Positions 1 to 64,000 of a DNA stretch of 64,000 bases are shown piece after piece. The DNA comes from Onchidella celtica (taxonomy: Eukaryota; Mollusca; Gastropoda; Systellommatophora; Onchidiidae). The notes under the pieces are model-generated. The model saw only the letters and a list, made by a program, of their open reading frames with translations, made no database searches and was not told the origin of the DNA. The stretch's first letter is position 1. Each line of letters opens with the position of its first letter. The position numbers and the translations under genes were made by a program. The stretch is from NCBI GenBank assembly GCA_963931925.1, contig OZ007570.1, positions 53,705,880 through 53,769,879 on the forward strand, written 5' to 3'.

Positions 1-430
1 TTAATCATTCTGTCTTTCTATCTCTCAATTCTCCTCTTTAGTCTCTTAGTCTTTATATGTCGCTGTTTTCATTTATAGTCACTCTGTCTATGTTTATTGA
101 AATCCTCGTTATTAGTCACTCTGTTTTTCTATCTCTCCATTTTCCTTTAAGTAACTCTGTCCTTCTGTCTCTCCGTCATCCTTTTTAGTCATTCCGTCTT
201 TCTATCTCGCATTTTTCCTTTTTTTTTCTCTCGCTTTCTATCTCGCCATCATCCTTTTTAGTCACTCTGTCTTTCTATACTTAGCTCAAGCTTTTTAATC
301 ACTTTGTCTTTCTCTCTCCCCGTCATCCTTTTTAGTAACTCTTTTTATCTCTCTGTCATCTTTTTTAGACACTGTCTTTCTATCTCTAGATTTCCTTCTT
401 AGTCACTCTGTCCTTCTATCTCTCTATCAT

Positions 431-3400
431 CCTTTTTAGACATTCTGTCTTTCTATCTCTCAATCCTCCTCTTTAGTCTCTCTGTCTTTATATGTCGCCG
501 TTTTCCTTTCCAGTCACTCTGTATTTGTTCCTTGAAATTTTATTTGTTCCTTATTAGTCACTCTGTTTCTCTATCCCTCCGCCATCCTATTAAGTCACTC
601 TGTCTTTCTATCTCTTCATTTAACTTTACGTCACTTTGTCTTTCTATATCTGAGTCATCTGAGTCATCTTTTTCAATCACGCTGTCTTTCTATCTTTCTG
701 TCGTTATTTTTAGTTACGCTTCCTCTCTATTTCGCATCTTTTATTTTTTTCTCTCTGTCTCTCTATCTCGCCATCATTCTTTTTAGTCACTCTGTCTTTC
801 TATCCTTCTGTCAAGCTTTTTAGTCACTCTGTCTTTCTTTCTCACCGTTATCCTTTTTAGTAACTCTTTTTATCTCTCTGTCATCTTATATAGTCAATCT
901 GTCTTTCTATTTCTACATTTTCTTTTTAAACATTCTGTCCTTCTATCTCTCTGTCATCCTTTTTAGTCATTCTGTCTTTCTATCTCTCAATCTCTCTCTT
1001 TAGTCTCTCTGTCTTTATAGGTCGCCGTTTCACTTTCTAGTCACTCTGTATTTGTTTCTAGCAATCCTACTTATTAGTCACTCTGTTTTTCTACCTCTAC
1101 ATTTTAATTTAAGTCACTCTGTCTTTCTGTCTCTCCGTCATCATTTTTTAGTCACTCTGTTTTTCTATCTTTTTGTCAACCTTTTTAGTCACTCTGTCTT
1201 TCTATCTCTCCGCCATCCTATTAAGTCACTCTGTCTTTCTATCTCTTCATTTTACTTTACGTCACTTTGTCTTTCTATATTTAGTCATCTTTTTCAATCA
1301 TGCTATCTTTCTATATTTCTGTCATTATTTTTAGTCTCGCTTTCTCTCATCTTTTTTGGTCACTCTGTCTTTCTATCTATAGATTTTCTTTTTAGTCACT
1401 CTGAGTCATCCTTTTCAATCACCCTGTCTTTCTATCTTTCTGTCATTATTTTACTCAGGCTTTCTCTCTATCTCGAATTTTTTATTTTTTTCTCTCTTTC
1501 TCTCTATCTCGCCATCATTCTTTTTAGTCGCTCTGTCTTTCTATCTCCCCGTCATCCTTTTTAGTAACTCCTTTTATCTCTCTGTCATCTTTTATAGTCA
1601 ATCTGTCTTTCTATCTCTACATTTTCTTTTTAAACATTCTGTCATTCTATCTATCTGTCATCCTTTTTATTTATTCTGTCTTTCTATCTCTCAATCCTCC
1701 TCTTTAGTCTCTATGTCTTTATATGTCGTCGCCATCATCCTTTTTAGTCATTCTGTCTTTCTATCTCTCAATCCCCCTCTTTAGTCTCTATGTCTTTATA
1801 GGTCGCCGTTTTCCATTCTAGTCAATCTGTATTTGTTCCTTGAAATCCTCCTTATTAGTCACTCTGTTTTCTATCTCTTCATTATAATTTGTCACTATGT
1901 CTTTATGTCTTTCCGTCATCATTTTTTAGTCACTCTGTTTTTCTATCTTTTTGTCAACCTTTTTAGTCACTCTGTCTTTCTATCTCTCCGCCATCCTATT
2001 TAGTCACTCTGTCTTTCTATCTCTTCATTTTACTTTACGTCACTTTGTCTTTCTATATCTGGGTCATTATATTCAATCATGCTGTCTTTCTATCTTTCTG
2101 TCATTATTTTTAGTCACGCTTTCTCTCTATCTCGCATTTTTCATTTTTTTCTCTTTGTCTCTCTATCTCGCCATCATACTTTTTAGTCACTCTGTCTTTC
2201 TATCCTTCTGTCAAGCTTTTTAGTCACTCTGTCTTTCTATCTCCCCGTCATCCTTTTTCTTAACTCTTTTTATCTCTCTGTCATCTTTTTTGGTCACTCT
2301 GTCTTTCTATCTATACATTTTCTTTTTAGTCACTCTGTCTTTCTATCTCTTCATTTTACTTTACGTCAGTTTTCTTTCTATATCTGAGTCATCTTTTTCA
2401 ATCACACTGTCTTTCTATCTTTCTGTCATTATTTTTAGTCACGCTTTCTCTCTATCTCGCATTTTTTATTTTTTTCTCTCTGTCTCTCTACCTCGCCATC
2501 ATTCTTTTTCGTCACTCTGTCTTTCTATCCTTCTGTCTAGCTTTTTAGTCACTCTGTCTTTCTATCTCCCTGTCATCCTCTTTAGTAATTCTTTTTATCT
2601 CTCTGTCATCTATTTTGGTCACTCTGTCTTTCTATCTATACATTTTCTTTTTAGTCACTCTGTCTTTCTATCTCTCCGCCATCCTATTAAGTCACTTTGT
2701 CTTTCTATCTCTTCATTTTACTTTACGTCACTTTTTCTTTCTGTATCTGAGTCATCCTTTTCAATCACGCTGTCTCTCTATCTTTCTGTCATTATTTTAC
2801 TCAGGCTTTTTCTCTATCTCGAATTTTTTATTTTTTTATCTCTGTCTCTCTATCTCGCCATCATTCTTTTTAGTCCCTCTGTCTTTCTATCTCCCAGTCA
2901 TCCTTTTTAGTAACTCTTTTTATCACTCTGTCGTCTTTTATAGTCAATCTGTCTTTCTATCTCTACATTTTCTTTTTAAAAATTCTGTCCTTCTATCTCT
3001 CTGTCATTTTTTTTTTATTTATTCTGTCTTTCTATCTCTCAATCCTCCTATTTAGTCTCTATGTCTTTATATGTCGTCGCCATCATCCTTTTTAGTCATT
3101 CTGTCTTTCTATCTCTCTGTCATCCTTTTTAGTCATTCTGTCTTTCTATCTCTCTGTCATCCTTTTTAGTCATTCTGTCTTTCTATCGCTCAATCTTCCT
3201 ATTTAGTCTCTATGTCTTTATATGTCGCCGTTTTCCTTTCTAGTCACCCTGTATTTGTTCCTTGAAATAATCCTTATTAGTCACTCTGTTTTCTATCTCT
3301 TCATTTTAATTTGTCACTCTATCTTTCTCTCTTTCCGTCATCATTTTTTAGTCACTCTGTCTTTCTATCTTTTTGTCAACCTTTTTAGTCTTTGTCTTTC

Positions 3401-4338
3401 TATCTCTCCGCCACCCTATTTAGTCACTCTGTCTCTCTATCTCGCCATCATTCTTTTTCGTCACTCTGTCTTTCTATCCTTCTGTCTAGCTTTTTAGTCA
3501 CTCTGTCTTTCTATCTCCCCGTCATCCTCTTTGGTAACTCTTTTTATCTCTCTGTCATCTATTTTGGTCACTCTGTCTTTCTATCTATACATTTTCTTTT
3601 TAGTCACTCTGTCTTTCTATCTCTCCGCCATCCTATTAAGTCACTCTGTCTTTCTATCTCTTCATTTTACTTTACGTCTCTTTGTCTTTCTACATCTGAG
3701 ACATCTTTTTCAATCACGCTGTCTTTCTCTCTCCCCGTCATCCTTTTTATTAACTCTTTTTATCTCTCTGTCATCATTTTTGGTCACTCTGTCTTTCTAT
3801 CTATACATTTTCTTTTTAGACACTCTGTCTTTCTATCTCTCCGCCATCCTATTAAGTCACTCTGTCTATCTATCTCTTCATTTTACTTTACGTCACTTGG
3901 TCTTTCTATATCTGAATCATCGTGTTCAATCACTCTGTCTTTCTATCTCTCCGCCATCCTATTAAGTCACTCTGTCTATCTATCTCTTCATTTTAGTTTA
4001 CGTCACTTTTTCTTTCTATATCTGAGTCATCCTTTTCAATCATGCTGTCTTTCTATCTTTCTGTCATTATTTTAGTCAGGCTTTCTATCTCGAGTTTTTT
4101 TATTTTTTTCTCTCTGTCTCTCTATCTCGCCATCATTGTTTTTAGTCATTCTGTCTTTGTATCTCCCCGTCATCCTTTTTAGTAACTCTTTTTATAGACA
4201 ATCTGTTTTTCTATCTCTACATTTTCGTTTTAAACATTCTGTCCTTCTATCTCTCTGTCATCCTTTTTATTTATTCTGTCTTTCTATCTCTCAATCCTCC
4301 TCTTTAGTCTCTATGTCTTTATATGTCGTCGCCATCAT
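431..4338. repeat. 3.9-kb segmental tandem duplication, copy 1
   Basis: This block is repeated almost base for base immediately downstream. Landmarks sit at constant offsets: the frame starting at 1052 recurs at 4960 (offset 3908), 1951 at 5858 (3907), 2615 at 6559 (3944), 3222 at 7165 and 4136 at 8079 (3943). Copy 1 lacks one 37-bp unit near 2345 that copy 2 has near 6250. The boundaries are approximate because both edges lie in satellite. Confidence 0.9.
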
Positions 4339-7300
4339 CCTTTTTAGTCATTCTGTCTTTCTATCTCTCAATCCTCCTCTTTAGTCTCTCTGTCTTTATA
4401 TGTCGCCGTTTTCCTTTCCAGTCACTCTGTATTTGTTCCTTGAAATTTTATTTGTTCCTTATTAGTCACTCTGTTTCTCTATCCCTCCGCCATCCTATTA
4501 AGTCACTCTGTCTTTCTATCTCTTCATTTAACTTTACGTCACTTTGTCTTTCTATATCTGAGTCATCTGAGTCATCTTTTTCAATCACGCTGTCTTTCTA
4601 TCTTTCTGTCGTTATTTTTAGTTACGCTTCCTCTCTTTTTCGCATCTTTTATTTTTTTCTCTCTGTCTCTCTATCTCGCCATCATTCTTTTTAGTCACTC
4701 TGTCTTTCTATCCTTCTGTCAAGCTTTTTAGTCACTCTGTCTTTCTTTCTCACCGTTATCCTTTTTAGTAACTCTTTTTATCTCTCTGTCATCTTATATA
4801 GTCAATCTGTCTTTCTATTTCTACATTTTCTTTTTAAACATTCTGTCCTTCTATCTCTCTGTCATCCTTTTTAGTCATTCTGTCTTTCTATCTCTCAATC
4901 CCTCTCTTTAGTCTCTCTGTCTTTATAGGTCGCCGTTTCACTTTCTAGTCACTCTGTATTTGTTTCTAGCAATCCTACTTATTAGTCACTCTGTTTTTCT
5001 ACCTCTACATTTTAATTTAAGTCACTCTGTCTTTCTGTCTCTCCGTCATCATTTTTTAGTCACTCTGTTTTTCTATCTTTTTGTCAACCTTTTTAGTCAC
5101 TCTGTCTTTCTATCTCTCCGCCATCCTATTAAGTCACTCTGTCTTTCTATCTCTTCATTTTACTTTACGTCACTTTGTCTTTCTATATTTAGTCATCTTT
5201 TTCAATCATGCTATCTTTCTATATTTCTGTCATTATTTTTAGTCTCGCTTTCTCTCATCTTTTTTGGTCACTCTGTCTTTCTATCTATAGATTTTCTTTT
5301 TAGTCACTCTGAGTCATCCTTTTCAATCACCCTGTCTTTCTATCTTTCTGTCATTATTTTACTCAGGCTTTCTCTCTATCTCGAATTTTTTATTTTTTTC
5401 TCTCTTTCTCTCTATCTCGCCATCATTCTTTTTAGTCGCTCTGTCTTTCTATCTCCCCGTCATCCTTTTTAGTAACTCCTTTTATCTCTCTGTCATCTTT
5501 TATAGTCAATCTGTCTTTCTATCTCTACATTTTCTTTTTAAACATTCTGTCATTCTATCTATCTGTCATCCTTTTTATTTATTCTGTCTTTCTATCTCTC
5601 AATCCTCCTATTTAGTCTCTATGTCTTTATATGTCGTCGCCATCATCCTTTTAGTCATTCTGTCTTTCTATCTCTCAATCCCCCTCTTTAGTCTCTATGT
5701 CTTTATAGGTCGCCGTTTTCCATTCTAGTCACTCTGTATTTGTTCCTTGAAATCCTCCTTATTAGTCACTCTGTTTTCTATCTCTTCATTATAATTTGTC
5801 ACTATGTCTTTATGTCTTTCCGTCATCATTTTTTAGTCACTCTGTTTTTCTATCTTTTTGTCAACCTTTTTAGTCACTCTGTCTTTCTATCTCTCCGCCA
5901 TCCTATTTAGTCACTCTGTCTTTCTATCTCTTCATTTTACTTTACGTCACTTTGTCTTTCTATATCTGGGTCATTATATTCAATCATGCTGTCTTTCTAT
6001 CTTTCTGTCATTATTTTTAGTCACGCTTTCTCTCTATCTCGCATTTTTCATTTTTTTCTCTTTGTCTCTCTATCTCGCCATCATTCTTTTTAGTCACTCT
6101 GTCTTTCTATCCTTCTGTCAAGCTTTTTAGTCACTCTGTCTTTCTATCTCCCCGTCATCCTTTTTCTTAACTCTTTTTATCTCTCTGTCATCTTTTTTGG
6201 TCACTCTGTCTTTCTATCTATACATTTTCTTTTTAGTCACTCTGTCTTTCTATCTCTCCGCCATCCTTTTAAGTCACTGTGTCTTTCTGTCTCTTCATTT
6301 TACTTTACGTCAGTTTTCTTTCTATATCTGAGTCATCTTTTTCAATCACACTGTCTTTCTATCTTTCTGTCATTATTTTTAGTCACGCTTTCTCTCTATC
6401 TCGCATTTTTTATTTTTTTCTCTCTGTCTCTCTACCTCGCCATCATTCTTTTTCGTCACTCTGTCTTTCTATCCTTCTGTCTAGCTTTTTAGTCACTCTG
6501 TCTTTCTATCTCCCTGTCATCCTCTTTAGTAATTCTTTTTATCTCTCTGTCATCTATTTTGGTCACTCTGTCTTTCTATCTATACATTTTCTTTTTAGTC
6601 ACTCTGTCTTTCTATCTCTCCGCCATCCTATTAAGTCACTTTGTCTTTCTATCTCTTCATTTTACTTTACGTCACTTTTTCTTTCTGTATCTGAGTCATC
6701 CTTTTCAATCACGCTGTCTCTCTATCTTTCTGTCATTATTTTACTCAGGCTTTTTCTCTATCTCGAATTTTTTATTTTTTTATCTCTGTCTCTCTATCTC
6801 GCCATCATTCTTTTTAGTCCCTCTGTCTTTCTATCTCCCAGTCATCCTTTTTAGTAACTCTTTTTATCACTCTGTCGTCTTTTATAGTCAATCTGTCTTT
6901 CTATCTCTACATTTTCTTTTTAAAAATTCTGTCCTTCTATCTCTCTGTCATTTTTTTTAATTTATTCTGTCTTTCTATCTCTCAATCCTCCTATTTAGTC
7001 TCTATGTCTTTATATGTCGTCGCCATCATCCTTTTTAGTCATTCTGTCTTTCTATCTCTCTGTCATCCTTTTTAGTCATTCTGTCTTTCTATCTCTCTGT
7101 CATCCTTTTTAGTCATTCTGTCTTTCTATCTCTCAATCTTCCTATTTAGTCTCTATGTCTTTATATGTCGCCGTTTTCCTTTCTAGTCACCCTGTATTTG
7201 TTCCTTGAAATAATCCTTATTAGTCACTCTGTTTTCTATCTCTTCATTTTAATTTGTCACTCTATCTTTCTCTCTTTCCGTCATCATTTTTTAGTCACTC

Positions 7301-8281
7301 TGTCTTTCTATCTTTTTGTCAACCTTTTTAGTCTTTGTCTTTCTATCTCTCCGCCACCCTATTTAGTCACTCTGTCTCTCTATCTCGCCATCATTCTTTT
7401 TCGTCACTCTGTCTTTCTATCCTTCTGTCTAGCTTTTTAGTCACTCTGTCTTTCTATCTCCCCGTCATCCTCTTTGGTAACTCTTTTTATCTCTCTGTCA
7501 TCTATTTTGGTCACTCTGTCTTTCTATCTATACATTTTCTTTTTAGTCACTCTGTCTTTCTATCTCTCCGCCATCCTATTAAGTCACTCTGTCTTTCTAT
7601 CTCTTCATTTTACTTTACGTCTCTTTGTCTTTCTACATCTGAGACATCTTTTTCAATCACGCTGTCTTTCTCTCTCCCCGTCATCCTTTTTATTAACTCT
7701 TTTTATCTCTCTGTCATCATTTTTGGTCACTCTGTCTTTCTATCTATACATTTTCTTTTTAGACACTCTGTCTTTCTATCTCTCCGCCATCCTATTAAGT
7801 CACTCTGTCTATCTATCTCTTCATTTTACTTTACGTCACTTGGTCTTTCTATATCTGAATCATCGTGTTCAATCACTCTGTCTTTCTATCTCTCCGCCAT
7901 CCTATTAAGTCACTCTGTCTATCTATCTCTTCATTTTAGTTTACGTCACTTTTTCTTTCTATATCTGAGTCATCCTTTTCAATCATGCTGTCTTTCTATC
8001 TTTCTGTCATTATTTTAGTCAGGCTTTCTATCTCGAGTTTTTTTATTTTTTTCTCTCTGTCTCTCTATCTCGCCATCATTGTTTTTAGTCATTCTGTCTT
8101 TGTATCTCCCCGTCATCCTTTTTAGTAACTCTTTTTATAGACAATCTGTTTTTCTATCTCTACATTTTCGTTTTAAACATTCTGTCCTTCTATCTCTCTG
8201 TCATCCTTTTTATTTATTCTGTCTTTCTATCTCTCAATCCTCCTCTTTAGTCTCTATGTCTTTATATGTCGTCGCCATCAT
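4339..8281. repeat. 3.9-kb segmental tandem duplication, copy 2
   Basis: This is the second, nearly identical copy of the preceding block. It differs by scattered substitutions (for example CTCTATTTCGC versus CTCTTTTTCGC near 732/4640), a 1-bp change in a T-run near 3010/6955, and one extra 37-bp unit with CTCCGCCATCCTTTTAAG near 6260. After about 8,315 it diverges from the start of copy 2, so a third full copy does not follow. Confidence 0.9.
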
Positions 8282-9530
8282 CCTTTTTAGTCATTCTGTC
8301 TTTCTATCTCTCAATTCTCCTCTTTAGTCTCTCTGTCTTTATATGTCGCCGTTTTCCATTCTAGTCACTCTGTATTTGTTCCTTGAAATCCTCCTTATTA
8401 GTCACTCTGTTTTCTATCTCTTCATTTTAATTTGTCACTCTGTCTTTCTCTCTTTCCGTCATCATTTTTTAGCCACTCTGTCTTTCTATCTTTTTGTCAA
8501 CCTTTTTAGTCACTCTGTCTTTCTATGTCTCCGCCATCCTATTTAGTCACTCTGTCTTTCTATCTCTTCATTTTACTTTACGTCACTTTGTCTTTCTATA
8601 TCTGGGTCATCCTTTTCAATCACCCTGTCTTTCTATCTTTCTGTCATTATTTTTAGTCACGCTTTATCTCTATCTCGCATTTTTTATTTTTTTCTCTCTG
8701 TCTCTCTATCTTGCCATCGTTCTTTTTAGTCACTCCGTCTTTCTATCCTTCTGTCAAGCTTTTTAGACACTCTGTCTTTCTATCTCTCCGTCATCCTTTT
8801 TTTTAACTCTTTTTATCTCTCTGTCATCTTTTTTGGTCACTCTGTCTTTCTATCTCTACATTTTCTTTTTAGTCATTCTGTCCTTCTATACCTCAGTCAT
8901 CCTTTTTATTTATTCTGTCTTTCTATCTCTCAATCCTCCTCTTTAGTCTCTATGTCTTTATATGTCGTCGCCATCATCCTTTTTAGTCATTCTGTCTTTC
9001 TATCTCTCAATTCTCCTCTTTAGTCTCTTAGTCTTTATATGTCGCCGTTTTCCTTTCTAGCCACTCTGTATTTGTTCCTTGAAATCCTCTTTATTAGTCA
9101 CTCTGTTTTCTATCTCTTCATTTTAATTTGTCACTCTGTCTTTCTGTCTTTCCGTCATCATTTTTTAGTCACTCTGTCTTTCTGTCTTTTTGTCAACCGT
9201 TTTAGACACTTTGTCTTTCTATCTCTCCGCCATCCTATTTAGTCACTCTGTCTTTCTATCTCATCATTTTACTTTACCTGACTTTGTCTTTCTATATCTG
9301 GGTCATCATTTTCAATCATGCTGTCTTTCTATCTTTTTGTCATTATTTTTAGTCACGCTTTCTCTCTATCTCGAATTTTTTATTTTTTTCTCTCTGTCTC
9401 TCTATCTCGGCATCATTCTTTTTAGTCACTCTGTCTTTCTATCCTTCTGTCAAGCTTTTTAGTCACTCTATCTTTCTATCTCCCCGTCATCCTTTTTCTT
9501 AACTCTTTTTATCTCTCTGTCATCTTTTTT

Positions 9531-10250
9531 GGTCACTCTGTCTTTCTATCTATACATTTTCTTTTTAGTCACTCTGTCTTTCTATCTCTCCGCCATCCTA
9601 TTAAGTCACTCTGTCTTTCTATGTCTTCATTTTACTTTACGTCAGTTTTCTTTCTATATCTGAGTCATCTTTTTCAATCACGCTGTCTTTCTATCTTTCT
9701 GTCATTATTTTTAGTCACGCTTTCTCTCTATCTCGCATTTTTTATTTTTTTCTCTCTGTCTCTCTATCTCGCCATCATTCTTTTTCGTCACTCTGTCTTT
9801 CTATCCTTCTGTCTAGCTTTTTAGTCACTCTGTCTTTCTATCTCCCCGTCATCCTCTTTAGTAACTCTTTTTATCTCTCTGTCTTCTATTTTGGTCACTC
9901 TGTCTTTCTATCTATACATTTTCTTTTTAGTCACTCTTTCTATCTCTCCGCCATCCTTTTAAGTCACTCTGTCTTTCTATCTTTTCATTTTACTTTACGT
10001 CAGTTTTCTTTCTATATCTGAGTCATCTTTTTCAATCACGCTGTCTTTCTATCTTTCTGTCATTATTTTTAGTCACGCTTTCTCTCTATCTCGCATTTTT
10101 TATTTTTTTCTCTCTGTCTCTCTATCTCGCCATCATTCTTTTTAGTCACAATGTCTTTTTATCCTTCTGTCAAGCTTTTTAGTCACTCTGTCTTTCTATC
10201 TCCCCGTCATCCTTTTTAGTAACTCTTTTTATCTCTCTGTCATCTTTTTT
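9531..10250. repeat. Two consecutive ~360-bp higher-order repeat units
   Basis: The anchor TTTTGGTCACTCTG followed by a CTATCTATACATTTTC-type unit recurs with GGTCACTC starting at 9531, 9893 and 10251, giving 362 and 358 bp. The same spacing appears at 15,429 and 15,791 (362 bp). Within each period about ten unit variants follow in the same order: the ATACATTTTC unit, CTCCGCCATCC, CTTCATTTTACTTTACG, TCTGAGTCATC, TTCTGTCATTATT, a T-rich CGCATTTTTTATT unit, CGCCATCATTC, CCTTCTGTCAAGC, CCCCGTCATCC, and CTCTGTCATC. This is a clear example of the array's higher-order structure. Confidence 0.85.
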
Positions 10251-12275
10251 GGTCACTCTGTCTTTCTATCTTTACATTTTCTTTTTAGTTATTCTGTCTT
10301 TCTATCTCTCCGCCATCCTTTTTAGTCATTCTGTCTTTCTCTCTCTCAATCCCCCTCTTTAGTCTCTATGTCTTCATATGTCGCAGTTTTCCTTTCTAGT
10401 CACTCTGTCTTTGTTTCTTGAAATCCTCCTTATTAGTCACTCTGTTTTTCTATCTCTCTGTCATCCTTTTTAGTCATTCTGTCTCTGTTTCTTGCAATCC
10501 TCCTTATTAGTCTCTGTGTTTTTCTATCTCTACATTTTCTTTTTAGTCATTCTGTCCTTCTATACCTCAGTCATCCGTTTTAATCATTCTGTCTTTCTAT
10601 CTCTCAATTCTCCTCTTTAGTCTCTTAGTCTTTATATGTCGCCGTTTTCCTTTCTAGTCACTCTGTATTTGTTCCCTGAAATCCTCCTTATTAGTCACTC
10701 TGTTTTCTGTCTCTTCATTTTAATTTGTCACTCTGTCTTTCTGTCTTTCCGTCATCATTTTTTAGTCACTCTGTCTTTCTATCTTTTTGTCAACCTTTTT
10801 AGTCACTTTGTCTTTCTATCTCTCCGCCACCCTATTTAGTCACTCTGTATTTCTATCTCTTCATTTTACTTTACGTCTCTTTGTCTTTCTACATATGAGA
10901 CATCTTTTTCAATCACGCTGTCTTTCTGTTTTTCTGTCATTATTTTTAGTCACGCTTTCTCTCTATCTCGAATTTTTTATTTTTTTCTCTCTGTTTCTCT
11001 ATCTCGCCATCATTCTTTTTAGTCACTCTGTCTTTCTATCCTTCTGTCTAGCTTTTTAGTCACTCTGTCTTTGTATCTCCCCGTCATTCTTTTTGGTAAC
11101 TCTTTTTATCTCTCTGTCATTTATTTTGGTCACTCTGTCTTTCTATCTATAGATTTTCTTTTTAGTCACTCTGTCTTTCTATCTCTCCGCCATCCTATTA
11201 AGTCACTCTGTCTTTCTATCTCTTCATTTTACTTTACGTCACTTTTTCTTTCTATATCTGAGTCATCCTTTTCAATCATGCTGTCTTTCTATCTTTCTGT
11301 CATTATTTTAGTCAGGCTTTCTCTCTATCTCGAATTTTTTTATTTTTTTCTCTCTGTCTCTCTATCTCGCCATCATTGTTTTTAGTCATTCTGTCTTTGT
11401 ATCTCCCCGTCATCCTTTTTAATAACTCTTTTCATCTCTCTGTCATCTTTTATAGTCAATCTGTCTTTCTATCTCTACATTTTCTTTTTAAACATTCTGT
11501 CCTTCTATCTCTCTGTCATCCTTTTTATTTATTCTGTCTTTCTATCTCTCAATCCTCCTCTTTAGTCTCTATGTCTTTATATGTCGTCGCCAACATCCTT
11601 TTTATAGTCACTCTGTCTTTCTATCTATACATTTTCTTTTTAATCACTCTGTCTTTCTATCTCTCCGCCATCCTATTAAGTCACTTTGTCTTTCTATCTC
11701 TTCATTTTACTTTACGTCACTTTTTCTTTCTGTATCTGAGTCATCCTTTTCAATCACGCTGTCTTTCTATCTTTCTGTCATTATTTTAGTCAGGCTTTCT
11801 CTCTATCTCTCATTTTTCATTTTTTTTCTATCTGTCTCTCTATCTCGCCATCATTCTTTTTAGTCCCTCTGTCTTTCTATCTCCCCGTCACTTTACTTTA
11901 GTAACTCTTTTTATCTCTCTGTCGTCTTTTATAGTCAATCTGTTTTTCTATCTCTACATTTTCTTTTTAAAAATTCTGTCCTATCTCTCTGTCATTTTTT
12001 TTATTTATTCTGTCTTTCAATCTCTCAATCCTCCTATTTAGTCTCTATGTCTTTATATGTCGCCGTTTTCCTTTCTAGTCACTCTGTATTTGTTCCTTGA
12101 AATAATCCTTATTAGTCACTCTGTTTTCTACCTCTTCATTTTCATTTGTCACTCTGTCTTTCTCTCTTTCCGTCATCATTTTTTAGTCACTCTGTCTTTC
12201 TATCTTTTTGTCAACCTTTTTAGACACTTTGTCTTTCTATCTCTCCGCCACCCTATTTAGTCACTCTGTCTTTCT

Positions 12276-13999
12276 CGCAAAGTGACAACATTCCTGCAGA
12301 GGTATTAAAAGACCTAAAAGGCCCACTATTACCACACCTGTATAATCTGTTACTGCAGTGTTGGAAAGAAGGCGTGATACCACATGATATGAGAGACGCC
12401 AAAATTGTCACACTTTACAAGAACAAAGGAGACAAAGGCGACTGCAACAACTATCGAGGCATATCCCTCCTCAGCATTACTGGAAAGGCTTTTGCTCGCG
12501 TCATCCTCTGCCGCCTTCAACAACTGGCGGAAAAAGTCTTACCAGAAACACAATGTGGCTTTCGAAGCAAACGATCAACTATTGACATGATATTTGCACT
12601 TCGGCAAATCCAAGAAAAATGTAAAGAACAAAACAGGCCGCTTATAACATGCTTTGTGGACCTAACAAAGGCTTTCGACACCGTAAGCCGATCTGGCCTG
12701 TATGCAGTCCTTAAATCCATAGGCTGTCCACCAACATTGCTAAAACTTACTGCATCCTTCCACACTGACATGAGGGCATGTGTCAACTTTGAGGGCTGCA
12801 CATCCAATTCATTTGCTGTAAACAGCGGTGTGAAGCAGGGATGTGTTCTTGCTCCTACCTTATTTGGTATATATTTTGCAGCCCTACTCAAGAATGCCTT
12901 TGGTCAATGTTCAGGTGGAGTACTTATTAACACCAGAGTGGACGGCTCCATTTTTAATATTGCCAGACTAAAAGCAAAATCTCGTACAGAGCATATTATG
13001 TTACAAGAGCTCCTCTTCGCAGATGATGCTGCAATCGTGGCCCACGATGAAACCACGCTCCAGGCTCTCATCAATAGCCTTGCCAAAGCCTGTGACAAAT
13101 TCATGCTAAAGATCAGTGTCTCAAAAACTGTAGTTTTGACACAAGGCTTGAGAAACCCCAACCCAATCATGCTGAATGGCTCTCCTCTGGAGCAAGTGGG
13201 AAAATTCTGCTACCTAGGCTCAACCATCAGTGGTAGCACAGACATAACAACTGAAATAAATGCCAGAATAGGAAAGGCGGCCACAGCTTTTGGCAACTCT
13301 CAAAAAGGGTGTGGAACAATAGCAAGCTGACCATCAAAACAAAGGTACTCGTGTACCAAACTTGCGTCCTAAGCACCCTGCTGTATGGCTCAGAGACATG
13401 GACCACCTACTCCAAACATGAAAGATCCCTCAATTCCTTCCACCTGCGCTGCCTACGCAAAATTCTCAAGATCAAGTGGCAAGACAGGATCTCAAATATC
13501 GGTTCTGAGCCGAGCCAACATTCCATCAACTCAGGCTCTCCTAGGCAAAAAAAAGACTGCGGTGGCTTGGACATCTCCACCGTATGGAAAATGATCGCAT
13601 CCCCAGACAAATTCTCTACGGGGAACTTGCTACTGGCAACCGACCCAGAGGTAGGCCACATCTGCGATTCAAAGACACTTGCAAGGTCACGATGAAAGCA
13701 TTCAACATCGACCCCAATGAATGGGAGAACCTTGCAAATGATCGAAGCAGATGGAGACAAAAATTGCGCAGTGGCACGCTCGCAATAGACTTCAAGGCAA
13801 AAGAAACATACCTGACAAAACGACAGAGGCGGAATGAAAACACTCGCCAAAGTGAACCCAAAAGACTGACCTGCAATCACTGCCATCGCACTCTCGGGTC
13901 AAACATTGGTAGAATAAGCCACGAGAGAAGCTGTCAGTCAAAGTGAAAGTGAATATTCTAGCTGCTAAGACCGTCTGTAAAGACACTAAAGGCCATGAG
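12276..13999 (+). mobile_element. 5'-truncated non-LTR retrotransposon (LINE) inside the satellite
   Basis: This is 1,724 bp of non-satellite DNA whose left edge opens directly in reverse-transcriptase coding sequence (no endonuclease domain). It ends in a short 3' tail, TAAAGACACTAAAGGCCATGAG, without poly(A). The left flank ends GTCACTCTGTCTTTCT and the right flank starts CTTTCTATCTCATCATT, giving a 6-bp target duplication CTTTCT at 12,270-12,275 and 14,000-14,005. The uninterrupted array segment at about 9,039-9,475 has both flanks joined as GTCTTTCTATCTCATC at about 9,250-9,265, so it serves as an empty-site control. Five-prime truncation and a short target duplication fit target-primed reverse transcription. 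The clade is uncertain; an RTE-like group is possible from the YLGST and GRP-rich motifs. Confidence 0.93.
12281..13946 (+). pseudogene. LINE ORF2 remnant: reverse transcriptase and C-terminal zinc-finger-like region
   Basis: The reading frame is already open at the insertion edge (SDNIPAEVLKDLKG) and runs to a stop at 13,330. Reverse-transcriptase blocks appear in order: YKNKGDKGDCNNYRGISLL, GFRSKRSTIDMIFALRQI, motif A CFVDLTKAFDTVS, motif B GVKQGCVLAPTLFGIYF, motif C LLFADDAAIV, then KFCYLGSTISGS. The catalytic aspartates of motifs A and C are intact. Three frameshifts follow: near 13,306 (A-run before WNNSKLTIKTKVLVYQTC), near 13,500 (before VLSRANIPSTQALLGK) and in the A-run near 13,553 (before RLRWLGHLHRMENDRIPRQ). 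The tail contains RPRGRPHLRFKDTCK and a Cys/His cluster, CNHC followed by HERSC, close to the stop at 13,946. It lacks the endonuclease and N-terminal RT, so it is a dead copy. The retained catalytic motifs suggest it is not very old. Confidence 0.92.
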
Positions 14000-16256
14000 C
14001 TTTCTATCTCATCATTTTACTTTACCTGACTTTGTCTTTCTATATCTGGGTCATCATTTTCAATCATGCTGTCTTTCTATCTTTCTGTCATTATTTTTAG
14101 TCACGCTTTCTCTCTATCTCGCATTTTTTATTTTTTTCTCTCTGTCTCTCTATCTCGGCATCATTCTTTTTAGTCACTCTGTCTTTCTATCCTTCTGTCA
14201 AGCTTTTTAGTCCCTGTGTCTTTCTATCTCCCCGTCATCCTTTTTAGTAACTCTTTTTATCTCTCTGTCATCTTTTTTGGTCACTCTGTCTTTCTATCTA
14301 TAGATTTTCTTTTTAGTCACTCTGTCTTTCTATCTCTCCGCCATCCTATTAAGTCACTGTGTCTTTCTATCTCTTCATTTTACTTTACGTCACTTTGTCT
14401 TTCTACATCTGAGACATCTTTTTCAATCACGCTGTCTTTCTCTCTCCCCGTCATCCTTTTTAGTAACTCTTTTTATCTCTCTGACATCTTTTTTGGTCAC
14501 TCTGTCTTTCTATCTATACATTTTCTTTTTAGTCACCCTGTCTTTCTATCTCTCCGCCATCCTATTAAGTCACTCTGTCTATCTATCTCTTCATTTTACT
14601 TTACGTCACTTGGTCTTTCTATATCTGAATCATCGTGTTCAATCACTCTGTCTTTCTATCTCTCCGCCATCCTATTAAGTCACTCTGTCTATCTATCTCT
14701 TCATTTTAGTTTACGTCACTTTGTCTTTCTATATCTGAGTCATCTTTTTCAATCATGCTGTCTTCCTATCTTTCTGTCATTATTTTAGTCAGGCTTTCTC
14801 TCTATCTCGAGTTTTTTTATTTTTTTATTTCTCTCTCTCTATCTCGCCATCATTGTTTTTAGTCATTCTGTCTTTATATCTCCCCGTCATCCTTTTTAGT
14901 AACTCTTTTATTAGTCAGTCTGTTTTTCTATCTCTACATTTTCTTTTTAAACATTCTGTCCTTCTATCTCTCTGTCATCCTTTTTATTTATTCTGTCTTT
15001 CTATCTCTCAATCCTCCTCTTTAGTCTCTATGTCTCTATATGTCGTCGCCATCATCCTTTTTAGTCATTCTGTCTTTCTATCTCTCAATTCTCCTATTTA
15101 GTCTCTATGTCTCTATATGTCGTCGCCATCATCCTTTTTAGTCATTCTGTCTTTCTATCTCTCAATCCCCCTCTTTAGTCTCTATGTCTTTATATGTCGC
15201 CGTTTTCCATTCTACTCACTCTGTATTTGTTCCTTGAAATCCTCCTTATTAGTCACTTTGTTTTCTATCTCTTCATTATAATTTGTCACTCTTTCTTTCT
15301 CTCTTTCCGTCATCATTTTTTAGTCACTCTGTCTTTCTATCCTTCTGTCAAGCTTTTTAGTCACTATGTCTTTCTATCTCCCCGTCATCCTTTTTAGTAA
15401 CTCTTTTTATCTCTCTGACATCTTTTTTGGTCACTCTGTCTTTCTATCTATAGATTTTCTTTTTAGTCACTCTGTCTTCCTATCTCTCCGCCATCCTATT
15501 AAGTCACTGTGTCTTTCTATCTCTTCATTTTAGTTTACGTCAGTTTTCTTTCTATATCTGAGTCATCTTTTTCAATCACGCTGTCTTTCTATCTTTCTGT
15601 TATTATTTTTAGTCACGCTTTCTCTCTATCTCGCATTTTTTATTTTTTTCTGTCTGTCTCTCTATCTCGCCATCATTCTTTTTAGTCACTCTGTCTTTGT
15701 ATCCTTCTGTCTAGCTTTTTAGTCACTCTGTCTTCTTATCTCCCCGTCATCCTTTTTAGTAACTCTTTTTATCTCTCTGTCATCTTTTTTGGTCACTCTG
15801 TCTTTCTATCTATACATTGTGTTTCTAGTCACTCTGTCTTTCTATCTCTCCGCCATCCTATTAAGTCACTGTGTCTTTCTATCTCTTCATTTTACTTTAC
15901 GTCACTTTGTATTTCTATATCTGGGTCATCTTTTTCAATCACGCTGTCTTTCTATCTTTCTGTCATTATTTTTAGTCACGCTTTCTCTCTATCTCGCATT
16001 TTTTATTTTTTTCTCTCTGTCTCTCTATCTCGCCATCATTATTTTTAGTCACTCTGTCTTTCTATCTCCCCGTCATCCTTTTTAGTAACTCTTTTTATCT
16101 CTCTGTCATCTTTTATAGTCAATCTGCCTTTATATCTCTACATTTTCTTTTTAAACATTCTGTCCTTCTATCTCTCTTTCATCCTTTTTTTTTTATTCTG
16201 TCTTTCTATCTCTCAATCCTCCTATTTAGTCTCTATGTCTTTATATGTCGTCGCCA

Positions 16257-16857
16257 TCATCCTTTTTAGTCATTCTGTCTTTCTATCTCTCAATCCCCCT
16301 CTTTAGTCTCTATGTCTTTATAGGTCGCCGTTTTCCATTCTAGTCAATCTGTATTTGTTCCTTGAAATCCTCCTTATTAGTCACTCTGTTTTCTATCTCT
16401 TCATTATAATTTGTCACTATGTCTTTATGTCTTTCCGTCATCATTTTTTAGTCACTCTGTTTTTCTATCTTTTTGTCAACCTTTTTAGTCACTCTGTCTT
16501 TCTATCTCTCCGCCATCCTATTTAGTCACTCTGTCTTTCTATCTCTTCATTTTACTTTACGTCACTTTGTCTTTCTATATCTGGGTCATTATATTCAATC
16601 ATGCTGTCTTTCTATCTTTCTGTCATTATTTTTAGTCACGCTTTCTCTCTATCTCGCATTTTTCATTTTTTTCTCTTTGTCTCTCTATCTCGCCATCATT
16701 CTTTTTAGTCACTCTGTCTTTCTATCCTTCTGTCAAGCTTTTTAGTCACTCTGTCTTTCTATCTCCCCGTCATCCTTTTTCTTAACTCTTTTTATCTCTC
16801 TGTCATCTTTTTTGGTCACTCTGTCTTTCTATCTATACATTTTCTTTTTAGTCACTC
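16257..16857. repeat. Third copy of a ~600-bp satellite block
   Basis: This segment matches 1,735-2,335 (offset 14,522) and its partner in the 3.9-kb duplication almost base for base. The shared peculiarities include TCTGGGTCATTATATTCAATC and TTTATAGGTCGCCG. Similarity falls off at both ends into ordinary variant units. It shows that blocks larger than the 360-bp unit have been copied over about 14 kb within the array. Confidence 0.85.
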
Positions 16858-19800
16858 TGTCCTTTTATCTCTCCGCCATCCTATTAAGTCACTGTGTCTT
16901 TCTATCTCTTCATTTTACTTTAAGTCACTTTGTCTTTCTACATCTGAGACATCTTTTTCAATCACGCTGTCTTTCTCTCTCCCCGTCATCCTTTTTATTA
17001 ACTCTTTTTATCTCTCTGTCATCTTTTTTGGTCACTCTGTCTTTCTATCTATACATTTTCCTTTTAGTCACTGTGTCTTTCTATCTCTTCAGTTTACTTT
17101 ACGTCAGTTTTCTTTCTATATCTGAGTCATCTTTTTCAATCACGCTGTCTTTCTATCTTTCTGTCATTATTTTTAGTCACGCTTTCTCTCTATCTCGAAT
17201 TTTTTATTTTTTTCTCTCTGTCTCTCTATCTCGCCATCATCCTTTTTAGTCACTCTGTCTTTCTATCGTTCTGTCTAGCTTTTTAGTCACTCTGTCTTTG
17301 TATCTCCCCGTCATCCTTTTTAGTAATTCTTTTTATCTCTCTGTCATCTTTTTTGGTCACTCTGTCTTTCTATCTATAGATTTTCTTTTTAGTCACTCTG
17401 TCTTTCTATCTCTCCGCCATCCTATTAAGTCACTCTGTCTTTCTATCTCTTCATTTTAGTTTACGTCACTTTTTCTTTCTATATCTGAGTCATCCTTTTC
17501 AATCATGCTGTCTTCGTATCTTTCTGTCATTATTTTAGTCAGGCTTTCTCTCTATCTCGAGTTTTTTTATTTTTTTCTCCTTTATTGTTTTTCGCCATCA
17601 TTGTTTTTAGTCATTCTGTCTTTGTATCTCCCCGTCATCCTTTTTAGTAACTCTTTTTATAGTCAATCTGTTTTTCTATCTCTACATTTTCTTTTTAAAC
17701 ATTCTGTCCTTCTATCTCTCTGTCATCCTTTTTATTTATTCTGTCTTTCTATCTCTCAATCCTCCTCTTTAGTCTCTATGTCTTTATATGTCGTCGCCAT
17801 CATCCTTTTTAGTCATTCTGTCTTTCTATCTCTCAATTCTCCTATTTAGTCTCTACGTCTTTATATGTCGTCGCCATCATCCTTTTTAGTCATTCTGTCT
17901 TTCTATCTCTCAATCCTCCTCTTTAGTCTCTATGTCTTTATATGTCGCCGTTTTCCATTCTAGTCACTCTGTATTTGTTCCTTGAAATCCTCCTTATTAG
18001 TCACTCTGTTTTCTATCTCTTCATTTTAATTTGTCACTCTGTCTTTCTCTCTTTCCGTCATCATTTTTTAGTCACTCTGTCTTTTTATCTTTTTGTCAAC
18101 CTTTTTAGTCACTCTGTCTTTCTATCTCTCCGCCATCCTATTTAGTCACTCTGTCTTTCTATCTCTTCACTTTACTTTACGTCACTTTGTCTTTCTATAT
18201 CTGGGTCATCCTTTTCAATCACGCTGTCTTTCTATCTTTCTGTCATTATTTTTAGTCACGCTTTATCTCTATCTCGTATTTTTTATTTTTTTCTCTCTGT
18301 CTCTCTATTTCGCCATCATTCTTTTTATTCACTCTGTCTTTCTATCCTTCTGTCAAGCTTTTTAGTCACTCTGTCTTTCTATCTCTCCGTCATCATCCTT
18401 TTTTTTAACTCTTTTTATCTCTCTGTACATTTTCTTTTTAGTCACTCTGTCTTTCTATCTCTCCGCAATCCTATTCAGTCACTGTGTCTTTCTATCTCTT
18501 CATTTTACTTTACGTCACTTTGTCTTTCTACATCTGAGACATCTTTTTGAATCACGCTGTCTTTCTCTCTCCCCGTCATCCTTTTTACTAACTCTTTTTA
18601 TCTCTCTTACATCTTTTTTGGTCACTCTGTCTTTCTATCTATAGATTTTCTTTTTAGTCACCCTGTCTTTCTATCTCTCCGCCATCCTATTAAGTCACTG
18701 TGTCACTCTGTCTTTTTATCTCTCCGCCATCCTATTAAGTCACTGTGTCTTTCTATCTCTTCATTTTACTTTAAGTCACTTTGTCTTTCTACATCTGAGA
18801 CATCTTTTTCAATCACGCTGTCTTTCTCTCTCCCCGTCATCCTTTTTATTAACTCTGTTTATCTCTCTGTCATCTTTTTTGGTCACTCTGTCTTTCTATC
18901 TATACATTTTCCTTTTAGTCACTGTGTCTTTCTATCTCTTCATTTTAGTTTACGTCAGTTTTCTTTCTATATCTGAGTCATCTTTTTCAATCACGCTGTC
19001 TTTCTATCTTTCTGTTATTATTTTTAGTCACGCTTTCTCTCTATCTTGCATTTTTTATTTTTTTCTCTCTGTCTCTCTATCTCGCCATCATTCTTTTTAG
19101 TCACTCTGTCTTTCTATCCTTCTGTCTAGCTTTTTAGTCACTCTGTCTTTGTATCTCCCCGTCATCCTTTTTAGTAACTCTTTTTATCTCTCTGTCATCT
19201 TTTTTGGTCACTCTGTCTTTCTATCTATACATTTTCTTTTTAGTCACTCTGTCTTTCTATCTCTCCGCCATCCTATTAAGTGACTGTGTCTTTCTATCTC
19301 TTCATTTTATTTTACGTAACTTTGTCTTTCTACATTCAGTCATTCTGTCCTTCTATCTCTCAATCCTCCTCTTTAGTCTCTATTTCTTTATATGTCGCCG
19401 TTTTCATTTCTAGTCACTATTTTTTTTTTTTTAGCAATCCTCCTTATTAGTCACTCATTTTTTCTATCTCTACATTCTAATTTAAGTCACTCTGTCTTTC
19501 TGTCTCTCCCTCATCATTTTTTTTAGTCACTTCGTCTTTTTATCTTTTATTCAACCTTTTTAGTCACTCTTGTTTTTCTATCTCTCCGATATCCTGTTTA
19601 GTCACTCGGTCTTTCTATCTCTTCATTTTACTTAACGTCACTTTGTCTTTCTATATCTGAGTCACTTTTTTCAATCACGCTGTCTTTCTATGTTTTTGTC
19701 ATGATTTTTAGTTACGCTTTCTCTCTATCACGCATTTTTTTTTCTCTCTGTCTCTCTATCTCCCCATCATTCTTTTTAGACACTCTGTCTTTCTATCCTT

Positions 19801-22800
19801 CTGTCAAGCTTTTTGGCCACTCTGTCTTCCTATCTCCTCGTCATCCCTTTTGGTAACTCTTTTTATCTCTCTGTCATCTTTTTTGATCACTCTGTCTTTA
19901 TACATTTTCTTTTTAGACATTCTGTCCTTCTGTCTCTCTGTCATCCTTTCTAGTCATTCTGTCTTTCTATCTCTCAATCCTCCTCTTTAGTGTCTCTGTC
20001 TTTATATGTCGCTCTTATCCTTTCTAGTCACTCTGTATTTGTTCCTTGAAATCCTCCTTATTAGTCACACTGTTTTTCTATCTCTCCATTTTCCTTTAAG
20101 TAACTCTGTCCTTCTGTCTCTCCGTCATACTATTTGGTCATTATGTCTTTCTATCTCGCATTTTTCCTTTTTTTCTCTGTCTTTCTATCTCACCATCATC
20201 CTTTTTAGTCACTCTGTCTTTAAATCCTTAGGTCAAGCTTTTTAGTCACTCTGTCTTTCTATCTCTCCGTCATCCTTTTTAGTAACTCTTTTTAACTCTC
20301 TGTCATCTTTTATAGTCACTCTGTCTTTCTATCTCTACATTTTCTTTTTAGACACTGTCCTTCTATCCCTCTATCCTCCTCTTTAGTCTCTCTGTCTTTA
20401 TATGTCGCCGCTTTCCTTTCTAGCCACTCTGTCTTTCTAACTATACATTTTCTTTTTAGACACTGTCCTACTATCTCTCTGTCATCCTTTTTAGTCATTC
20501 TGTCTTTCTATCTCTCAATTCTACTCTTTAGTCTCTCTGTCTTTATATGTCGCCGTTTTCCTTTCTAGTCAATCTGTATTCGTTCCTTGAAATCCTCCTT
20601 ATTAGTCACTCTGTTTTCCTATGTCTTCATTTTAATTTAAGTCACTCTGTCTTTCTGTCTTTCCCTCATCATTTTTTAGTCACTCTGTCTTCCTATCTAT
20701 TTGTCAACCTTTTTAGTCACGCTTTCTCTCTATCTCGTATTTTTCATTTTTTTCTTTTTGTCTCTCTATCTCGCCATCATTCTTTTTAGTCACTCTTTCT
20801 GTCTAACTCCCCGTAATCCTTTTTAGTAACTCTTTTTATCTCACTTTCATCTTTTTTGGTCACTCCATCTTTCCATCTCTACATTTTCTTTTCAGTCACT
20901 CTGTCTTTCTATCTCAAAGTCATCCTTTTTAGTAATTCTGTCTTTCTTTCTCTCAATCCCCCTCTTTAGTCTCTCTGTCTTTATATGTCGCCGTTTTCCT
21001 TTCTAGTCACTCTGTCTTTGTTACTTGCAATCCTCTTTATTAGTCATTGTGTTTTTCTATCTCTACACTTTTTTTTAGTCACTCTGTCTTTCTATCTCTC
21101 TGTCATCCTTTTTAGTCATTCTGTCTTTCTATCACTACATTTTTTTTTAATCACTCTGTCCTTCTATCTCTCTGTCATCCATTTTAGTCATTCTGTCTTC
21201 CTATCTCTCAATCCTTCTCTTTAGTCTCTCTGTCTTTCTATGTCGCCCTTTTCCTTACGTCACTCTGTATTTGTTCCTTGAAATCCTCCTTATTAGTCAC
21301 ACTGTTTTTCTATCTCTCCATTTTCCTTTAAGTGACTCTGTCCTTCTGTCTCTCCATCATCCTTTTTAGTCATTCCGTATTTCTATTTCGAATTTTTCTG
21401 GTTTTCTTTCTGTCTTTCTATCTCACCATCTTCCTTTTTAGTCACTCTGTCTTTCAATCCTTAAGTGAAGCTTTTTAGTCACTCTGTCTTTCTATCTCCC
21501 CGTCATCCTTTTTAATAACTCTTTTTAACTCTCTGTCATCTTTTATAGTCACTCTGTCTTTCTATCTCTACATTTTCTTTTTAGACACTGTCCTTCTATC
21601 TCTCTATCTTCCTCTTTAGTCTCTCTGTCTTTATATGTCGCCATTTTCCTTTCTAGTCTCTCTGTCTTTCCAAATATATATTTTCTTTTTAGACACTGTC
21701 CTTCTATCTCTCTGTCATTCTTTTTAGTCATTCTGTCTTTCTATCTCTCAATTCTACTCTTTAGTCTCTCTGTCTTTATATGTCGCCGTTTTCCTTTCTA
21801 GTCAATCTGTATTTGTTCCTTGAAATCCTCCTTATTAGTCACTCTGTTTTCCTATCTCTTCATTTTAATTTAAGTCACTCTGTCTTTCTGTCTTTCCCTC
21901 ATCATTTTTTAGTCACTCTGTCTTCCTATCTATTTGTCAACCTTTTTAGTCACTCCGTCTTTCTATCTCTCCGCCATCCTATTAAGTCACTCTGTCTTTC
22001 TATCTCTTCATTTTACTTAACGTCACTTTGTCTTTCTATATCTGAAACATCTTTTTCAATCACGTTGTCTTTCTATGTTTCTGTCATTATTTTAGTCACG
22101 CTTTCTCTCTATCTGGCTTTTTTTGTTGTTTTTTTCTCTCACTCTCTATCTCACCATCATTCTTTTTAGTCACTCTGTCTTTCTATCCTTAGGTGAAGCT
22201 TTTTAGTCACTCTGTCTTTCTATCTCCCCGCCATCCTTTTTAGTAACTCTTTTTATCTCTCTGTCATCTTTCTTGGTCACTCTGTCTTTCTATCTATACA
22301 TTTTCTTTTTATTCACCCTGACTTTCTATCTCTCCCCCATCCAATTAAGTCACTTTGTCTTTTTAGCTCTTCATTTTACTTTTCGTCACTTTGTCTTTCT
22401 ATATCTGAGTCATCTTTTTCAACCACGCTGTCTTTCTATCTTTCTGTCATTATTTTTAGCCACGCTTTCTCTCTATCTCTCATTTTTTTATTTTTTTCTC
22501 TCTGTCTCTCTATCTCGCCATCATTCTTTTTAGTAACTCTTTTTATCTCTCTGTCATCTTTTTTGGTCACTCTGTCTTTCCATCTCTACATTTTCGTTTT
22601 AGTCACTCTGTCTTTCTATCTCAAAGTCATCCTTTTTAGTCATTCTGTCTTTCTATCTCTCAATCCTCCTCTTTAGTCTCTATGTCTTTATATGTCGCCT
22701 TTTTCCTTTCTATTCACTCTGTCTTCATTTCTTGCAATCCTCCTTATTAGTCACTGTGTTTTTCTATATCTACACTTTTTTTAGTCACTCTGTCTTTCTA

Positions 22801-25800
22801 TCTCTCTCTCATCCTTTTTAGTCATTCTGTCTTTCTATCACTACATTTTTTTTTAGTCACTCTGTCCTTCTATCTCTCTGTCATCCATTTTAGACATTCT
22901 GTCTTCCTATCTCTCAATCCTCCTCTTTAGTCTCTCTGTCTTTCTATGTCGCCCTTTTCCTTTCGTCACTCTGTATTTGTTCCTTGAAATCCTCTTTATT
23001 AGTCACTCTGTTTTTCTATCTCTCCATTTTCCTTTAAGTAACTCTGTCCTTCTGTCTCTCCGTCATCCTTTTTAGTCATTCCGTCTTTCTATCTCGCATT
23101 TTTCCTTTTTTTTCTCTGTCTTTCTATCTCACCATTATCCTCTTTAGTCACTCTGTCTTTCAATCCTTAGGTGAAGCTTTTTAGTCACTCTGTCTTTCTA
23201 TCTCAACGTCATCTTTTTTAGTAACTCTTTTTAACTCTCTGTCATCTTTTATAGTCACTCTGTGTTTCTATCTCTACATTTTCTTTTTAGACACTGTCCT
23301 TCTATCTCTCTATCATCCTTTTTAGTCTCTCTGTCTTTATATGTCGCCCTTTTCCTTTCTAGTGACTCTGTATTTGTTCCTTGAAATCCTTCTTATTAGT
23401 CACTCTGTTTTTCTATCTCTCCATTTTCCTTGTAGTCACTCTGTCCTTCTGTCTCTCCGTCATCCTGTTTAGTCATTTCGTCTTTCTATATCGAATTTTT
23501 TTGGTTTTTTCTCTGTCTTTCCATCTCACCATCATCCTTTTTAGTCATTCTGTCTTTCTAGTCTATCCTTAGGTCAAGCTTTTTAGTCATTCTGTCTTTC
23601 TATCTCCCCGTCATCCTTTTTAATAACTCTTTTTATCTCTCTGTCATCTTTTATAGTCACTCTGTCTTTCTATCTCTACATTTCCTTTTTAGTCACTCTG
23701 TCTTTCTATCTAAAGTTATCGTTTTTAGTCATTCTGTCTTTCTATCTCTCAATCCTCCTCTTTAGTCTCTATGTCTTTATATATCGCCGTTTTCCTTTCT
23801 AGTCACCCTGTATTTTTTTCTAGCAATCCTCCTTATTAGTCACTCTGTTTTTCTATCTCTACATTTTAATTTAAGTCACTCTGTCTTTCTGTCTTTCCCT
23901 CATCATTTTTTTTAGTCACTTTGTCTTTTTATCATTTATTCAACCTTTTTAGTCACTCTTGTCTCTCTATCTCTCCGATATCCTATTTAGTCACTCTGTC
24001 TTTCTATCTCTTCATTTTACTTTACGTCATTTTGTCTTTCTATATCTGAGTCATCTTTTTCAGTCACGCTGTCTTTCTATCTGTCATTATATTTTTATTT
24101 TTTTCTCTCTGTCTCTCTATCTCGTCATCATTCTTTTTAGTCAATCTGCCTTTCTATCCTTCTGTCAAGCTTTTTAGTCACTCTGTCTTTCTATCTCTAC
24201 ATTTTTCTTTTTATATTTTCTGTCCTTCTATCTCTGTCATCCTTTTTAGTCATTCTGTCTTTCTATCCTACTCTTTAGTCTCTATGTCTTTATATCTCGC
24301 CGTTTTATTTCTAGTCACTCCGTCCTTCTGTCTCTTATTCATCCATTTTATTCATTCCGTCTTTCTATCTCCCATTTTTTTTTTTCACTGTCTTTCTATC
24401 TCGACATCATCCTTTTTAGTCACTCTGTATTTCTATACTTCTGTCAAGCTTTTTAGTCACTCTGTCTTTCTATGTCCCCGTTACCTTTTTTAGTAACACT
24501 TTTTATCTCTCTGTCATCTTTTTTAGTCACTCTGTCTTTCTATTTCTACAGTTTCTTTTTTGTCACTCTGTCCTTCTATCTCTCTGTCATCCTTTTTAGT
24601 CTTTCTGTCTTTCTATCTCTCAATCCTCCTCTTTAGTCTCTATGTCTTTATATGTCGCCGTTTTCCTTTCTAGTCATTCTGTATTTGTTTCTAGCAATCC
24701 TCCTTATTAGTCTCTGTGTTTTTCTATCTCTCCATTTTTATTTATGTCTCTCTGTCTTTCTATCTCGATATCCTCCTTATTGGTCACCCTTTTTTTCTAT
24801 CTCTACATTTTAATTTAAGTCACTCTATCTTTCTATCTTTCCGTCATCATTTTTTAGTCACTCTTTCTTTCTATCTTTTTGCCAATCTTTTTAGTCACTC
24901 TGTCTTTCTATCTATTCGTCATCCTTTTTGGTAACTCTTTTTATCTCTCTGTCATCTTTTATAGTCACTCTGTCTTTCTATCTCTACATTTTCTTTTTAA
25001 ACATTCTGTCCTTCTATCTATCTGTCATCCTTTTTAGTCATTCTGTCTTTCTATCTTTCAATCCTCCTCTTTAACCTGTCCATGTTTCTAGCAATCCTCC
25101 TTACTAGTCTCTTTGTTTTTCAATCTCTTCATTTTAATTTTAGTCACTCTATCTTTCTGTCTTTCCGTCATCATTTTTTAGTCACTCTTTCTTCCTCTTT
25201 ATTTGTCAACCTTTTTAGTCACTCCGTCTTTCTATCTCTCCGCCATTCTATTAAGTCACTCTGTCTTTCTATTTCTTCATTTTACTTTACGTCACACTGT
25301 CTTTCTATCCTTCTGTCTAGCTTTTAGTCACTCTGTCTCTCTATCTCCCCGTCGTCCTTTTTAATATTTTTTTTTATCTCTCTGTCATCTTTATAGTCAC
25401 TCTGTCTTTCTATCTCTATATTTTCTTTTCAAACATTCTGTCCTTCTATCTCTCTGTCATCCTTTTCAGTCATTCTGTCTTTCTATCTCTCAATCCCCCT
25501 CTTTAGTCTCTCTGTCTTTATATGTCACCGTTTTCCTTTCTAGTCACTCTGTCTTTCTTTCTTGACATCCTCCTTATTAGTCACTGTGTTTTTCTATCTC
25601 TCCATTTTTATTTAAGTCTCTCTGTCTTTCTATCTCGCCATCCTCCTTTTCAGTCATTCTGGTTTTCTAACTCCGTCATCCTTTTTAGTAACTCTTTTTA
25701 TATTTCTGTCTTTCTATCTCTACATTTTTTTTTTTACACTCTGTCCTTCTAACTCTCTGTCAGCCTTTTTAGTCATTCTGTCTTTCTATCTCTCAATCCT

Positions 25801-25901
25801 ACTCTTTAGTCTATTTGTCAACCTTTTTTACTCACTCTGTCTTCTATCTCTCCGCTATCCTATTATGTCATTCTGTCTTTCTATCTCTTCATTTTACTTT
25901 A

Positions 25902-26110
25902 CGTCACTTGGTCTTTCTATATCTGAATCATCGTGTTCAATCACTCTGTCTTTCTATCTCTCCGCCATCCTATTAAGTCACTCTGTCTATCTATCTCTTC
26001 ATTTTAGTTTACGTCACTTTTTCTTTCTATATCTGAGTCATCCTTTTCAATCATGCTGTCTTTCTATCTTTCTGTCATTATTTTAGTCAGGCTTTCTATC
26101 TCGAGTTTTT
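25902..26110. repeat. Distant copy of the 3.89-4.10 kb satellite block
   Basis: About 210 bp here match 3,891-4,099 at a constant offset of 22,011, including the rare variants GTCACTTGGTCTTTC, GAATCATCGTGTTCAATC and CTGTCTATCTATCTC. The same block also recurs at about 14,605-14,815. It stands out as young-looking sequence inside an otherwise more diverged part of the array. Confidence 0.8.
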
Positions 26111-29100
26111 TCATTTTTTTATTTCTGTCTCTCTATCTCGCCATCATTATTTTTAGTCACTCTGTCTTTCTATCCTTCTCTCAAGCTTTTTAGTCACTCT
26201 GTCTTTCTATCTCCCCGTCATCCTTTTTAGTAACTCTTTTTATCTCTCTGTCATCTTTTTTGGTCACTCCGTCTTTCTATCTATACCTTTTCTTTTTAGT
26301 CACTCTGTCTTTCTATCTCAAAGTGATCCTTTTTAGCCATTCTGTCTTTCTTTCTCTCAATCCACCTCTTTAGTCTCTCTGTCCTTCTATCTCTCTGTCA
26401 TCCATTTTAGTCATTTCGTCTTCCTATCTCTCAATCCTCCTCTTTAGTCTCTCTGTCTTTATATGTCGCCCTTTTCCTTTCTAGTGACTCTGTCTTTGTT
26501 TCTAGCAATCCTCCTTATTAGTCATTCTGTTTTTCTACCTCTCCATTTTCCGTTAAGTAACTCTGTCCATCTGTCTCTCCGTCATCCTTTTTAGTCATTC
26601 CGTATTTCTATTTCGAATTTTTCTGCTTGTTTCTCTGTCTTTCTATCTCACCATCATCCTTTTTAGTCACTCTGTCTTTCTATCCTTAGATCAAGCTTTT
26701 TAGTCATTCTGTCTTTCTATCTCCCCGTCATTCTTTTTAATAACTCTTTTTATCTCTCTGTCATCTTTTATAGTCACTCTGTCTTTCTATCTCTACATTT
26801 CCTTTTTAGTCACTCTGTCTTTCTATCTAAAGTTATCCTTTTTAGTCATTCTGTCTTTCTATCTCTCAATCCTCCTCTCTAGTCTCTCTGTCTTTATATG
26901 TCGCCGTTTTCCTTTCTAGTCACTCATTATTTTTTTCCAGCAATCCTCCTTATTAGTCACACTGTTTTTCTATCTCTACATTTTAATTTAAGTCACTCTG
27001 TTATTCTGTCTTTCCCTCATCATTTTTTTTAGTCACTTTGTCTTTTTATACTTTATTCAACCTCTTGTCTTTCTATCTCTCCGATATCCTATTTAGTCAC
27101 TCTGTCTTTCTATCTCTTCATTTTACTTTACCTCACTTTGTCTTTCTATATCTGAGTCATCTTTTTCAATCACCCTATCTTTCTTTCATTATATTTTTAT
27201 TTTTTTCTCTCTGTCTCTCTATCTCGCCATCATTCTTTTTAGTCACTTTGTCTTTCTATCTCAAAATGATCCTTTTTAGTCATTCTGTCTTTCTATCTCT
27301 CAATCCTCCTCTTTAGTCTCTATGTCTTTATATGTCGCCTTTTTCTTTTCTAGTCACTATGTTCTTGTTTCTAGCAATCCTCCTCATTAGTCTCTGTGTT
27401 TTTCTATCTCTCAATTTTCGATTAAGTCTCTCTGTCTTTCTATCTAGCCATCCGCCTTTTCAGTCATTCTGGTTTTCTAACTCCCCATCATCCTGTTTAA
27501 TAACTCTTTTCATATTTCTGTTATCTTTTATAGTCACCCTGTCTTTCTATCTCTGCATTTTCTTTTTAGACACTCTGTCCTTCTATCTCTCTGTCATCCT
27601 TTTTAGTCATTTTGTCTTTCTATCTCTCAATCCTCCTCTTTAGTCTCTCTGTCTTTATATATCGCCGTTCTCCTTTCTAGTCACTCTGTATTTGTTTCTT
27701 GAAATCCTCCTTATTAGTCTGTGTTTTTCTATCTCTTCATTTTAATTTAATTCACTCTGTCTTTCTGTCTTTCCGTCATTTTTTAGTCACTCTGTTTTTC
27801 TATCTATTTGACAACCTTTTTAGTCACTCTGTCTTTCTATCTCTCCGCCATCCTATTAAGCCACTCTGTCTTACTATCTCTTCATTTTCTTTTTATCCAC
27901 TCTGTCCTTCTATCTCTCTGTCATCCTTTTCAGTCATTCTGTCTTTCTATCTCTCAATCCTCCTCTTTAGTCTTTATGTCTTTATATAATGTCGCCGTTT
28001 GCCTTTCTAGTCACTCTATCCTTGTTTCTAGCAATCCTCCTTATTAGTCTCGGCCTTTTTCTATCTCTCCATTTTCTTTTTAGTCACTCTGTCCTTCTAT
28101 CTCTCTGTCATCCTTTTCAGTCATTCTGTCTTTCTATCTCAATCCTCCTCTTTAGTCTCTGTCTTTATATGTGACCGTTTTCTTTTCTAGTCACTCTGTC
28201 CTTGTTTCTAGAAATTCTCCTTATTAGTCTCTGTTTTTCTATCTCTCCATTTTTGTTTAAGTCTCTCTGTCTTTCTATCTCGCCATCCTCCTTTTCAGTC
28301 ATTCTGGTTTTCTAACCCCCCGTCATCTTTTTTAGTAACTCTTTTTATATTTCTGTCATCTTTTATAGTCACTCTGTCTTTCTATCTCTACATTTTCTTT
28401 TCAGTCACTCTGTCCTTCTATCTCTCTGTCATCCTTTTTAGTCATTCTCTCTTTCTATCTCTCAATCCTCCTCTTTAGTCTCTCTGTCTTTTTATGTCGC
28501 CTTTTTCCTTTCTAGTCACTCTGTATTTGTTCCTTGAAATCCTCTTTATTAGTCACTCTGTATTTGTTCCTTGAAATCCTCTTTATTAGTCACTCTGTTT
28601 TTCTATCTCTTTATTTTAATATGTCAATCTGTCTTTTCTTCTTTCCGTCATCATTTTTTAGTCACTCTGTCTTTCTATCCTTCTGTAAAGCTTTTTAGTC
28701 GCTCTGTCTTTCTATCTCCCCGTCATGGTGTTTAGTAAATCTTTTTATCTCTCTGTCATCTTTTATAGTCAGTCTGTCTTTCTATCTCTACATTTTCTTT
28801 TTAGTCACTCTTTCCTTCTATCTCTCAGTCATCTTTTTTAGTCATTCTGTCTTTCTATCTCTCAATCCTCCTCTTTAGTCTCTATGTCTTTATATGTCGC
28901 CGTTTTCCTTTCTAGCCACTCTGTCTTTGTTTCTAGCAATCCTCCTTATTAGTCTGTGTTTTTCTATCTCTCCATTTTTGTTTAAGTCTCTCTGTCTCTC
29001 TATCTCGCCATCCTCCTTTTCAGTCACTCTATTTTTCTATCCCTGCATTTTAATTTAAATAATTCTGTCTTTTATTTTATTCAACCTTTTTAGTCACTCT

Positions 29101-32100
29101 GTCTTTCTATCTCTCAGCCATCCTATTAAGTCACTCTGTCTTTATATCTCTTCATTTTACTTTGCGTCACTTTCTCTTTCTTTATCTGAGTCATTTTTTT
29201 CAATCACGCTGTCTTTCTATTCTTCTGGCATTATTTTTAGTCACACTTTCTCTCTATCTCGCATTTTTCATTTTTTTCTCTCCGTCTCTCTATCTCACCA
29301 TCATTCTTTTTAGTCACTCTGTCTTTCTATCCTTCTGTCAAGCTTTTTAGTCACTCTGTCTTTCTATCTCTCAATATTCCTCTTTAGTCTCTCTGTCTTT
29401 ATATGTCGCCGTTTTCCTTTCTAGTCACTGTCTTTGTTTCTTGCCATCCTCCTTATTAGTCACTCTGTTTTTCTGTCTCTACCTTTTCTTTTTAGTCATC
29501 CTTTTTAGTCATTCTGTCTTTCTCACTCTCAAAAATCCTCTTTAGTCTCTATATCTTTAAATATCTCCGTTTTCCTTCTAATCATTCTGTCTTCATTTCT
29601 TGAAATCCTCCTTATTAGTCACCCTGTTTTTCTATCTCTCCATTTTCCTTTAAGTAACTCTGTCCTTCTTTCTCTCCGTCATCCTTTTTAGTCATTCCGT
29701 CTTTCTATCTCGCATTTTTCCTTTTTTTTCTCTGTCTTTCTATCTCGCCATCATCCTTTTTAGTCACTCTGTCTTTCTATCCTTAGGTCAAGCTTTTTAG
29801 TCACTGTCTTTCTATCTCCCCGTCATCCTTTTAATAACTCTTTTTATCTCTCTGTCATCTTTTTTTGGTCACTCTGTCTTTCTATCTATACATTTTCTTT
29901 TTAGTCACTCTGTCTTTCTATCCTTCTGTCAAGCTTTTTAGTCACTCTGTCTTTCTATCTCCCCGTCATCCTTTTTAGTAACTCTTTTTATCTCTATGTC
30001 ATCTTTTTTAGTCACTTTCTCTTTCTGTCCCTCCATTTTCCTTTTAGTCACAATATTTTCAATCTCTTCATCATCCTTTTAAGTCACTCTGTCTTTCTAT
30101 CCTTCTGTCAAGCTTTTTGGTCACTCTGTCTTTCTATAACTCCATTTTCCTTTTAGTCACACTGTTTTCTATCTCTTCATCATCCTTTTTAGTCACTCTG
30201 TCTTTCTATCCTTCTGTCAAGCTTTATAGTCTTTCTGTCTTTCGTTCTCCCCCGTCATCCTTTACAGTAACTCTTTTTATCTCAATGTCATCTTTTATAG
30301 TCACTCGGTCTTTCTATCTCTACATTTTCTTTTTAGACATTCTGTTTTCTATCTCGAAGTCATCCTTTTTAGTCACTCTGTCTTTCTATCCTTCCGTCAA
30401 ACTTTTTAGTAACTCTTTTTATATCTCTGTCATCTTTTAAAGTCACTATGTCTTTCTATCTCTACATTTTCTTTTTAGACATTCTATCTCTCTGTCATCC
30501 TTTTTAGTCATTCTGCCTTTCTATCTCTCAATCTCCTCTTTAGTCTCTTTGTCTTTATATGTCGCCGTTTTCTTTTCTAGTCACTCTGTCTTTGTTTCTA
30601 TCAATCCTCCTTATTAGTCACTGTGTTTTTCTATCTTTCCGTCATCCTTTTTAGACACTCTCTATTTATCTCCGAGTCATCCTTTTTAGTAACTTTGTCC
30701 TTCTCTCTCTCTGTCATCGTTTTTAGTTATTCTGTCTTTCTATCTCTCCGCCATTCTATTTAGTCAGGCTGTCTCTCTATCTCAAATTTTTTATTTTTTT
30801 TAATCTCTGTCTCTCTATCTCGCCATCATTCTTTTTAATCACTCTGTCTTTCTATCCTTCTGTCAAGCTTCTTAATCACTCTGTCTTTCTATCTCCGCCG
30901 CCATCCTTTTTAGTAAATCTTTTTATCTCTCTGTCGTCTTTTTTAATCACGCTGTCTTTCTATCACTACATTCTCTTTAGTCATTTTCTTTTTCTATCTC
31001 TCAATCCTCCTCTTTAGTCTCTCTGTCTTTATATGTCGCCGTTTTCCTTTCTAGTCACTCTGTATTTGTTCATTGAAGTCCTCCTTATTAGTCACTCTGT
31101 TTTTCTATCTCTTCATTTTAATTTAAGTAACTCTGTCTTTCTGTCTTTCCGACATCATATTTTAGTCACTCTGTCTTTCTATCTATTTGTCAACCTTTTT
31201 AGTCACTCTGTCTTTCTATCTCTCCGCCATCCTATTAAGTCACTCTGTCTTTCTATCTCTTCATTTTACTTTACGTCAATTTGTCTTTCTATATCTGAGT
31301 CATCTTTTTCAATCATGCTGTCTTTCTATATTTCTGTCATTATTTTAGTCACGCTTTCTCTATATATAAGCGTTTTTTATTTTTTTCTCTCTGTCTCTTT
31401 ATCTCGCCATCATTCTTTTTAGTCACTCTGTCTTTCTATCCTTCTGTCAAGCTTTTTAGTCACTCTGTCTTTCTATCTCTCAATACTCCTCTTTAGTCTC
31501 TCTGTCTTTATATGTCGCCGTTTTCCTTTCTATTCACTCTGTCTTTGTTTCTTGCCATCCTCCTTATTAGTCACTCTGTTTTTCTGTCTCTACCTTTTCT
31601 TTTTAGTCACTGTCCTTCTGTCTCTCCGTCATCATTATTAGTCATTCCGTCTTTCTATCTCGCATTTTTCCTTTTTTTTCTCTGTCTTTCTATTTCGCCA
31701 TCATCCTTTTTAGTCACTCTGTTTATCTATCCTTAGGTCAAGCTTTTTAGTCACACTGTCTTTCTATCTCCCCGTCATACTTTTTAGTAACTCTGTTTAT
31801 CTCTCTGTGATCTTTTATAGTCACTCTGTCCTTCTATCTCTACATTTTATTTTTAGACATTCTGTCCTTCTATCTCTCTGTCATCCTTTTTAGTCATTCT
31901 GCCTTTCTATCTCCCAATCCTCCTCTTTAGTCTCTATGTCTTTATGTGTCGCCGTTTTCCTTTCTAGTCACTCTGTCTTTGTTTCTAGCAATCCTCCTTA
32001 TTAGTCTCTGTGTTTTTCTATCTTTCTCCCTATCTCGCCATCATTCTTTTTAGTCACTCTGTCTTTCTATCCTTCTGTCAAGCTTCTTAGTCACTCTGTC

Positions 32101-32789
32101 TTTCTATCTCAAAGCCATCCTTTTTGGTAACTCTTTTTATCTCTCTGTCATCTTTTTTAGTCACTATGTCTTTCTATCTCTCTATCCTCATTTTTAGTTA
32201 CTCCGTCTTTCTATCTCTTTTTTATCCTTTTTGGTCAATGTCTTTCTCTCTCCTCATCCTCCTTTTTGGTCCCTCTGTCTTTCTCTCTCGCCATCCTCCT
32301 TTTTAGTTACTTGGTGTGTCTATCTCTCCGATATCCTTTTTTAATCACTCTGTCTTTGTTTCTCTCCATTTTTCTTTTTTTTTCATTCAGTCTTTCTATT
32401 TTTTATTTTTTTTTAAAGACACTCTCTTTCTATTTTGCCATCCCCCTTATAATCACTCTGTCTTTCTATCTCTCCATTTTCCTAGCTGTCACTTTGTTTT
32501 GCTATCTCTCCGTTATCCTATTTAGTCACTCTGTCTATCTATCTCTCCATTTTCCCTTTAGTCGTTCTGACTTTCTATCTCTCCGTCATCCTTTTTAGTC
32601 ACTCTTTCTGTCTCGCCATTATCCTTTTTGGTCACTAGACTATCTATCTCGCTATTTTACTTTTTAGTCCCTTTTTCTTTCTATCTTACCATCCTCCTTT
32701 TTAGTCACTCTTATCTTTCTATCTCACCATTCTCCTCCCTAGTCACTGTCTTTTTAATCTCTGTGTCCTCAATTTTATTCACTCTTTCT

Positions 32790-33519
32790 ATCTCGCCATC
32801 CTCCTTTTTAGTCACACTGTCTTTCTATCTTACCATCCTCCTTTTTAGTCACACTGTCTTTCTATCTTACCATCCTCCTTTTTAGTCACACTGTCTTTCT
32901 ATCTCGCCATCCTCCTTTTTAGTCACACTGTCTTTCTATCTTACCATCCTCCTTTTTAGTCACACTGTCTTTCTATCTTACCATCCTCCTTTTTAGTCAC
33001 TGTCTTTTTAATCTCTGTGTCCTCAATTTTATTCACTCTTTCTATCTCGCCATCCTCCTTTTTAGTCACACTGTCTTTCTATCTTACCATCCTCCTTTTT
33101 AGTCACACTGTCTTTCTATCTTACCATCCTCCTTTTTAGTCACACTGTCTTTCTATCTCGCCATCCTCCTTTTTAGTCACACTGTCTTTCTATCTTACCA
33201 TCCTCCTTTTTAGTCACACTGTCTTTCTATCTCGCCATCCTCCTTTTTAGTCACACTGTCTATCTTACCATCCTCCTTTTTAGTCACACTGTCTTTCTAT
33301 CTCGCCATCCTCCTTTTTAGTCACACTGTCTTTCTATCTTACCATCCTCCTTTTTAGTCACACTGTCTTTCTATCTTACCATCCTCCTTTTTAGTCACAC
33401 TGTCTTTCTATCTTACCTTCATCCTTTTTAGTCACACTGTCTTTCTATCTCGCCATCCTCCTTTTTAGTCACACTGTCTTTCTATCTCGCCATCTTCTTT
33501 TTAGTCACTCTGTCTTTCT
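32790..33519. repeat. Homogenised terminal 37-bp tandem array
   Basis: About twenty units of exactly or nearly 37 bp stand head to tail, alternating two types: one with ATCTTACCATCCTCC and one with ATCTCGCCATCCTCC, both joined by TTTTTAGTCACACTG. They differ from each other at only a few positions, far less than units elsewhere in the window. A distinctive deleted pair (TTTTTAATCTCTGTGTCC) occurs at 32,751 and again at 33,005, so a ~254-bp block was duplicated here. The array ends abruptly at 33,519. Confidence 0.93.
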
Positions 33520-34114
33520 GCTTATTTTGAACTTACTTAACCTGAATTGTGAAGCCTGACAAGCTTTCCACCTGCTCTGTGATTGGTAATTTGTAATATA
33601 AACTTAAGTAGAAAATTTACTGAAATACTTTTGAGGAAAATTTCAATATCTCTGCCAGTACAGATAGAGAAAAATGAAAGGAAGGAAGGAAGGGGGAATA
33701 GGGAGCCTGAGAAAGAGGGAAAGAGAAAGAAACAGAGAGAGAAAGAGAGAGAGGGGGGGAGAAAAAGAGACAGAGACAGACAGAAAGAGGGCGAGAGAAA
33801 GAGAAAAAAAGTTAAGCGTTTAAAGGAAAAAGTTAAGGGCTTAAACAAACAAGCAAGCATGAAAACGGCATTAAAAAAGGCAAGCGTAAAATTAAAACAA
33901 AAAGCTACGACTTTAGGAAGGGGATAAGTCTCCTTGATGGATTTTTTTTAGTTTATAGTGAAAAAGAAAAAGCTAAGTAACTTTTTTTTTCCTTTCCACT
34001 TGACTTTTTCTGCCTGTCTTTTTTTTTTCCCGCCGTCTAAAATAGACACTCACATGAGAGAAAGTATGAAAACTGCAGTGGTGGAAGCATAACAGGTGTT
34101 ATGCCGTAGACTAA
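33520..34114. other. Array-flanking sequence with a purine-rich tract; no gene
   Basis: About 145 bp of non-repetitive AT-rich sequence follow the satellite. Then a GA-rich low-complexity tract (about 33,665-33,820; GGAAGGAAGG, AGAGAGAAAGAGAG) places purines on the plus strand, the opposite of the neighbouring array. A 114-codon frame at 33,583-33,927 is Lys/Arg/Glu-rich only because it reads through this tract, and I do not call it. The rest has short T-runs and nothing recognisable. Confidence 0.7.
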
Positions 34115-35010
34115 ACTTAGAGAAGAGTTTCGTACGTCCCTGACCACCCACTGATCCCAGATCCTATCCATAACCCTGTCCTTATCCCTAATCCTAATCT
34201 TATCCTTGACTCTAAGCCCATCCACAACCCTGTCCTTGTCCCTGACCCTAAACCGCCAGTAACCCTTGTCTATATGCCTAATACTAACCCTACCCATAAT
34301 ACAAACTAGGCCTATGCATAATCCTATCCTCAAAAGCGTTGTCCTTCCTCAACCCTAATCCCAAACCCTGTTCGTATCCCTAATCCTCAACCCTGAACTT
34401 GTCCCGAACTCTAAACCTATCCCTAACCCTATCCTTATCCCTAACTCTAAAACTATTCACAACCCTGTCCTTATCCCTAATCCTAAACCTATCCCTAACC
34501 CTGTCTTCATCCCTAACCCTAAAACTATCCCTAACCCAGCCTTTATCAGTAATACTAAACCTATCCCTTACTCCTCATCCCTTATCCTAAGCATTACCTT
34601 TAACCCCTGTCCTATGCCTAATGCTAAACCCACCCATAAACCATGCTATCCTTTATCCTGAACCGATCTTCAACTTTATTCTTCCTTATCCCTAATTCTA
34701 AACCTAATTTCATCCCTAAAACGCCCGCACCCCTGATACTAAACCCTAAACGTATGCCTAATCCTTCACCCACCCCTAACTCTGTCTTTATTCCCAATCC
34801 TAAATCTGAACTTATCCCAAAGCCGAGACCTACCCCTGACTCTTATCCCTAATCCTAAACCTATCCCCTTTTCCTTATCTCTCATCCTGAACATATCCTT
34901 AACCCCTGTCTTTATGCCTTATGCTAAATCCACCCCTAGTCCATACGGTCCTTAATCCTTAATATATCCTTAACTCTGTTCCTTGTCACTAGTCTCAAAT
35001 CCTAATTTCC
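34115..35010. repeat. Degenerate CCCTAA-rich minisatellite
   Basis: About 900 bp are built from variants of ATCCCTAACCCTGTCCTTAT followed by CCCTAATCCTAAACCT, with a period near 35-36 bp (phrases like TCCTTATCCCTAA near 34,434 and 34,469, TCTTCATCCCTAA near 34,504). CCTAA hexamer-like words are dense but never form a clean (CCCTAA)n run, so this is not a functional telomere. The reverse-complement family occurs at 43.83-44.33 kb. Confidence 0.88.
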
Positions 35011-36148
35011 TATCCCCGCCCCCTGCCCTTTCAGCCAGAAAACAAAAAGAAAATTATTAAGTCTAAAAAAAAAACTGTCCAGTGTTAAAAGTGGTCAGGA
35101 CGCACGGAATTCTTTCCAAAAAATTAAAAATTCAACCCAATAAAAAAACGAAACAATTTTTCGAATTCCTCTTTCCCTCATCTCCCCTCCCCTCCCCCAC
35201 CCCCCCCCCCCCCACCCCCCACCCCCCACCCCCAACCCAGAAAAAAAATGGACAACCTTGCTTCCCACCCACCATGATGAGTTGCTGAACTTGTACATAC
35301 TCACAGACTCTCCCCCCTCCCATTGACGACCTGAAACAATGGCAACAGATCAAGGCTGACAACCAAGACCACACACACAGGCAATTGAGATAAGACAGAC
35401 AGAGACCAGAAAGCCAAGGGGTGCCGGATATCACAATGAGATATCTGCAACACAATGTACATTACACGAGATTCACTGAGATGTCTCGAGTTTTTTCAGA
35501 ACTGGAGCTGAGACTTTGTCAAGCCTTGTTCGGTTCGTAAGTTAAAGATTTGTCACATCCCGAATGGGTTTGCCCACCGAACCCTTCCCCCCCCCCTTCC
35601 CCAAAACAAAAACGCCAGCACCTATAGAACAGTGGCTTTAAAGAGTCCCAGCCCTCCCCTTACTCCCCACCCCCCCCCCCCGCCATCCCAAGTTTCCTCA
35701 CACACCCCCACCCCATTTTAAATTTTCAACTGATAATTTTTCATCATTAGACTTTGACACTGGTAATTATTGAAAGAATTTATGAAACTAAATTCCTTTA
35801 TTAATTGAAATCGAATGGGGAAAAAAAAATTCGTGTTTCACCGGATCATAAAACTAGACACAGTGAGTACATTCTTTAGCAGTTTGGAGTTCCTATTCTG
35901 TCTTAAACAGAGCCGTCTTAGCGCATGGGCACGCTAGGCAGTTGTCCAGGGGCCCCCAAGGCTTTAGGGGGCCCCATGCATGCAAACTTACATTGGTTTT
36001 TGAAGCGGGGAAGAAATCCTATTGCTTTGCCCAAACAATGTTAAGACTGCCTGAGACTGAAATTCCTCCCCTTAGGTTTGAATTCCCTCCCTTGGGAGCC
36101 AATGCCCTTACTCTGAGAATCATCGCTATGGAAGATTGTTGCGCGGAG
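35011..36148. other. Non-coding stretch with poly-C tracts; no gene seen
   Basis: The stretch contains C-rich homopolymer runs (35,188-35,235, about 35,588 and about 35,670), AT-rich sequence and a GC-rich self-complementary patch near 35,950-35,980 (GGGGCCCCC / GGGGGCCCC). No open frame here has a recognisable domain. Confidence 0.6.
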
Positions 36149-36319
36149 CACTGGCGTGCAGAAAGGGCGGACAGAAGGGGCGTAGGCCCCGCGCATCCAT
36201 TTCAGGGGGTATCCAATCAAGGGGTATCTAGGCCCTATACTTGAGGCTTGGTGCATACAAATCAAGGAGTTGCCCGCCCCGGGCATGATGGGGCATCACC
36301 ACACCTATGCGCGCCACTG
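36149..36319. mobile_element. Possible small TIR element (MITE)
   Basis: CACTGGCGTGCAGA at the left end and TATGCGCGCCACTG at the right end are imperfect inverted repeats (11 of 14 positions) bounding about 170 bp. The CAGTGGCG-type terminus is common in animal DNA transposons. I cannot confirm a target-site duplication, so the call is tentative. Confidence 0.35.
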
Positions 36320-36439
36320 ACACGGAGCCAATATCAGACCATACGACTTGTTAACTCTTTGCAGTTCACGCATTTTGTACCGTTTCTGAAACCCAACGAG
36401 AGTTGTCTCAAATAATTATTGCATGCCAGTGTCAACTTG

Positions 36440-36600
36440 TTTACTTAGAATACAGACAAGGTCAATGGAAATATTCACACCCAATGCGTACATGTTTGGA
36501 CAACTTATTGAAAGAACACGTAACGCGTTATGTAACACGTCTAAGAGATGCCCGAAAAGACGCCTTTTACAATTGATGGAATGCGACCATATCTGTTTCT
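36440..36600 (+). pseudogene. Degenerate LINE reverse-transcriptase 3' fragment, copy 1
   Basis: Plus-strand sequence aligns by eye to 37,790-37,930. Both contain a GGxxATATTCxCACCCA word, a GTACA(T/C)GTxTGGACA word, a GAACAC...CATGTAACAC-like word and a final TTTAxAATTGATxGAAT. The conceptual product of the second copy ends FQKRLKAHL, which resembles the very C-terminus typical of CR1/L2/Jockey-type LINE reverse transcriptases. The identification rests on a short motif and is tentative. The pair brackets a tandem array. Confidence 0.4.
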
Positions 36601-36779
36601 GACCGTTGTCCCATATGCTTAGCATCTTCTTTGTACAGGCAAATTGAATATGAGTTGAAGAAATTACTCTTTCAAAGGCTTAGGCCTTACCTTTTGACGG
36701 GATAACGCGGGATATAAAATTAATATTTATTATTAATATCAATTTGCTTTAGAGACATGCAATGCCTTTTTTGTTCAAA

Positions 36780-37530
36780 GTTTAGACCACTGAGGGGGAA
36801 TCCCACCAATACGAAGCCTTGACCTGTGTGCATTTTGAATTTAACTGGCTATCTGTGAGTGGGAATATCGTGGTACATTTGGCTGTTTCACTGTTTAGTT
36901 ATGGGTTTTTTTCTTAACCCCCTCATCCCGACTGCCAGATGAGAGCCCAGCAAAAGGAAATTTGGACCTTTGTGCATTTTGGATTTGCCGACTCTCTGTG
37001 AGTGGGAAATTATCTGCATAACTTTCCTCTCACCCAGCCTACTAAAGGAGAGCCCAGACATACAGAGTGTGGACCTTTGTGCGTTTTGCCTCAGCTGATT
37101 GAGTGGGAAAATCATGTTACATGTAGCTGGTACGTTGTTTAGTCATGGTTTATAAGTGCCCAGTTTCCTTCGGTCCGACTACTGAGCAGGACCCAGCAAT
37201 ACGGAGTATGAAACCTTTGTGTGCATTTTGGACGTCCCTGCCTGTGAGTGCGAAAATCATGTTACATTTAGCTGGTACATTGTTCTGTCACGGTTTATAA
37301 ACGCACAGTGTTCTTCCTACCCCGAGTAATGGAGCAGAGTTCAGAGGAATAGAGTGTAGACCTTTGTGCGTTTTGGTTTAGCTGGCTATCTTTGTGAGTG
37401 GGAAAATCGTACCACATGTTGCTGGTACAGTGTTTAGCCCTGGTTTATAAGTGCACAGCATTCTCTCCCACCCCGACGAACGAGCAGAGCCCAGACGTAC
37501 AGAGCAAGGCTGCTGTGCATTCTGTATGTT
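36780..37530. repeat. ~145-bp tandem repeat array, about five diverged copies
   Basis: The landmark GACCTTTGTGCATTTTGG (with variants) recurs at about 36,821, 36,965, 37,072, 37,212, 37,359 and, degraded, 37,508. Spacings are 144, 107, 140, 147 and 149 bp. Each unit also carries GTGAGTGGGAAAATC, a GTACATTGTTTAG-like word, GGTTTATAAGTGC and GAGCAGAGCCCAGA. The copies are quite diverged, so the array is old. Confidence 0.85.
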
Positions 37531-37789
37531 GACTGGACCAGTGTCATATGTAGACTTTGGTCACGATCGTTCTTCATTTCTCTAGGACCTCACTGTAAGG
37601 ACTTTGGTCCTGAGGACTTTGATGACGAAGAACACACAGTTTGACATATTGATTGTTCATTTTCCCAAATTGCCCGCACAACTTTTCTCAAACTTCGGCC
37701 ACCAATTGGTAATTCAGCGGCGCAAAGTCCGGATGGTTTAGTATATTATGCAGGTAAACAGCCAGCACAGCACTGCGCCATGGTCCACA

Positions 37790-37930
37790 ACGACAGAACG
37801 GGGATATTCGCACCCACAGTGTACACGTCTGGACAGCTTAACTATAAGAACACTCAACACATCATGTAACACTTTTCAGAAACGCCTGAAAGCACACCTT
37901 TAGAATTGATAGAATATAACCACGGCTTAA
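37790..37930 (+). pseudogene. Degenerate LINE reverse-transcriptase 3' fragment, copy 2
   Basis: This is the homologue of the fragment at 36,440-36,600, on the same strand and beyond the 145-bp array. The frame ...RTLNTSCNTFQKRLKAHL then stop looks like the tail of a LINE reverse transcriptase. Two similar tails flanking the array suggest that the intervening repeats belong to the 3' region of the same element, or that the pair is a duplication. Tentative. Confidence 0.4.
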
Positions 37931-38749
37931 TCTAAAATGCACAAACGTTGCACGGGCATTCTTATAAAATACGAAACAATCTTATTGCCATAACAAAACC
38001 CTTAGGAACAATAAAAATTGTCCCTATCGAAGTTTTTCCATTATGTGGAATTCTATTATGAATATTAGTCTCGCACCAATTCTGATCCATTCTCCATGGT
38101 GCGCATGTGTGCGGGCCTTGTAGTGAACAGCAGTACATCACGAGCTAATGGCACAGCGCCACAGAGCCAGTTGCTGCCAGCAAAATGTACACCCAAGAAA
38201 TACAGTAGTTGCAGAAATTGATTTGCGTCCGACTAGGCTTCGCATGGTAAGGTCTTCCCGGATTTACTAAGAAAATAAATATACGAAATTATGGTGTGCA
38301 CTTTGTGTCTGCCAGTGGCTAACTCTACCGATCTGGGATTAGAATGCTGCCTACCTCTCCCAATTCTAGATCTAGATCTAGATCTAGTTCTTGTGGCCTA
38401 AAAAGTTGACATCGGAAAAAAAGAAAAAAAACCTTCTTTCAAAAGCCAGCGTAAGATGAACTATTATTCCTAAACATTCCGTTTTCCTAAGGCCTACGAC
38501 AGTGAACGAGTTAGCAGAGAACGCCATGCTAGTCCATGAATAATAAAAATGTCCCTGAATTTTAATGACCCAAGTAAGCAACGTCTGGGAGTGGCTCCGT
38601 GCCCTACTGCTCTCTGTAACAAAATTTGAACATATTGAATTTAACATTATGCTCAATTTCACCCCTTTTTAGACATTTCCAATTATAAAACATTTATACT
38701 CAGTTACAAAACTCTTTTCAGATCGGTACTACAAAACAACTTTTGAGAA
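37931..38749. other. Unassigned intergenic sequence
   Basis: No domain-bearing frame is seen. A short (AGATCT)n-like run lies at about 38,367-38,387. The remaining sequence is AT-rich without obvious repeats inside the window. Confidence 0.6.
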
Positions 38750-39028
38750 TTTTGCCAATCGTGGGTATAGAGCAAAATTGTTGTATCTCCAGGTTTACCA
38801 ATATGCCGTTCATAATGGCAATACTGTAATAATGACAAACTGTTTCTTGTAATTTCTTCGTTATTCGCTATCTTTAACCAGTTCCAAGTTACAGAGAAGC
38901 AGTATGGTTGTATCTCTCTTAAAGATGGGATCATTGAGAGCAATATTTTGAAATTTCCGAGTAAGCTTCCACTATTCATAAACCTGGAGATACAACAATT
39001 TTGCTCTATACCCGCGCAATTTGGTAAA
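38750..39028. mobile_element. Foldback/MITE-like element with perfect 35-bp inverted repeat
   Basis: 38,763-38,797 (starting GGGTATAGAGCAAAATTG) is the exact reverse complement of 38,979-39,013 (ending CAATTTTGCTCTATACCC). The match extends imperfectly outwards through TTTTGCCAA / TTGGTAAAA, for about 50-bp arms around about 180 bp of unrelated AT-rich DNA. A perfect 35-bp inverted pair is not expected by chance. It is probably a young non-autonomous DNA element. Superfamily and target duplication are not determinable here. Confidence 0.8.
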
Positions 39029-40836
39029 ATTTAAACGGAACTAAATTCTATTTGCGAAGTCCAGAAGCTCTGAATACCAAATTATTATAAATGACGAACC
39101 CAAAATAGACCGTGATAGGCGCAAAATGGCCGTTCTTGTGCCGACGTACCTTAAAACCCAAACCCAAACTCAAATATGTTCAGTAATGCTTAATTTGAAT
39201 AGACACCCCCCCCCCCCTCCCGCCCCACCCTGTGCTATTTGGTGTCTCTCATGACCCAACAGTGAGACTTCTTGTAAAGGAACCACGCGTGGGGGATGTC
39301 TAAAGGGGATTACTGAATTTACTGGCAAAATATTTGCCAATATAAATTATAATGCCAAATTCCTTTTAGTCTATTTCACAGTTTGATAATAAACAGTACT
39401 TAAATCAAAAACAAATACTTTTTTTTTTTTAGGTCTAAGCGTACACTATTTAGATTACATTTAGAAAACTTCAATACATGTATAGCATTGCAAGGACTCT
39501 AGTTAATGATTCGCCTTCTCACATAAAGAGGTAGTCAAACTCCGCCCCACACTTGTCAATTTGTACTCCTGCGCTCCGCCCACACAAGGGTGCAAAAAAG
39601 AGAGGGTGCAATGCGATACGAAAAAAAAAATTGCACGTCGTATTTCTAAAGAATTAAAGGGAACCCCGATCTAGGAGTATACTGATGGCTGTTATCGAAC
39701 TGATGCACTGTAAAACCCAAAAGTCAAACTCCCCACCCCCCCCCCCCCGCCCACCCTCACCCCCCCCCCCCAAAATTCCTCCCTCCTCCCGTAGTATGAA
39801 CGTAGGAACTATTTTGTAGATAGCCGAATTTTCCTTCGTTCAGAAATCTGTGCCCTTCTTCCGAAAATTACAACTTTAGAACTCTGTGACTGAATATTTT
39901 GGAAGTTGGTAAATGTGGATTACTGGTCTTCAAGATTTTAGTAGCGGCTAATTAGTGGACACTTCTGGCAGGATCTTCTTCTGTTTCCTCTCGTTCTGTT
40001 ATTTTTGCTCTTTCCTGGCACAAAGTGACTGTTATCGTGTCCACATGCCTTATCCAAACTAAAACTCAAAACTCGTAGTAAGCAAAATATTTTTTGTCCG
40101 TGAGAACTCATCTTATTTCGGTTATCTTGATTTGATGGATAGGTTTACAGGTTTACAGGCAGGATTAAGGGTTAGGGACAGGTTTGACAATAGATTTGGG
40201 TTGGGGAAGGGCTAGTACTTGTAATAAGATTTCCTTCAAGTTAGATCCTATTAATATCTTTTCTGACTCTTGCCCCATTGAACGGGTATTTTCTGGAGAA
40301 AATTGAATCGATAATCCTTCCGAAGTCTTGCTTCTTAAGGCTATGTAAAGAAAAAATGTTTCAGACTTCCAAGATAGCAATTTAATGATTTTACAAATTG
40401 TCACTGCTCTACTCCAATGGCATAAGTCATTTTTTGACACTCTTGCGATATTGAGAAAAAAACTGTTTCTTTTCCTGTCATTTGGTGACTCATGCCGTTG
40501 TGATTCTATTGGATTATGACATTTTCCTATCGGCGCATTTCTTTTTATCTGATAGCTCTCCTGCCCAGGAATGAAATGAACCGTCAGTTGCCTTTTGGCA
40601 TAAGTTTGACATATGCCATTATCGTATTGCAGTGGCGAAATAAAAAGTCGCCATTTCCGTTAACAAAATGCACACTTCTGCTCACGGGGCAAGGAAATCA
40701 CGCTTGTCCGGGATTTTTTTTTTTTTTCATTGTAAGGACAATGATTTTCTTTGGATCTGACCAAGTCAGCAACATTGAACCCGGAAGTGATGTAAAGTTA
40801 TAGTGATGCGTTTACTGTTAACTTAAATATTTACAT
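39029..40836. other. Unassigned intergenic sequence with poly-C runs
   Basis: The stretch contains C-rich tracts at about 39,206-39,228 and 39,736-39,772, several poly-A/T runs, and a short TTAGGG-like patch at 40,160-40,215 (GGATTAAGGGTTAGGGACAG). Frames of up to 95 codons occur but show no recognisable domain or signal. Confidence 0.6.
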
Positions 40837-41383
40837 CAGTGGTTCTCAACCTTTTTCAGGCAATCGCCCCCTTAGACTCCAAGTTTACTTTCATCACCAG
40901 CCCCCCCCTCTTTCCTCCCACCCCACCCCACCCCTCAAAATCCCTTATCAAACCCAACACACACATTTCACAAGAAAACCATAACTTCTGATGTTAAGTT
41001 TTTCAAAGTCTTATTAATGAATTATAAAACAGAGAGATTTCTTTATCAAATGCATTTAAAAAATAAAGAAAAAAGGCCTATAAAACCCACCTACATGTGC
41101 TGTTGAATAACCTTAGTGGCTGCCCTCATATTTGCCCCCAAAAACGTTTCCCTTCATTGTTTTCGCCCCCTTGTCGCCATTTTTCTTAAAAAATAAAGAA
41201 AAAAGGCCTATAAAACCCACCTACATGTGCTGTTGAACAACCTTAGTGGCTGCCCTCATATTTGCCCCCAAAACGTTTCCCTTCATTGTTCCCTTGTCGC
41301 CATTTTTCTTTGTTTTCACCCCCCCCCCCCCCGAGCTCAAAATCGCTCCCGGAGGGCGTTATTGCCCCCGTTGAGAACCACTG
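40837..41383 (+). mobile_element. hAT-type non-autonomous DNA element, copy A
   Basis: Terminal inverted repeats CAGTGGTTCTCAACC (40,837) and GTTGAGAACCACTG (ending 41,383) bound 547 bp. This terminus is typical of hAT elements. There is no transposase. Two further copies in the window share the internal words CAGGCAATCGCC, CCTACATGTGCTGTTGAA and the C-rich block. No matching 8-bp flank is visible for this copy (ATTTACAT / CTTCAGAG). The related copy at 56.8 kb has one, which supports the superfamily. Confidence 0.85.
41061..41320. repeat. 130-bp tandem duplication inside the hAT copy
   Basis: AAATAAAGAAAAAAGGCCTA starts at 41,061 and again at 41,191. The ~130 bp between them are repeated with few changes (GAATAACC versus GAACAACC; a short deletion in the second copy near CATTGTTCCCTTG). 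The low divergence indicates a recent duplication. Confidence 0.9.
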
Positions 41384-42039
41384 CTTCAGAGCAATTTTTT
41401 TGTAACATTTAAGAAAATGATCAACGAAATTCGCCGCTTTGAAGAAATTCACGTTGCTTATGGATTTACCATTCAGAAAACCTTAAGGTTATGGAAAATC
41501 TCAGATTGCAACACAACAAACAATGGCTGTTGTTTTTTTTTTTGTTAATATTTTAGAAAATCATCGAAATTTGCCGGTTTGAGGAAATCACGTTGCTCAT
41601 GGCAATACTCGCCGATAAGTCATCGTGTTGATTTAATATTCTACATACAAATATCTCATTGTCCACATTTTTTTTTTTATTGTTCAATTATTTTATCTGT
41701 TCAATTTTTTCATATTTTTTTTTTTTTTTGTTGTTGTTTTTCTTCACGAAGAAAGTGTTGAACTGAAATATTGACTTCTTTTTTTTTTTTTTTAGTCTTC
41801 CTTTTCTCTTTGCGTTTTTTAAAATATTGTTACAAGTACGTACAACCCCCAATTTTTTTTTTTAATTTTTAATTATTTTTTTGGGGCGCTAGAGATACGT
41901 ATTTTAAGGTCTTTTGTGACTCCAGAGGTAGAGAGCTCCTCCCGAAATACTCCCTGACAACAGCCTTAATTATTCTTTCAGATGTTTTTATTCTTTTTTT
42001 GTTAGCCTTTTTTTTTTTTTTTTTTTGAAAGGGTAAGGG
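41384..42039. other. T-rich intergenic region with a small direct repeat
   Basis: About 60 bp near 41,401-41,463 (words AAGAAAATGATC, CGCCGCTTTGAAG, CACGTTGCTTATGG) recur in diverged form at 41,543-41,602. The rest is dominated by poly-T runs (for example near 41,670, 41,700, 41,780 and 42,010). No gene is seen. Confidence 0.6.
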
Positions 42040-42110
42040 GCAGGGTTAGGGATTTGATAAGATTTAGGGTTGAGGATAAGGACAGAGTTAGGGATAGGTA
42101 GGCCTACGTA
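42040..42110. repeat. Short TTAGGG-like minisatellite patch
   Basis: GGCAGGGTTAGGGATTTGAT and GAGGATAAGGACAGAGTTAG are degenerate members of the same family as the arrays at 34.1 and 43.8 kb, in the G-rich orientation. Confidence 0.6.
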
Positions 42111-42719
42111 TGCGTACACGCCCCTAGCGAAAAACGCTTAGGGTGCGTACGTACTTGTAACAACGGCCTTTTCTTTTCTTTTTTTTGTATCCTGTGGGTA
42201 TCATTTCTTACACGAGGCTTTGCTACATACAACTTTTTTCTTTTTCGCCATTTTTTTACTCAGTTTTCGGGAACATTTCAGAAGTCTGAGGGCACAAATT
42301 TCTAAACGAACCAAACTTTAGCGATGGACAAACACATTCAAGGACTTGACAAATCTTAATTCCGAGCCGAAAAAGACTCGACAAAGCCCCAAGTCCAGTT
42401 CTGAAAGAACCCGAGGCATCTCACTGAAGCCCGTGCAATGTACATCATGTTACACACACCCCATCATGATACCCGACACCCTTTGACCCTCTGCCCCCTG
42501 TCTGCCCCACCCCAATTCCCCGTGGGTGTGGCCTTAATTCCCAGACTCAACCTGCCCCAGTGGTTCAGGTGGTCGAGAGGGTGGTGAGAAGTCTATCAGC
42601 ATGCACAAGTTGAACAACACAACAGGAGTAGGGAGGAAGCAGGGGAATCCATGTGTTTTTCTGAGAGGGGTGTAGTGGGAGAGGAATTCGAAAGACAGGT
42701 TTATTTTGGTTGCTCTCTA

Positions 42720-43315
42720 CATTTTTGACTATGGGGGAGGGCGGCGCGGGGGTAGGGGGAGAGGGGGATAGGATGGGGATGGGGGGATGGGGGTGGAGGT
42801 GGAGTGTGGGTGAGTGAATTAGGTTGTGGGGTGGGATGGGGATGGGGTGGATTGGGGTATGCAGGTGGGGGGTGGGTGGATTGGGGTATGCGGGTGGGGG
42901 GTGGGAAGTGAGGTGGATTGGGGTATAAGGGTGGAGGTGGGAAGTGCGGTGGATTGGGGTATAAGGGTGGAGATGGGGTGGATTGGGGTGTAAAGGTGGG
43001 GGGTGGGATGGATGGGGGTATAAGGATGGGGTGGAGTAGATTGGGGTATGCGGGTGGTGGTGGGGTGGATTGGGTATGTGGATGGAGGTGGGTGGATTGG
43101 GGTATCGGAGTGGGAAGTGGGGTGGATCGGCGTATGGGGGTGGGAGGTGGGTTGGATTGGGGCAAGGGGTGGACGGTTGGGGTGGGGTTTGTGGGTGGGA
43201 GATGGGGACTGGGGTGTATTGGGGTGGGAGGTGGAGGTGGGGTGGATTGGGGTGTGGGGGTGGGGTGGGCTGAGGGGGTAGTGGTGAAGGTGGGGGTGGG
43301 GGGAGGGGGCAAACG
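42720..43315. repeat. G-rich minisatellite, 29-38 bp period
   Basis: Variants of GGTGGATTGGGGTATGCGGG followed by TGGGGGGTGGGA repeat about 15-18 times; anchors GTGGATTGGGGT lie near 42,849, 42,878, 42,912, 42,950 and 42,979. The plus strand carries dense G-runs, so G-quadruplex formation is plausible. Proline-rich minus-strand frames (up to 252 codons) and glycine/valine/tryptophan-rich plus-strand frames across it are translations of the repeat, not genes. Confidence 0.92.
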
Positions 43316-43372
43316 TTCTTCACTTGTTTAGACTTCTTGAAGTTCTTCCGCTGCAGTTTTGATTGTCCTGTC

Positions 43373-43588
43373 TACCCAGCCAGCAAGCCTAAGAAAATCC
43401 AACGCACATGATTAACAACAATATTTGCATATAAAGTAATGACATCGTTTCTATCTCGATCCGCCGGTGTACGACATCGCAACGACATCAGTCTGATGCC
43501 ACCAGCCCGCCCCTACGATTATCCAACTAATCTTTTGGAAATCCTATATAAATCTACGTTGGATTGACGTAGGAATGCTGGCTGGGTA
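43373..43588. mobile_element. Small TIR element, family M1, full-looking copy
   Basis: TACCCAGCCAGCA at the left is the exact reverse complement of TGCTGGCTGGGTA at the right. An inner match (AATCCAACG / CGTTGGATT) lengthens the arms to about 35 bp imperfectly. Related copies lie at 56,278-56,562, and partial ones at 44,384-44,471 and about 60,960-61,040. The TA at each edge could be a mariner-type target duplication. However, similarity to other copies seems to continue a few bases past the right TA (TTGCCGT / TCGCCGT), so the true ends are not settled. Confidence 0.7.
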
Positions 43589-43825
43589 TTGCCGTCTTAC
43601 GGAAAATACGGTATATATTCCAATTTAGGTAAAATTCACATTTCAACATCATTTTTAGCAAGGAAAGTGTTCTATCTTTCTAACTGGGTTTCTAATTTTG
43701 AATGACTAATGGGTTCATTTGGTCATCACGGAATGGAAATTGAAGCCTAAATCCTGGAAAAGAGTTACGTACCACTTTGAATTCTTAGAGTTCTTTACGG
43801 ATGTTCTTTTTGTTTTCTGGTTGAA

Positions 43826-44330
43826 AGGATTAGGGATAGGGTTATTGATACGATTAGATTCAGAGTTAGGGATAAGGACAGCGTTAGGAATAGATTTAGG
43901 GTTAGGGATATGTTCAGGGTTAAGATAAATTTAGGGTTAGAGATAAAGTCAGGATTAGAGATACGTTTAAGGTTAGAGATAACTTTAGGGTTAGAGATGA
44001 AGTCAGGGTTAGGGATAGGTTTAGGATTAGCGATAACGCCAGGTTAGGGATAGGTTTAGTAGGATTAGTGATAAGGACGGGGTTAGGTGTAAGTTTATTA
44101 TTAGAGATAAGGACAGGATCAGGGATATGTTTAAGATTAGGGATAAGGACAGGATTAGGAATAGGTTTATGGTTAGGGATATGTTAGGGTCAGGGAGAGG
44201 GTCAGGGAGAGGCTTAGGGTTAGGGGCATGTTTTGGGTTGGGCATAGGGACAGGATTAGTGATAGGTTTGGGGTTAGGGATAACGACGGGGTAAGGAATA
44301 TGTTTAAGCTTAGGGATAGAGTGGTCTTGA
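43826..44330. repeat. Degenerate TTAGGG-rich minisatellite
   Basis: Words such as GGGTTAGGGATAGG, GATAAGGACAGGATTAGG and TTTAGGGTTAGAGATAA repeat with irregular 18/36-bp spacing over about 500 bp. It is the reverse-complement orientation of the tract at 34.1-35.0 kb, so the two form a large inverted pair about 9 kb apart. Confidence 0.87.
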
Positions 44331-44383
44331 CTGTGTGGTCTGGACGTATGGAACTCTTTCCTAAGTCATGCAACAAAGGGACA

Positions 44384-44471
44384 TCCTACCAACCCTATAA
44401 AAATCCTACCAACCCTACAGAAATCCTATACAAATCTACATAGAATTGACATAGGGATGCTGGCCAGGCTA
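44384..44471. mobile_element. Partial copy of TIR family M1
   Basis: CAGAAATCCTATACAAATCT, then GAATTGACATAGGGATGCTG GCCAGGCTA, match the right third of the element at 43,373-43,588 (CCTATATAAATCTACG...TGACGTAGGAATGCTGGCTG). The left end is missing. Confidence 0.6.
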
Positions 44472-44613
44472 TCGCCGTTTGTTATTCAGTAATTAACAAA
44501 AAACAGCTTTAGATTTGTTTCCGGAAAGCAAATTAATTGGTAAGGTAATCCTGTTGCCTTTATCAACAAATCAAGAAACATGAAGGAGAATCAAATTCAG
44601 ATATTCTCAGTCT

Positions 44614-45059
44614 GGGGCCATCCATAAAACTATGTACGATCAGAGATTGGGTGGAGGAGGGCGGGTGCTTCCAGCCTACGCAAAGCGTGCACGGTTAAGG
44701 GGAGGGGGTCTGGAGAGCGCAATACACGTTTCTGCTATGGCAATTAAAAAGTTCGTTTTGTTTTATGTACCTTTTTAAAAATGAAACAAAATTGTTAGAT
44801 TATACGTACTGTTTCAAAATCTACTAAAACAGTGGGAAAATTCATGCAAAATGCCATATAAAATTTTCACATATCGAGGTGTCATAATGGACCTTCAACA
44901 ATTTGATGGCCACCCACTTTGAGCAGGGAGGCGAATGACGCGTGGGGAGGGGGGGGGATACTGAAGCCGACCGATTGAAAAGCGTGCGGGGGGGGAAACG
45001 GGTGGGGCGAGGGGGATAAAACCGCTGAAATCAAACAGACAGACTTTATGGATGGCCCC
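44614..45059. mobile_element. TIR element with GGGGCCATCCATAAA termini
   Basis: GGGGCCATCCATAAA (44,614-44,628) and its exact reverse complement TTTATGGATGGCCCC (45,045-45,059) bound 446 bp. The interior has no coding potential and contains G-rich runs near 44,700, 44,948 and 44,990. No target duplication is evident. Similar termini occur in non-autonomous DNA transposons of many animals; I do not assign a superfamily. Confidence 0.78.
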
Positions 45060-45068
45060 CATGTTAAA

Positions 45069-45325
45069 TCGCGACCCTAGTTCTTGTTTGTTCTATCTCC
45101 ATTTCCTGAAGAATAAAAAAAACTGGAGATCTTTTAGTATGTAGAAGAGATATAACAAATGCACATTTTTGACACTGTGTAAAATGCGTTGTGGCACTTA
45201 TCGAGCTCTTTCACTGTTCAGATTTTTTCTAACTCCCTTTCGTAATATTAAAGCCGCAAATGTTTCATGACAAATTTCTCAGTTATGCAAATAATGGAGT
45301 TGGAACAACAAGAACTAAAGTCGCC
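45069..45325 (+). mobile_element. MITE family M2, copy A
   Basis: The left end TCGCGACCCTAGTTCTTGTT and the right end AACAAGAACTAAAGTCGCC are inverted repeats. Interior words (TCTATCTCCATTTCCTGAA, AACAAATGCACA, GTTGTGGCACTTATCGAG) recur at 55.86-56.11 kb and, inverted, at 57.01-57.26 kb. The copy at 57 kb has a ~10-bp target duplication, which would fit a Mutator-like (MULE) origin. Confidence 0.75.
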
Positions 45326-45547
45326 AGATAATTACAACCCTAACCCGATGTTCCAGCGCTGTTAGACCCGGTCTGACCACAGCCCACAAATTCTCTCAGT
45401 AGATGATTCAGCCAGACCATCTGGAGTTCCGAGCGCATACTGGTTTTACACAGTCCCAACGGCTGACGCGAGTCGGGATCTGAAGTAGTTGCTGGCCCTT
45501 CTGCTGGGCAGTGACATCTGTTCTCTGAACATCCAATTCTCGGGACT

Positions 45548-45660
45548 CCCTGTAGTAAAAATAATAAAAATAATGATGATAATAATAATAATACACAGCA
45601 TTTATATAACGCTTCATGCCGTTAACAACCAGGCTCTAAGCACTTTACAACATTTATGTC
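45548..45660. repeat. AAT-rich microsatellite plus dispersed-repeat tail
   Basis: An (AATAAT/ATGATA)-rich run at about 45,551-45,592 is followed by CAGCATTTATATAACGCTTC and CTCTAAGCACTTTACAAC. The microsatellite/TATATAACGCTT/GCACTTTACAA arrangement resembles a repeat tail scattered through many marine invertebrate genomes (from memory). It is probably the end of a SINE-like or LINE-like element. Confidence 0.5.
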
Positions 45661-46564
45661 ATATCAATCACACACACAATACACAGGCACACTCGGGGAA
45701 AAAACAAAAAATGGACATTCAGAGTGTAAAAAGATGACTTTTCAGCTGATGTTTAAAAGTCTTTGTCTCTCAAAGACAGAGGCAGAGAATTCGAAATCTG
45801 AGGCCCTTGAAAAGAAAAAGATTTTTCACCCATGGTCTTGACGTCTCTTAGAAATTTTAAACTTTTTAGTATCAGCAGATGATTTAAGATGCCGTGATGG
45901 TACATGCGGAGTCAAAAAATCAGTTACATAAGTTGGCGAGTTTTTGTAGGCCTACATACATTTGTGACACAGGGTAGCCAGCTTATAATACATTTTTCGT
46001 TTTTCTACCAGTAGCCAGTAGTCATGGACACAAAATGAGCGTGGGGTTACAAGCTGACTTGTCTTGAAAATCCGTGTCAAATTACCATGTTATTTAAGGC
46101 AAGAGTTGTGAACGTCCCAACCAGTTTGAACTCCTGCAGTTCTTGGGAATATTTCCATGTGAGGCTATTTTTATTTGAAGGTTTACCGGCAGAATTTTGC
46201 TGATTCCCTACCACAAACTGTTCTGAGCTGTCCGTCCGAAAAGCATCTGCTTCAGATAGTACAAGAAAAATACACTGAGAAATATTCTGTTTGATTGCTA
46301 ATAATCTGGCATTTTACAACATTTCTCCAAAGCTCCTTTACAGCCATATCACTGATCACCGTCTTTCAAAGAGGACGTTATGAGAACTCTTGTCCTCTGA
46401 AAGAAACTTGCTGGAAGTGAATCAGTGGAGGATTAGGGATAAGCTTAATAATAGGTTAGGGAAGAGTTTGGCAATGGGCATTTCCATGCAAACGTCAATC
46501 TCAGGGCCAAAATCTTATCTTGAACATATGATGAAAGTTTTGTAATTTTTCAACGGAAACACCG
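45661..46564. other. Unassigned sequence left of the DIRS element
   Basis: About 900 bp of AT-rich, non-repetitive sequence with no recognisable frame. A small TTAGGG-like patch is at 46,430-46,475. Confidence 0.55.
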
Positions 46565-46643
46565 CCCTGCCGTCAGGCACTCCGGGTAATATTAGATTTC
46601 AAACTACTGTAACTACGAGCAGAAGCAAATAATGAAAAACACA

Positions 46644-47800
46644 TCAAACATCACAAAATGCCTTTAAATTTGATTTAAAATAATTTTCCAGAACAGCTTG
46701 TCCAATATTTGTTCTAACTTGCTTTTTATAATATTTGGAAAATGTACTTTCGTTGGACCATCCTGCAGCAGAGAGAATGTCTGATATTGGCATTCCCGAC
46801 CTTGAAGCTGCGGATGTAGAAGCAGAACGATTGCTATGTGCTGTATAGATGGAAGTGTCAATGCCTGCGTACCCCATCACAAGTTTAATCCACCTGGACT
46901 CTGTCCTTACTGATATGTTTGTGCGGCTTAGTAAAGCTAATGAGAGGCTAGGAGGTATTAACAAGAAGGTATTCTGTGCGCTTAATGTATGCTTGAAGCG
47001 TTTTAACAATGCACAAAAATTTTGGATTGTCTGGATAGGCTAGTAGCCCAATAGGTTGTTAATGCACTCCTCGCCGTGAGTGTTTGAGTAAATCTTTAAT
47101 CACAAAGACACACCTAGAACTAGTAATCGTCATATCAGTTGTGTCTAATCTGTGAATAGTTTGGCATCGTTGTCCAGAAAGTAGAGCAAGAAGCATGACA
47201 ACTTTTAAAGTAAGTTCTTTTAGTGTGAGTTGCTCCGGAGGAGACCATGTGTCTAAAAGCTGTAATACTTGGTTTACATCCCACGTTAGAACATTTGATT
47301 TCTTTGGGTAGGATGGTTTTGTTTCAAAAGCTCCCGCCATGAGCCTTTTAACTGATGGTAAATTACCAAAACGTAACGCCACTATCCACAGATACACAGC
47401 ATGATAACGCTGATCTTGCTGTGCAAAGGGGCGAGTATGAGGATCCATTACAAAAGAGCTCAGCAAGGAAATTTATAGCAATCGCTATAGGTGGAAAAAT
47501 GGGATCCACTTGTTGTCTATCTGCGTAGCGTTTCCATTTTGTAATATAGGAACCGCAGGCTTTTTGTGTCTGTTTCCCTCCATGAGGCCATGACGAGGTC
47601 AGCAGCGTGCTTTGAAAATCCTTGACCCTCATACTGGTCCCTGACACTTTGCAAATAAGTAGTCTCTGTTTGGTGTGGAGGCCATGTAGACTGTCTGGCT
47701 CGTTCGGCAAAAACGACAGATTTTTCCTGGCTGATAGAAGAATGGGGCAGTCTGCCAGTATGTTCATGAGCATCGGGTAAAACGGTTGGTTTGGTCAAAA
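46644..47800 (-). pseudogene. DIRS tyrosine recombinase remnant
   Basis: Three overlapping minus-strand frames reconstruct the domain order. An N-terminal SAM-like part (KWKRYADRQQVDPIFPP, TARSALS) lies at about 47,560-47,360. The first catalytic arginine region (LALLSGQRCQTIHRLD) lies near 47,190-47,145. The C-terminal box has AHSNRSASTSAA near 46,830 and GWSNESTFSKYYKK near 46,760-46,720. GQR, HxxR, GW and the final Y match the R-H-R-(H/W)-Y pattern of tyrosine recombinases, and the spacing matches DIRS-type enzymes. Frameshifts and stops (for example just after LLKHSRRGVH near 47,060) show it is inactive. The linker upstream (ILIVPFWPNQPFYPMLMNIL, 47,820-47,760) is also typical of DIRS polyproteins. 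Confidence 0.88.
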
Positions 47801-47953
47801 TGGCACGATTAGGATGCCTGTCGCTCCGTCCAAGATGATTTTCTGTACTACCGTGCAGGATAGAGAATGGGGGGGGGGGGGGGGGGAGCATAAAAAGTTT
47901 GTGTCTCCCAGTTAATAGTGAATGCATCTACAACCATTGCATCAGGATCTGGT

Positions 47954-48410
47954 CTATATGACACAAAAAGGCCTGAACTGGTAATTTATTCTGGATGCAA
48001 ACAGATCTATACTAAGGGTAACATTTAAGAGAGTGAGGGCATCTTTTAAAGCAGAGGGATTTAGTTTCCACTCCATGTCCATATTAACGTTCCTGGATTC
48101 TTCATCCACCTCAACGTTATCTACACCAGGAATGTGAGCTGCATTCAACTAGATGTTATTTTGTATGCACCATTCCCAAAATCTCTTAGTCAATTATGTT
48201 TAAGCGATGAGACCGGCTGGAACCCATTTTGTTGAGACAGGCAACAGCAGTTGTATTGTCCATCCTCAAATGAACATGGATATAAGATCTATGTTTTGCA
48301 AACGATTTAACCGAAAAGAAGCCTGCCAGCAATTCTAGCTCATTGACATGGCAATTCAGTGTTTCATTTTCTGTCCAGGCTCCACCTGTCCTTACATCAT
48401 TGCAAACAGC
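47954..48410 (-). pseudogene. DIRS RNase H remnant
   Basis: On the minus strand, about 48,400-48,175 reads NCHVNELELLAGFFSVKSFA, then HLRMDNTTAVACLNKMG. The Glu in ELELLAG and the Asp in MDNTTAV correspond to RNase H catalytic residues. Downstream, 48,148-47,954 gives AAHIPGVDNVEVDEESR and IDLFASRINYQFRPF, the C-terminal signature of the DIRS/retroelement RNase H region (HIPG.xNVxAD, DLFASR). A frameshift or stop near 48,165 separates the two parts. Confidence 0.85.
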
Positions 48411-48459
48411 ACCTCAAGCTTTCAAGCTGGAGTCACTTTTGATTATAAGCGTTGGGTTT

Positions 48460-49240
48460 TCATGTATGATTGATAGCCGAGCTTGAGGAGGCAATATTGG
48501 TTGACCACCATCTAATGTCTTCATAAGAAGATGCAGACAGTATCATGGATTTATCCCAGTTATTTTTATTTTGTTTCAATGCATGATCTTTCTCACATTC
48601 CAGTGACCTGTAATGCAAAGGCCCAAATTGTACAGCAGGAAAACTTGCTACCATGAGCCTAATAAGGCAGGCAACGTCCCTGATTGTGAATTTCTTGCCA
48701 TTCAGAAATTCTTGACACATTGTATAGATTTTGTCTTTCCTTTCCTGCGTAAGTGTAACCGCCACTGTGACAGAGTTAATGACAAATCCTAGGTAAGTAA
48801 TTTGCTGTGTTGGTGCCAAGACCGATTTGTCAGGATGTACTACAAACCCCAGAGTATCAAATAGTTTAACTGTATCTTTAATATTAGCCGCACATTTTTT
48901 CTTGTGCGTGGCCTGACAGTAATGAATCATCCAAAAATCCCGTAAGAACATGGCATAACCATGCAAATAAGAATATATTGGTTTCATGAGTTTCGTGAAA
49001 TTTCTTGGCGCTTGCGACAACCCATTTGGAAAACATGACTGTGAAGGCATATTTTTCATCTTTCCATTCAAATTTTAAATACTTCCAGTCCTCGTGAGCT
49101 ATGGGGACGCTATAATTATATGCCGACACGAGGCCAACACTCGCCATCCAATAGCGAGGGGTTATCAGGGAAACAGCGGTTCTGAAAGTCTCCATTTTAA
49201 ACTTTTCGTAATGGTGAGGAGTGCGAGGAGGAGGAGGAAG
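48460..49240 (-). pseudogene. DIRS reverse transcriptase remnant
   Basis: From 49,230 down, HHYEKFKMETFRTAVSLI precedes a decayed motif A (WMASVGLVSAYNYSVPI; the usual catalytic Asp is lost), then KYLKFEW. The sequence shifts frame near 49,060 to CFPNGLSQAPRNFTKLMKP (motif B region). Motif C is read as GFLDDSLLSG in the other frame near 48,930. Thumb-like sequence follows: LGFVVHPDKS, ITYLGFVINS, FTIRDVACLIRLMVASFPAV, GPLHYRSLE. Upstream of HHYEK the frame runs into an (AGG/GAT)-rich tract, so the N-terminus was deleted or replaced. Confidence 0.87.
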
Positions 49241-50139
49241 CGGATGAAGATGATGATTATGAAGATGATGAGCGATTTCTCTTCTGTCTTCCCCTTTTCA
49301 ATAACTCCATTTCTTTCAGTTTCATCATCTTCTCTATAATTAATTAATTTTGTTGTTGTCTTGTAGTGCTTGAAGCATTACTTTGTCTGGATTGTATCGG
49401 TTGTTGCTGGAAATTGTAGGGCTAGACTCTTAAGTCAGCCTCCTCATCACTCCTCGTATTTAGGGAGACAGCATCCTCTCGATCCGAGATTTGGTCCCTT
49501 CCAGACATTTTTGCCCCTGAATTTTTGTTAAAAAAACCAGGGCTAAACCAACTGTATAGATTTTTGGCCCGAGGCCTTCACTGATCAGAGATCATTTGCG
49601 AAAGTTTATGGCTGGAGGCCTCAGTCAGTGAGTACAGTCTAGAACAGTGACCTGGAGCTGAGCTCAAATTGATCGGATTCGAAATCTGAATTGACCCGGA
49701 GGGTTAAAAAAAAAGAGAATATTTATGGCCCGAGACCCAGGATAAAAGATCAGAGATTAAGTTACATAACATAGCCTACATAACACAGTAATGGGTATAA
49801 GTTGTGAATTGACCCCGGGGGGTAAAAAGGGGATTATAACTAGCCCATATTTACGGCCCGAAGCTCAGAGTAAAGGATCAGAGATCCAGATAAACACATA
49901 AAACAAACTATGTGCAGAAATAATATTGGGTCAGGGTGATCTGAGATCAAGCCTTAATAATTGCCGGAGTTCACACCGTAGTTTTTAATCCACTGAAATA
50001 AATGGTTAGAACCACCACAGTGCTAGTACTGCAGTGGGTAATCAAAAGAAATCTTTTCACCAAGTGCTGTAATAAACGCGTCCCACCAGTGCGGTACTCC
50101 GTAGCGAAGTGACCAGTGGCGGGAAATGTAGCGTTTCTG
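49241..50139 (-). other. DIRS 5' region: degenerate, with internal repeats
   Basis: This lies between the RT remnant and the right inverted repeat. It starts with a GAGGAGGAGG/GATGATGAT simple repeat (49,210-49,275). Three diverged copies of a ~110-150 bp motif follow, recognised by TTTATGGCCCGAG-like words near 49,565, 49,720 and 49,848 with GATCAGAGAT nearby. No gag-like frame survives. Confidence 0.55.
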
Positions 50140-50168
50140 ATATTACCCGGAGTGCCTGACGACAGGGG

Positions 50169-51760
50169 AGATAAAATTTGAAAATCGCTCCACGCAAAAG
50201 TAGAATAAACTCCACTCTAGTGAAATGTGTCTAAAAGAAGTAACATTCAACATCATTTTTTTTACGGTTCTCATTTTGGCACCTGGTGATATGAAATTCG
50301 GGTGCATAGCGATTTCCTTCACTTATGACAGTTTATTCAATACTGTTAACATCTTCGCATGCATCTATGTCCAGTTATTTAGTCTGAACATTTTCTGGCA
50401 CATTCAGAATAATATGTAATTCTTTAACGTCAGTCCGTCACGCTAAAAACAGCAAAAGTTGTATCAAATGAAAAGTACACATCCCACACTTGTTTCCTTT
50501 ATTTCCTCTGCCTACTGCCAACACTTTTAGAGCTTCCATAATCATTTTAACTGTACAATGTATGTAAATTTCCTCGTGGGAGAGCGTGATGGAGTGACAA
50601 TGTTATGTGATGGGCTGACCGTGAAGGACTGACATAACAACGACTAAATACTCAGCTCCACCATTTGCGAAAAAAGCACAAGTGATTACATTTGCTGATG
50701 CTTGGTTGAAGAAATGTCGACACACTGAAATGAGACACTTTGCTTTTGTAACTTTATCATTATGCAGCATCATGAATATTTTTTTGTGTATGCAACAGGT
50801 CACGTGTATATTTTTATATCTTTGAAAAAGCTGGAAAGAATGTAAGACATATTTGCAGGACTACAGCTAGATCTGTGCTTTGTTCCTGATGCAGCAGCAA
50901 GCCAGTTCAAACAGAAATTTAATTTCTTTGGTTTAAGTAATACTTACAAATTACACACCCCAATCTGCTTGATACTTTGAGAATGTCCGTAGAAGTAGTG
51001 TGTAGTGTCTAACTCAGTTGAGCCAAAATGTAGAGATAGAACTTTGTCATTCTACAGGGACGGAATGAGAAGGATGCCCTGGCAAGCTGTTCTCTCAGGA
51101 AATAGCAAGAATTAGAGCGTACAGGACTTTGGGCACTGCGTAGTGAAAAAAAAATAATACAGAAACGATCTCTCGCTTTTAAAAACTGAAGAAATCGAGA
51201 ACAAGATGATGTAAAGTGTGAGGGAATTCCAGCGGTGCAATGTACTTGATAGTTGCATTCCATAAAAGTTGTATCCAGCTTAAAAATAAAGTTGCCAACT
51301 GCGGTACTGCACAAAAGGGTGAGTGGGCACTGCAGGATTTTAAGAAGGAGGTCCCTACTGATGAAATGATATTATGGTGTCCATGTTGCTAAAGACAAGA
51401 AATGTGATTTCTATTGTAATCACGTTTTAGTTTACAATGCTAGAGTGCTTGGCTTTGACAGTAAAATGGTTTGAAAATGAAATTTCTCAAAGGAATTTGT
51501 CATAATGTGTTCTGTTAGTGCCAGTGGCCACCAAGTGATATGGACTCAGTGTACAAATCATTTATGGTTTTGAGACCTGTCACAATGAAAGAAAATGAGC
51601 CATTTTCTCTTACAGACATAGACGATATTAAAAATAACTCTTACAAATGAGATGAAATTGTAAGATTTTGCCCTGAAGATATTACCTGGGAACATTGTTT
51701 CTCACTGTATTGTATTTGGATTCAAAAGAATAATGGGCCTTCATTTGTATAAATTTGTAT
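50169..51760. other. Unassigned sequence
   Basis: About 1.6 kb without recognised repeats. Several frames of 60-101 codons occur on both strands, but none shows a domain or a plausible gene start. It may contain an old pseudogene; the plus-strand words ENEPFSLTDIDDIKNNSYK near 51,595-51,650 look protein-like but lead into stops. Confidence 0.5.
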
Positions 51761-51761
51761 T

Positions 51762-51865
51762 TGTATAACTCTTTAATCCCATTTGGGAAATTTGCCTTTG
51801 TGCCATTGCAGCCCAGTTATAACTGGAGCAGGCACGTCGTCGCCACAGTGCAGCGCCGGTCGGCG
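51762..51865 (+). repeat. Dispersed repeat family R1, copy 1
   Basis: GCCATTGCAGCCCAGTTATA, ACTGGAGCAGGCACGTCGTC and CACAGTGCAGCGCCGGTCGG recur at 60,228-60,325 with few changes. The first 40 bp (TTTAATCCCATTT / TTCAATCCCATTT) also align. Both copies stop at CGCCGGTCGGCG and run into a T-rich or TG-rich tail, as expected of a retroposed or short element end. Confidence 0.75.
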
Positions 51866-52139
51866 GGTGTTGTTTTTTTTTGGGGGGGGGGAGGAGGGAA
51901 GAGGGGAGGGAATGGTAGGGATGAATTTTTATTTAATTTTGCCCTGGCAGTTACCTCCAGATATGGTGTTGTGTTTAGAGATGTCATCAGCCACGTTTTT
52001 TTTTTTATTTCAGTCTGTCGCTCACACATTACTGAGACTAGTTCTTATAAAATTCAAGCAAATGATTTAAGATACTGGGTGTGCACGGCTCAAACATTCA
52101 TACAAGATAAGGTGAAGTTCACAAGCAGATGGAAACCAA

Positions 52140-52856
52140 CCTGAATATAATAAACAGAACAAGAAGGTTGGCCTGAAAATCCACAAAGACAAAAAATACC
52201 AAACAAACTACGAGACATATGAATAGGTATAACTGAAAACAAAACCATTGAAAAAGTCACGGAATATAAATACCTAGGCCAGACAATACACATGGAACAC
52301 AACATAAAAACTGAAACAGACTCTAGAGTAAGAGCAGCATGGAGCTGCTTTCGACAAACAGAGATATTCCTGGACCACAAACTGCCAATGCCCCTTAAGA
52401 GACAAGTATTCAGCCAGTGCATTATTCCAACGATTAGGCTTACCTATAGTTGACAAAGAAAATATGGTCGAGTACAAAACAACTTAGAACGAATTAAGAA
52501 CTACCCAGAGGGAAGTGGAAAGAAGAATGCTTGATATCAGCCTACAAGATAACATTCCCACGCCGAAATACGCAAAACAAACAAAGCTAACGGACATGGT
52601 AAAATTGGAATTGGGCCGGACATGTGGAAAGGATGAATGACAAAAGATGGACAAAACGCTGCCTTGAATGGCAACCACGGACAGGAAAGAGAACACGGGG
52701 ATGTCCAGGAAGAAGATGGCAGGATGATATTAAAATGAGAGGGGAAACAATTAACATGGATGAGGAAGACATCAGACAGAAAGGAATGGAAGTCATTGTC
52801 GGAGGGCTACATTCTGCAGTGGATGGACAATGCCTAGGTGAAAAGGTGAAATAGAT
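52140..52856 (+). pseudogene. RTE-like LINE 3' fragment
   Basis: The plus-strand conceptual translation in shifting frames gives VGLKIHKDKKYQTN, then NKTIEKVTEYKYLGQTI, DSRVRAAWSCFRQTEIFLD, LKRQVFSQCIIPTIRLTYS, EVERRMLDISLQDNIPTPK, and finally MNDKRWTKRCLEWQPRTGKR TRGCPGRRWQDDIK. These are the thumb and C-terminal signatures of RTE-clade-like LINE reverse transcriptases (EYKYLGQ, ERxMLxISLxD, RWTxxxxEWxPR, GRPxRRWxDD). There are at least three frame changes or stops, and the catalytic core is absent. The fragment ends where the 34-bp G-rich minisatellite begins. Confidence 0.85.
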
Positions 52857-53402
52857 GAAAATGAAATGGGTTTGATTAATAGATTTGGATGGGGTTAAGA
52901 ACGGATTTAATAATAGGTTTGGATGGGGTTGGAAACAGACTTTATAGTAGGTTTGGATGGAGTTGGGAACGGATTTAATAATGGTTTTGGATGGGGTAGG
53001 GAACGGATTTAATAGAGGTTTAATAATTAATAGGTTTGGGTGGGATTAGGACTGAATAGGTTTAACAAATGGGTTTGGACAAGGTTAGGAAATGATTAAA
53101 TAATGGGTTTTGGATGGGGTTAGGAAAGGATTAAATAATGGGTTTGGATGAATCATGAAGTTAAGAAGGGTTTAATAAATAAATGGGTTTGGGTGGGGTT
53201 AGGAACAGTATACTAATGGATTTGGATGGGGTTAGGAATTGGTTTACTAATAAGTTTGAATGGAGTTATTAACAGGTTGAATGACAGGTTTGGATGGGGT
53301 TAGGAATGGGTTTAATATTATGTTTGGATATGGTTAGGAACAGGTTTAATAATAATAATATGTTTTGGTGGGATTAGGGACAGGCTTAATAATAATTAAT
53401 AC

Positions 53403-53476
53403 TGCCATGCAAAGGCAGACGACGTAACCGATGAGGTATAAAGAGAGCATATATGTCGATCTGCCTTTACACACCA
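53403..53476. repeat. 75-bp hairpin insert, copy 1 (degraded)
   Basis: The left arm TGCCATGCAAAGGCAGACGACGTA is written here as TGCCATGCAAAGGCAG plus ACGACGTA. The right arm TATGTCGATCTGCCTTTACA is the most diverged of the five, and the copy is one base shorter. Loop ACCGATGAGGTATAAAGAG. Confidence 0.8.
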
Positions 53477-53985
53477 GAATAGATCTGGATGGGGTTAGGA
53501 ATGGGTTAACTAATATGTTTGGATGCGGTTAACAATACATTTGGATGGGGATAAGAACAGGTTAAATAATAGGTTTGGGTGGGGTTAAGGATACATTTAA
53601 TAGTGGGTTTGGATGGGGTTAAGAACAGGTTAAATAATAGGTTTGGATGGGGTTAATAACAGATTAGTAATATATTTGGATGGGGTTAGGAAGGGTTAAC
53701 GGTTTAATAAATAATAGGTTTGGATGGAGTTAGGAATGGGTTTAATAATAGGTTTGGATGGGGTTAAGAACAGGTTTAATAATAGGTTTGCATGGGGTTA
53801 GAACTGGTTTAATAATAGGTTCGATGGAGTTAGTGACGGGTTATAAATTGGTTTGGACGGGGTTAAGAACGACTTTGATAATAGGTTTGGATGGAGTTAA
53901 GAACGTGTTTAATATTATGAATGGATATGTTTAAGAATATGTTTAATAGTAGGTTTGGATGGGATTAGGGACAGGTTAAGAATAC

Positions 53986-54060
53986 TGCCATGCAAATGCA
54001 GAGCGACGTAACTGATAAAGTATAAAGAGAACACATACGTCGCCCTGCCTTTGCATGGCA
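53986..54060. repeat. 75-bp hairpin insert, copy 2
   Basis: A 25-bp left arm (TGCCATGCAAATGCAG...CGACGTA), a 25-nt loop (ACTGATAAAGTATAAAGAGA...) and a 25-bp right arm (TACGTCGCCCTGCC...GCATGGCA). The arms pair at 23 of 25 positions. Confidence 0.88.
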
Positions 54061-54849
54061 GAATAGGTTTGGATGGGGTTAGGAATCGGTTCAATAATAG
54101 GTTTGGATGGGTTCATAACAATTAGCAGGTTAATAATAGGTTTGGATGGGGCTCACAACAGGTTAATAATACGTTTGGATGGGGTTCATAACAGGTCAAT
54201 AATTTGGGTGGGGTTCATAACAGGTTAATAATACGTTTGGATGGGGTTAAGAACGAGTTTAATAATAGGTTTGGCTTGGGTTAGGAACGGGTTTAATGAT
54301 AGGTTTGGCTTTGGGTTAGGAACGGGTTTAATAATAGATTGGGATGGTATTAAGAACGGGTTTAATGATAAATTTGACTGGGGTTAAGAACGGGTTTAAT
54401 GATAAGTTTAGCTGGGGTTAGGAACAAGTTTAATAATAGATTTGGATTGGGTTAGTCATCGATTTAAATTAAAATAAGAGGTTTGGATGGGGTTAGGAAC
54501 AGGTTTAATAATAGGTTTGGATGGGATTAAGACTTGTATGCGGTTAGTACCGGGTTTAATAACAGCTTTGGGTGAGGTTAGGAACAGGTTAAATAATAGG
54601 TTTGTATGGGGTTAAAAATGAGTTTGACAGTAGGTTGGAGTTTTGATGGGGTCAAGAATGGGTTTGGTAACAGTTTGGGGTAGGGTTAGGAATGGGTTTA
54701 ACACATGTAATAGACTTGGATTGGGTAAGGAATAAGTTTAATAATAGGTTTGGATAGGATTAGAAACGGGTTTAGTAATCGGTTTGGACAAGATTAAAAA
54801 CATGTTTAATCATAGGTTTGGATGGGATTAGGGACAGGTTTCATGATAA

Positions 54850-54924
54850 TGCCATGCAATGGCAGAGCGACGTAACTGATAAAGTATAAAAAGAGCACAT
54901 ACGTCGATCTGCCTTTGCACGGCA
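54850..54924. repeat. 75-bp hairpin insert, copy 3
   Basis: Same 25/25/25 layout. The left arm has GCAATGGCAGAGCGACGTA, the right arm ACGTCGATCTGCCTTTGCAC. The loop differs from the others by one base (TATAAAAAGAG). Confidence 0.88.
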
Positions 54925-55065
54925 GAAAAGGTTTGAATGGGGTTAAGAACGGGTTTGATAATAGGTTTGTATGATCTTAAAATGAGGTTTAATGACAAAT
55001 TTGAATGGGTTTAGGAACTGGTTTAAAAACTGATTTCGATTGGATTAGTGAAGGTTTAATAATAA

Positions 55066-55140
55066 TGCCATGCAAAGGCAGAACGACGTAACTGATAAAG
55101 TATAAAGAGAGCACATACGTCGGTCTGCCTTTGCAAGGCA
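55066..55140. repeat. 75-bp hairpin insert, copy 4
   Basis: Same layout; left arm GCAAAGGCAGAACGACGTA, right arm TACGTCGGTCTGCCTTTGCA. The loop matches the consensus exactly. Confidence 0.88.
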
Positions 55141-55633
55141 GAATAGGTTTGGATGAGTTTAGGAATAGGTTCAATAATAGGTTGGATGGGTAAGAATGGT
55201 TAAGGTGATAACTTTGAATGGGGTTAAGAACTGGTTTAATGATAGATTTGGATTGGGTCTTAAAACAACAGGTTTGGATGGGGTTAGGAACAGGTTTAAT
55301 ACCAAGTTTTAATGCCGTTATGAATGGGTTTAATAATAGGTTTTGATGGGATTAGGACGGGTTTAATAATAGACTTGGGTGCTGTTAGGATCGGGTTTCA
55401 TAGCAGCTTTGGATGGGGTTAGGATCTAGGAACAGATCAAATAATAGGTTTGAATGAGGTTAGGAATAAGTTTAATCATAAGTTTGGGTGGAGTTATGAA
55501 TGGGATTAATAACAGGTTTGGATGGGGTAAGGAACAGGTTTGGATGGGGTAAGGAACAGGTTTAATAATAAGTTTGGACATGGTTAAGAACAGGTTTAAT
55601 AATGCGTTTGGGTGGGATTAGGTTTAATGACAC

Positions 55634-55708
55634 TGCCATACAAAGGCAGAGCGACGTAAGTGATAAAGTATAAAGAGAGCACATACATCGCTCTGCCTTT
55701 GCACGGCA
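55634..55708. repeat. 75-bp hairpin insert, copy 5
   Basis: Same layout; left arm TGCCATACAAAGGCAGAGCG, right arm TACATCGCTCTGCCTTTGCA. The loop starts AGTGATAAAG. Confidence 0.88.
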
Positions 55709-55860
55709 GAATAGGTTTCGATGGAGTTAGTAACGGCTTTACAAATAGTAACAGGTTTGGATGGGGTTAAGAACGCACAAAACATTTCAGAGAAGATTCA
55801 CATATATATGCTTAAAACAAAAACTCTCCATGAACTGTTTGCAATGGCGGCCTACATTTA

Positions 55861-56108
55861 GTGACCAAAGTTCTTGTTTGTTTTATCTCCATTTTCTGAA
55901 AAGATGGGGATCTTTTATTATGCAGAAGGGGTATCAACAAATGCACACTTTGACACTTGTTTAAGATGTGTTGTGGCATTTATCGAGTTATTTCACAGTT
56001 CCGATTTATTCAACGCCTTATCATACTACCCAAACCCCAAACGTTTAATAATGAATTTTTCAAGTGTGCAGAAAAATGGAGTTGGAACAAACAAGAACTC
56101 AGGTCGCG
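55861..56108 (+). mobile_element. MITE family M2, copy B
   Basis: GTGACCAAAGTTCTTGTTTG at the left and AACAAGAACTCAGGTCGC at the right form the same inverted termini as the copy at 45.07 kb. Interior words (TTATCTCCATTTTCTGAA, AACAAATGCACACTTTGACA, GTTGTGGCATTTATCGAG) match. No convincing target duplication is seen. Confidence 0.72.
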
Positions 56109-56277
56109 ATTTCCCATCTGGTCTGGGCCTATGACCAGCTTCACACTGACCTGCCTAGATCTATCAACATGCACGAATCCGTAACAATTATCAAATCAGT
56201 ACAGACTAGAAATAAAAGCACATGCGTGAGCTTACCTTGTAGAAACTTCATCTTCGGCAGATAGGCTTTCAGCTTCT

Positions 56278-56562
56278 TACCCAGTTAGCAACCCTAAGGA
56301 CATCCGATGCTAGGACTGACGTCAAGTTTGTTCATAGGAATGACATCGTTCCTACGTAGATCGACCGGTCACGGCATAACGCCGACGACAGTCTGATGCA
56401 GGAAATCTGCCTCTATATAATAATCGCACTAATCCCACAGAAATCCTATACAAATTTACGTCGGATTGCAGTAAGGAACCGGTACCCACGGTTAGCCTAT
56501 ACCATCTCCACAGAAATCCTGGATAAATCTTACGTCGCACTGAAGTAGGCACGCTGGCTGGA
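56278..56562. mobile_element. TIR family M1, second copy
   Basis: TACCCAGTTAGCAACCCTAA at the left and GCACGCTGGCTGGA at the right are degraded versions of the M1 termini. GACATCGTT, CAGTCTGATGC and CAGAAATCCTATACAAAT match the copy at 43,373-43,588. It is longer because the segment around CACAGAAATCCT...TACGTCG is present twice (near 56,432 and 56,510). Confidence 0.65.
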
Positions 56563-57007
56563 CGTCGTCGGCAGATACCAGCATCTATAGTCAATCCATA
56601 AAGACGTCAAATTAATGCCCTTAATCAACTGAGAAAACCTTTCCCCCTATCTCACACCGGTGTTGTCGCTATGAGCTGAAACTATGACCTAACCGGGTTC
56701 TTTCCACGTGTCTCCTGCCGGCCTTGGCTTAGATTGAACTATCAGTGTATCCCGTGAGCTGCGTGGAAAAAAATTGTTCACCGTTGATACTGAAACCAAG
56801 AAACAAAAGTTTAGGTCAATGGTTCTCAATATGGGCGATATCACCCCCGGGGACGAATTTGATTTTTAGGGGGGGGGCGAAAACAAAGAAAAGGGTGACA
56901 AGGGGGCCAAAACGATTAAGGACAAAGTGGGAGGGGGGTGGGGGGGGGGGTGAGGGGTGAAAACATGAATGGAACTGATTGGGGGGGGGGGGGGCAAAAT
57001 CACAGGA

Positions 57008-57262
57008 AATCGCGACTTTAGTTCTTGTTGGTTCCAACTCCACATTTTGCACGGATGAAAAATCCGTCGTTGAACGTTTGCGGCTTTAGTATTATGTAAG
57101 GAATTATAATAATAATAACATCGGAACTGTGAAACAGCTTGATAAGCCACAACGCATTGTAAACAAGTGTCAATGTGTGCATTTGTTATGCCTCTTCTAC
57201 ATATTAATAGATCTCCAGTTTTACAGAAAATGGAGATAGAGCAAACAAAAACTAAGGTCGCC
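57008..57262 (-). mobile_element. MITE family M2, copy C, nested in the hAT copy
   Basis: It starts AATCGCGACTTTAGTTCTTG and ends ACTAAGGTCGCC, inverted relative to copies A and B. The hAT flanks read AAATCACAGGA (56,997-57,007) and AAATACAGGA (57,263-57,272), a ~10-bp target duplication with one indel. Joining them restores a hAT-like GGGGCAAATxxxGGxAGCCACT. A 9-10 bp duplication with ~20-bp GCGAC-type termini suggests a Mutator-like MITE. Confidence 0.8.
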
Positions 57263-57489
57263 AAATACAGGATAGCCACTGACGTGTTCAACAGCATGTG
57301 TAGGTGGTATTATGAAAAGGAGTATTTTTGTAATAAGTGCATTTGATAAAGAATGCTTTCTGTTTTATAATGATTATAATCAACACGCGTGTTGTCACTA
57401 ATAAGACTGAAAACATTTACATCATATTTTGTGTGTAGTCTCTTGTGAAGTGTATCTGTTGGGTTTGAGTGGTGTGGGGGGAGGGGGGG

Positions 57490-57950
57490 GGGTGTCCCAG
57501 AGGACTTGTTGGTCAAGAAGCAAGGTGCTCGCCTCTCATGCCGAAGGTATCGGGTTCGATCCCCGGTCGGTACAGGCATATAAATGCAATACATTATTAT
57601 TATTATTATTATTATTATGTTGGAATTTTTTTTTTTTCAGAGGAAAAAATTCCTGTCTTTGATCCTATGGTAGGTTGGATCGAGCACCTAGTCTTCTCGG
57701 ATAAGGACGAAAATCTCGGAGGGCCAGTGTGCACGTTAAGCACGTTAAAGATACCTTGACAGTTTAAAGTCGAGAAAAGCAGGCTGAAAAAGGCCGCTGG
57801 CCGGGCAAAATTCTGAAGAAAAAAAACTAGATCTAATCCCGACCACAAAAACCACACAGAAACAAGAACAAGGAAACAACAACACCAACAAAAGTGAAGT
57901 GTAAATGCCAAGGCCAGCGAAACTATAAAAAAAAAAAAAAAAGACCTCAG
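57490..57950 (+). mobile_element. tRNA-derived SINE, nested in the hAT copy
   Basis: A tRNA-like head spans about 57,496-57,573, with a near-perfect B box GGTTCGATCCC at 57,553-57,563 and tRNA-like GGTGCTCGCCT upstream. An (ATT)n run follows (57,593-57,617). A body then includes CTTCTCGGATAAGGACGAAA, GTGTGCACGTTAAG, CACGTTAAAGATACCTTGAC and GGGCAAAATTCTGAAGAAAA, and ends in an A-rich tail near 57,930. The body resembles a SINE core common in molluscs (from memory). The (ATT)n between head and body may mean two adjacent elements rather than one. Confidence 0.75.
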
Positions 57951-58211
57951 ACACCAAAAAAAGTGTGTGGGGGGGGGGGGGATGGGGTGGGGGCGGTGAA
58001 AGAGAATTTTGGAGTCTGGAGGAGCGATTGCCTGAAAAGAGTTGAGATCCACTAATTTAGGTTTAATCTTTTTTAATGCCCGGTCATTAACCCTTTTCGT
58101 CCTAAGGCTGGAGAGTTCTGATTAAAAGTTCATGTTCATTGTTGTGCCCGAGAGCACGAGCCGAGTTTGATCGGCCAGTTAATTGGATGGTGACTTCACG
58201 ACATTGAGTTT

Positions 58212-59026
58212 CTAAAGTGCCTATTCCACGCACAGTTTTTCCGGACAGGATTTTGACTGCAGTCTGACTGCAGTTAAACTGAAGCAAGTCTGCAGTTAAA
58301 CCTGTGCGTGTGATCACAAAACCATCGTCAGTATTGCGTCATCAATCCGGAATTACTGCAGTCTAGCCTCATGCTCAGAAATATTTGGCCAGCCAAATAT
58401 TTTTACCGTACGTCTGCTGCTTCAGTCCTAGACGGCATGGCACCCATTGACGTATTCTACTAGAACGCCGTTTCGAGAAATATCAAATTTGTTTAAAAGT
58501 CATCCGATTTTAAAATGAATTGCATTTTTCAAATCAGCGCATTAAATTTAGCAAAGTCATCGCGTACACGCCCTTTTAAAATGCTTATTTAAAAAAAATA
58601 TTAGATTCTATAGCAAACAATTTTTTAGCCTTCACTAAAAACTCAAATTACACAGCATGCACTGAGCACTCCTACTATACACAAAATTCTGGGAAACGCT
58701 GTGTCGTGTGTTTTGCGTAGCGCGTGTGTAGCAATCCTTTGACCAAATTTTGCGTGGTCTTCTTTTTTTTCTTTCTTTTATTCAAAACAACATAAATTGC
58801 AAGGAGATCAAGTATCTGGCTATCCTCCATCATTCTTGTGTGCTGTGTAGTTTAGCTTGATTACCTTCGCGCATACACACCCAACTGCAGTCCGACTGCA
58901 GTTTAAAAGAAATGCTATTACATCTTCAGTTAAACGATCAACTGCAGTTGAACTGCAGTGAAACTGAAGCCTGGCTGCAGTTAAAAAACCTGTTCGGAAA
59001 AACTGTGCGTGGAATAGGCCCTTTAG
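58212..59026. mobile_element. 815-bp TIR element with ACTGCAGT subterminal palindromes
   Basis: The left end CTAAAGTGCCTATTCCACGC and ACAGTTTTTCCGGACAGG is matched in reverse complement by the right end CCTGTTCGGAAAAACTGTGC GTGGAATAGGCCCTTTAG, a ~38-bp near-perfect inverted repeat. Just inside both ends are clustered CTGCAG palindromes in ACTGCAGT/ACTGCAGTT contexts (three near 58,257-58,295, seven near 58,884-58,982). The interior is AT-rich and non-coding. Subterminal motif arrays of this kind often bind transposase; that role is inferred. A target duplication is not clear (left flank ends GAGTT, right flank starts AGTTG). Confidence 0.85.
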
Positions 59027-59089
59027 AGTTGTAAGAGACCTCGCGAATCAGCCAACTACTTGGATCTCATGGTGACGAAACGGTCATCA

Positions 59090-59163
59090 CCACGTCATCT
59101 TCACCATCAACATCATTAACATTATTATCATCATCATCATCACCGTCATCATCATCATCTTCT
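59090..59163. repeat. CAT/TCA trinucleotide microsatellite
   Basis: Imperfect (ATC)n run: CATCATTAACATTATTATCA then TCATCATCATCACCGTCATC. Confidence 0.85.
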
Positions 59164-59610
59164 ATCGGATAATATTCTTTTTGCAAAAAGTGTAAACTGC
59201 ACACATGATTACCTTCCTTTGCCCTTGGCGTCTTCTTGACCCTTATCTACAAACCGGAAGCAGAAGTAGGAACCGATACCATTTTATACACTTAGGACAC
59301 TTCCATCAAAGACGCACAGACTAACTGACCAGCGCCAGTGCACCCAGACCATTAGTACGGTAGCTCAAAGGCTTGCCGCCCCGCGCTCCGCCCAAGACAT
59401 GTCGCGGTAACACAAGAAGAAGGGAGAAAATATTTTTAAAATTTAATTTTGGCTCATGGCTAGATTTTTTTTCTTTTTTTAATAAATAAGAGCATCCAAG
59501 CAGAACCTGTGTTTTTTGTGCATCCCTAAGAAAGACTGAACCCCGTACGGATAAATCCACAATTATAGTCACTCGTTCGTTCTACACGCAGATCTCTTGA
59601 AACAGCAGAT

Positions 59611-60040
59611 ATAGGCCCATTGCGAATGACGTCACAGAGTGTTTTTGTTTTGTACTTCCGACACCTAAAATGGCGGGTGGATCAGCTGACGAGTGTAACT
59701 TCGAGATATGTCTAAGCGGTTAAAATGCCTGCTGGTTGCATTGCAGTTGACTGTTATGACAGGGATGGAAAGGATGGATCTAAGCTGGTCAGATTCCCTA
59801 CCATCCGTCTAAACAAGGGAAAGGAAGTGACAGAATTGACCGAACGTCTCCCATGTGCCTGAACACACGTGTCATTGTTTACTATAGTGAACTTTTTTTT
59901 TTAGCTCGCCGCCGATTGGTTCGCGACGCCTGAAGTGCTCACAGTGCAAATCAGCTAACGAATCAAAATCAATGCTACAATCGCCATGGTTATGCGTGGG
60001 TCCTGACAACTAAAATGGCCGATATCCGCAATGGGCCTAT
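59611..60040. mobile_element. 430-bp TIR element carrying a THAP-like fragment
   Basis: ATAGGCCCATTGCG (59,611-59,624) and its exact reverse complement CGCAATGGGCCTAT (60,027-60,040) bound the element. AAAATGGC lies inside both ends (about 59,667 and 60,012). Between them is a 46-codon frame with a THAP-type N-terminus. THAP domains are the DNA-binding domains of P-element-like transposases, so this looks like an internally deleted derivative of such a transposon. No flanking duplication could be established. Confidence 0.72.
59725..59862 (+). pseudogene. THAP zinc-finger N-terminal fragment
   Basis: The ATG at 59,725 opens a 45-residue frame beginning MPAGCIAVDCYDRDG and continuing KLVRFPTIRLNKGKE before a stop at 59,862. 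THAP domains start MPxxC-x4-C and have a conserved F-P about 15-20 residues later, both present here (Cys5, Cys10, FP at residues 34-35). The second zinc-binding half (C-x2-H) and the rest of a transposase are absent. It sits inside matching terminal inverted repeats, so a transposon origin is more likely than a host gene. A first exon with an unrecognised splice site is a less likely alternative. Confidence 0.6.
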
Positions 60041-60227
60041 AATCCGTGTGCCAGATGGGAAGATCTTCAAATGCAGCAGTTGTAACGCGGCTCAAGGATC
60101 GGACTGTACAGTCACAGCAGACACCGCACCAACCGAAACTGACATACAATGGGCGCACAATCCATTGTCTCTCGAGACGTACTGAGGCCAACAATGTTAT
60201 CCATAGATAATAGTGATACCGCATTTC

Positions 60228-60325
60228 GTATACTGCTTCAATCCCATTTTGGTCATTGGTGTCATTGCAGACTAGTTACAACTGGAGCAGACATGTCGTC
60301 GCCACAGTGCAGCGCCGGTCGGCGC
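60228..60325 (+). repeat. Dispersed repeat family R1, copy 2
   Basis: Matches 51,762-51,865 (CTGGAGCAGACATGTCGTCG, CACAGTGCAGCGCCGGTCGG). It is followed by a TG-rich tract and then by an inverted SINE body. Confidence 0.75.
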
Positions 60326-60396
60326 GATTTATTTGTGTGTGTGGATGGGGTTACGGATTAGTTGTGTGTGTGTGGTGTTGTTTTTTTTCCCGGGCA

Positions 60397-60541
60397 GCGG
60401 CCTGTTCGGCCTGCTCTTCTCGACCTCCAACTGATAAGGTATCTTAGTTTAATGTGCCCGACGTGCACACCGGCCACCCGAGTCTTTCGTCCTTATCCGA
60501 GAAGGCTAGGTGCTCCATCCTACCTACCATACGATCAGGGA
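60397..60541 (-). mobile_element. SINE body, inverted second copy
   Basis: The reverse complement of 57,661-57,808: GGATAAGGACGAAAGACTCG, GTGTGCACGTCGGGCAC, GATACCTTATCAG and GCCCGGG are read on the minus strand. The tRNA-like head is not present at this copy, so it is truncated or belongs to a separate short element. Confidence 0.72.
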
Positions 60542-60880
60542 CAGGAAAATATGAGAAAAATAATAATAAGTATAATTACTGACTTCAACAGTTTTAAATT
60601 AGTCATTTGTAGCGAAAACTTTTCACATATAAGGTGATTCATGTATGGATCACAAGATCCCCCCCCCCCCCCAACCGGATTACGCAGCAGAGCCCATAAT
60701 TATGTTCGGAGAAAAGGAATTCTATATTTTCAAGGTCCTGAGATCTTTGCTACAATTTTGACGTTACAGACGGCACGAACCTACGATAGTATTATATCTA
60801 TATTTAGCCCACCGTGCTGAGTTAGATCGGAGAAAATAAAGTGCTACACAACAATTTTATTACTATAATCATAATACTCG

Positions 60881-60884
<4 letters not shown>

Positions 60885-60914
<30 letters not shown>
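60885..60914. repeat. (GT)15 microsatellite
   Basis: Uninterrupted GT dinucleotide run ending in TTTCAACC. Confidence 0.95.
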
Positions 60915-60916
<2 letters not shown>

Positions 60917-60954
60917 CAACCTGAGGAAGGACTGAAGTACGAATATTAACAGTT

Positions 60955-61040
60955 TCCTACAGCGGCCCCACGTAAATCCGACGTACATTTGTAAAGGATT
61001 TCTGTCAATCCTAGGTGTGGGATTTCTGTATGGTTGCTGA
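60955..61040 (-). mobile_element. Partial TIR family M1 copy, inverted
   Basis: AATCCGACGTACATTTGTAA, GGATTTCTGT and TGGTTGCTGATTGGGA read as the reverse complement of M1 words (ACAGAAATCCT, the TCGGATTG region, and the CCCAGTTAGCAACC terminus). Diverged and incomplete. Confidence 0.45.
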
Positions 61041-61259
61041 TTGGGAAGATACGAAAACTACTTGTACCGTAGTTGTTTTCTACCGTTTCTAATTACTAAT
61101 TCTCTTTGGAGTTAACTGTTATAATTTATTGATTTATTGTTTCTTCCCATGTGGACCTATATAACATACAAACTTCGCCTTTTGTCTTCCACATTGCAAC
61201 TTTTCAAAAGCAAAAATGCACTTCAAATTCTAAAACCTGACCGCTCAAAAAGACCAGTA

Positions 61260-61883
61260 CAGCGGTACTCAAACATTTGTCAGGCAATCGCTGCCCTAGA
61301 CTCCCAATTTTCTTTCATCGAGGCATCTACCCAGTCAAATTTCAAAATTTGGTCTAAAGACCCAACTTTTCCAAAAACACTTTCAGTTCTGAAGCCTCAT
61401 TTATTTCTTGATTAATTTTATTTTTGCTGTTTTATGATGGATTTCTCTCTGCGTGCCTATGTTATGTGTGTGAGTGTGTGTGTATGCATGTCGAGCATAA
61501 GTCTAGGGTGTATGCAATAGATTGTGCAAGAGAGAGAGAGAGAGAGAGAGAGTTGCGGATGGAGAGAAAAGAATTATCTTCATCATTATTATTATTAAAA
61601 TGATGGCAAGTTTTTCAAAGTTTTATAAATGACAACAGATCGACGCACTGGATATGCATTATAAAACAGAAAGTAGGCCTGTTGTTTTTTTTATCTAATT
61701 CACTGGACAAAATAAACGCCTTTTCAGTTCATAAAACCAGCAGGCCAACTTGCTGTTGAACAAATCAATGACTGTCCTGTATTTGCCCACAAATCGTCCT
61801 CGATTCATGTTTTTGCCCACCCCCCCCCCACCCCCAAACCAGTTCATACTTTTCGCCCGTTTCGCCCAGGTTGAGAACCCCTC
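61260..61883 (+). mobile_element. hAT-type element, copy C, with an internal insertion
   Basis: CAGCGGTACTCAAACATTTG TCAGGCAATCGC opens the copy and GGTTGAGAACCCCTC closes it. Interior words CTTGCTGTTGAACAA and TTTGCCCAC match copy A. The flanks GACCAGTA (61,252-61,259) and GACTAGTG (61,884-61,891) agree at 6 of 8 positions, a decayed 8-bp target duplication. About 61,325-61,590 does not match the family. It ends a LINE-like frame (DPTFPKTLSVLKPHLF, then stop) followed by GT- and (AG)n-rich sequence at 61,529-61,552, so a LINE 3' fragment was probably inserted here. Confidence 0.68.
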
Positions 61884-61891
61884 GACTAGTG

Positions 61892-62480
61892 CAACATGCA
61901 GTGGCGTAGCGGGAGTCTCCACAAAGAATGTAGAAGTAACAAGAAGCTTCACTTCGGGCGCTCCCCGTTACTTTAGCACTAGCGTCAAGCGACATCGGTG
62001 CGAACCGTCTTGCTAGCTAGGAAGCGCGGTAAACAATTCCCCTGGGAGTCGGCGGTAAAGGGAAAGTTAATAGAAAATAGTCGAAGAATTGCTGCAGAAT
62101 CTAGGACATAATGACTGTCACAGACCACAATAATCAAGACTGCTACGTGCTCAATTGTAAATTATTTTTATATTTTCATATTTCAAGCATCTGACCTAAA
62201 TATTTGTGTTGTTTTGGTTTTAATTAGAAAAGATGTCTAAAAGTGTTTTTGTTTACATGACGCGTTTCCTTTAGATAACACCAATAACCATTCCAAATCT
62301 TCTCTGCAACAATTGTTGATTGATAAGATTGTTGCGCTTATAATAGAAACAAACATTACGCCCTTTTACTTTTAAAACAGCAATTAAAATGACAGTATGA
62401 AAGAAATGCATTTATTGCAGGGCATTTTGTGAACGAAACAATAATATCTCAGAGATGGAGGTGAGAGAAAGTACAGACAG
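61892..62480. other. Unassigned sequence
   Basis: It starts with GCAGTGGCGTAGCGGGAG, a motif common at DNA-transposon ends, but no partner terminus is found. The rest is AT-rich with no recognisable frame. Confidence 0.5.
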
Positions 62481-62880
62481 TACAGTACATTCTTATTCAT
62501 TTAAACTTAAAGTATAGAATGGTATTGTACATTCTCATTCATTGACTAAAATAAGTATAGATTGTTGAAGTACATTCTTAATGATCTTATTCAACAACGG
62601 AGTTTAATTGATAAAGTGCATTCTCATTAATTAACTAAGTTATAGATTGGTGAAGTACATTCTCATTCATTGGCTAACACATGCTTTGGTACCTGAGTTA
62701 CACATTGATAAAGTATATTCTCAATTAATTGACTAAGATATAGATTGGTAAAGTATATTCTTAATTAAGTAAAGTACATTCTCATTCAACAGCTAAGTTT
62801 TACTTTAGATTAGTACAGAACTTCAGTAACTAAGTAAAAGATTGGTAAGGTATGTTCTCACTGAACAACTGAATTGTAGA
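62480..62880. repeat. AT-rich degenerate tandem repeat, ~40-60 bp period
   Basis: The phrase AAAGTACATTCTCATTCATT followed by GACTAAGTTATAGATTGGT recurs about nine times with variation (anchors ATTCT near 62,490, 62,531, 62,574, 62,622, 62,669, 62,728, 62,758 and 62,778). Irregular spacing and high divergence indicate an old array. Confidence 0.75.
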
Positions 62881-62893
62881 TTCATTTCATCAA

Positions 62894-63082
62894 ATGGGAG
62901 TATTAAAAATGCTTGTTTCGGCCTTGTTGTTCAGTCAAATCTTGTCATTATATGGTACTATAAATAAGAGAGGAAACCGTACAGGTCTGTTTAAAGGAGA
63001 CGGTAGAAAGATAGATCAGATCTCCTGTTTTTGTTACAGTTGCAATTCACAGTTGAACACTAGCGACATTGTAAATTTCTAG
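62894..63082 (+). CDS. Small open frame with signal-peptide-like N-terminus (unidentified)
   Basis: A 62-codon frame starting MGVLKMLVSALLFSQILSLY has a hydrophobic stretch after a Lys, then TINKRGNRTG with a possible dibasic site (KR at residues 25-26), and ends with a Cys cluster (CFCYSC). Length and layout would allow a small secreted peptide, but frames of this size are common by chance in AT-rich DNA. No homologue is recognised, and it lies right after an AT-rich tandem repeat. No promoter or splice evidence was found beyond an AATAAA-like word (TGAAATAAACAAG) about 20 bases past the stop. Treat as a low-confidence candidate. Confidence 0.2.
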   Translation: MGVLKMLVSALLFSQILSLYGTINKRGNRTGLFKGDGRKIDQISCFCYSCNSQLNTSDIVNF

Positions 63083-64000
63083 ATATTTCGGTTTATATTG
63101 TTGAAATAAACAAGTTGTACACAAACTGCAATGAAAACCCTATGTCACCCCTCTACCTGGCTACCGTTCTACAGCGCTTGCTCGGGCCGCTCCCGTTGAT
63201 ATCCGATGTCGCGTTCGGCGGCAAGTGAACCATCTTGTTATTTCTACAATCTTTGGTCTCCAGCACCCGTGGCAAGGCAAATATTGCGTGCCCTGACATT
63301 TAGAGCGTTATCACTAACCACTTACCCCCCCCCCCACCCCCATCCCGGCACATGTATTTAAGAAAATACTGATGTAATTAAAAATGAAACGTATCATACT
63401 AAAATTTATTTAAATCGCCTTCGTGCAAACTTTTCGATACAATATTGAAATTAATCTCTTTCATTTGACGATACTGCTAAGTCACTTAGTCTTTCTCGGC
63501 TCATTGTTGATCTCTGATATGTTTTGATTAACTTGAGGTTTTTAGATTTTCTTAGGAACTACATTATGGTCGACATAATTGATCTGGGTCTAGATCGATC
63601 TATGGTGCTGTTGTTTTTTCATCACGCGCCGAATCAACAGTGATTTTCTCGAAAATTGCCTTGATAGTGTTTTTGAATTTTTTGCATGGGCCCATACTTC
63701 ACACTAAACTTTACGGAACTGATTTTTTTATTTCAAACTGTAGCCTAGTTTTGAATTTGCTTCTTTTGCATTCTGTAAAACACAATAAAAAAAACCAAAG
63801 AAGGAAAAATGGCAATGTAGTTCATAATTGTTAATTCAACAGTTGTACTCTTTTCATCAAGGACGCCTTCATCCACTAGAAATATAGACGTACGGGTACT
63901 TTGCCTTAGGAAAGTCCCAAAAGGCGGTGCGGCATGTACGTGTTATTATTATGCAAGATATAAATTCACATTTGTATCTCCACCCCCCCCCCAACCCCTC
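63083..64000. other. Unassigned sequence to window end
   Basis: Contains C-runs at 63,326-63,342 and 63,984-63,993 and a GC-richer patch at 63,160-63,300. No defensible gene. The longest frames (about 64 codons near 63,640-63,834) are Phe/Leu-rich and unsupported. Confidence 0.5.

Follow-up and report, generated by a model that had tools for sequence, protein, structure and literature searches.

The hairpins embedded in a 34-bp minisatellite of Onchidella celtica are very probably copies of an independently mobile 77-bp MITE that inserted once into this minisatellite and was then co-amplified and dispersed together with the array. This reading rests on sequence comparisons across a genome of 1.14 Gb (43 contigs), in which the stretch of 64,000 nucleotides analysed here, hereafter the window, occupies C4:53705880-53769879. 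We take the hairpin for a very short MITE because it belongs to a dispersed family, has palindromic solo copies and 4-bp duplications, and is accompanied by longer forms with the same ends. Two explanations had originally been offered for it, and half of each survives. The “cruciform module co-amplified with a satellite” was right about the co-amplification, as judged from the single orientation, a private upstream variant and recurrent spacings, but the palindrome itself appears to be a mobile element; the “mobile palindrome with a preferred target” was right about the mobility, as judged from solo copies and 4-bp duplications, but the arrays do not have the look of repeated insertion.

The Hairpin Unit and Its Minisatellite

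The five hairpin copies described in the original prediction are all present at the positions claimed, and scanning the window without gaps brought up no sixth. On the + strand, copies 1 to 5 gave 54, 71, 74, 73, and 72 matches of 76, with the next best place at 36; on the - strand, the reverse matches of the palindromes themselves gave 53–55, with the next best at 39. A length of 75 bp had been predicted for four copies, with one shorter by 1; the regularity holds, but the complete unit measures 77 bp (76 bp in copy 1) and begins 1 base earlier and ends 1 base later than those limits, with arms of 26 bp instead of 25 bp around a 25-nt loop. Exactly 77 bp were found in 90 of 115 measured array copies, and the 26-bp arms contain no tandem repeats. 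The fold of each of the five copies was better than all 200 dinucleotide shuffles (z from -4.3 to -10.6). The finer details of the predicted module were borne out in part, with the loop word TATAAAG present in four of the five copies but reading TATAAAA in copy 3, the preceding unit GGGATTAGGGACAGG exact before three copies but, by reading, diverged ahead of copies 4 and 5, and GAATAGGTTTGGATGG, which follows the hairpin, exact after one copy but, again by reading, 1–2 bases off after the other four.

Table 1. Features of the window that bear on the hairpin-bearing array (positions counted from the first letter of the window).
Feature	Positions	Strand	Description	Basis
Hairpin copy 1	53402..53477	+	76 bp, 5' arm minus one base; flanks AATA/AATA	scan, fold test
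Hairpin copy 2	53985..54061	+	77 bp; flanks AATA/AATA	scan, fold test
Hairpin copy 3	54849..54925	+	77 bp; flanks GATA/AAAA	scan, fold test
Hairpin copy 4	55065..55141	+	77 bp; flanks AATA/AATA	scan, fold test
Hairpin copy 5	55633..55709	+	77 bp; flanks GACA/AATA	scan, fold test
34-bp minisatellite carrying the hairpins	52865..55775	+	unit about GGGGTTAGGAACGGGTTTAATAATAGGTTTGGAT; diverged	tandem-repeat analysis
Presumed LINE-like 3' coding remnant	52124..52860	+	abuts the array	sequence reading, flank comparison
Non-tandem right flank	55775..57478	+		flank comparison with other loci
Larger dispersed repeat holding the array, with insertions	33619..57478	.	colinear blocks, 68-84% identity with C9:705500-733400	colinear blocks

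The consensus of the array flanks is TTTAATAATA, then the hairpin, then AATAGGTTTGG, that is, AATA/AATA, and the uninterrupted 34-bp unit reads TTTAATAATAGGTTTGG, so that AATA stands on both sides of the hairpin. Since the unit is AT-rich and itself contains AATA, these AATA/AATA flanks could in part be extra ATA units. In 20 further loci plus the window stretch, exact GGGATTAGGGACAGG occurs 28 times, in every case with a hairpin no more than 30 bp downstream; with one mismatch or fewer allowed, a hairpin comes next in 46 of 53 occurrences, and with two or fewer, in 87 of 156. Only exact copies of this private upstream variant mark the hairpin cleanly. The word GGGGTTAGGAACGGG occurs 19 times in the same sequences, with a hairpin next in 1 of them. 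We rejected the idea that the hairpin is an integral part of every 34-bp unit, given that these loci hold 1313 unit-like words and 126 hairpins. In one of them (L017:1-4790), about 4.8 kb of 34-bp array, fairly uniform by reading and with no hairpins detected, adjoins a hairpin-bearing stretch.

Solo Copies, Longer Forms and Target-Site Duplications

The genome search for the module outside the minisatellite, which had been proposed with the original prediction, found solo copies. A search with a 39-nt core pattern produced 83+80 matches versus 0 for the control, and of 12 loci taken from that list, ten of them places without close listed neighbours plus two others, 11 lie in the minisatellite and one, L046, outside it. 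Nine further loci, a biased sample from the matches to an array hairpin, all lie in the minisatellite (coverage 0.47–1.00). When L046 itself was used for the search, three of four loci (L054, L056, and L057) were outside. A consensus arm of the ancestral type, CTGCCGTGCAAAGGCAGAGCGACGTA, has 602+628 = 1230 genome matches with three mismatches or fewer (reversed control 0); these include the array copies, and the places listed are spread over many contigs. Among 20 loci drawn from the best of the arm matches listed, two are in the minisatellite, five are solo 77-bp copies, and in the other 13 the arm terminates a longer element. One long copy, L073, is complete, measuring 224 bp and flanked by TATA/TATA, and L077 has 246 bp between its arm matches; these longer forms have the same ends as the 77-bp unit but a different interior. 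The 34-bp unit is absent from all 20 loci fetched out of 40 matches to the solo-type loop. The solo consensus, built from 27 copies, has perfectly palindromic 26-bp arms, with family ends CTGCC...GGCAG and the duplication directly outside them.

Perfect 4-bp direct repeats stand just outside the ends in 9 of the 20 solo-type-loop loci versus 25 of 380 mismatched left-right pairings (Fisher p = 7e-6, with pairings that are not independent); this count keeps L080 and L081, which have no recognisable 3' arm and were left out of the tree described below. An earlier set of nine solos plus the array gave 4 of 10 versus 6 of 90. Duplications of 5 bp were found in 0 of 20 and 0 of 10 loci of the two sets. 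The 4-bp duplication is thus an excess, with 11 of 20 and 6 of 10 loci having no perfect one, several with good ends among them. The duplicated targets are AATA, AATT, TATA, TATT, TGTT, and TTTT.

Homologous Arrays within a Larger Repeat

A DNA search with a window hairpin and its flanks listed at least 42 matches, 40 of 248 candidates being scored, and 20 loci of 10 kb each were drawn from the best of them, which makes this a biased sample. Together with the window they amount to 21 arrays holding 3 to 12 listed hairpin matches apiece, a few of them partial (e.g., two in L024). The spacings between hairpins recur across arrays, running at about 530, 805, 620, and 254 and then 406+288 in L012, L014, and L021, while other arrays match this pattern loosely. 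Relative to the minisatellite, the hairpin has the same orientation in 127 of 127 array places. For the blocks of hairpin plus 300-bp flanks whose two ends lie within two positions of the model ends, the nearest relative is in a different array in 98 of 115 cases, and in 80 of 96 when the near-identical arrays L012 and L021 are left out.

The likeness extends beyond the tandem units. A marker word of the presumed LINE-like remnant that abuts the array is present in 14 of the 21 array loci, and the right flank of the window (56101-57100) is matched by 14–15 of the 20 other loci. The stretches C9:705500-733400 and C12:46984500-47012400 are 98.3–98.6% identical to each other over their three longest blocks, and both are colinear with the window in blocks of 68–84% identity, with further minisatellites inside. 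The recurrent spacings, the shared non-tandem flanks, and the cross-array nearest relatives argue that the arrays are largely homologous copies of a single ancestral array within a larger repeat, and not separate collections of insertions.

In the best tree split, all 105 distinct array copies fall on one side together with 3 of the 27 solos; this split was chosen as the best one, and its support, 0.82, is modest and comes from 77 bp. It fits a single insertion of one subfamily without proving it. Position pair 6/72 is A-C in the array consensus, which is what independent decay of the two partners of an ancestral G-C pair in a CpG context would produce.

Conservation and the Question of a Selected Fold

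The 126 hairpin matches, after removal of 4 short ones and 17 duplicates, left 105 distinct near-full copies for conservation and covariation. The loop had been thought better conserved than the surrounding repeats, and in agreement with this the hairpin as a whole shows a lower divergence than the 34-bp units in all 13 element pairs compared, but within the hairpin the loop (0.925) is no better conserved than the arms (0.936 for the 5' arm and 0.909 for the 3' arm). Compared with the non-repeat flank, hairpin divergence is lower in nine of the 13 pairs and higher in four. The pairs, however, are not independent of one another, and the divergence of the tandem units may be inflated by misalignment.

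The absence of compensatory arm changes, on which the original prediction had argued against a selected RNA fold, was confirmed by the covariance check over the 105 copies, with 5 compensatory cells versus 6.9 ± 2.3 in 500 shuffles and 14 double changes at paired positions versus 16.5 expected by independence. Given that arm changes are uncompensated and that the hairpins diverge about as much as non-repeat flanks, selection on the fold is unsupported. In Rfam, nothing in 33000-64000 of the window reached the gathering score; there are sub-threshold matches to microRNA families, the best being mir-449 with 35.8 bits (E 2.4e-6 in a 761-base search; gathering score 60.4), and different hairpin copies matched different families, as expected of any long hairpin. 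Of the features of a microRNA precursor, neither a family match at the curated threshold nor a structure with compensatory changes was found, and we rejected a selected RNA fold on the lack of covariation and the sub-threshold Rfam matches. There is no tRNA gene in the window, and a 21-base hairpin word had no exact match in viral contigs. Among four arm words searched for in text, the outer 17 nt of the 3' arm consensus, CTGCCTTTGCACGGCAG, turned up in three microalgae papers, one of which prints it within a sequence read as the anticodon arm of a tRNA-Ala(UGC) gene (PMC7699214); the match is probably due to chance, no further tRNA feature having been seen in the element.

Other Features of the Window

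The first 33.5 kb of the window (1-33519) is occupied by a CT-rich satellite whose basic repeat is about 37 bp long and which also forms higher-order units; it is broken at about 12224-13330 by a frame that by reading resembles reverse transcriptase. Another such frame, also by reading, lies at 48460-49074 (-), in a stretch matched by L009 alone among the fetched loci. Two minisatellites of TTAGGG-like 18/36-bp units (34353-34605 and 43971-44225) are mutually inverted, 35222-35579 is inverted relative to 42322-42679, and a module of about 250 bp occurs three times (45071-45324, 55863-56107, and 57012-57261), the third time inverted. At 58208-59030 there is an insertion, about 815 bp long and bounded by inverted ends, that is absent from the matching place in L015, L017, and L027; judging from its flanks, it may have made a 9-bp target duplication, now with mismatches, a length known from Mutator-like elements.

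Comparison with Known Elements

MITEs are short and non-coding, with terminal inverted repeats, a fixed-length target duplication, many dispersed copies, and longer and shorter forms sharing their ends, and the hairpin family shares all of this. The solo consensus has perfect inverted repeats, the 4-bp duplication appears as the excess described, the arm matches are many and dispersed, and at 77 bp, or at 224 and 246 bp in the longer forms, the element is too short for a transposase. In contrast to ordinary MITEs, the element here is also part of a minisatellite module in arrays. Its 77 bp place it at the low end of MITE lengths.

As for its superfamily, Sola elements have a DDD transposase. 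One paper describes a 4-bp target-site duplication for Sola elements and the termini 5'-TG...CA-3' for Ginger elements (PMC10741241). Sola would be compatible by the 4-bp duplication, and the termini of Ginger do not fit, given that the element ends in CTGCC...GGCAG with the duplication directly outside.

Several systems combine mobile elements with tandem repeats. According to its description, Tetris of Drosophila virilis is a foldback transposon that gave rise to satellite DNA through its internal tandem repeats (PMC4079207); a palindromic transposon is there, as here, linked to tandem arrays that spread, but the tandem repeats of Tetris are inside the inverted repeats of the transposon, whereas here a tiny transposon is inside a tandem array. 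The hairpin does not match a foldback element of this kind, since its 26-bp arms lack internal tandem repeats. Cg_HINE of the Pacific oyster comprises non-autonomous Helentrons with satellite-like central repeats (PMC7492417), and has in common with our arrays that tandem arrays are dispersed at the core of a larger repeat whose flanks are shared; it differs in that the hairpins here are a separate element with 4-bp duplications. In Xstir and miDNA4 of Xenopus, according to a review, a MITE and a tandem array form one composite (PMC12628747), which is the same combination, but the tandem unit is thought there to derive from the MITE or to have been captured by it, whereas in our case the array was apparently the target of the MITE. 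In the literature searched by sequence word and by topic, no description of the 77-bp element was found, and as a family of MITEs it would be new, though of a familiar kind.

Origin and Spread of the Hairpin-Bearing Arrays

The 77-bp form would have arisen as an internal deletion of a longer element and would have moved as a cut-and-paste DNA transposon, through a presumed enzyme, duplicating 4 bp at AT-rich targets (AATA, TATA, TATT, etc.). One copy would then have been inserted between ...TTTAATAATA and GGTTTGG of the 34-bp unit, leaving AATA on both sides, as the flank consensus suggests. Unit and hairpin would have multiplied together inside the array, by unequal exchange or slippage; the tandem 406+288-bp higher-order spacings, the single orientation, and the private upstream variant point to such multiplication. 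Finally, the array would have been spread through the genome as part of the larger repeat, as indicated by the shared non-tandem flanks and the recurrent spacing. The lack of compensation as the palindrome decays marks it as most probably a passenger. That it instead played an active part, promoting breakage and unequal exchange as a cruciform, such that hairpin-bearing higher-order units expanded and the array spread more readily than a hairpin-free minisatellite, seems unlikely.

We consider it very unlikely that selection has kept the hairpin, in arrays and solo sites alike, as an RNA or DNA structure such as a small-RNA precursor or a functional cruciform; the strong fold, the lower divergence of hairpins than of 34-bp units, and the weak microRNA-family scores led by mir-449 speak for this reading, but compensatory and double changes are no more frequent than expected, divergence about equals that of non-repeat flanks, and the Rfam matches are below the gathering score and differ in family between copies. 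Repeated independent insertion of the palindrome at a preferred target in the minisatellite has in its favour the mobility of the solo family and its duplication of AT-rich 4-bp targets, among them AATA, a word present in the unit; we nevertheless hold it to be still more improbable in view of the uniform orientation, the private upstream variant GGGATTAGGGACAGG with its hairpin in every exact case, the grouping of the array copies with so few solos, and the spacings that recur between arrays. The argument from orientation is weaker if insertion into AATA is itself oriented. Least probable of all is a birth of the hairpin inside the minisatellite, e.g., by template switching, with the solo copies having escaped from there: some solo flanks are indeed AATA/AATA (L057 and L075), but L073 duplicates TATA, the longer forms carry the same ends around a different interior, and the solo consensus is a perfect palindrome while the array consensus has the decayed pair 6/72.

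In summary, a single insertion of a tiny transposon would have labelled a minisatellite, and its copies may now be used to trace how the arrays multiplied and moved, with no new mechanism required beyond ordinary repeat evolution. The element would also add to the MITEs a family at the short end of their size range (77 bp, with a 4-bp duplication), which may be useful for learning how little sequence a transposase needs.
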